From Candidatus Krumholzibacteriia bacterium (GTDB lineage: Bacteria; Krumholzibacteriota; Krumholzibacteriia; JAJRXK01): 37,454 bases of DNA. A program made the position numbers and the translations under genes. The stretch covers positions 1-37,454 of the forward strand of contig DATFKK010000085.1 of the NCBI GenBank assembly GCA_035268685.1, in the 5' to 3' direction. Shown one piece after another: positions 1-37,454 of the stretch (position 1 is its first letter; each line of letters opens with the position of its first letter). The notes below the pieces were generated by a model that was not told the DNA's origin, did no database searches, and saw only the letters and a program-made list of their open reading frames with translations.

Positions 1-1707
<1,707 letters not shown>

Positions 1708-1710
1708 GCC

Positions 1711-3222
<1,512 letters not shown>

Positions 3223-3268
3223 GGCTGGACTCCTTGTTCGAGCGGCCTCGAGTCGGATCGGGTTCGGA

Positions 3269-3820
3269 TCAGGTGGGGAGGGGGGCTCCCATGAGCTCCT
3301 TGCGCATCTCGTCGAAGGCGGTGCGGATGCTGCCGTCGATCACGCGATCGCCCACGACCGCGACGACACCCCCGACGACGCGCGCGTCGACACGCGGCTC
3401 GAGAATGCAGTCCAGACCGAGACTGACGTCGAGCGCGCGTTTGAGACGGTCGGCCATGTCCGGCGGCAGGGGGATGGCCGTAGTGACCCGCACCCGGACC
3501 TGGCCCCGGCGCTCCTCGACCAGGCGCTGGAACTCCTGGGCGATGTCGGCCAGGTGATCGATGCGATGCTTGTCGAGCAGCAACCGGAGGAAGTCACGCG
3601 TGGTCGGGTCGACCTTGTCGCCGAAGACCTTCTCGACGATCGCGTGCTTGTCGGCCTCGGCGATGCTCGGACCCTCGAGGAAGGTCTTCAGCCGAAGGTT
3701 GTCCGAGACCACCCCCGCGACCGCCGAGACGTTCTCGTGCACGGTCTCGAGCTGCCCCGGGTCGGCGATCGACGCGAGCAGGGCCTCGGCGTAGCGACTG
3801 GCGACGACCCGATCAGCCAC
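3269..3820 (-). CDS. atpH: F1Fo ATP synthase subunit delta
   Basis: This is the delta (OSCP-like) stator subunit that joins the top of F1 to the b-subunit stalk. The 183-residue protein opens with [13 protein letters not shown], a typical family N-terminus, and has the C-terminal signature [32 protein letters not shown]. The GTG start at 3820 sits inside the last codons of atpF, giving an 8-base overlap and likely translational coupling. The identification rests on the motifs and on its place between atpF and atpA. Confidence 0.95.
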
Positions 3821-4328
3821 GGACGTCTCCCAGGTCCTGGATGAAGTCCTCGACGATCTCGCGGTGCTTCGCCTCGTCGAGCTTCTCCTTGACCACCTTC
3901 TCGGCGGCGGCGAGGGCCATGGTCACGACCTGTTCGCGCAGCTCGAGACGAGCGGCCCCGACTTCGCGGTCGAGCTCGGCCTCGGCCCTGGTCATGAAGT
4001 CGCCGGCCTTGTCGCGGGCGTCCTGCTCCAGGCGCCCCGCGATCTCCTCGCCGCGCTTGACCGCTTCCTGCAGACGCTCGCGCTCGAGCGCCTTGATCTC
4101 GGCCAGCTTGGAGTCGTAGTCCTGCCGGAGCTGCTCCGCCTCGCCGAGCTTGGTCGCCGCGGCGTCGTATTCCGACTTGATCTTGTCGCGGCGCTGGTCG
4201 AGCACCGACATCATCGGGCCCCACGCGTACTTCGCGAGGACCCAGACCAGGATCAGGAACGCGATGACGTTCGTGACCAGGATCTTGCCGATGTCGACGA
4301 GCTCGAGGCCTTTGGTCAGAACTTCCAT
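3813..4328 (-). CDS. atpF: F1Fo ATP synthase subunit b
   Basis: This is the peripheral stalk subunit that anchors F1 to the membrane. In 171 residues it has one N-terminal membrane helix (about residues 15-37, LVTNVIAFLILVWVLAKYAWGP) in the usual place. A long charged helical region rich in E, K, R and A follows to the C-terminus, as expected for the b-subunit coiled coil. Only one b-type gene is present, so the stalk is probably a homodimer. It overlaps atpH by 8 bases. A structured 127-bp spacer separates it from atpE upstream. Confidence 0.96.
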   Translation of the reverse strand: MEVLTKGLELVDIGKILVTNVIAFLILVWVLAKYAWGPMMSVLDQRRDKIKSEYDAAATKLGEAEQLRQDYDSKLAEIKALERERLQEAVKRGEEIAGRLEQDARDKAGDFMTRAEAELDREVGAARLELREQVVTMALAAAEKVVKEKLDEAKHREIVEDFIQDLGDVRG

Positions 4329-4362
4329 CGGGACTCCCCGTTCGTTCCAGTGCGAGTCTTGG

Positions 4363-4421
4363 GTGACACGGTGCCCCTGTCACGCCGTTCGACGCCGGAC
4401 GGGGCCGGTCGTGTCCGACCG
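4363..4421 (-). promoter_or_regulatory. Two stem-loops in the atpE-atpF spacer
   Basis: Two inverted repeats lie in the 127-bp gap between atpE and atpF. One has arms GTGACA (4363-4368) and TGTCAC (4378-4383) with a 9-base loop. The other has arms CGGTCG (4406-4411) and CGACCG (4416-4421) with a 4-base loop. No T-run follows on either strand, so these look more like mRNA processing or stability elements than terminators. Function is inferred only from position in the operon. Confidence 0.35.
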
Positions 4422-4455
4422 ACCCCATCCGCAAGGGCAGAGAGGGCAGGAACGG

Positions 4456-4683
4456 CTAGGCGCCGACCTTGCCCTGCAGCACGAACGAAATGACCAGCGA
4501 GTAGATGGCGAGCGCCTCGATCAGCGCGCAACCGATGATCATGGCCGTCTGGATCTGGCCGATGGCCTCGGGCTGGCGGCCCATGGCATCCATGGCCGCA
4601 CTGATGGCCCGGCCGAGGCCGAGCGCGCAACCGAAAGCCGCGATCCCCAGACCGAGGGGAATGGCGAGTCCGAGAAGATCCAT
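4456..4683 (-). CDS. atpE: F1Fo ATP synthase subunit c
   Basis: This is the proteolipid that forms the rotor ring carrying ions through Fo. In 75 residues it has two hydrophobic helices joined by the polar loop GRQPEA (residues 35-40). The ion-binding carboxylate is Glu56 in IIGCALIEALAIYSLV. The positions that hold Gln and Ser in sodium-type rings are Leu23 and Ala57 here, so a proton ring is expected. The ATG at 4683 has a good AAGGAG. Spacers of more than 120 bp, both with inverted repeats, flank the gene, while most other atp genes nearly touch. This fits separate control of c-subunit dose. Confidence 0.97.
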   Translation of the reverse strand: MDLLGLAIPLGLGIAAFGCALGLGRAISAAMDAMGRQPEAIGQIQTAMIIGCALIEALAIYSLVISFVLQGKVGA

Positions 4684-4734
4684 GGTGACGTTCTCCTTGT
4701 CTTCTGCCCTTGATGGAGCCGGAGCTCCGTTGCC

Positions 4735-4751
4735 GACGGACGGCGTCCGTC
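4735..4751 (-). promoter_or_regulatory. Stem-loop in the atpB-atpE spacer
   Basis: A perfect 7-bp inverted repeat (GACGGAC at 4735-4741, GTCCGTC at 4745-4751) lies in the 123-bp gap between atpB and atpE, upstream of the atpE ribosome site. There is no T-run. It may protect or process the atpE message; this is inference. Confidence 0.3.
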
Positions 4752-4806
4752 CCGGATGTGGGGCCGTGACCCCTGGAGTGCGGGCCGCGCCCGCGGAAAA
4801 CCTTCG

Positions 4807-5757
4807 CTATGCGTGCGCTTCTTCTTCGTGCAACGGATCGTGTTCGTGGTCGTGCGGGAGCATCATGCTGATGTAGACGGTCGTGAGCAGCGCGAAGACC
4901 AGCGCCTGGATCAGCCCCAACAGCAGCGCCAGGAAGAAGAAGGGCAGGTGCAGCGGCAGGCCGACCCAGCCGTCGGTCGGCAATGCCGACAGCGAGACCA
5001 CGCCGAGCAGCGCGAACACGGCCAGGAGCATGTCCTTGCCGAAGATGTTCCCGAAGAGTCGAAGGCTCAGGCTGATCGGCTTGGCGAACTCACCGATGAG
5101 CTCGAGCACGAACATCAGCGGCGCGAGGATCCACCCCACCAGGTTGTTGGGCGCCCCCGCCAGGTGGTGGAGGTACCCGCCGATCCCCTGCCGCTTCAGA
5201 CCGGTGTACTGAACGTAGAGGAACACGCACAGCGCGATCGAGAAGTTGTTCAGGAAGACCGCCGATGGCGCCTTCCCGAGCGGGATGATTCCGGAGTAGT
5301 TCTGCACCAGCAGGTACACGAAGATGGTCGCGACGAAGGGGGCGTACTTCCGCCCGTACTTCTCGCCCATCATCGTGTTGGTGATGTTCAGGGTCTGCTC
5401 GACGAGGATCTCGAACAGGGCCTGCAGGCGGCCCGGAAGCTCGGAGCGGTTCTTGTACAGACGCCGTGCGACGAGGCTCAGGAACAACACGGCGAGGGCC
5501 GCGAAGAAGGGGGCCTCGAACATCTTCGAGTACTTGTAGAACTCGTAGGAGTCGGAGAACACCGTGTACCGCAGCACCTGGAAGAGGTGCGGGAGCATGT
5601 CGTAGTGCTCGAGGTGCTTCTCCTTGCCGTTGCTGTAGGTGCCGGCGGAGTGATGTTCACCGTCGTCGCCGCCCGCCCCCTCGGCCGCGATGGCGTCGGC
5701 CGGCACCATGGTGAGGACGAGGAGCGCGACCAGGGACAGGAGCAGGCGTCGGGTCAT
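4807..5757 (-). CDS. atpB: F1Fo ATP synthase subunit a
   Basis: This is the static Fo channel subunit that delivers protons to the c-ring. The essential arginine is visible in KPISLSLRLFGNIFGKDML. Five or so hydrophobic segments lie between residues 80 and 300, including VYLLVQNYSGIIPLG and a final ALVFALLTTVYISMML. At 316 residues it is longer than the roughly 240-270 of many homologues. The extra length is an N-terminal signal-peptide-like stretch (MTRRLLLSLVALLVLTMVPADAIA), a His-containing periplasmic segment (residues about 25-55), and a His/Glu-rich tail (HDHEHDPLHEEEAHA). It follows atpI by 3 bp. Confidence 0.96.
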   Translation of the reverse strand: MTRRLLLSLVALLVLTMVPADAIAAEGAGGDDGEHHSAGTYSNGKEKHLEHYDMLPHLFQVLRYTVFSDSYEFYKYSKMFEAPFFAALAVLFLSLVARRLYKNRSELPGRLQALFEILVEQTLNITNTMMGEKYGRKYAPFVATIFVYLLVQNYSGIIPLGKAPSAVFLNNFSIALCVFLYVQYTGLKRQGIGGYLHHLAGAPNNLVGWILAPLMFVLELIGEFAKPISLSLRLFGNIFGKDMLLAVFALLGVVSLSALPTDGWVGLPLHLPFFFLALLLGLIQALVFALLTTVYISMMLPHDHEHDPLHEEEAHA

Positions 5758-5760
5758 CGT

Positions 5761-6246
5761 TCAGCTCCGCGAATCGCTGGAGGTCGGCGAGGTGGGGGCG
5801 GTCGACGAGCGCGCGACGACATGGCCCAGCGCCTTGAGGAAGATCACGACCAGCGGGACCGAGAGCCCGGCGAGCACCGAGAACGGCGGGAAGTCGCCCA
5901 GGGCCAGGAGCGCGACCAGGCCTCCGTAGAGGATCGGCAGCTTGACGACGGCCACGACGGCGATCGTCACCGGGTCACGGCCGCCGGGACGGATCGCCGC
6001 CCGCAGCAGGCGCTCCAGCACCCAGAGGTTCGCCGCGCTCCACAGCCCGAACGCCGTGAAGCCCGCGGCCCACATGGGATCGACCGCGAACAACAGCAGC
6101 AGCCCGAAGAGCAGGGTCAGCCCGACATTCGCCTGGTGGACACGGCGCAGGAAGGCCTCGTCGAGCTCGACGGGTCCGTTCGGGCTGGGTGGCGAGTGAT
6201 GGGTGGGCATCGGGCGGGCAGAAGCTGCCACGTGGAGGTTCGACAT
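5761..6246 (-). CDS. atpI: ATP synthase subunit I-like membrane protein
   Basis: This is a 161-residue membrane protein with about four hydrophobic helices, arranged as two hairpins (about residues 40-75 and 92-142), after a Pro-rich soluble N-terminus. Its place directly upstream of atpB and the helix pattern match the ATP synthase I family, whose members help Fo or c-ring assembly in other bacteria. No catalytic motif is visible. The start codon touches the stop codon of the upstream small atpZ-like gene (zero gap), so the two are almost surely co-translated. The family call rests mostly on position and topology, since this family is poorly conserved in sequence. Confidence 0.75.
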   Translation of the reverse strand: MSNLHVAASARPMPTHHSPPSPNGPVELDEAFLRRVHQANVGLTLLFGLLLLFAVDPMWAAGFTAFGLWSAANLWVLERLLRAAIRPGGRDPVTIAVVAVVKLPILYGGLVALLALGDFPPFSVLAGLSVPLVVIFLKALGHVVARSSTAPTSPTSSDSRS

Positions 6247-6534
6247 TCAGGCGGATCCGCCGGGACGGCTCCGCCGGGACTTCCTGCGCTGCTCGTCGCG
6301 CAGCATCATGATCATCTTCCGGACACTCGCCGCGCCGCCCAGGACCAGACCGCCGAAGCTCAGCCAGGGGTCGTAGCCGTAACGCCCCTCGAGCCAGTCA
6401 CCAGCGAAGTAACCGCCGATGAGACCGACCGCGAGCATGGTGGGAATCGTGGTCGCGACCCCGATGTCCCGCGCCTGTCCGGCCCGTTTCCGGACCCAGT
6501 CGCTCGCTCGGTCTTCGGGGGATCGGTCCGCCAT
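6247..6534 (-). CDS. atpZ: AtpZ/AtpI-type F0F1 accessory membrane protein
   Basis: This is a 95-residue protein with two membrane helices (about 24-45 and 57-75) and a very basic C-terminus (KSRRSRPGG). The segment GGYFAGDWLEGRYG followed by a second Gly-rich helix is the pattern of the AtpZ family (putative F0F1-ATPase subunit), found as the first gene of many atp operons. The ATG at 6534 is chosen because the promoter at 6609-6636 lies upstream of it and a purine-rich GAAGGGG precedes it. The frame stays open much further upstream, but only across the promoter and the tRNA. It is the first gene of the operon. Confidence 0.8.
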   Translation of the reverse strand: MADRSPEDRASDWVRKRAGQARDIGVATTIPTMLAVGLIGGYFAGDWLEGRYGYDPWLSFGGLVLGGAASVRKMIMMLRDEQRRKSRRSRPGGSA

Positions 6535-6608
6535 CGGGCCCGCCCCTTCGCGCGCGGAACGCGCTCCCAGGGGTGCCTCGGCCACCTCTGCCCGCGAGTG
6601 ACCGAGCC

Positions 6609-6636
6609 AGTATAGTTGCACCAGGGGGGCCGTCAA
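6609..6636 (-). promoter_or_regulatory. Sigma-70-like promoter of the atp operon
   Basis: Read on the minus strand, TTGACG (6636-6631) and TATACT (6614-6609) are separated by 16 bases. This is the best -35/-10 pair in the window. The predicted start near 6602 gives a leader of about 68 bases before atpZ. Confidence 0.75.
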
Positions 6637-6726
6637 GGCGTTCCGGCGCTTTCGTTTTCGCCGGTCCGCACGCAGACCATCCGCATCGGACACGGGCCGC
6701 GCGCGCGGGGTGGCGGCGGTGGTGAA

Positions 6727-6800
6727 TGGCTGGCCCGGGAGGATTCGAACCCCCACAGCTGGGACCAAAACCCAGAGTCCTACCCTTAGACGACGGGCCA
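6727..6800 (-). tRNA. trnQ: tRNA-Gln (anticodon UUG), CCA encoded
   Basis: On the minus strand the RNA starts at 6800 with acceptor arm TGGCCCG, which pairs with CGGGCCA. The anticodon stem CTGGG/CCCAG encloses loop TTTTGGT, giving anticodon TTG, which reads CAA. The T-loop GGTTCGAATCC is canonical. The discriminator is G at 6730 and the 3' CCA is encoded (6729-6727). No other tRNA gene was seen nearby. Confidence 0.96.
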
Positions 6801-6812
6801 GCCCGTGGCTCC

Positions 6813-6821
6813 AAGCTAGCA
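6813..6821 (-). promoter_or_regulatory. Probable extended -10 of tRNA-Gln
   Basis: On the minus strand TGC-TAGCTT lies so that transcription would begin about 6-7 bases before the tRNA 5' end. No convincing -35 is present, which is common for extended -10 promoters. The dnaA promoter has the same TGC-TAG form. Confidence 0.45.
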
Positions 6822-6861
6822 CCGCCGGCGCGCGCCTGGCCAGCCCGGAGCCGGCCCGGCG

Positions 6862-7110
6862 CTAGTCGATCCCGAGCCTCTCCAGAACCTCGCGGGCGAT
6901 CAGGTAGATCAGGAGCAGGGCTCCGATGTCGAGGCCCACGAGCGCCCAGATCGACCGGGTGCTCCGGGAGCGTCGCCGGGCCTCCCAGCGCCGGGCGAAG
7001 CCGAATCGGTGCTCGCCGCCCGACCGGGGCCGCAGGCGTACACGCCGCCGGCCCTGCGCGTCGCGTTCCTGATCTTCGTGATCCTCGTCGTGTTCCCGGC
7101 GTTTCGTCAT
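6862..7110 (-). CDS. Small hypothetical protein with one C-terminal membrane helix
   Basis: This is an 82-residue protein. The first 55 or so residues are extremely charged and basic (KRREHDEDHEDQERD, then many Arg). A single hydrophobic helix (SIWALVGLDIGALLLIYLIA, about 53-72) and a short tail follow. The topology is that of a tail-anchored or single-pass protein with an N-terminal basic domain in the cytoplasm. The ATG at 7110 follows GGAGG at about 10 bases. It lies upstream of tRNA-Gln on the same strand. I do not recognise a family, so no function is proposed. Confidence 0.6.
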   Translation of the reverse strand: MTKRREHDEDHEDQERDAQGRRRVRLRPRSGGEHRFGFARRWEARRRSRSTRSIWALVGLDIGALLLIYLIAREVLERLGID

Positions 7111-7227
7111 GGCGGAGCCGCCTCCCGATGCGCATCATAGGCGCGGGCGCGTCCGCGGGCCAACGCGCGCGCCGGATCCAGGATCCTCCGACCCGTTCCG
7201 CCGACCGGCTTCGTCGGCGACCGCGGC

Positions 7228-7986
7228 ATGAGACATCTCGACCTGTTGATTCTCCGGCATCCCCACCTGCGCAACGTGGACTTCCAGCGCCTGGTGCAGC
7301 GGGTGAAGAAGGATCCCGCCGCGCACTGGGACGAGCTCGTCGACGCCTCGGCGCCGATCGTCCACACCATGGCCCTCCGGATGGCCGACGGCCTGGGCAA
7401 CCGCGACCCCCTGGCCGAAGAGGCCACGCTGCAGACCTTCCAGGCCCTCGCGCGGGACGACTACGCGGTGGTCCGCGACTACGTCGGCTACGGGAAGTGG
7501 CCCAGCGAGCTGGTCCGGATCCTCCAGCGGACTCCCGTCATGAGTGAGGCCCGCCGCGCCCGCGAGTATCCCCCCGTCGATCCGGCCATCGCACTCGACG
7601 ATCCCGACCAGCCCGTGCCGGTGCTCGAGCCGAAGTACGCCGAACTCCTCGAGAAGGAGGGCGAGCGCTTCTTCGTGGCGATGAAGCGAGTGGTCGGGGT
7701 CCTGCACCGTCGCGACCGCCTCATGCTCGGGTTCCGCTACGAGCAGGGGCTGAGTCTGCGCGAGATCGATCAGATCTTCCGCGTGGGCACGCCCGACCGC
7801 GTAGGCAAGCTGCTCGACCGGCTGCTCGGCTACCTGCAGCCGATCCGGGCAGTGGGCGATGCCTGGGAGATGCCCCACGAGCAGCGGCACGCGCTGCTGC
7901 GTGTGGTCGTCCACCGGTTGTACGGCGAGGGCACCATGGAGACCGACGAGGACCGCACCACCGGTCCGGCGCTGCAGCACCGCTGA
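7228..7986 (+). CDS. Divergent sigma-70 family (ECF-like) protein
   Basis: This is a 252-residue soluble protein. Residues about 18-110 resemble sigma region 2: a helix with HWDELVDASAPIVHTMALRM, then DPLAEEATLQTFQALARDD (the AEE..LQTF core) and a basic stretch SEARRARE. Residues about 150-210 resemble region 4: VLHRRDRLMLGFRYEQGLSLREIDQIF, the helix-turn-helix start usual in ECF sigma factors. A C-terminal extension of about 40 residues follows. Conserved DNA-contact positions are weak, so it may be a divergent regulator rather than an active sigma factor. No anti-sigma gene is adjacent; an 86-residue ORF follows 18 bp downstream and is probably co-transcribed. Confidence 0.6.
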   Translation: MRHLDLLILRHPHLRNVDFQRLVQRVKKDPAAHWDELVDASAPIVHTMALRMADGLGNRDPLAEEATLQTFQALARDDYAVVRDYVGYGKWPSELVRILQRTPVMSEARRAREYPPVDPAIALDDPDQPVPVLEPKYAELLEKEGERFFVAMKRVVGVLHRRDRLMLGFRYEQGLSLREIDQIFRVGTPDRVGKLLDRLLGYLQPIRAVGDAWEMPHEQRHALLRVVVHRLYGEGTMETDEDRTTGPALQHR

Positions 7987-8004
7987 TCGGGAGGAGACGG
8001 AATC

Positions 8005-8265
8005 ATGGCGGCACCGAAGAAGTGGGGCTACACGCGCGACAAGCAGATCGGCGACGAGATGCTCGTGGCCTGGTCCGACGGCGACCTGATCGAGGCCGTG
8101 GTCTTCGAGGTGAACGAACACCTGCTGCGCCACCGCGCGTCGCGGCGCATGGTCGCCGCGTGGGCGCGTGCGTCCGAGGACACGATGGAGCCCGTGGGCC
8201 GCGACTGGCTCATGGATCCTCCGAAGAGCCTGGTCACCCGCTGCAAGGAGATCGCCCGCCGCTGA
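8005..8265 (+). CDS. Small hypothetical protein downstream of the sigma-like gene
   Basis: This is an 86-residue soluble protein of mixed charge with a strong GGAGGAG ribosome site 8 bases before its ATG. It has no membrane segment and no Cys pair. Alternating hydrophobic residues in the first half (EMLVAWSDGDLIEAVVFEVNEHLL) suggest an alpha/beta fold. It follows the sigma-like gene by 18 bp, so the two probably form an operon and may work together. Its last 32 bases overlap the 3' end of bioF on the other strand. I recognise no family. Confidence 0.55.
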   Translation: MAAPKKWGYTRDKQIGDEMLVAWSDGDLIEAVVFEVNEHLLRHRASRRMVAAWARASEDTMEPVGRDWLMDPPKSLVTRCKEIARR

Positions 8266-9406
8266 TCGGTCGGTCCGCACGCCGTACGCGGGCGAAGGCC
8301 TCGAGGGCCCGGTCGATCTCCGCGTCACCCATCGACGCGGTCGGCGCGAGGCGCAGGCGGCAGGAGTCGCGGGGGACCGTCGGCGGACGGATCGCCGGAG
8401 CGGCCACGCCGAGTTTCCTCAGGCCGGCCGCCAGCGTGGTGGCCGCCGTGGCGCTCTCGACGACCACGGCCAGCATGGGCGCCGGCGAGGCACCCCACAC
8501 CACCCAACCCTGATCACGCAGCCCGTGGCGCAGACGGTCGAAGGATCGCTGCCGGCGCGCGCGCAACGGGTCGCCGCGGGCGAGCTCGATCGCCCGGCGA
8601 GCGGCGGCGGCCACCGGCAGGGCGAGGCCGGTGCTGTAGACGAACGACCGCGCCCGCTGGACCAGCCAGTCGATCAAGCCGTCGGGTCCGGCCACGAAGC
8701 CGCCCTGACAGCCCAGCGCCTTCGACAACGTGCCCATCTGGACGACCTCTCCGGCGTCGAGTTCGAAGTGCCGGACGGTTCCCGCGCCCTCGGGGCCGAG
8801 GACGCCGGTCGCGTGGGCGTCGTCGACGATCAGGGTGGCGTCGAACTCCCGGGCGACCGCGGCCAGGTCTGGCACGGGTGCGAGGACGCCGTCCATGCTG
8901 AAGACCCCGTCGGTGGCCACCCAGGCGCGGCCCGTGGGCCGGCGGCGGGCGAGCTGGCGGCGGAGGTGCTCGGGGTCGCCGTGGCGGTAGAATCGCAGTT
9001 CGGCCCGCGCCAACCGCGCGCCGTCGACCAGGCTGGCGTGGTCGAGACGGTCGCAGTAGATCACGTCTTCCGGTTCGCTGATCGACGTCAGCAGACCTAG
9101 ATTCGCCGCGTATCCGGAGGAGAACACCAGCGCCGCGTCGGTGCCCTTGAGCCGGGCGAGGTCGCGTTCGAGTTCGACGTGCACGGTGGCGTTGCCTCCG
9201 AGCAGGCGCGACGCACCCGATCCGACGCCGTCGTGGTCGAGCGCCTCGCGGGCTGCCGCGATCACGCGGGGATCACGGCGCAGACCCAGGTAGTCGTTGC
9301 TCGCGAAGTCGAGCACCGCGGAATCGGCCCGCGGGTCGGGCAGACGGCGGCGCAAGCCCCGCTGCTCCTCGGCGCGCAGCCGTTCGTCCCAGGTCCGTCG
9401 GTCCAT
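8234..9406 (-). CDS. bioF: 8-amino-7-oxononanoate synthase
   Basis: This PLP enzyme condenses pimeloyl-ACP (or -CoA) with L-alanine, the first ring-building step of biotin synthesis. The 390-residue protein has the usual length and alpha-oxoamine synthase motifs: LDFASNDYLGL, GVGSGASRLLGG, SSGYAANLG, stacking His123 in DRLDHASLVDG, DDAHATGVLG (Asp195, His198), and the Schiff-base Lys229 in GTLSKALG. The ATG at 9406 follows GGAGG. The frame continues open upstream only because it shadows the opposite-strand gene. It is divergent from the KAS III-bioABD operon with only 36 bp between starts. The related enzymes Kbl and HemA are less likely given the neighbours. Confidence 0.95.
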   Translation of the reverse strand: MDRRTWDERLRAEEQRGLRRRLPDPRADSAVLDFASNDYLGLRRDPRVIAAAREALDHDGVGSGASRLLGGNATVHVELERDLARLKGTDAALVFSSGYAANLGLLTSISEPEDVIYCDRLDHASLVDGARLARAELRFYRHGDPEHLRRQLARRRPTGRAWVATDGVFSMDGVLAPVPDLAAVAREFDATLIVDDAHATGVLGPEGAGTVRHFELDAGEVVQMGTLSKALGCQGGFVAGPDGLIDWLVQRARSFVYSTGLALPVAAAARRAIELARGDPLRARRQRSFDRLRHGLRDQGWVVWGASPAPMLAVVVESATAATTLAAGLRKLGVAAPAIRPPTVPRDSCRLRLAPTASMGDAEIDRALEAFARVRRADRPISGGRSPCSG

Positions 9407-9442
9407 CGTCCTCCGCCCTTCCCCCGGGGTGCAGCCGTCGGT

Positions 9443-10456
9443 ATGACCCTCGAAGCATTCATCGTCGGGACCGGCCACGCAAGTCCGGGCGTGACGGTGG
9501 AGAGCACGATCCTCGAAGCGGAGCTCGGCCTCGAGCCGGGTTGGATCGAGCGCCGGACCGGCATCCGGTCGCGCCGCGTGTGCTCCGCCGACCAGGCGTG
9601 TTCCGACCTCGCGATCGAGGCGGGGATCGCCGCGCTGGACGACGCGGGGCTGGATCCGTCGACGGTCGGCCTCGTGGTCCTCGCCACGAGCACCCCCGAT
9701 CACCTGCTCCCGCCCACCGCCCCCCGCGTCGCGGCCGGGATCGGGGCGCCCGGTGCGGGCGGTTTCGACCTCGCCGGCGCCTGTGCCGGATTCGTCTACG
9801 CCCTGGGCGTCGGGGCCGGGTGGACCGCGGCGTTCGGGGCCCCCGTGCTGGTCGTCGCCTCGAACGTGTTGAGCCGGCGGCTCGACCCTGCCGATGCCGG
9901 GTCGCGGGCCGTGTTCGCGGACGGCGCCGGCGCGGTCGTCCTCGCCCCCGAACGGTCGGCGCGCCCGGCCGCCCGGATCCGTGCGCTGCGCGTCGGCTCG
10001 GACGCCCGCCACGCCGACGCGATCCGCGTGGTCGCCGGCGGCAGCGTCCACCCCTTCGACGCCGACGCGCTGCGCGAGGGGCTGCACTTCCTGCGCATCG
10101 AACGGGGTTCGGTGGTGTTCCAGGAAGCCGTCCGCGGTATGGTGCGCGCCTCCCGGGCGGCGCTCGACGACGCCGGGTGCACGATCCATGATCTCGACGC
10201 CTGGATCCCCCACCAGGCGAACCGCCGGATCCTCGACCGCGCCGGAAACGAGCTGGGCCTCGACTCCGCGCGACGCGTCGACATCCTGCCCACCTGGGGG
10301 AACAGTTCGGCCGCGAGCATCCCGACCGCTCTCTCGCTGCACCGTCGGACCACGCCGCGCCCGGGGACCGTACTGCTGAGTGCAGTCGGCGCCGGCCTGT
10401 TGGAGGCGGCCGCGGTGGTGGAGTGGGACCGGGACGACGAGGAGCGACACCCGTGA
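9443..10456 (+). CDS. bioZ: Beta-ketoacyl-ACP synthase III, probable BioZ
   Basis: This thiolase-fold enzyme is the first gene of the biotin operon. It has the full KAS III triad: Cys114 in DLAGACAGF, His257 in WIPHQANRR and Asn287 in TWGNSSAA, with the spacing of FabH. Length is 337 residues. BioZ proteins of some alphaproteobacteria are KAS III relatives that extend glutaryl-CoA with malonyl-ACP to start pimeloyl-ACP synthesis. The fused position with bioA (GTGA overlap) and the absence of bioC and bioH here point to that role. Ordinary FabH cannot be ruled out from sequence alone. The ATG at 9443 is fixed by the FabH-like N-terminus AFIVGTGHASPG; its ribosome site is weak. Confidence 0.75.
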   Translation: MTLEAFIVGTGHASPGVTVESTILEAELGLEPGWIERRTGIRSRRVCSADQACSDLAIEAGIAALDDAGLDPSTVGLVVLATSTPDHLLPPTAPRVAAGIGAPGAGGFDLAGACAGFVYALGVGAGWTAAFGAPVLVVASNVLSRRLDPADAGSRAVFADGAGAVVLAPERSARPAARIRALRVGSDARHADAIRVVAGGSVHPFDADALREGLHFLRIERGSVVFQEAVRGMVRASRAALDDAGCTIHDLDAWIPHQANRRILDRAGNELGLDSARRVDILPTWGNSSAASIPTALSLHRRTTPRPGTVLLSAVGAGLLEAAAVVEWDRDDEERHP

Positions 10457-11856
10457 GCACTTCCGATCCCCTCTTCGGCTTCGAGCCCGAAGACGTGCGG
10501 CGCTTCGATCACGAGTACGTGTGGCATCCCTTCACGCCGATGGACGACTACGTGGCCGCGTCACCGCCGGTGATCGTCGGGGGTGAGGGCCGGAGACTGC
10601 AGGACACCGAGGGTCGCTGGTACTGGGACGGCTCGAGTTCGATCTGGCTGAACGTGCACGGCCACCGCGACCCCGACCTCGACGCGTCGATCCGCGAGCA
10701 GCTCGATCGGATCGCCCACTCCACGCTCCTCGGCGCGGGCAACGTTCCCGCCTCGGTGCTCGCGAAACGCCTGGTGGACGTCACGCCCGAAGGACTCGAG
10801 CGCGTGTTCTTCTCCGACAGCGGGGCCACGGCGGTGGAGATCGCGTTGAAGGCGGCGATCCAGTTCTTCGCCAACCAGGGCCGTGCCGAGAAGCGCCACG
10901 TGGTGGGCTTCACCGATAACTACCACGGCGACACGATCGGGGCGATGTCGGTGGCGCCCGACCCGGTGTTCCACTGGCCCTTCCTGTCGATGCTCCCGGA
11001 GCAACCGCGCGTGGCGTATCCCTACTGGTTCGGCCACCCGAGCGGCGCGACGAATCCCGAGGAGTGCCGGCGCGCGACGCTCGACGAACTGACCGCGCTG
11101 CTCGAGCGCGACGGCGAGCGCATCGCGGCGGTGATCATCGAACCCGTCGAGGGGGCGGGCGGGATCCGGCCGGCGCCGGAAGGATTCCTGCGCGACCTGC
11201 GTTCGCTGTGCGACCGCCACGACGTGCTGATGATCGTCGACGAGGTGGCGACGGGGTTCGGCAAGACCGGCCGCATGTTCGCCTGCGACGCCGAGGGCGT
11301 CACACCCGACCTGATGTGCCTGGGCAAGGGACTCACCGGCGGCTACCTGCCGGTGGCCGCGACGTTGGCCACCGGTCGCGTGTACGACGCTTTCCTCGGT
11401 GAACGACGGCGCGCCCTCTACCACGGCCACAGCTTCACCGGCAACCAGCTCGGCTGCGCCGTGGCCCTGGCGAGCCTCGAGAAGATGCCGGCGGTGATGG
11501 ACGCGCTGCCACCGAAGATCGATCGCGTGTGGTCGCGGTTGGCCGCGCTGCGCGACCTGCCCTGCGTGGGCGACGTCCGCGGGCGCGGGCTCATGGTCGG
11601 CGTCGAACTCGTGGCCGACCGCGACGATCCGCGGCCACTGCCGTCGGACTGGCGCGCGGGCTACGCCGTCACCGACCACGCGCGCGACCTCGGGCTGATC
11701 GTCCGCCCGATCGGCAACGTGGTGATCTTCATGCCGCCGCCGTCGAGCACGCTCGAGGAGCTCGACGCGATGCTCGACGCGCTCGTGCGTGCCTTCGAGG
11801 ACGTCACGCCACGCATCGCCGAGCGCGTGGAGCGCGAGAGCCGGGGGCGGGCGTGA
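10453..11856 (+). CDS. bioA: Adenosylmethionine-8-amino-7-oxononanoate aminotransferase
   Basis: This PLP aminotransferase uses S-adenosylmethionine as amino donor to make 7,8-diaminopelargonic acid. The 467 residues show the DAPA aminotransferase pattern: HPFTPM near the N-terminus, SDSGATAVEIALK (about 121-133), the aromatic FTDNYHGDTIGAMSV, IVDEVATGFGKTG (Asp263 binding the PLP ring) and the Schiff-base Lys292 in CLGKGLTGGYLP. YHGHSFTGNQLGCA closes the site. The GTG start overlaps the stop of the KAS III gene as GTGA, with GAGGAG upstream. It likewise overlaps bioD by GTGA at its end, so the operon is tightly coupled. Confidence 0.96.
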   Translation: MSTSDPLFGFEPEDVRRFDHEYVWHPFTPMDDYVAASPPVIVGGEGRRLQDTEGRWYWDGSSSIWLNVHGHRDPDLDASIREQLDRIAHSTLLGAGNVPASVLAKRLVDVTPEGLERVFFSDSGATAVEIALKAAIQFFANQGRAEKRHVVGFTDNYHGDTIGAMSVAPDPVFHWPFLSMLPEQPRVAYPYWFGHPSGATNPEECRRATLDELTALLERDGERIAAVIIEPVEGAGGIRPAPEGFLRDLRSLCDRHDVLMIVDEVATGFGKTGRMFACDAEGVTPDLMCLGKGLTGGYLPVAATLATGRVYDAFLGERRRALYHGHSFTGNQLGCAVALASLEKMPAVMDALPPKIDRVWSRLAALRDLPCVGDVRGRGLMVGVELVADRDDPRPLPSDWRAGYAVTDHARDLGLIVRPIGNVVIFMPPPSSTLEELDAMLDALVRAFEDVTPRIAERVERESRGRA

Positions 11857-12599
11857 GCGGCGGTCTGCTCGTCACGGGCACCGACACCGGCGTGGGCAAG
11901 ACCTTCGTCGCCGCGGGCATCGCCCGCGCGTGGCGCGACGCGGGCATCGAGGTGGGCGTGATGAAGCCCGCCGAGACCGGACACGACCCCCGGGTCGCCG
12001 GTCCCTGGCCGGCCGACGCCCGAACACTGGCCCTGGCCTCGCGGACGGTGGACGCGCTCGAAGCCGTGGTTCCCTACACCTTCGTCGACCCCGTCGCCCC
12101 GCTGGTCGGCGCGCGCCGCGAGGGCCGCGTGATCGAGACCGAGCGCATCGCCGACGCCTTCACCCGCATCGTCGCCCGCCACGACGTGGTGGTGGTGGAG
12201 GGGGCCGGAGGCCTCTCGGTGCCCATCGCCGAATTCGGACACGATGATCACTTGTTCGATCACACGGATCTGTCCACACTGCTCGGACTCCCCCTGCTGA
12301 TCGTGGCCCGCGCCCATCTCGGAACGCTCAATCACACCTTCCTCACCGTGCGCTACGCGCGCGAGCGCGCCATCACGGTGATCGGTGTGGTATTGAACGG
12401 GCGGGACCCGAGGGCCGACGACCCGTCGGTCGCCGACAACGCGGCCATGATCGAGGAGATGTGCGAGGTCCCCGTGCTCGGGACGATCGACCGGATCGAA
12501 GGTCTGGTCGACGTCGACGTCATGGCGCGGGCCTGCCGCGAGTCGATCGATCTCGACCGCATCCACGACCTGTCGATGGTGCAAGGAGACACCGTATGA
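11853..12599 (+). CDS. bioD: Dethiobiotin synthetase
   Basis: This ATP-dependent enzyme carboxylates diaminopelargonate and closes the ureido ring. In 248 residues it has the P-loop GTDTGVGKT (residues 9-17), the family Lys/Glu segment VMKPAETG, and EGAGGLSVPI, which binds substrate and Mg. C-terminal GVVLNGRDP and PVLGTID are also typical. GTG start at 11853, overlapping the bioA stop; the end overlaps bioB as ATGA. The insertion GHDDHLFDHTDLS in the middle is slightly longer than in enterobacterial forms. Confidence 0.96.
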   Translation: MSGGLLVTGTDTGVGKTFVAAGIARAWRDAGIEVGVMKPAETGHDPRVAGPWPADARTLALASRTVDALEAVVPYTFVDPVAPLVGARREGRVIETERIADAFTRIVARHDVVVVEGAGGLSVPIAEFGHDDHLFDHTDLSTLLGLPLLIVARAHLGTLNHTFLTVRYARERAITVIGVVLNGRDPRADDPSVADNAAMIEEMCEVPVLGTIDRIEGLVDVDVMARACRESIDLDRIHDLSMVQGDTV

Positions 12600-13615
12600 A
12601 CCCTCCGACCTCCGCGGCCGCCGCGCCGACGACCTCGAAGTGGAACGCCCTGGCCGACCGCGTGCTCGCGGGCCAGGCGATCGAACCGGACGAGGCCCGG
12701 TCGATCCTCGACGCCCCCGACGTCGAGCTGCTCGACCTGTTGGCCGCGGCGTATCGCATCCGCCACCACCACTACGGCAACAAGGTCAAGCTCAACTACC
12801 TGGTGAACGCCAAGAGCGGCCTGTGCCCGGAGGACTGCACCTACTGCTCGCAGAGCAAGGACTCGACGGCCGAGATCCATCAGTACCGGCTGATGTCGCA
12901 GGAGCAGATCGTCGAGAAGGCCGACCACGCGGCGAAGATGCACGCGGGAACGTGTTGCATCGTGATCAGCGCCAAGGGACCGAGTGATCGCGAGGTCGAC
13001 CACGTGGCCGGTGCGATCCAGGAGATCCGCCAGCGCCATCCCGACATGAAGCTGTGCGCGTGCCTTGGCATCCTGAAGGACGGACAGGCCGAACGGCTCG
13101 CCGACGCCGGGGCCGATCGCTACAACCACAACCTGAACACGGCCGAGACCCACTACGAGGACATCTGCTCGACCCACTCCTACGCCGATCGTCTGGCCAC
13201 CGTGGAGTCGAGCAAGAAGGCGGGGATCTCTCCGTGCAGCGGCGTGATCATCGGCATGGGGGAGACGCGCGACCAGGTGGTCGAGAGCTCCTACGCCCTG
13301 CGCGACCTCGACGTCGACTCGATCCCCGTGAACTTCCTGATCGCGATCGAGGGAACGCCGCTGGCCGAGCAGCCGCTCGAACCTCTCGACCCGCGCTACT
13401 GTCTCAAGGTGCTGTGCATGTACCGCTTCGTGAATCCGACCAAGGAGCTGCGCGTGTCCGCCGGCCGCGAGGTGCACCTGCGACACATGCAGCCCATGGC
13501 CCTGTACGCGGCCAACGCGATGTTCCTGGCCGACTACCTCACCGAGCCCGGACAGGCGCCGGACCTCGACGAGCAGATGGTCGAGGACCTCGGATTCGAG
13601 TGGGAAACTCCCTGA
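12596..13615 (+). CDS. bioB: Biotin synthase
   Basis: This radical SAM enzyme inserts sulfur into dethiobiotin, the last step of biotin synthesis. The 4Fe-4S cluster motif is C77-PED-C81-TY-C84, followed by SQSK. Further conserved segments are CCIVISAKGP, YNHNLNTAETHY, GVIIGMGET and RVSAGREV. Those include the Cys and Arg ligands of the 2Fe-2S cluster. Length is 339 residues. The ATG overlaps the bioD stop and has AAGGAG at 12583-12588. It is the last gene of the operon; no clear terminator follows. Confidence 0.97.
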   Translation: MNPPTSAAAAPTTSKWNALADRVLAGQAIEPDEARSILDAPDVELLDLLAAAYRIRHHHYGNKVKLNYLVNAKSGLCPEDCTYCSQSKDSTAEIHQYRLMSQEQIVEKADHAAKMHAGTCCIVISAKGPSDREVDHVAGAIQEIRQRHPDMKLCACLGILKDGQAERLADAGADRYNHNLNTAETHYEDICSTHSYADRLATVESSKKAGISPCSGVIIGMGETRDQVVESSYALRDLDVDSIPVNFLIAIEGTPLAEQPLEPLDPRYCLKVLCMYRFVNPTKELRVSAGREVHLRHMQPMALYAANAMFLADYLTEPGQAPDLDEQMVEDLGFEWETP

Positions 13616-13854
13616 TCCCGCCGCCGGGGCCGCGCGGGGTTTGCTCCCGGATCGCGGCGGAGTAGGGTTTCCGCCCCGGGCCGTCGAGCGCGTCGTCGAT
13701 CCGGGACACGGCTCCCGGCACACGGGCCTCGCCGGCCGCGTGACTCCGACGCGAGGAGCGCGAAGCGTACCGCTCCCTGTCGTGGGCCCTGCTGGCCCTG
13801 GCCGTGATCGGAGTGCAGACCTCGGCCGGACTCGCCTGAACCCCGGGGAGACCC

Positions 13855-14202
13855 ATGAGCGAGAAGACACTGTTCTCGAAGATCATCGACGGCGAGATCC
13901 CCGGCGATTTCGTCCACCGCGACGAATCGTGCGTGGTGATCCGCGACATCAACCCGCAGGCCCCGGTCCACCTGCTGGTGATCCCGGTGGAACCGCTGCC
14001 CGGCATCCAGGCCGCCGAAGAGGAGCACCGGGATCTGCTCGGCCACCTGATGCTGGTCGCCGGGAAGGTCGCCCACGACCAGGGCCTCGCCGAAGACGGC
14101 TACCGCCTCGTGGTGAACGCCGGAGACAACGGAGGTCAGGAGGTGGACCATCTACACGTCCACGTTCTGGGTGGTCGCCCGCTCCGCTGGCCGCCGGGCT
14201 GA
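13855..14202 (+). CDS. HIT (HINT-type) family nucleotide hydrolase
   Basis: This is a 115-residue protein of the HIT superfamily, close to the HINT branch, which hydrolyses purine nucleoside phosphoramidates such as AMP-lysine. The N-terminus KTLFSKIIDGEIPGDFVH and the segment RDINPQAPVHLLVIP are typical. The catalytic histidine triad is H99-L-H101-V-H103 before LGG. The ATG at 13855 follows GGGGAG. It stands alone on the plus strand between bioB and a DUF2461 gene. Confidence 0.93.
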   Translation: MSEKTLFSKIIDGEIPGDFVHRDESCVVIRDINPQAPVHLLVIPVEPLPGIQAAEEEHRDLLGHLMLVAGKVAHDQGLAEDGYRLVVNAGDNGGQEVDHLHVHVLGGRPLRWPPG

Positions 14203-14542
14203 CCCCCGGCGGTCGCCGCGAGCCCGCCCCGGTGCAGAGAACGGCCCGGGGACCGTGTTCCCGACACGCGGGTCCAGTTTTCCTGGACCGGACCAGTGTC
14301 GGCACAACTGACGCGATGACAGCGGTTTGCCGTTTCTTCGCCCTGCGGGGCCGATCCCTGTGCCTCGTCCGGTCGCTGCCGCTCCGGTCGGCCTGTGCTA
14401 CGTTTGTCCGGAACGTGGGTCCAGCCGAATCGTAGAACTGGCCGTTCCCCGCGCCCGCGGGGAGGCGGGGCCGCGCTGGCCCGTCGCCTCTTCGTTGCCA
14501 GAGCGGGCGGGTCACGCAGCCGGGCCGAGGAGCCGGACGATC
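14203..14542. other. Intergenic region with structured element
   Basis: This 340-bp gap between the HIT and DUF2461 genes contains no credible ORF. It holds the two-tier hairpin at 14261-14302 and a second copy of GGTCCAG near 14413. A weak TGC-TACGTT element lies at about 14396-14404. No clear -35 is present. Confidence 0.4.
14261..14302 (+). repeat. Two-tier inverted repeat after the HIT gene
   Basis: The inner arms are GGTCCAG (14271-14277) and CTGGACC (14283-14289) around a 5-base loop. The outer arms are CCGACAC (14261-14267) and GTGTCGG (14296-14302). The internal loop is asymmetric, 3 against 6 bases. No T-run follows, so it is not a classical terminator. An alternative hairpin, CGTGT (14254-14258) with ACACG (14264-14268), would compete for the left outer arm. 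Confidence 0.5.
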
Positions 14543-15367
14543 ATGGATTTCACTGGATTTCGCGCGGAGACCTTCCGCTTCTTCGAAGATCTGGCCGCCA
14601 ACAACTCGACCGAGTGGTTCGACGACCACCTGCCCGTGTTCGAGGAGTTCGTCCTCGAGCCCATGCGCGGTCTGGTCGAGACGTTGCGCGAGGACCTCAC
14701 GTCGCTGAACCCCGCCCTGGTGAGCGACGATCCCGACACGCACTTCTCCGAGATGCGACGCGGTCCACGGACCCCACCCGGCACGCCGCCGATCAAGACC
14801 AGCTTCTACGCCTTCTTCTGGGACCAGGACGTCCGGCGGCTGGTCGACGGCAATCTGTTCGTCGGCGTGTCCGCGCAGGGAGTTACGATCGGGTTCTCCA
14901 TCTACGACTTCGGTGATCCGCAGTCGCGTATGCGTCGGGTGTTCAAGCCGAGGCTCCCGCAGCACCTGGGCCTGCTCGACGACTACATCAAGGCGAACTA
15001 CCTGCGGCGGGGCTTCGACTTCCACCGCTACGTCCGCGCGGCCGGCCGGCTGGGCATGCGGGAGGTCGATGCCTTCCCGTCGGTGCCCTCCGCGTGGGAG
15101 AACACGCTGGGCTGGGTCGCACGCCGCCACATCCACACCGAGAGTTCGCGGCTGACGCCGGGCTCGTTCGTGGGCGAGGTCAACGAGAGCTTCACCCGCC
15201 TCTACCCGCTGTACGTCTTCACGAGCGATCCGAGCGAGGACTTCCAGCGGCGGCTGCGCGTGCCGAAGGCCCAGCAGACCACGCGCCGGAGCAAGACACC
15301 GGCCCGCGCGCCGGCGCGTTCGGGGGCGAACACCGGCGACCGGGTCGCGCGCAGCGCGCGGTCCTGA
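14543..15367 (+). CDS. DUF2461 family protein
   Basis: This 274-residue soluble protein matches the DUF2461 pattern. The N-terminus FRAETFRFFEDLAANNSTEWFDDH parallels the family's LxxLxxNNxREWFxxxK opening. PPIKTSFYAFFW then matches the conserved KTxxYxxF segment, and GVSAQGVTIGFSIYDFG follows. The function of this family is not established. The last 35 residues are basic and low-complexity (RRSKTPARAPARSG), probably disordered. The ATG at 14543 is chosen over upstream in-frame codons because the family N-terminus starts here and GAGGAG lies about 10 bases before it. It converges with the GNAT gene with a 14-bp gap. Confidence 0.8.
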   Translation: MDFTGFRAETFRFFEDLAANNSTEWFDDHLPVFEEFVLEPMRGLVETLREDLTSLNPALVSDDPDTHFSEMRRGPRTPPGTPPIKTSFYAFFWDQDVRRLVDGNLFVGVSAQGVTIGFSIYDFGDPQSRMRRVFKPRLPQHLGLLDDYIKANYLRRGFDFHRYVRAAGRLGMREVDAFPSVPSAWENTLGWVARRHIHTESSRLTPGSFVGEVNESFTRLYPLYVFTSDPSEDFQRRLRVPKAQQTTRRSKTPARAPARSGANTGDRVARSARS

Positions 15368-15381
15368 GGGTTGCGCCGCGG

Positions 15382-16266
15382 TCAGGCCGGATCGCGGCGC
15401 CTGCCACGCCGCACCACGTGCCCGGCGAGGGCCAGGGTCCACGCGGCCGCTCCGGTCGCGGCCAGCCCGACCGCTGCCACCAGATCCACGTCGACGGCCA
15501 GGGCGAGGACCGCGCTGACCGCGATCGCCGCGCCGGCGACGCTCGCAGTGTAGCCGACGATCCGGGCTCCGCACCGCCAGCCCCGGTCCCGCCGCAGCGG
15601 GAGCAGGACATGCAGGGCCCACGCGGCCAGCCCGGTCAGGCTGGCGATCGGGACCGCCAGGATCGGGCGCCAGACCTCGGGGCCGACCACGGCGAGCACC
15701 AGGGAGGCGGTCAGGAGACCGGACCCCACCGCGGCCGACAGGGAGATCGACGGACGTCGTCCGGGCACCAGGTACCGCAGCTCGACGAGTTCGCGTTCGT
15801 GGACCCGGTGCGTCCCCCGATCCCCGAATCCGCACCGCCGGTAGCACTGCAGCGCGCGCGGATTGTCGGCGAAGGCGCTGATGGACACTTCGCGGACGTC
15901 GCGCTCCCTCTCGGCGATGTCCTGGAGGGCGCGGACGAGGATGCGACCGAGGCCGAGACCTCGCTGGGACGGCAGGACCATCATGTGCCCGATCCAGACC
16001 CGGGCGGGCACGCGCGCGTCGTCCACGAGTTCGGCATAGCCGACGACCCGCCCCCGCTGCTCGAGTACGTAGCCGGATCGTCGTTGCTCGATCCAGTGGC
16101 GGACCGTCTCGGCCGTCAGCGGAAAGGTCTCGTCGGGTGAGACCTGAGCGAGATCCCCGGGCGTGGAGACGAGCCCGGCGACGGCCGCCGCGTCGGCCGG
16201 CCGCGCCGGGCGAACCCGGAGCCCCTTCCGATCGGCTTCCGTCGACTGATCGACAGTGGCGGTCAT
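15382..16266 (-). CDS. GNAT N-acetyltransferase fused to a membrane domain
   Basis: The 294-residue protein has two parts. Residues about 15-160 form a GNAT acetyltransferase domain with VRPARPADAAAVAGLV (beta-1/alpha-1), GYVLEQRGRVVGYAELV, and the acetyl-CoA pyrophosphate loop VLPSQRGLGLGRILV (motif A, Q-R-G-L-G-L-G). SAFADNPRALQCYRRCGF (motif B) follows. Residues about 180-285 hold four hydrophobic helices with no known motif. The start at 16266 is chosen for GAGGA 5-9 bases upstream; the frame is open to 16323. A TACAAT -10 lies at 16300-16295. The membrane half may bring the acetyltransferase to a membrane-bound substrate; the substrate is unknown. Confidence 0.75.
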   Translation of the reverse strand: MTATVDQSTEADRKGLRVRPARPADAAAVAGLVSTPGDLAQVSPDETFPLTAETVRHWIEQRRSGYVLEQRGRVVGYAELVDDARVPARVWIGHMMVLPSQRGLGLGRILVRALQDIAERERDVREVSISAFADNPRALQCYRRCGFGDRGTHRVHERELVELRYLVPGRRPSISLSAAVGSGLLTASLVLAVVGPEVWRPILAVPIASLTGLAAWALHVLLPLRRDRGWRCGARIVGYTASVAGAAIAVSAVLALAVDVDLVAAVGLAATGAAAWTLALAGHVVRRGRRRDPA

Positions 16267-16571
16267 GCGTTCCTCGGCGGGCGGAAGAGTCGCCATTGTA
16301 TCCGGAGCCGGCCTCGATTGCACCTCTGGACGCGGGGCCGGTCGTCCGGACTCCGTCCGTTCGAATGATGATTTCTTGTGATGTTCTTCTTCTTTTGTTC
16401 ACTCGGGGCTTGCCATCTCCGTAGTGGGGGTGCAGCTTCGCCATACGACATCATGAGCTGCGCAGAGGAGTGATCGGGAGCCGCGCGCCCCGGATTGCCC
16501 GCCCCGCGAGGGTCGGGCCGGGAGTGGCTCCTCGGATGCGCACGGCGGTGCGCGAGCGGCGAAGGGCCGTC
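16267..16571. other. Divergent intergenic region with an AT-rich island
   Basis: This 305-bp spacer lies between the divergent GNAT-membrane and membrane/TPR-like genes. A TACAAT -10-like hexamer for the minus-strand gene is at 16300-16295, with only a poor -35. A pyrimidine-rich, AT-rich island at about 16360-16402 stands out from the GC-rich surroundings. No credible small ORF was found. Confidence 0.4.
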
Positions 16572-17348
16572 ATGACGCAGCGAAGTGATCGGAATGCGAC
16601 TCTTCTCGCCGAGGCCGGCCCCCGGGTCCGGGCTCCGAGGAAGGCGGATCTCCCCGATCCGCGGGTCCGCTCCGAAGTCCACGAGACACCTCTGCGTTTC
16701 CCGGAGCCATCGATGGCGGCCGCGGCGGCCGGCGTGTCCGTCCTGCTGTCGGAGACCGCGCATCGTGTGCGGAGCTGGTCCCTCGACCACCGCGACCCGG
16801 TCCGTCACCTGACCTGGCTGGTGCCGCTTGCGACCCTCGGACCGTTGACGTTCGTGATCGCCGGGGTCCATTGGGCCTGGCCGGCCGCCCTGGCCACGGT
16901 GGTGGTCTTCGGTGCGCTGCGCCTCGTGTCCGGGCTGTCGCACCGCGTCGCCGTGCTGTCGCGGGAGGTCTCCGCCGAGCTCGAGCACGGCGTGCCGCCC
17001 ATCGAACTGCGTGACGAGATCGAGACGTTGATCGGCCTCGACCCCGGAAACGACCCGGCGCGGCTGTTGCTGGCCCACGTGAGGGTCCAGCAGAACGACC
17101 CGCTCGCCGCACTCCTGCAGCTGGCACCGCTACGGGACCGCCATCCCGACGACGGCATGGTGGTCCTGCTGGCCGCTGTGGCCTATGCCGGCCTCGGAGC
17201 CGCAGAGGACGCCGGGCGCATGCTCGACGCCTTGCAGCTCGACGCCGCGCATCCGTGGACCCCGAAGGTCCGGCAGTTCCACGAGGCCTGCCGACGCGAG
17301 GTCGACGCGGTCCGCGTGTCCAGCGACGAGTTCGACCTGGACGTCTAG
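16572..17348 (+). CDS. Hypothetical membrane protein with TPR-like C-terminus
   Basis: This is a 258-residue protein. An Arg-rich N-terminus precedes a membrane hairpin at about residues 80-125 (TWLVPLATLGPLTFVIAGVHW, then WPAALATVVVFGALRLV). Behind it lie helical repeats of TPR character (PARLLLAHVRVQQNDPLAALLQL, GMVVLLAAVAYAGLGAAEDAGRML). No enzyme motif is seen. The ATG at 16572 is preferred for the upstream GAAGGG; the frame is open to 16470, which would add 34 Arg-rich residues. A tandem pair of hairpins follows the stop. I do not recognise a specific family; TPR-like repeats suggest a protein-interaction role. Confidence 0.55.
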   Translation: MTQRSDRNATLLAEAGPRVRAPRKADLPDPRVRSEVHETPLRFPEPSMAAAAAGVSVLLSETAHRVRSWSLDHRDPVRHLTWLVPLATLGPLTFVIAGVHWAWPAALATVVVFGALRLVSGLSHRVAVLSREVSAELEHGVPPIELRDEIETLIGLDPGNDPARLLLAHVRVQQNDPLAALLQLAPLRDRHPDDGMVVLLAAVAYAGLGAAEDAGRMLDALQLDAAHPWTPKVRQFHEACRREVDAVRVSSDEFDLDV

Positions 17349-17410
17349 AGATCCGACGGAGAGCCCGAGGGAGTCACGAGGAAGAAGAACGACCGATCAC
17401 TCGACGCTCG

Positions 17411-17437
17411 AAGGCCGTGGGGGTACGACACGGCCTT
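17411..17437 (+). terminator. Stem-loop after the membrane/TPR-like gene
   Basis: A perfect 9-bp stem, AAGGCCGTG (17411-17419) with CACGGCCTT (17429-17437), has a 9-base loop 62 bp past the stop codon. The T-run is minimal. An overlapping smaller hairpin, CGGCC-TTT-CGGCC, could compete. Confidence 0.5.
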
Positions 17438-17515
17438 TCGGCCGGCAGCGAGAGAGGCACTGTGGACGGAATATGGGGTTCAGGTCCGCAGCCGTTGAAG
17501 AGATGCCGGTCATGA

Positions 17516-17549
17516 GGAAACGGGTCCCTCGCCCGAGGGACCCGTTTCC
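17516..17549. terminator. Strong bidirectional terminator hairpin
   Basis: A perfect 16-bp inverted repeat (GGAAACGGGTCCCTCG at 17516-17531, its complement at 17534-17549) sits between the convergent membrane/TPR-like gene and the bactofilin gene. It is 33 bp past the bactofilin stop. The AAA/TTT pairs near the stem base act as weak U-tracts on both strands. Confidence 0.75.
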
Positions 17550-17582
17550 GATTCCACCGACGGTGCGCGGCGCGGTCGACGG

Positions 17583-18017
17583 TCAGGAGGCCTGAGCCTG
17601 CTTGCCCTTCGAGGTGTCGGGCTTCTGCTCGGGTCGCCGGTCGAGACCCTTGTCCTGCCCCATGGAGCAGCTTCCCTCGAAGAACACGCCCTCGTCGATC
17701 ACGAGACGCCGGGTGCGGATGTCGCCCTCGACGTGGCTTCCGTTCTGGAGCTCGATCTTCGTCTCGGCGTTGATGTTCCCGACGATCTTCCCGCCGACCA
17801 CGGCGGTCTTCACGTAGATGTCGCCCTTCACGACGCCGGTCTTGCCGACGACGAGCTGCTCGGGCGTGCGGATCGTTCCCTCGAACTCACCTTCCACGCG
17901 GAACACGCCCTGGATCTCGACTTCACCCTTGAAGGAGCATCCCTGCGCCAGGATCGAGGTTCCGCGGGCGTCGCCGCTCGGAGTCGGGGTCATGGTTTCC
18001 TGTTCCTTCCCGAACAT
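17583..18017 (-). CDS. Bactofilin
   Basis: This is a 144-residue polymer-forming cytoskeletal protein of the bactofilin (DUF583) family. The core (about residues 18-118) is a right-handed beta-helix with repeats such as GTSILAQGCSFKGEVEIQG, VEGEFEGTIRTPEQLVVG and GSHVEGDIRTRRLVIDEG. Short disordered tails flank it, the C-terminal one rich in K, P and Q. No membrane segment is present. The ATG at 18017 is used because the open frame upstream runs through the neighbour's gene. It follows the LytM-like gene by 47 bp on the same strand. Bactofilin-M23 pairs shape cell walls in several bacteria. Confidence 0.93.
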   Translation of the reverse strand: MFGKEQETMTPTPSGDARGTSILAQGCSFKGEVEIQGVFRVEGEFEGTIRTPEQLVVGKTGVVKGDIYVKTAVVGGKIVGNINAETKIELQNGSHVEGDIRTRRLVIDEGVFFEGSCSMGQDKGLDRRPEQKPDTSKGKQAQAS

Positions 18018-18064
18018 GTTCGGTCCGTCCTTCCGAGGTGAGCGCTGGGGCCGTTCGTGGGGGC

Positions 18065-18889
18065 TCAGCGCGGGTCGAGATATCCTCTCGGATCGACGGG
18101 GCTGCCGTCGACGAGAAGTTGGAAGTATAGGGCGCCGGGGATCAACCGGCTCGTACGTTCGTCGCCGCCGCGCGTTCCGTCGCGAGCGAAGATCTCGCCG
18201 AGCGGTTGGTCGCGATCCACGACCTGGCCCTGTTCCACGAGAAGCCGGTCGAGGTTCCCGTAGCGCGTGCGGAAGCCGTAGCCGTGGTCGACCACGACGG
18301 TATGCCGCCCCTCGTCGTCGAAGGCCAGATCGATGATCTGTCCCCGCCCGGCAGCCCGCGCCACCCCGTGGCGGGTCGCGTCGATCGACAGCCCTGGGTG
18401 GGCCGGCAGGCGGCCGGAGGGCTCGGCCATGTACTCCCGCCGGACCGCGCCGTCGGCAGGCCAGTGGCGCGGCGCGAAGGGCATGCGCGAAGCGTCCGCG
18501 AAGATCTGCTGCAGCTGTTCGACGTCCCCGAGGACCCGTTGGTCGAAGCGGGGCCCGTCGATCTCGGTCGCGGCAACGGGAATCTCGTCGAGCGCGCCCT
18601 GGCCCAGCAGACGAACCACCTGGGCACGCAGTCCGGCCATGGCCTCGAGCTCCTGGGAGAGTTCCTGCACCCGTGCGACCTGGTTCCGGAGCTCCGCGTT
18701 CTCCGCCTCCAGCGCTCCGGCCCGCCGCGCGTCCAGGAGGACCGACGTGTAGGTGGCCGCGAAGACGGCGAAGGTCGCGGCGAGCACGATCAGGAGTGAC
18801 AGGATCACCAGCAGCAGGGCTCGACTGATCTTGTACTGACGAGTCCCGCTGTGGTCCGACGGGACGATGATGATGCTGTACGACTTCAC
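18065..18889 (-). CDS. LytM/M23-like protein with degenerate active site
   Basis: This 274-residue membrane-anchored protein has a short cytoplasmic N-terminus (KSYSIIIVPSD), one membrane helix (about 23-46), a coiled coil (about 52-96) and a C-terminal LytM-like domain (about 155-270). The M23 zinc ligands are missing. HPGLS replaces HxGxD (His164 kept, Ser168 for Asp), YGNL replaces YxHL (Asn212), and ALYF replaces HLHF (Ala253, Tyr255). The fold signatures VVVDHGYGFRTRYG and GQVVDRDQPLGEI remain. It therefore should not cut peptidoglycan and may act like EnvC/NlpD-type activators or as a scaffold. The GTG at 18889 has GGGAG upstream; an alternative GTG at 18916 would add 9 residues. Confidence 0.82.
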   Translation of the reverse strand: MKSYSIIIVPSDHSGTRQYKISRALLLVILSLLIVLAATFAVFAATYTSVLLDARRAGALEAENAELRNQVARVQELSQELEAMAGLRAQVVRLLGQGALDEIPVAATEIDGPRFDQRVLGDVEQLQQIFADASRMPFAPRHWPADGAVRREYMAEPSGRLPAHPGLSIDATRHGVARAAGRGQIIDLAFDDEGRHTVVVDHGYGFRTRYGNLDRLLVEQGQVVDRDQPLGEIFARDGTRGGDERTSRLIPGALYFQLLVDGSPVDPRGYLDPR

Positions 18890-19037
18890 CCCGTCGCTCT
18901 CCCGACTCGTCCCCACACCGCCGCCGATGGCCGGGGAAAACTATGGGGACGCCGTGGACAACTGTGCACGATTCCAGGACGCCGCGGCTCTTCGCCACAG
19001 CTCACCGCGCCCGGGTCCGTCGTGTAAGATGATTGAT

Positions 19038-19051
19038 CGCAACGAGTTGCG
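19038..19051 (-). terminator. Short hairpin after parB
   Basis: CGCAAC (19038-19043) and GTTGCG (19046-19051) form a palindrome about 22 bp past the parB stop. On the minus strand it is followed by a T-containing stretch (ATCAATCATCTTAC). The stem is short, so terminator function is uncertain. Confidence 0.35.
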
Positions 19052-19073
19052 GTGTCCATCGGCACCAAAGGCA

Positions 19074-19988
19074 TCACAGCTGACTCGAGATCCCCAGAGA
19101 CTCCAGAATCCGCTCGAGCTCCTCGTCGGAGAAGAACTCGATGTTGATCCGGCCCCTGTTGCCCCGGCGGGTGATCTGACACGGGCTGCCGAGGTGGCGG
19201 AAGAGTCGCGTCTCGAACTCCCGGAGGGCCCGGGCCTCGGGATCACGCGCGGGCTCCTGGTCCGGGGCAGGCTCCGATCGCTGCGGCGCCTGGAGGTCCT
19301 GGATCTTCTTCTCGAGCGCGCGGACGCTCAGCCCGTGCTTCGCGACGGTCCGGGCCAGGCTCAGGCGCTGCGAGCCGTCGTCGAGGCGGAGGAGGGCACG
19401 CGCATGACCCATGGTCAGCCCTCCCTCGACCACGAGGTTCCGGATCGTCTGTTCGAGGTTCAGCAGGCGGAGCATGTTGCTGACGCCACTCCGGCTCTTG
19501 CCGAGCATGTCGGCGAGCTCCTGATGCGTGGCACCGAGGTGCTCCATGATCGAGCGATAGGCCTCGGCCTCTTCGATGGCATTCAAGTCCTCACGCTGGA
19601 TGTTCTCCAGAAGTGCCACCTTCATGCTCTCGGTTTCGGCGATTGAGCAGACGATCGCCGGAACCTCTTGCAATCCAGCGATTTCAGCGGCTCGCACCCG
19701 GCGCTCGCCCGCGATCAGCTCGTAGGAATCGCCCCTCCGGCGCACCAGGACCGGCTGTAGGACGCCGTTGGACCGAATCGACTGGGCGAGCTCGTGGAGC
19801 TGCTCTTCGGCAATGCTTTTCCGAGGCTGGTGCGGATTCATGCTCAGGTCCGCAATGCGGAGGATCCGCGCCTCTCGGTCGCCGAGGGCGGTCGCGCCGT
19901 CGCCGTTGGACCCCGCCGGTCGGTCCTCCGGGGTCGAGTCTCCCAGGAGAGCCCCCAGGCCCCTACCCAACGCACGCTTGCTCGTCAT
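19074..19988 (-). CDS. parB: Chromosome partitioning protein ParB
   Basis: This centromere-binding CTP switch spreads from parS and works with ParA to segregate the origin. The 304-residue protein starts with the ParA-contact motif RALGRGLGALLG. NPHQPRKSIAEEQLHELAQSI and GERRVRAAE (CTP-binding) follow. LLENIQREDLNAIEEAEAY and the helix-turn-helix ELADMLGKSRSGVSNMLRLL come next, then a C-terminal dimer domain (about 240-304). The ATG at 19988 has an excellent AAGGAGG. It overlaps the end of parA by 26 bases. Two parS sites lie upstream. Confidence 0.97.
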   Translation of the reverse strand: MTSKRALGRGLGALLGDSTPEDRPAGSNGDGATALGDREARILRIADLSMNPHQPRKSIAEEQLHELAQSIRSNGVLQPVLVRRRGDSYELIAGERRVRAAEIAGLQEVPAIVCSIAETESMKVALLENIQREDLNAIEEAEAYRSIMEHLGATHQELADMLGKSRSGVSNMLRLLNLEQTIRNLVVEGGLTMGHARALLRLDDGSQRLSLARTVAKHGLSVRALEKKIQDLQAPQRSEPAPDQEPARDPEARALREFETRLFRHLGSPCQITRRGNRGRINIEFFSDEELERILESLGISSQL

Positions 19989-20742
19989 GGGCGATCACCT
20001 CCTTGGCGAGTTCCAGGTAGCTCTGGGCACCGCGGCTCTGGACGTCATGGAGCAGGACGGGCTTTCCGAAGCTGGGACTCTCGCCGAGGGTCACGTTCCG
20101 CGGGATCACGGTGGTGTAGACCGCATCTCCGAAGTACTCACGTGCCTCGTCCGAGACCTGCTGGCTCAGCCGCAGGCGCCGGTCGAACATGGTGAGCAGG
20201 ACCCCTTCGATGCGGAGGGCAGGATTCATGGACCTCTGCACCAGTCGGATCGTGTTCAGCAGTTGGGACAGGCCCTCCAGGGCGTAGTACTCGCACTGGA
20301 TCGGGATGAGCACGGAGGCGGACGCGGTCAGGGCGTTGACCGTGAGCAATCCAAGGCTTGGGGGCGTGTCGATCAGGACATAGTCGTAGCTCTCGGCCAC
20401 CGACCCGAGTGCTCGCTCGAGGAAGCGCTCGCGACCCTCGGCGTCCACGAGCTCGATCTCCGCGCCCGAGAGACGCTGATCGGTGGGGAGCGCGTCGAGG
20501 AAAGGAAGCTCGGTCTTCCGTATTCCCTCGGCCGCAGCCGTCTGGCCGAGGAGGACCTCGTAGCTCGTGGTTTCCAGGTCGCTCTTCTGGATCCCGAGTC
20601 CGCTCGTCGCGTTCCCCTGGGGATCGAAGTCCACCAGGAGGACGCGCTTCTCGGCCACCGCCAGGGAGGCCGCGAGGTTGACGGCAGTGGTCGTCTTCCC
20701 GACCCCGCCCTTCTGATTCGATACGGCAATGATCCGACCCAT
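19963..20742 (-). CDS. parA: Chromosome partitioning ATPase ParA (Soj)
   Basis: This Walker ATPase drives ParB-parS segregation and in some bacteria also controls DnaA. The 259-residue protein has the deviant Walker A KGGVGKTTT (about 11-19), the VDFDPQGNATSG Walker A' and IDTPPSLGLLT. It has the short N-terminus of chromosomal Soj-type proteins and no helix-turn-helix. The ATG at 20742 has GGAGG; the frame extends upstream through intergenic DNA containing a parS, so the upstream part is not coding. It is the first gene of parAB on the minus strand. Confidence 0.97.
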   Translation of the reverse strand: MGRIIAVSNQKGGVGKTTTAVNLAASLAVAEKRVLLVDFDPQGNATSGLGIQKSDLETTSYEVLLGQTAAAEGIRKTELPFLDALPTDQRLSGAEIELVDAEGRERFLERALGSVAESYDYVLIDTPPSLGLLTVNALTASASVLIPIQCEYYALEGLSQLLNTIRLVQRSMNPALRIEGVLLTMFDRRLRLSQQVSDEAREYFGDAVYTTVIPRNVTLGESPSFGKPVLLHDVQSRGAQSYLELAKEVIAHDEQACVG

Positions 20743-20991
20743 CGTGCCTCCGGAGTCTCGAGGTGGGTACGGTCGTGGTTCTCGCAGGGCAGGCGGAGAT
20801 TGGGTCCTTCGGAGCCGGCGCGCAAGATCGTGTCTGTCGTCACATGGGGAGCAGATGGGGAAAACCGCCGAAAGGTTCGTAGCGACAGTGAGTTGACCTG
20901 GGGGAAAGTTCTCGGGCGGCTGCGCCGTTTCACGTGAAACCGCACGGCCCCGGCACGCTCTGCTGTTCAGCCGTGGGCACAACTCCTGGTT
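20743..20991 (-). promoter_or_regulatory. rsmG-parA intergenic region
   Basis: The 249-bp gap in front of parA carries one full parS (20926-20941) and abuts a second (20988-21003). It also holds one GGGGAAAAC element at 20857-20865 and a GGGGGAAAG at about 20901. I see no convincing -35/-10 pair. ParB bound to these sites could repress parAB. Confidence 0.45.
20926..20941. promoter_or_regulatory. parS: parS site 1
   Basis: The core GTTTCACGTGAAAC (20927-20940) is a perfect palindrome and matches the inner 14 bases of the bacterial parS consensus TGTTTCACGTGAAACA. Only the outermost bases differ. It lies between rsmG and parA, next to the parAB genes. Confidence 0.9.
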
Positions 20992-21003
20992 TCACGTGGA
21001 ACA
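20988..21003. promoter_or_regulatory. parS: parS site 2, overlapping the rsmG stop
   Basis: GGTTTCACGTGGAACA matches the parS consensus TGTTNCACGTGNAACA at all but the first base. It contains the rsmG stop codon, so the last rsmG codons are part of the centromere site. Its centre is 62 bp from that of site 1. Confidence 0.88.
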
Positions 21004-21696
21004 CGCGTCGGTGCGCCGAAGCACATAGACCCACCGGTCGCCCGCCCGGGCGTCTTCCAGGACATTCCAGCCCCGCTCCACCTCCCATGGCCCGTGGGAG
21101 TCCCACGACCAACCATGGCGCTGGAAGGTCACGACGCGTCCTTCGTCCGACAGCAGCGGGGTGACCCAACCCAGGAACTGCTCGATGTGGGCCACGGCCT
21201 TCGCCGTTGCCCAGGAGAACGGATCCGCGTTGAGCGTGCGGACGTCGCCGAAATGGGCCCGCGCCTTGTCCAGACCCAACCTCAGGACTTCTCGTTCGAG
21301 GAAGTCGCTTCGCGTTCGTCGGCGCTCGGACAGGACGATCTCCGTGTCCGGAAACGCGCAAGCCCAGACGATCCCAGGAAAGCCGCCCCCGGATCCGACG
21401 TCGAGGACACGATCCTCCGGCCCAAGGCCGAGCTCGAGGCCCGCACGGAGACTCTCCTCCATGAGTCGGGCCACCTCGGTCTTGGGATCGAGGCGCGAAA
21501 CCAGGTTCTCCACCGGATTGAACCGGAGAAGATCCTCCCGGTACGCCTGAAGTCGTTCCACGGTCCGCGGCGAGAGGCGCCGCTCGAGATCAGTAGGTAG
21601 TTGTAAATGCGGACTTTTCAGTTCCTCAATTCTCCGCTTTGTGAATGACGATGTGCTTCGCCGCCCCTTCACCGAGGGAATAGGTCTCCAGCCCAT
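20992..21696 (-). CDS. rsmG: 16S rRNA (guanine-527-N7) methyltransferase
   Basis: This Rossmann-fold enzyme transfers methyl from SAM to G527 of 16S rRNA; loss gives low-level streptomycin resistance in other bacteria. The conserved parts are NPVENLVSRLDP, the SAM loop VLDVGSGGGFPGIVWA, and LSERRRTRSDFLER. The start is uncertain. ATG 21696 gives 234 residues and overlaps jag by 71 bases but has no spaced ribosome site; GTG 21672 (226 residues) is the alternative. Either way the N-terminus is read inside jag. The stop lies within parS site 2. mnmE and mnmG, often found beside it, are absent here. Confidence 0.93.
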   Translation of the reverse strand: MGWRPIPSVKGRRSTSSFTKRRIEELKSPHLQLPTDLERRLSPRTVERLQAYREDLLRFNPVENLVSRLDPKTEVARLMEESLRAGLELGLGPEDRVLDVGSGGGFPGIVWACAFPDTEIVLSERRRTRSDFLEREVLRLGLDKARAHFGDVRTLNADPFSWATAKAVAHIEQFLGWVTPLLSDEGRVVTFQRHGWSWDSHGPWEVERGWNVLEDARAGDRWVYVLRRTDACST

Positions 21697-22225
21697 CCAT
21701 CTCCTGGACCGTCACGTGGATCACGCGCCGATCCCGGGCGTTCATCGGTCGCAGGTGCTCGTCCTCTCCCGATTCCGCCACACGACCCGCGAGTTCCCGC
21801 GCCAGCTCCCGGAGTTCGGCCTCGTGCTTCGCCCGGTACTGATTCACATCGACCTGGACCGGCACCATGTGCCCGACCTCGTGGCTGGCCATCCGCCCGA
21901 TGAGAACCTCGAGCGCCTCGATCCCCGAGCCGCGCTTGCCGATCAGGACGCCGGCGTGCTTCGAATCGACCTCGATCCACACCCGCTGATAGTCCTCGTG
22001 CAGGAACTCGATGTCCGCGTCGATGTCCGCGGCCTCGAGCAGGTCCTCGGTGGCCTCGACCACCGCGGCATCGTCCTCGGGCGACGGTTCGTACGCCGGG
22101 CGCTCGCGAGCGCGCGACGGCGCCACGTCCTCCAGCGAAACGCTGGGCGTGGGGGTCTCGTCGATCACGATCTCCGGTTTGGGGATCGTGCGCTCGTATC
22201 GTTTCCGGGTCCGTCGAGATCGCAT
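21626..22225 (-). CDS. jag: RNA-binding protein KhpB/Jag
   Basis: This is a KH-R3H RNA-binding protein that in other bacteria pairs with KhpA and affects cell division or envelope genes. The 199-residue product lacks the Jag-N domain; the first 60 residues are a disordered, Pro-rich segment. Residues about 75-125 carry a KH domain with the GKRGSGIEALEVLIGR loop. Residues about 135-199 carry R3H (NARDRRVIHVTVQEM, then TYSLGEGAAKHIVI). The ATG at 22225 has AGAGGA. It follows yidC by 51 bp and overlaps rsmG. Confidence 0.93.
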   Translation of the reverse strand: MRSRRTRKRYERTIPKPEIVIDETPTPSVSLEDVAPSRARERPAYEPSPEDDAAVVEATEDLLEAADIDADIEFLHEDYQRVWIEVDSKHAGVLIGKRGSGIEALEVLIGRMASHEVGHMVPVQVDVNQYRAKHEAELRELARELAGRVAESGEDEHLRPMNARDRRVIHVTVQEMDGLETYSLGEGAAKHIVIHKAEN

Positions 22226-22276
22226 GGATTCTTCCTCTCCGCTTCGGTCGTCTTCCCGCAGTCCGCGGGCAGGGTG

Positions 22277-24094
22277 CTAGGAGGCACTCGCCTCGGCCGG
22301 CTGGGGCGCGGTCTTCGAGATGCGCCAGGTCTGGTACGCGGACAGGCCCGTGTTCACGAGCCAGTACAGCACGAGCCCGGCGGGGCTCTGGTAGAACACG
22401 AAGAACAGCATGAGCGGCATGAAGGTCGTCATCATCCGCATCTGCTTGGCCATGGGATTGTCGGCCTGGCCCGCCGTCGTGGTCTGCTGGAACTTCGTCT
22501 GCGCGTACATCCCCAGTGCCATCAGGAAGGGCAGCAACGAGAAGTACTCGCCCAGGAACGGGAGCGCGAAGGGCAGCTCGAACAGCGCATCGGGACGACT
22601 GAGGTCGTCGATCCACAACGCGAACTCAGCCTGCCGCAGATCGATGGTCTTGCGCAGGATGGTGAACAGTGCCCAGAACACCGGCATCTGCACCAGCAAC
22701 GGGAGACAGCCGCCCATGTTCAGTGGATTGACACCGTGCTCCTTGTACAGCGCCATCATCTCCTTGCTCTGGCGCTGCGGGTCGTCCTTGTACTTCTCCT
22801 GCATCTTCTTCATCTTCGGCTGCATTTCCTGCATCCGGCGCATGCTCATGACGCTGCTCTTGGTCAGCGGCCAGAACAGCAGCTTCGTGAAGACGCTGAA
22901 CAGGATGATGGTCCAACCCCAGTTGGGCACGATTCCGTGGAGGAGACGCAGGCCGATGAGCACGGTCTCGGCGATCCACCGGAAGACTCCCGGGCCGAGA
23001 TCGACGAGGGCCGTGAGGTTCGCGTTCCACGGGTCGCTGTCGTAGCGCGCCAGGACGTCGTTGTCGACCGGTCCCATGTAGACGGTGTAGTCCACGGTCG
23101 CCGGTTCCCGCCCTTCCAGCCCGAGCGCGGCGCGGAAGGTCTGTACTCCGCGGTCGTGGTCGCCGTCGAGCCGGACCTCGCCGAGCTTCGGATCGGGAGA
23201 GATGACGGTGGTGAGGAAGTACAGCGACTCCACACCGCTCCAGCTCACGCTGCCCTCGTAGATGCGCCGTCCGTCGTTGCCGTCGCCCTTCAGCTTGCCG
23301 TAGCCGACCTTGTGGATGTCGTCGCCGACCCGCGCCACGGCCTTGAACTCGCGGATCTCCCGGGCGCTGTCGGGCTCGGTGGTCGCGATCCCGCCCGGCC
23401 AGCCGACCTCCCACCGCGTCGGAAGCGTCTCCCCGCGGCCGGGGACCACACGCGCCGAAACGTCGAAACCGTAGCGGTCGGGATGGAAGCGGTAGACGAT
23501 CTCGACGCCCCCACCGTTGCCGCGCTGCGCAGTCAGGACGAGGTCGGCCGGTGCGTCGTCGGCGGCCAGGGCAATGCTGCTCCGTTGAGCGTCGAACTGC
23601 ACCTGCCGCAGATCGAGCGCGCGGTCCTCGAGCAGGATCCGCAGTGCGTGCGCCCGCTGCGACTGGGGATCGAGCGTGCGCTCGCCGATCAGATCCACCG
23701 GCGAGCCGTCGACCAGGTCGAACTCACGCAGTTTCCACGAGACGATGTCGCCCCCGACGCGGTCGATCTGTGCTTCGAACAGCGGGGTGCTGACCTGGAC
23801 CAGCGAGCCGCGATCGGTGTCCGCCACTCGGGTCCACTCCCTGGCCTCGGCCGGCGGTACCACGGCACGTTCGGTGTCCGGGATGGCGGGCGCGGTGTCC
23901 CCGAAGGTCGGCGGCCGGTCAGTGGTCGGCTCTGGCGGTCGCTCCGCGCTCTGCTCGGTCGCGGTCGTCTCGGTGTCCTCGGCCGGCGGGGGTGTCTCCG
24001 ACGGGAAGAGGGCGAACCACCCGATCCAGACCACCGCCATCAGGGCGAAGGCCAGGATCGTACGGCTGTCGAAGGGTTGCTGGTTTCCCTGCAC
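22277..24094 (-). CDS. yidC: Membrane protein insertase YidC
   Basis: YidC inserts proteins, including ATP synthase c and a subunits, into the inner membrane. The 605-residue Gram-negative-type protein has TM1 (ILAFALMAVVWIGWFALF, about 13-30), a low-complexity linker (about 32-80) and a large periplasmic beta-domain (about 85-370). The conserved core comes next: SVMSMRRMQEMQPKMKKMQEKY, GVNPLNMGGCLPLLVQMPVFWALF, and late helices ending near WLVNTGLSAYQTWRI. The GTG start at 24094 lies 4 bp after the yidD stop, with a weak GGGAA. The large periplasmic domain implies a two-membrane cell. Confidence 0.97.
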   Translation of the reverse strand: MQGNQQPFDSRTILAFALMAVVWIGWFALFPSETPPPAEDTETTATEQSAERPPEPTTDRPPTFGDTAPAIPDTERAVVPPAEAREWTRVADTDRGSLVQVSTPLFEAQIDRVGGDIVSWKLREFDLVDGSPVDLIGERTLDPQSQRAHALRILLEDRALDLRQVQFDAQRSSIALAADDAPADLVLTAQRGNGGGVEIVYRFHPDRYGFDVSARVVPGRGETLPTRWEVGWPGGIATTEPDSAREIREFKAVARVGDDIHKVGYGKLKGDGNDGRRIYEGSVSWSGVESLYFLTTVISPDPKLGEVRLDGDHDRGVQTFRAALGLEGREPATVDYTVYMGPVDNDVLARYDSDPWNANLTALVDLGPGVFRWIAETVLIGLRLLHGIVPNWGWTIILFSVFTKLLFWPLTKSSVMSMRRMQEMQPKMKKMQEKYKDDPQRQSKEMMALYKEHGVNPLNMGGCLPLLVQMPVFWALFTILRKTIDLRQAEFALWIDDLSRPDALFELPFALPFLGEYFSLLPFLMALGMYAQTKFQQTTTAGQADNPMAKQMRMMTTFMPLMLFFVFYQSPAGLVLYWLVNTGLSAYQTWRISKTAPQPAEASAS

Positions 24095-24098
24095 GATG

Positions 24099-24395
24099 TC
24101 AGTTCCCGGAGGCCGAGCGTGGACCGCGCGCCTCGGTTGGGGTCAACGGAGGCCTCTTGGAGCCCTCCGACGGGACCGGATCCAAGCCGCCCTCGTGGAA
24201 CGGATGGCAGCGGAAGACCCGCCGCAGCCCGAGCGCCGCGCCACGCCACGCCCCGAAGCGCCGGATGGCGGTTTCGGTGTAGTGCGAACACGTGGGCGTG
24301 TACCGGCAATTCGATCCCAGAAAGGGCGAGATCGTCGCTCGGTACAGTTGGATCAGGAACACGGCCCCTCGGGCGGCCCAGGACGTCCACGTCAT
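24099..24395 (-). CDS. yidD: Membrane protein insertion efficiency factor YidD
   Basis: YidD is a small amphipathic protein that helps YidC insertion. The 98-residue product has LYRATISPFLGSNCRYTPTCSHYTETAI with Cys30 and Cys36, then RVFRCHPFHEGGLDPVP, all family hallmarks. The tail after residue 75 is Pro/Ser-rich and not conserved. The ATG overlaps the rnpA stop by 4 bases. Order rpmH-rnpA-yidD-yidC-jag is conserved across many phyla. Confidence 0.96.
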   Translation of the reverse strand: MTWTSWAARGAVFLIQLYRATISPFLGSNCRYTPTCSHYTETAIRRFGAWRGAALGLRRVFRCHPFHEGGLDPVPSEGSKRPPLTPTEARGPRSASGN

Positions 24396-24769
24396 CGGGA
24401 ATCACCCTCGGAGCGGTCGCATCGTTCGAACAGTTCCCGGAGTTCGTTCGCCATCTCCGGCGACCGGGCCCCGTCTCGTACCAGACTTCTCCGCGCGACC
24501 AGCACGACGCGGCTCGAGACGGGAAGGAGGTCGTTCACGTCACGGAGCGCCGCCCGGAGGACTCGCTTGGCCCGATTCCGGGCGACCGCGTTGCCGACCC
24601 GACGACTGGCCACCACCCCGGCGCGCGTCTCGTCGACGAAGCGGTCGCCGAGGATCTCGCGCCCTTTTTCACGGGGAAGGAGGAACAGAACGACATGCGG
24701 ACCATGGGCGCGGCGACCGTGCTCGTAGACCGCGTCGAACTCGCGCTTCGCCTTGATGGTCCCCTTCAA
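24392..24769 (-). CDS. rnpA: Ribonuclease P protein component
   Basis: This basic protein binds RNase P RNA and helps process the 5' ends of tRNAs. The 125 residues include the start of the fold KGTIKAKREFDAVYEHGRR and the RNR signature RRVGNAVARNRAKRVLRAA (about 57-75). The C-terminus is acidic. The gene begins 61 bp from rpmH and overlaps yidD by 4 bases. Confidence 0.96.
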   Translation of the reverse strand: MKGTIKAKREFDAVYEHGRRAHGPHVVLFLLPREKGREILGDRFVDETRAGVVASRRVGNAVARNRAKRVLRAALRDVNDLLPVSSRVVLVARRSLVRDGARSPEMANELRELFERCDRSEGDSR

Positions 24770-24830
24770 CCGGACTCCCGCGCCCGACGCTCCTCCGCGA
24801 ACGACCGTGGGCGCACGCCGGATCGGATCG

Positions 24831-24965
24831 TCAGGCGCTCAACTTCTTACGACCCCGCGCACGGCGCCGCTTCAGGATGGCGCGCCCGGCCTTCGTCGAC
24901 TTCCGCTTCCGGAAGCCGTGGTCGCGCTTGCGCTTGAGATTGCTGGGCTGGAAGGTCCTTTTCAC
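24831..24965 (-). CDS. rpmH: 50S ribosomal protein L34
   Basis: This 44-residue, highly basic protein has the L34 signature [20 protein letters not shown] and ends RGRKKLSA. The start is GTG at 24965 with GAGG about 8 bases upstream, and the stop is TGA at 24831-24833. It is the first gene of the leftward operon from the origin, with its promoter at 25044-25072. Confidence 0.97.
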
Positions 24966-25043
24966 GGTCCGACCTCGTCGCTGTGCGCGTCTGCGCGAAC
25001 TCCGGGTGAAACGGGCGGACAGCGCCGCCGGATCAGCCGGGAA

Positions 25044-25072
25044 ACACTAGAGGTGGCACGGCCTTTCGTCAA
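25044..25072 (-). promoter_or_regulatory. rpmH operon promoter
   Basis: On the minus strand TTGACG (25072-25067) and TAGTGT (25049-25044) are 17 bases apart. The predicted leader before rpmH is about 72 bases. Confidence 0.6.
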
Positions 25073-25219
25073 GCGGGGTCGACCCCCCTCTGCTGCCCGG
25101 AGCGGGCCGGAGGAGCCGGGCCCCGATCGACACCCGACCGACCCCTGAAGACCCACCGCTGCAAACCCCGGCACCCCAACAGGTTCAAGAAGAGATGAAG
25201 AACGACCCATTGCGTCTGC

Positions 25220-25248
25220 TTGCCGCACGCGGTCCGAAGTGCTAGGTT
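25220..25248 (+). promoter_or_regulatory. dnaA promoter with extended -10
   Basis: TTGCCG (25220-25225) and TAGGTT (25243-25248) are 17 bases apart, with TGC directly before the -10. The predicted leader of about 195 bases would include all the DnaA-box-like sites, so DnaA could repress its own gene. Confidence 0.6.
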
Positions 25249-25324
25249 CGCGCGCCCCGGGTGGACAAGTCACATCCGCCCTGGTGAGTTTCTTCCACAA
25301 CCTTCGCGTTTGGGGAAAACTCAG

Positions 25325-25340
25325 TCGGTACTTGTACCGA
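25325..25340. repeat. Perfect palindrome in the dnaA leader
   Basis: TCGGTAC and GTACCGA flank TT, giving a 16-bp dyad about 75 bp after the dnaA -10. It may be an operator or form an RNA hairpin; no known site matches. Confidence 0.6.
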
Positions 25341-25450
25341 ATCTTCTGACAACCTACCGCCGTGCAACAACATCCGGAAGCTCAACTGTGGTGGATAAGT
25401 TGTTGATTCATCCACCCTTGAACCCCACGACCCATCCGAGGAGCGAACCG

Positions 25451-26875
25451 GTGACCGCATCTCTGCCACCGCGTGATCTCGACGCGGCAGCCGGAACTCC
25501 GGACGACGATGGGATGGTCCTCTGGGAGCAGATCCTTTCCAGGGTCCGCCAAGAGGTCAATGAGCAGACGTACAAGACCTGGTTCGCCCAGACCCGTTTC
25601 CTGACCATCGAGGACCATGTCCTCCAGCTGCAGGGCCCCAACCAGTTCTTCGTCGACTGGCTCACCGAGCATCATCTCGAACTGCTCCAGCGGGTCGCCC
25701 GCGAGGTCACCGGTTCCCCCGTCCAGGTCCACGTGATCGTGGACGAGGAACCCGTCTCGAGCGCGGCCTTCGAACGTCCATCGGTGAGCACCGGCTCCCA
25801 GGCTCCGATCCCGTCCACCCCCGTGGCGCGTCTCCGGCCGCGCGACGCGGGCCTGAATCCCCGGTACACCTTCCAGAGCTTCGTCGTCGGCGAGAACAAC
25901 CATCTCGCCTCGGCGGCCTGCATGGCCGTCGCCGACCAGCTCGCCCACGCCTACAACCCGCTGTTCCTCTACGGCGGTGTGGGGCTGGGAAAGACCCACC
26001 TGATGCAGGCGATCGGCAATCGCGTCCTCGAGAGTGACCCGCACGCGATCGTCCACTACGTCTCCGCCGAGAACTTCATGAACGAGTTGATCCAATCGAT
26101 CCGCGGCGGCAAGAACATCGAGTTCAAGAACCGCTATCGGACCGTGGACCTGCTCCTGATCGACGACATCCAGTTCCTGGCCGGCAAGGAGACCACGCAG
26201 CAGGAGTTCTTCCACACCTTCAACGCGCTCTACGACGCCAACAAGCAGATCGTCGCGACGAGCGATCGTCCCCCCCGCGACATCAGTGCGCTCGAGGAAC
26301 GGCTGCGCAGCCGCTTCGAATGGGGTCTCATCACCGACATCCAATCGCCGAACTTCGAGGAACGCGTCGCGATCCTCACCAAGAAGGTCGAGCGCGAGGA
26401 CGTCCTGATTCCCCACGACGTGATCGTCCTGATCGCCGAGAGCATCCAGAGCAACATCCGGGAACTCGAAGGAGCCCTGGTGCGGCTCCTGGCCTTCTCC
26501 AGTCTGACCGGCAGCGAGATCAACCTCGACATGGCGCAGGAAGTCCTCAAGGCCTTCCTGCACCGCAGTCGGCCGCAGACGGACTTCACGATGGCCGACA
26601 TCACGCGGGCGACGGCCGATTACTACCAGTTGTCCCTCGACCTCCTGCGTTCGAAGGTCCGGACCAAACAGGTGGCCTACGCGCGACAGATGGCCATGTT
26701 CATCTGCCGTGAACACACGCGGGCATCCCTGAACCAGATCGGAGGGCGCTTCGGCGGGCGGGACCACACCACGGTCCATCACGCCTGGCAGAAGATCCGC
26801 GAACTCCTCGAGCACGACGGCGAGGTGCGATCGGACTACGAAGCGATCCTCGGCCATCTCCGGAACCCGAACTGA
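25451..26875 (+). CDS. dnaA: Chromosomal replication initiator protein DnaA
   Basis: DnaA binds boxes at the origin and melts it for helicase loading. In 474 residues, domain I is about 22-100 (VLWEQILSRVRQEVNEQTYKTWF), a short Pro/Ser linker follows, and the AAA+ core contains Walker A GGVGLGKT (about 175-182) and Walker B LLLIDDIQFL. Domain IV ends with the box-binding signature GGRFGGRDHTTVHHAW. The GTG at 25451 is chosen for GAGGAG seven bases upstream. The frame is open to 25220, but that covers the promoter and boxes. Confidence 0.97.
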   Translation: MTASLPPRDLDAAAGTPDDDGMVLWEQILSRVRQEVNEQTYKTWFAQTRFLTIEDHVLQLQGPNQFFVDWLTEHHLELLQRVAREVTGSPVQVHVIVDEEPVSSAAFERPSVSTGSQAPIPSTPVARLRPRDAGLNPRYTFQSFVVGENNHLASAACMAVADQLAHAYNPLFLYGGVGLGKTHLMQAIGNRVLESDPHAIVHYVSAENFMNELIQSIRGGKNIEFKNRYRTVDLLLIDDIQFLAGKETTQQEFFHTFNALYDANKQIVATSDRPPRDISALEERLRSRFEWGLITDIQSPNFEERVAILTKKVEREDVLIPHDVIVLIAESIQSNIRELEGALVRLLAFSSLTGSEINLDMAQEVLKAFLHRSRPQTDFTMADITRATADYYQLSLDLLRSKVRTKQVAYARQMAMFICREHTRASLNQIGGRFGGRDHTTVHHAWQKIRELLEHDGEVRSDYEAILGHLRNPN

Positions 26876-26917
26876 CGCTTCCTCCGTCTTCGTGGCCTCG
26901 CTTCCACGGAGCAGCCG

Positions 26918-26948
26918 GACGGCCCGGATCTCGAAGGTCCGGGCCGTC
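26918..26948 (+). terminator. Stem-loop after dnaA
   Basis: A perfect 11-bp stem (GACGGCCCGGA at 26918-26928, TCCGGGCCGTC at 26938-26948) with a 9-base loop lies 42 bp past dnaA. No T-run follows, so termination may need Rho. Confidence 0.6.
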
Positions 26949-27003
26949 GTGCTTCCGCTGAGGGCCGTCTCCGCCCATCGGCGCAGCGACCGATGGCGGA
27001 ATC

Positions 27004-27064
27004 CCTGGGGACGATCCTTGGGAAAGACCTGGGAACGTTGTCAGGAAACACCCGGGGACAAACA
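27004..27064 (+). repeat. Imperfect 12-bp periodic G-rich repeats
   Basis: Three consecutive units read CCTGGGGACGAT (27004), CCTTGGGAAAGA (27016) and CCTGGGAACGTTGT (27028). Looser copies are CAGGAAACAC (27042) and CCGGGGACAAACA (27052). The spacing of 12-14 bases is close to a helical turn, as in protein-binding iterons. Confidence 0.4.
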
Positions 27065-27298
27065 CCCGATCGCCCCCACCTGTGCACAGATGACGATCGC
27101 TCCCCGATCCCTCCCCGTTCCGTCCCAGGACGTCGCACAGCCGAAGACACGCAGAAGGCACACCGATCGGTAAAGTTGCACGACTCCATCACCGCTCTGT
27201 CCCCACCGCCCCCAGCCCTTCTTCCACTACTGTGTTCCTGTATACATCGAAAGAGGAGAGTAGAGAGCGGGAGGGCTTCGCGAACGGCCCAGCGGGTC

Positions 27299-27327
27299 TT
27301 GTGAGCATGGCAGCGCTGGAGTACGAT
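27299..27327 (+). promoter_or_regulatory. Candidate dnaN promoter
   Basis: TTGTGA (27299-27304) and TACGAT (27322-27327) are 17 bases apart, about 87 bp before the dnaN start. Each hexamer matches the consensus at 4 of 6 positions. Confidence 0.4.
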
Positions 27328-27413
27328 ACCGGGCCCGCCGCGCAATCCGCCGTTCGGTGGACCGGCCGCGACGAGCCGACGTCCCTGCGTTCCTTCCCGC
27401 GAAAGGCCCCACC

Positions 27414-28538
27414 GTGAAGATCCAGGTCCAGCAGCCAGATCTCGTGCGCGCCCTCGGAGCGGTCGCCAACGTGGTCAGCAGCAAGACCACCTTGCCGATC
27501 CTGTCGACGATCCTGTTCGACGCGACGAAATCGGGTCTGACGCTGGCCGCGACCGATCTCGACGTCTCGGTCGTCACGAAGGTCGGCGAGGTCGAGGTCG
27601 AGAAGGACGGCAAGGCGGCGATCCCGGCGTCGAAGTTCGTCGCCTTCGCGCGGACGCTGGGCGCCGATCCGGTCGTGATCAAGGCGTCGGGCGAGAAGGT
27701 CGCCGTGACCTGCGGGCGAGCCCGGCTCGAGGAACCCTGCATGGCTCCGGAGGACTTCCCGAGTCTGCCGAGCTTCGGGGAGATGGCCTCGATCGAAGTC
27801 CCGGGCGAGATCCTCACGACCATGATCCGGACCACGATCTACGCGATCTCGCGCGACGAGACGCGACCGGCCCTGCAGGGCGTGCACTGGGAACTCGAAC
27901 CCGACGCGATCACGATGGTGGCCACCGACGGACACCGGCTGAGCCGGGTGCGGCGCGAGGTCGGGACGGGGCTGCCGGAGACACGCAAGTTGATCGCCAG
28001 CAGTGCAGGTCTCCAGCAGGTCCTGCGACTGACCGAAGGCGTCGAAACCGTCCGTATCCACCTGGGAGAGAATCAGTTGAGTTTCGAACTCGGCGACACG
28101 GTGGTGCACACGCGGCTCGTCGAGGGCATGTTCCCCAACTACGAGCAGGTGATCCCGAAGGGCAACGAGCGCCTCGTCACCTGTGATCGGCAGACGCTCG
28201 CGGACCGCATCCGGCGGGTGAAGATCTCGGCCGACCGGGTCACCAACCAGGTCCGGTTCGAGCTCGAGCCGGGAACGTTGAACCTGTCGGCCAGCGGCAC
28301 CGAGGGCAGCCGTGCCGAGGACCAGCTCCAGGTCGAGTACGACGGCGAGCCGCTGATCATCGGATTCAACCACAACTACGTCGAGGACGTGCTCAAGCAC
28401 ATGGCGGCCGAGAACGTCCAGATCGCTCTCGACCGGCCCGATACGGCGGCGATCGTGGTCCCGGCCGACCCTCCCGCGGCGAAGGCCTCCGACAGCGACG
28501 ACCTGTGCCTGCTGATGCCTCTCCGCCTGAACGATTGA
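27414..28538 (+). CDS. dnaN: DNA polymerase III subunit beta (sliding clamp)
   Basis: This is the ring-shaped clamp that tethers DNA polymerase III and other proteins to DNA. The 374 residues show the three-domain clamp pattern: KIQVQQPDLVRALGAVANVVSSKTTLPILS at the N-terminus, TDGHRLSRVRRE in the middle, and the C-terminal segment LLMPLRLND, a variant of the usual LLMPMR. GTG start at 27414 with GAAAGG eight bases upstream. It is followed by recF after 13 bp. Confidence 0.97.
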   Translation: MKIQVQQPDLVRALGAVANVVSSKTTLPILSTILFDATKSGLTLAATDLDVSVVTKVGEVEVEKDGKAAIPASKFVAFARTLGADPVVIKASGEKVAVTCGRARLEEPCMAPEDFPSLPSFGEMASIEVPGEILTTMIRTTIYAISRDETRPALQGVHWELEPDAITMVATDGHRLSRVRREVGTGLPETRKLIASSAGLQQVLRLTEGVETVRIHLGENQLSFELGDTVVHTRLVEGMFPNYEQVIPKGNERLVTCDRQTLADRIRRVKISADRVTNQVRFELEPGTLNLSASGTEGSRAEDQLQVEYDGEPLIIGFNHNYVEDVLKHMAAENVQIALDRPDTAAIVVPADPPAAKASDSDDLCLLMPLRLND

Positions 28539-28551
28539 GTTCCGGTCCGCC

Positions 28552-29720
28552 GTGCGGATAACCCGCGTCAAGCTCCACAGTTTCAGGAACTTAGAGCCCC
28601 TGGAGGTGGCCGTTTCGCCCCGCGTGAATATACTGTTGGGACGCAACGGGCAGGGAAAGACGAACTTCCTCGAAGGTCTCTCGTACCTGGCCCTCGGGCG
28701 CTCGTGGCGCACCGGACGCGACCGCGAGCTGATCGGGTTCGACAAGGATTTCTGCCACGTGACCGTGGAGGGGCGTGACGATCAGGGCGATTCCCTGAAG
28801 CTCACCGCGTCGCTCACTCGGGAGGGAAAGAAGAAACTCGAGATCGACGGCCAGGCCCTGGCGCGTCAGTCCGACCTCGTGGGGCACCTCTCGGTGGTGC
28901 GCTTCGATCCCGACGAGGTCGAACTCGCGAAGGGCAGTCCCGAGCATCGGCGCCGCTTCCTGGACTACACCCTCAGTCTCTGCTCGGCGAGCTACTTCCG
29001 TCATCTGCTCGACTACCGCCGCGCGGTCGCCCAGAAGAACCGTCTTCTGAAGCAGCGCGACGGAAGTCTCCAGGGGCAACTCGATGCCTTCGACGGCGAG
29101 CTCGTGCGCTCCGGCGTGCCGCTGCTCGTCGAACGTGCCCGCTTCCTCGGAACACTCGAGGAGCACACGCGCGAGGCCTATCGGGAACTGGCTCCGCGTG
29201 GCGGACGCCTGGAGCTGCGGATCACGACGACCGTCGAGCGAGAGAACGACGAGGACGAGGACGCCACGCGGGCCGCCTTCGTCCGCCGACTGGAGGAGAT
29301 ACGAGCGCAGGAACTCACGATGAAGCACGCTTTGGTGGGCCCGCACCGCGATCGACTCGACGTCGACCTGGGAGGCCACTCGCTCCGCCGCTACGGCAGC
29401 CAGGGCGAGAAACGGACGGCGTCGATCGCGCTCAAGCTCGCCCAGGGGGAACTCCTGTACGAGCGCACGAACGAACGGCCCGTGGTGCTGCTCGACGACA
29501 TCTTCAGCGAACTCGATCGCCATCGGACCGAGGCCCTGCAGACACGTCTCCATCGTGAGCACCAGCTGTTCATCGCGACCGCCCGGGTGGACCACGTGGT
29601 CGCCCTTCGCGACTGGGAGGCGCTGAAGGTCTGGACCGTGCGCGACGGCGTGCTCACGGAACTCGAATCGCTCGACGACGACGTCATCGCGGCCCAACGG
29701 CGGGCCATGACGGAGGACGC

Positions 29721-29724
<4 letters not shown>
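28552..29724 (+). CDS. recF: DNA replication and repair protein RecF
   Basis: RecF is an SMC/ABC-like ATPase that loads RecA at gaps together with RecO and RecR. The 390 residues carry Walker A GRNGQGKT (residues 30-37), the signature YGSQGEKRT, and Walker B PVVLLDDIFSELD. The N-terminus RVKLHSFRNLEPLEV is typical. The GTG at 28552 has no clear Shine-Dalgarno, so translation may depend on dnaN just upstream. The stop overlaps dciA as ATGA. Confidence 0.97.
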
Positions 29725-31971
<2,247 letters not shown>

Positions 31972-31998
31972 TCCTCATCCCTGCCGAGGAAGACTCCG

Positions 31999-34527
31999 TT
32001 GAGTGACGAACGCATCCTGAACGTCGATGTCGAGCGCCAGATGCGGCGCTCGTACCTCGAGTACTCCATGTCGGTGATCGTGTCGCGCGCCCTGCCCGAC
32101 GTGCGCGACGGTCTGAAGCCGGTGCACCGCCGCGTGCTCACGGCGATGAACGACCTGAACCTCTCGCCCGGGCGGCCCTACCGCAAGAGCGCGAAGATCA
32201 CCGGTGACACGACGGGCAACTACCATCCGCACGGAACGGCGGCGGTGTACGACACCCTCGTGCGACTCGCACAGCCCTTCTCGATGCGGTATCCGCTCGT
32301 CGACGGACAGGGCAACTTCGGCAGCATCGACGGCGACTCCCCGGCGGCCGAGCGCTACACCGAGGCCCGCCTGACGCCGCTGGCGATGGAGATGCTGCGC
32401 GACCTCGAGAAGAACACCGTCGACTTCGTCCCCAACTACGACGGCAGCCGCGAGATGCCGAGCGTGCTGCCGAGCTCCGTGCCGAACGCCCTGATCAACG
32501 GGACCACCGGCATCGCGGTGGGCATGGCGACCAACTGCCCACCCCACAACCTGACCGAGATCGTGGACGGCCTGATCGCCCTGCTCGAGAGCCCGGACAT
32601 GGAGCCCATCGAGATGCTCCAACACGTCCAGGGACCGGATTTCCCCACCGGAGCGTTGATCCACGGCCGCGCCGGCATCCGCGACTACGTGACCACCGGC
32701 CGCGGCCGGGTGGTCATGCGCGCCCGCACCGAGTTCGAGGAACTGCCGAGCGGCCGCGAGGCGATCATCGTCCACGAGATCCCCTACTACGTGAACAAGG
32801 CCGAACTGATCCAGAAGATCGCACAGCTCGTGCGCGAGGGTCACATCACCGGGATCGCCGACCTCAACGACGAGACCGATCGCCGCGGCATGCGCATCGT
32901 CATCACGTTGAAGAAGGACGCCCAGGGGCAGGTGGTCCTGAACCAGCTCTTCAAGCACACCGCCATGCAGAGCACCTTCGGGGTGAACAACCTCGCGCTG
33001 GTGGGCAACCAGCCCACGGTGCTGAGCATGAAGGACACGATGCAGCACTACCTCGACTTCCGGGAGGAAGTCGTGGTGCGGCGTACGCGATTCGACCTGG
33101 AGAAGGCCGAGGCGCGCGCGCACATCCTCGAGGGCTACCGCATCGCGCTCGACAACATCGACGAGATCATCGAGCTGATCCGCGGCAGCGCCGACGCCGA
33201 GACCGCACGCAACGAACTCATGCAGCGATTCGGCCTGAGCGAGCGTCAGGCGCAGGCCATTCTCGAGCTGCGTCTTCAGCGACTCACCGGACTCGAACGT
33301 GGGAAGATCGAGACCGAGTACCAGGAGTTGATCCAGGAGATCGAACGTCTGCGTTCGATCCTCGAGAGTCGCGCACTGCAGTTGAAGATCATCGAGGACG
33401 AACTCCGCGAGATCCAGAGGAAGTACGGCGACGAGCGGCGCACCGAGATCATGGACGCACAGGGGGACGTGTCCATGGAGGACCTCATCGCCGAGCGCGA
33501 GATGGTGGTCACGGTCAGCAACGCCGGATACGTCAAGCGCCTCGCCTCGAGCGAGTACCGCAGCCAGGGCCGCGGCGGCAAGGGGGTGTCGGCCGGAGCG
33601 CTCAAGGACGAGGACTGGGTCGAGCAGCTCTTCGTGGCGAGCACGCACGACGACGTCCTGTTCTTCACGACCTACGGCCGGGTCTTCAGTCTGAAGGTCT
33701 ACCAACTGCCCGAGGCGAGCCGGACGGCGCGGGGGAAGTCCCTTCGCAACCTGTTGCCGCTCGATTCGGAGGAGCGGGTGAACGCCACGCTGAAGGTGCA
33801 CGGAGAATTCAGTTCCGATCGATTCCTCTTCTTCTCGACACGCAACGGACTGGTCAAGCGTACGTCGTTGGACCAGTTCCGGAACATCCGGTCGTCCGGG
33901 CTCCGGGCGATCGGGCTGATGGAGGACGACGAATTGATCGGCGTGCGGTTGACGCAGGCCGGCCAGCACGCGATCCTCACCGCTCGGTCGGGCAAGTGCA
34001 TTCGCTTCGCCGTCGAGGACGCCCGGGCCATGGGGCGGACGGCGCGTGGGGTGAAGGGCATCGAGCTCGCTTCGGCGGACGACGCGGTGGTCAGCATGAT
34101 CGTCGTCGACGCCGACGACATCTCGCAGCTCCTGTGCGTGACCGAGGGGGGCTACGGCAAGCGGACGGTGCTCGACGAGTACCGACTGCAGAACCGGGGC
34201 GGCAAGGGCATCATCACCATGAAGGTGTCCCCGCGGAACGGCCCGATCGTGGCGCAGCTCGGCGTGTACGAGACCGACGAGGTCATGATCATCACGCGGC
34301 GGGGAGTGATCATCCGCACCGCCGTCGAAGGCATCAGCAAGATCGGCCGGAACACCCAGGGTGTCCGGGTGATCCACCTCAATCCAGGAGACATCGTTTC
34401 GACCATCGCCAGGATCGCCACGCCCGAGGACATCGAGGACGAGATCGAGGGCGACTCCGCGGACGAGGCGACCCCCTCGGATGCTTCGGATCCGAGCCCG
34501 GACGGAGACCAGGGGTCCGAGGCCTAG
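31999..34527 (+). CDS. gyrA: DNA gyrase subunit A
   Basis: This is the DNA-cutting and wrapping subunit of gyrase. The catalytic Tyr120 lies in AAERYTEARL. The C-terminal wrapping domain contains GyrA-box-like QGRGGKG (in SQGRGGKGVSAG) plus NRGGKGI repeats, which favours GyrA over ParC. The quinolone region reads HPHGTAAVYDT: the positions of E. coli Asp82 and Ser83 are Thr80 and Ala81, while Asp87 is kept as Asp85. The tail is acidic and disordered. TTG start at 31999, as for gyrB. Length is 842 residues. Confidence 0.96.
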   Translation: MSDERILNVDVERQMRRSYLEYSMSVIVSRALPDVRDGLKPVHRRVLTAMNDLNLSPGRPYRKSAKITGDTTGNYHPHGTAAVYDTLVRLAQPFSMRYPLVDGQGNFGSIDGDSPAAERYTEARLTPLAMEMLRDLEKNTVDFVPNYDGSREMPSVLPSSVPNALINGTTGIAVGMATNCPPHNLTEIVDGLIALLESPDMEPIEMLQHVQGPDFPTGALIHGRAGIRDYVTTGRGRVVMRARTEFEELPSGREAIIVHEIPYYVNKAELIQKIAQLVREGHITGIADLNDETDRRGMRIVITLKKDAQGQVVLNQLFKHTAMQSTFGVNNLALVGNQPTVLSMKDTMQHYLDFREEVVVRRTRFDLEKAEARAHILEGYRIALDNIDEIIELIRGSADAETARNELMQRFGLSERQAQAILELRLQRLTGLERGKIETEYQELIQEIERLRSILESRALQLKIIEDELREIQRKYGDERRTEIMDAQGDVSMEDLIAEREMVVTVSNAGYVKRLASSEYRSQGRGGKGVSAGALKDEDWVEQLFVASTHDDVLFFTTYGRVFSLKVYQLPEASRTARGKSLRNLLPLDSEERVNATLKVHGEFSSDRFLFFSTRNGLVKRTSLDQFRNIRSSGLRAIGLMEDDELIGVRLTQAGQHAILTARSGKCIRFAVEDARAMGRTARGVKGIELASADDAVVSMIVVDADDISQLLCVTEGGYGKRTVLDEYRLQNRGGKGIITMKVSPRNGPIVAQLGVYETDEVMIITRRGVIIRTAVEGISKIGRNTQGVRVIHLNPGDIVSTIARIATPEDIEDEIEGDSADEATPSDASDPSPDGDQGSEA

Positions 34528-34545
34528 GCCCAGGATCCCGCCGCG

Positions 34546-34566
34546 GTTCCGCGGACCCCGCGGAAC
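34546..34566 (+). terminator. Stem-loop after gyrA
   Basis: Arms GTTCCGCGG (34546-34554) and CCGCGGAAC (34558-34566) form a perfect 9-bp stem with a 3-base loop. It lies between gyrA and the ribosome site of the next gene. There is no T-run. Confidence 0.5.
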
Positions 34567-34582
34567 GACGGAGACGGACTGG

Positions 34583-36133
34583 ATGGGTGCAACGACGCTC
34601 GGTCGGAGCCGTTCGAATCCCGAACGCTCTGGCCGGAGATCCGCACGACGGATCACGCTCCTGCTGCTGATTCTTCTCGTGGCCGCACAGCCGGCACGGG
34701 GGACGGCGGAGTCCACGACCGAACTGGTCGACGGTTTCCGGCTCGTGCACGACGGCGCGGGAGCGTTCCGTCTCGAGCGTGACGACACAACGTATCTCGA
34801 TGTCGAACTGCGATGGTTCTCGGCGACCGGCGGCCGTGCCGACGGAACGCCCCTGACCGCGGCCGCGGGATGGCAGCCCGTGGCGCGCGACGAGGGGACG
34901 GTTGCGCGGAGCGCGGCGCTGGACCGCGAGCTGCACGTCCGCACCCGACACTGGCGCTACTTCCACGTCGATCCGGTGGCCTTCGTCGATGCGCAGATGC
35001 TCACCGCCGAGGGGGACGAATCGGCGGGCGCGGCAGGCCTCGCCCTGCGCGCCGACACGGGCTGGACGCGGCGTACGGTCGTCTCGCGACCCCACCTGGC
35101 GATCGGACGCGCGCCGAGTGTCGAGTTCGAGATCCTCGAGACCACGGTCGCGCTCGACGCCCATGAACGGCGCCATCTGGGAGTCGTGCGCCTCGATCGT
35201 CGCCGGTCGGTACCCCAGGCCGACGGGTCCACGCTCCTGTGGGAGGCCGGGACTCCGACCACCTGGCCCCTGGCCGTGATCGTGGCGCGATCCCGATCGT
35301 CGCTCGAGTACCTGGCCGGCCAGGCCCTGGTGACCTTCGACGGGGTCGGCGCGGAGGATCCGCCCGGGTGGAAGGTCCCACCCATGTGCGGTCGCTGCCG
35401 TGATCCCCGGATCGAGGAACTCCGGGTGGAGCTGTCCCTCCGCGACCGCAGCCTCCGCGTGCTCGCGTCGACGCCATCCGACCGGTCGGTCCATCCGGTG
35501 AGCTGGGAATCCCTGCGTCTCGAGGGCGTTCCGCTGAACGTCCACGACCGCGGACCCGAGGGCGCGGGGCGCCGCTACGTGATCCCGGTGTCGTCACCCC
35601 TGGCCCTGGAGATCGCCCGCGCCTCCGTCGACGGATCGCTCGACGCCGAGATCTGGATGGACGCAGGGGTGGGAGTCGAGCCGGACGACGTGCTCGTCAT
35701 CGCGCCTTCCCGGATCGACGAGTCGATCGAGGCCCTGGCCCCGGCGCATCTCGTGGACGAACTCCCCAGCTATCTCTCGCCCGACCTGGTCACCAACTGG
35801 CCGAACCCCTTCCGCGACGCCACGATGATCGAGGTCGAGGTTCCATCGACCCTCGGCGATGCCTTCGAGCTCGAACCCTCGATGCGTCGCCGTATCGATC
35901 CGTCGTCGCCTCCCCCCTTCGGGCCGCGGCCCATGGTGCGAGTGAAGGTCTACAACGTGAGCGGACAGCTGGTCGACGTGCTCGACGAAGAGGTCCGCGA
36001 GGCCGGACGCTTCAGCGTGCACTGGAACGGAAGTGACGCCCAGGGACGGCCCGTGGCCGCCGGTGCCTACTACGTGAACGTCGAGATGGGTGACTGGTCG
36101 GTGACCAAGCGCGTGCTGCGGATCCGCAACTAG
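34583..36133 (+). CDS. Secreted protein with FlgD-like/T9SS-type C-terminal domain
   Basis: This is a 516-residue exported protein. An Arg-rich start and a hydrophobic core (ITLLLLILLVAAQPARG, about 25-41) form a signal peptide. Residues about 45-390 form a beta-rich body with no recognised domain, containing a Cys pair in PPMCGRCRDP. Residues about 405-516 are an FlgD-Ig/sorting-type domain: NWPNPFRDATMIEVEVP, then VRVKVYNVSGQLVDVL, HWNGSDAQGRPVAAGAYY, and a basic end KRVLRIRN. About 25 extra residues interrupt this domain. Such tails are sorting signals of the type IX pathway in FCB bacteria, but no T9SS genes are visible. The ATG at 34583 has GGAG. Confidence 0.7.
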   Translation: MGATTLGRSRSNPERSGRRSARRITLLLLILLVAAQPARGTAESTTELVDGFRLVHDGAGAFRLERDDTTYLDVELRWFSATGGRADGTPLTAAAGWQPVARDEGTVARSAALDRELHVRTRHWRYFHVDPVAFVDAQMLTAEGDESAGAAGLALRADTGWTRRTVVSRPHLAIGRAPSVEFEILETTVALDAHERRHLGVVRLDRRRSVPQADGSTLLWEAGTPTTWPLAVIVARSRSSLEYLAGQALVTFDGVGAEDPPGWKVPPMCGRCRDPRIEELRVELSLRDRSLRVLASTPSDRSVHPVSWESLRLEGVPLNVHDRGPEGAGRRYVIPVSSPLALEIARASVDGSLDAEIWMDAGVGVEPDDVLVIAPSRIDESIEALAPAHLVDELPSYLSPDLVTNWPNPFRDATMIEVEVPSTLGDAFELEPSMRRRIDPSSPPPFGPRPMVRVKVYNVSGQLVDVLDEEVREAGRFSVHWNGSDAQGRPVAAGAYYVNVEMGDWSVTKRVLRIRN

Positions 36134-36167
36134 CCGGCACCCCGCTCCGGTCGTCGCAGCCCGGCGC

Positions 36168-37454
36168 TCAGACCTCGGTCTCCAGCACGGCCTCGAGGAT
36201 CTCCTCGGGGTTCTTCGCGCCGGTGCGGTCCTGGTACTCGCGGCAGCGGTGCAGGATGCGGCCGAACTCCGGGCCGGGCCGGATTCCGCGCGCGACGAGG
36301 TGGCGGCCCTGGACCACGTCGGTCGGCGCCTCGGCTTCGACCTCGAGGGCGCGGGCCCTCTGCACGAAGTGATCCCCGGCGGGGAAGCGGCGCGCGAGGG
36401 CCTCGGGCGTGGTACGGCCGAAGTGGTCGGCCCGGGCGAGACGCGCCAGCAGTTGCATGGACACCCCGGACGCGGCGAGCCGGCGGGCCAGGCGACGGTA
36501 GGCGCGGTCGGTCGAGTGCTGCTGGTAGAGCAGCGCCGGCGCCAGGTGATGCCGGGTGAGCGACCGCACGCGGGCGATCAGGTCCTTGGGCGCGCGCAAC
36601 CGGTCGAGCAGCGACTGCACACGGGGCTCGCCCGCGACGTCGTGACCCGGCGAGCGGATGCGACCCTTCTCGGCGAAGGTCGTGGTCGCTTTGCCGAGGT
36701 CGTGACACAGGGCTCCGAACATGAGCGCCTCGTCCTCGGCGCGGATCTCGCGCGTCGACTTCAGCGACGCGGCGTGGCCGCTCATCCGCAGGCGGGCCGC
36801 CTCGTCGCAGACCATGAGCGTGTGCTCCCACACGTCACCCTCGGGGTGCCACTGCGGGTCCTGGGGAACCCCCACGAGGTCGTCGAGTTCGGGCAGGAAG
36901 CGCAGCAACGAAGTGCGCTCGAGCAGTTCGAGCCCGATCGACGGCTCCACGCCCTTCATCAGCAGCTTGCGGAGCTCCTCGAAGATCCGCTCGCCGCTCA
37001 GCTCGCTGAGGTCCTGCTCGTGGCAGATCCAGAGCAGCTCGGCGTCGGGTTGCATCTCGAAGCGAGCGGCGAACTGGGCGACGCGCACGGCGCGGAGAGG
37101 GTCCTCGCCGAAGGACCCCGGGTCGCAGGCGCGGAGCAGCCCTGAACGAAGATCCTCGAGTCCGCCGAGAGGGTCGAGGAACTCCCCCGTCAAGGGGTCC
37201 AGGGACATGGCGTTGATCGTCAGGTCGCGGCGACGCGCGGCGTCGACGAGCGACAGGTGCGGATCGACCTCGACGGCGATTCCGCGATGGCCGGGGCCGA
37301 CCTTGCGATCGCGGCGAGGCATGGAGATGTCCACGTCGAGATCGCCCGTCCGCAGGACGCCGAAGCTGCGACCGATCTCCTTGACCGGCCCGATCCCGGA
37401 GAGGATCTCCGAGAGGGTCTAGGGGTCGATTCCGAAGACCTCGAGGTCGACGTC
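36168..37454 (-). pseudogene. CCA tRNA nucleotidyltransferase / poly(A) polymerase, HD type, interrupted by an amber codon
   Basis: On the minus strand the frame reads DVDLEVFGIDP from the window edge, then TAG (37421-37419), then TLSEILSGIGPVKEIGRSFG and onward with no further break to 36168. Family features on the far side are DVDISMPRR, RDLTINAMSLDPLTGEFLDPLGG, DPLRAVRVAQFAARF and an HD domain with HTLMV and GALCHDLGKATT. The catalytic DxD lies before the stop. Internal starts (GTG 37334, ATG 37322) would give about 388 residues without it. TAG is a normal stop elsewhere (atpG, atpE, gyrB). It may be a mutation or a sequence error. The 5' end lies outside the window. Confidence 0.75.
37419..37421 (-). 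other. In-frame amber codon in the nucleotidyltransferase
   Basis: The codon is TAG between DP and TLSEIL, in a region with family-typical sequence on both sides. One base change from GAG, CAG or AAG would explain it. Confidence 0.85.

Follow-up and report, generated by a model that had tools for sequence, protein, structure and literature searches.

A predicted BioZ-type 3-oxopimeloyl-ACP synthase heads a biotin operon in one genus of Krumholzibacteriota

The biotin operon of a Candidatus Krumholzibacteriia bacterium (Krumholzibacteriota) is headed by a KAS III gene that is best explained as encoding a true BioZ, supplied with lysine-derived glutaryl-CoA without CaiB, in an operon gained in one genus. 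A probability of roughly 0.88 is given to this joint explanation. At the sequence level, the identification of the KAS III protein as BioZ is well supported: phylogeny and pocket residues point to it, as do the operon setting and the presence of separate FabH genes. According to the proposed mechanism, the BioZ cysteine would take the glutaryl group from glutaryl-CoA, and this group would be held at the bottom of the tunnel by a pocket of the S84/R147/S287 type. Its condensation with malonyl-ACP would yield 3-oxopimeloyl-ACP, to be reduced by the ordinary fatty-acid cycle to pimeloyl-ACP, which BioF, BioA, BioD and BioB would then convert to biotin.

The window, i.e. the whole stretch of 37,454 nucleotides that was analysed, carries bioF divergent from a plus-strand KAS III-bioA-bioD-bioB operon spanning 9443-13615 (Table 1). 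The bioZ/bioA, bioA/bioD and bioD/bioB junctions are all 4-nt GTGA/ATGA overlaps, as checked on the coding sequences, each of the five genes having a single stop, and co-transcription of the four genes is therefore very likely. The Cys-His-Asn triad of the KAS III protein is complete (C114, H257 and N287). Neither bioC nor bioH lies within the cluster (8234-13615), and no exact BioR-type site or BirA half-site occurs in the whole window. The sequence-only reading had described a KAS III gene with a complete triad, cotranscribed with bioA, bioD and bioB in the absence of bioC and bioH, and had proposed a BioZ route on this basis; these observations were reproduced and the proposal was strengthened by the clade, the pocket residues and the separate FabHs presented below.

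Table 1. Genes of the biotin cluster, with positions in the window and scores on NCBIfam models
Gene	Predicted product	Position	Strand	Length (aa)	Start codon	NCBIfam model, score and cut-off	Remark
bioF		8234-9406	minus			TIGR00858 bioF (best model), 392 bits, below cut-off 426	CDS with one stop
bioZ	KAS III-type 3-oxopimeloyl-ACP synthase (predicted)	9443-10456	plus	337			one stop
bioA	adenosylmethionine-8-amino-7-oxononanoate transaminase	10453-11856	plus	467	GTG	TIGR00508, 472 bits, cut-off 405 (query started one codon past the start)	
bioD	dethiobiotin synthase	11853-12599	plus	248	GTG	TIGR00347, 156 bits, cut-off 83	
bioB	biotin synthase	12596-13615	plus	339	ATG	TIGR00433, 383 bits, cut-off 225 (query started two codons upstream)	

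The clustering of these genes is not due to chance, since another species of the genus (G008) has the same bioZ-bioA-bioD-bioB order, the products sharing 48, 65, 53 and 69% identity, respectively, with those of the window. The bioZ gene of this relative is cut by a contig end and lacks the part encoding the pocket, so that the R147 position lies outside the fragment.

Regarding the supply of the primer, glutaryl-CoA would most likely be formed from lysine via saccharopine and 2-oxoadipate, the latter being converted by a 2-oxoglutarate/2-oxoadipate dehydrogenase without CaiB. LKR, saccharopine dehydrogenase (SDH), a 2-oxoglutarate-dehydrogenase-type E1 and glutaryl-CoA dehydrogenase (GCDH) are each encoded in both genus genomes. 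LKR and SDH were identified by PDB searches because NCBIfam returned no model for the saccharopine dehydrogenases and for LKR only an alanine dehydrogenase trace. The GCDH match reaches 441 bits, the next non-GCDH match being at 239, and the presence of GCDH makes glutaryl-CoA a likely metabolite. An unassigned class I aminotransferase is encoded on the same contig as saccharopine-pathway genes. No CaiB-type family III CoA-transferase (PF02515) was detected in the two genus genomes, while 5 of 14 controls were positive. The lysine link therefore cannot be the CaiB route of Agrobacterium, in which CaiB is stated to be required for biotin synthesis (PMC7645780), and glutaryl-CoA probably derives from 2-oxoadipate. 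Thus, the link to lysine degradation drawn by the sequence-only reading is kept through the pathway genes, whereas an Agrobacterium-type version of it is lost. Supply by the saccharopine/2-oxoadipate route probably suits the genus better.

A functional BioZ could also receive glutaryl-CoA from the breakdown of tryptophan or dicarboxylates, or from a promiscuous acyl-CoA ligase, an alternative that competes with the supply step only and overlaps the main explanation. It is consistent with the occurrence of GCDH in 50 of the 80 phylum genomes, which indicates a glutaryl-CoA metabolism not tied to biotin, and with the fact that LKR, SDH, E1 and GCDH, the steps examined, make up part of the saccharopine route. 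However, LKR and SDH are found in both genus genomes, their genes adjoin in G008, and each genus genome holds one 2-oxo-acid dehydrogenase E1 above cut-off. Another source of glutaryl-CoA is thus possible though rather unlikely, and the saccharopine route is preferred.

The closest solved relatives of the KAS III protein are those of Agrobacterium BioZ, as three BioZ sequences score 240-245 bits and the next match, a FabH, 164 bits (phmmer against the PDB). Its AlphaFold model is closest to 6kue (TM 0.87), and Foldseek ranks the BioZ structures 6kue, 9w96 and 9j6e above all FabHs. The highest-scoring NCBIfam model is PRK05963, with 336 bits under a cut-off of 437 that represents a naming threshold and not a biological definition; on the same model, two alphaproteobacterial BioZ obtain 495 and 558 bits, both passing, and the two FabHs of the genome 238 and 270 bits. 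Residues S83, R146 and S289 of the window protein correspond to S84, R147 and S287 of the AtBioZ glutaryl pocket, proposed to bind the glutaryl carboxylate (PMC8024396), so all three are kept. R147 is present in 15 of 15 BioZ rows and in none of the 58 other KAS III rows, and the S84+R147 pair is likewise found in every BioZ row and in the window protein, with 0/58 elsewhere. The window protein retains 15 of 19 BioZ-diagnostic columns, two of the four basic residues of the ACP face are changed (R153 to A and R221 to S), and E152 is replaced by D.

These three substitutions, the score under the PRK05963 cut-off and the missing CaiB would be compatible with an enzyme of the BioZ clade that has come to use a different short acyl or dicarboxylyl primer, in which case its product would not be pimeloyl-ACP or BioF would receive another chain. 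Such a shift is nevertheless very unlikely, as the triad is conserved along with all three residues proposed to hold the glutaryl carboxylate, bioZ is coupled to a full set of ring-forming genes, and glutaryl-CoA is a likely metabolite given GCDH. A true BioZ remains the favoured assignment.

This assignment is also favoured by the phylogeny, built from 73 KAS III rows including the window protein, its G008 relative, 15 alphaproteobacterial BioZ and both FabHs of the genome. The window protein and its relative pair together (100/98) inside a 17-row clade with the 15 BioZ (100/100), and both FabHs fall outside this clade. A tree placing the pair with the FabHs of its family is rejected (p-AU 7e-7), this alternative grouping being one picked after the tree was seen. 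Once the window pair is set aside, the 15 BioZ form a clade only weakly (62/7), which makes the exact branching tentative. On the fabH model TIGR00747, the window protein scores 221 bits, under the cut-off of 292, whereas the two housekeeping-type FabHs encoded elsewhere in the genome (C64 and C197) reach 353 and 367 bits. The grouping with BioZ and not with FabH, together with the existence of separate fabH genes, is in line with the BioZ proposal of the sequence-only reading. Among other pimelate enzymes, the best BioC match in the genome of the window scores 78 bits under a curated cut-off of 185 (10 weak matches), no BioH exceeds the curated cut-off of 207 in the two genus genomes (best 58 bits; 7 weak matches in the genome of the window), and BioW is absent from all 80 phylum genomes. 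The methyltransferases and hydrolases below these cut-offs may include a divergent BioC or BioH. By eye, the best BioC-like protein resembles a generic small methyltransferase and the second an arsenite methyltransferase. The idea of a housekeeping or accessory FabH located by chance in the biotin operon, with a divergent BioC/BioH pair elsewhere producing pimeloyl-ACP, could invoke the KAS III fold, a score of 256 bits on the general KAS III model PRK09352, just over its cut-off of 249, and these weak matches, but it is very unlikely in view of the BioZ clade, the rejected FabH placement, the BioZ-only R147+S84 pair, the two other FabHs and the resemblance by eye of the two best BioC-like proteins to other methyltransferases.

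Among the 80 phylum genomes examined, BioB is above cut-off in two, those of the window and of G008. The pathway is limited to the genus among these genomes, probably because the operon was gained there by a lineage in whose relatives glutaryl-CoA was already being metabolised. A recent transfer of a whole rhizobial operon is unsupported, as the gene order differs (bioF divergent from bioZ-A-D-B versus bioB-F-D-A-Z in alphaproteobacteria) and the ring genes bioA, bioB, bioD and bioF are about 28-41% identical to their alphaproteobacterial counterparts. The bioZ gene may have been transferred alone or from an unsampled donor. The broader view, according to which the phylum acquired biotin synthesis on one occasion and in one genus, through a BioZ operon enabled by the glutaryl-CoA production and use already existing in the family and fed by 2-oxoadipate-derived glutaryl-CoA without CaiB, is held at even odds.

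If true, the saccharopine route would represent a second, CaiB-free way to feed biotin synthesis by BioZ, suggesting that the route does not generally depend on CaiB. The BioZ route would be extended to a phylum whose 78 other examined genomes show no BioB above cut-off. The case further suggests that vitamin pathways may be acquired where a catabolic intermediate is already available. The S84+R147 pair provides a clear marker to separate BioZ from FabH in unannotated genomes.

The BioF-A-D-B steps are shared with the pimelate routes that run through BioC-BioH or BioI-BioW; the present genome differs from BioC-BioH and BioW systems in that BioC, BioH and BioW were not found at curated thresholds. 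FabH shares fold and triad with the window protein, whereas the FabHs of E. coli and of the genome itself are 31-34% identical to it, lack R147 and form a separate clade. Among the open-licence PMC papers listed by the literature searches, no title or abstract describes a BioZ from any candidate or unnamed phylum. The BioZ genes of Rhodothermus marinus and Marinithermus hydrothermalis, two other lineages outside proteobacteria compared here by published description only, are described as complementing E. coli bioC and bioH mutants (PMC7645780). The extension of BioZ beyond proteobacteria proposed by the sequence-only reading is thus new for this phylum but not the first, and for this reason the system is a new branch of a route known from few other bacteria, not a new route. 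The alphaproteobacterial BioZ of Agrobacterium, Mesorhizobium and others, 44-48% identical to the window protein, likewise combine the KAS III fold, the triad, the S84/R147/S287 pocket and a biotin-cluster setting with a separate FabH and no BioC, BioH or BioW at the thresholds used; unlike these systems, the window has no exact BioR-type site and the genome no CaiB.

The source assembly (4.59 Mb, 202 contigs, 99.3% complete) carries the biotin cluster on a single contig, the window. There, bioF and the KAS III gene are divergent with 36 nt between them, and stop/start overlaps of 4 nt occur at the KAS III/bioA, bioA/bioD and bioD/bioB junctions. Family-model queries took bioA from 1 codon past its start and bioB from 2 codons before its start, which leaves the naming unaffected. 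Neither an exact BioR-type site nor an exact BirA half-site is present within the window. By eye, the cluster has ATP synthase genes on one side and, on the other, a block of chromosome-origin type with parA/parB, rsmG, yidC, rnpA, dnaA, dnaN, recF, gyrB and gyrA.

Features of the biotin cluster and its flanks in the window
Feature	Position	Strand	Basis
bioF	within 8234-13615	minus	best TIGR/NCBIfam model bioF, 392 bits (cut-off 426)
KAS III gene	9443-10456	plus	
bioA, bioD, bioB, in this order after the KAS III gene	within 8234-13615	plus	exceed family-model cut-offs
ATP synthase genes and origin-type block	1-6822 and 19074-34527		by eye

The KAS III product, which the sequence-only reading had taken for a probable BioZ, is well supported as such by solved-structure matches, phylogeny, pocket residues and operon context, its activity as a 3-oxopimeloyl-ACP synthase being predicted. 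Among sequences of solved structures, Agrobacterium BioZ provides its three best distinct matches (240-245 bits), the best non-BioZ structure being a FabH at 164 bits. With the AlphaFold model (mean pLDDT 82, pTM 0.85), Foldseek places BioZ 6kue, 9w96 and 9j6e on top (E 1e-40 to 2e-38, 43% identity) and FabHs below, a ranking that does not speak to pocket geometry, pLDDT being under 50 in the loops 87-89 and 144-148 that contain or adjoin pocket residues. In a 73-row maximum-likelihood tree, from which the genome's KAS III rows of contigs C157 and C136 were excluded, the protein pairs at 100/98 with its relative from G008, a second species of the genus, and this pair joins all 15 BioZ rows in a 17-row clade at 100/100. 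BioZ without the pair is a weak clade (62/7), the pair standing inside or beside the alpha sequences. Constraining the pair to four FabHs of the same family lowers the log-likelihood by 102.8 and is rejected (p-AU 7e-7, for a grouping picked after the tree was seen).

In PMC8024396, S84, R147 and S287 of Agrobacterium BioZ are proposed to neutralise the free carboxylate, with S84A and S287A supporting growth poorly and R147A retaining partial activity. In a 75-row alignment, S84 and R147 are present in the window protein and in 15/15 BioZ rows, R147 occurring in none and S84 in three of the 58 other KAS III rows; S287 is less telling, as 43 of these 58 also have it. Residues read in 29 phylum loci, 7 further phylum proteins and the 4 other KAS III of the genome include no R147. 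The window protein also retains 15 of the 19 columns invariant in BioZ yet found in <10% of the others. The proposed ACP face counts against the BioZ assignment, R153 being replaced by A and R221 by S, with R39 and R260 retained; BioZ rows themselves vary at 153 (2/15) and 221 (3/15).

Five KAS III loci are found in the genome. Those on C64 and C197 exceed the fabH cut-off (353 and 367 bits versus 292 needed) and are the separate fabH genes that the sequence-only reading left to be sought; the window protein stays under it at 221 bits, its best model being PRK05963 (336 bits, under that model's 437). In another KAS III-like locus (L003, C157:111-1088), T, Y and G replace the catalytic His, the Asn and the pocket Ser, so that the Cys is kept and the decarboxylation residues are not. 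No BioC, BioH or BioW is seen at curated cut-offs: the genome has 10 BioC matches, the best at 78 bits and none >184.95, BioH reaches 58 bits at best in 2/2 genus genomes with none >206.95, and BioW is found in 0/80 phylum genomes. The BioC and BioH cut-offs are strict, each being passed by just 1/14 controls; a divergent BioC or BioH may exist.

Among 80 phylum genomes, all of one class, BioB exceeds its cut-off only in this genome and G008 (382 bits in G008; next best 103). With 80 genomes obtained where up to 400 were sought, the phylum is small and presumably not Pseudomonadota. The lack of a BioB over the cut-off in the other 78 suggests that biotin dependence is widespread in the phylum, with 46/80 genomes being ≥90% complete and ≤5% contaminated, so that some absences may be gaps. 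No other phylum genome has a protein near the BioZ score (next 187 bits versus 741 for self). The G008 operon has the same order, bioZ, bioA (65% identity), bioD (53%) and bioB (69%), and bioZ thus stays with the ring genes in both species; its bioZ ends at the contig edge (48% identity across 172 aa). Its neighbours differ from those in the window: in place of ATP synthase genes, the operon (L095, contig C55) adjoins a fragment of a P-type ATPase and a calcium-repeat protein whose C-terminal domain is, by eye, NPFNP-type, so its position is not conserved. Named genomes contributed 55 related loci; the top 12 are all from Hyphomicrobiales, and in 11 of them the KAS III gene directly follows bioA.

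For the primer, glutaryl-CoA dehydrogenase (GCDH) is encoded in both genus genomes (77% identity; the copy here scores 441 bits against a solved GCDH and 239 against the best non-GCDH), as are saccharopine dehydrogenase (SDH)-type proteins (own, 216 bits to a solved one) and one 2-oxoglutarate-dehydrogenase-type E1 over cut-off per genome. Against solved aminoadipic semialdehyde synthase, the lysine-ketoglutarate reductase (LKR) of G008 scores 240 bits; its gene adjoins that of SDH, and the LKR homologue here (45% identity) shares a contig with SDH. Each genome also has a second saccharopine dehydrogenase C-domain protein (L168 on contig C34 here; L170, 8542-9696, in G008). The simplest reading is a supply from lysine through saccharopine, 2-aminoadipate semialdehyde and 2-oxoadipate to glutaryl-CoA, two intermediate steps being putative. 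GCDH is found in 50/80 phylum genomes (E ≤1e-100) and in 4/4 of the family; glutaryl-CoA supply thus reaches beyond the genomes with the biotin operon and probably predates it.

BioZ outside proteobacteria, put forward in the sequence-only reading, had previously been published for Rhodothermus and Marinithermus (PMC7645780). The present case adds a BioZ in a phylum whose sampled genomes otherwise have no biotin synthesis seen, with a primer supply that is likely CaiB-free. PMC7645780 derives the Agrobacterium primer from lysine through glutarate and CaiB, resting cells also yielding biotin from 2-oxoadipate. The proposed link to lysine is kept in part: Agrobacterium relies on CaiB, and 2/2 genomes of this genus lack its family, PF02515, and instead have GCDH, LKR, SDH and E1.
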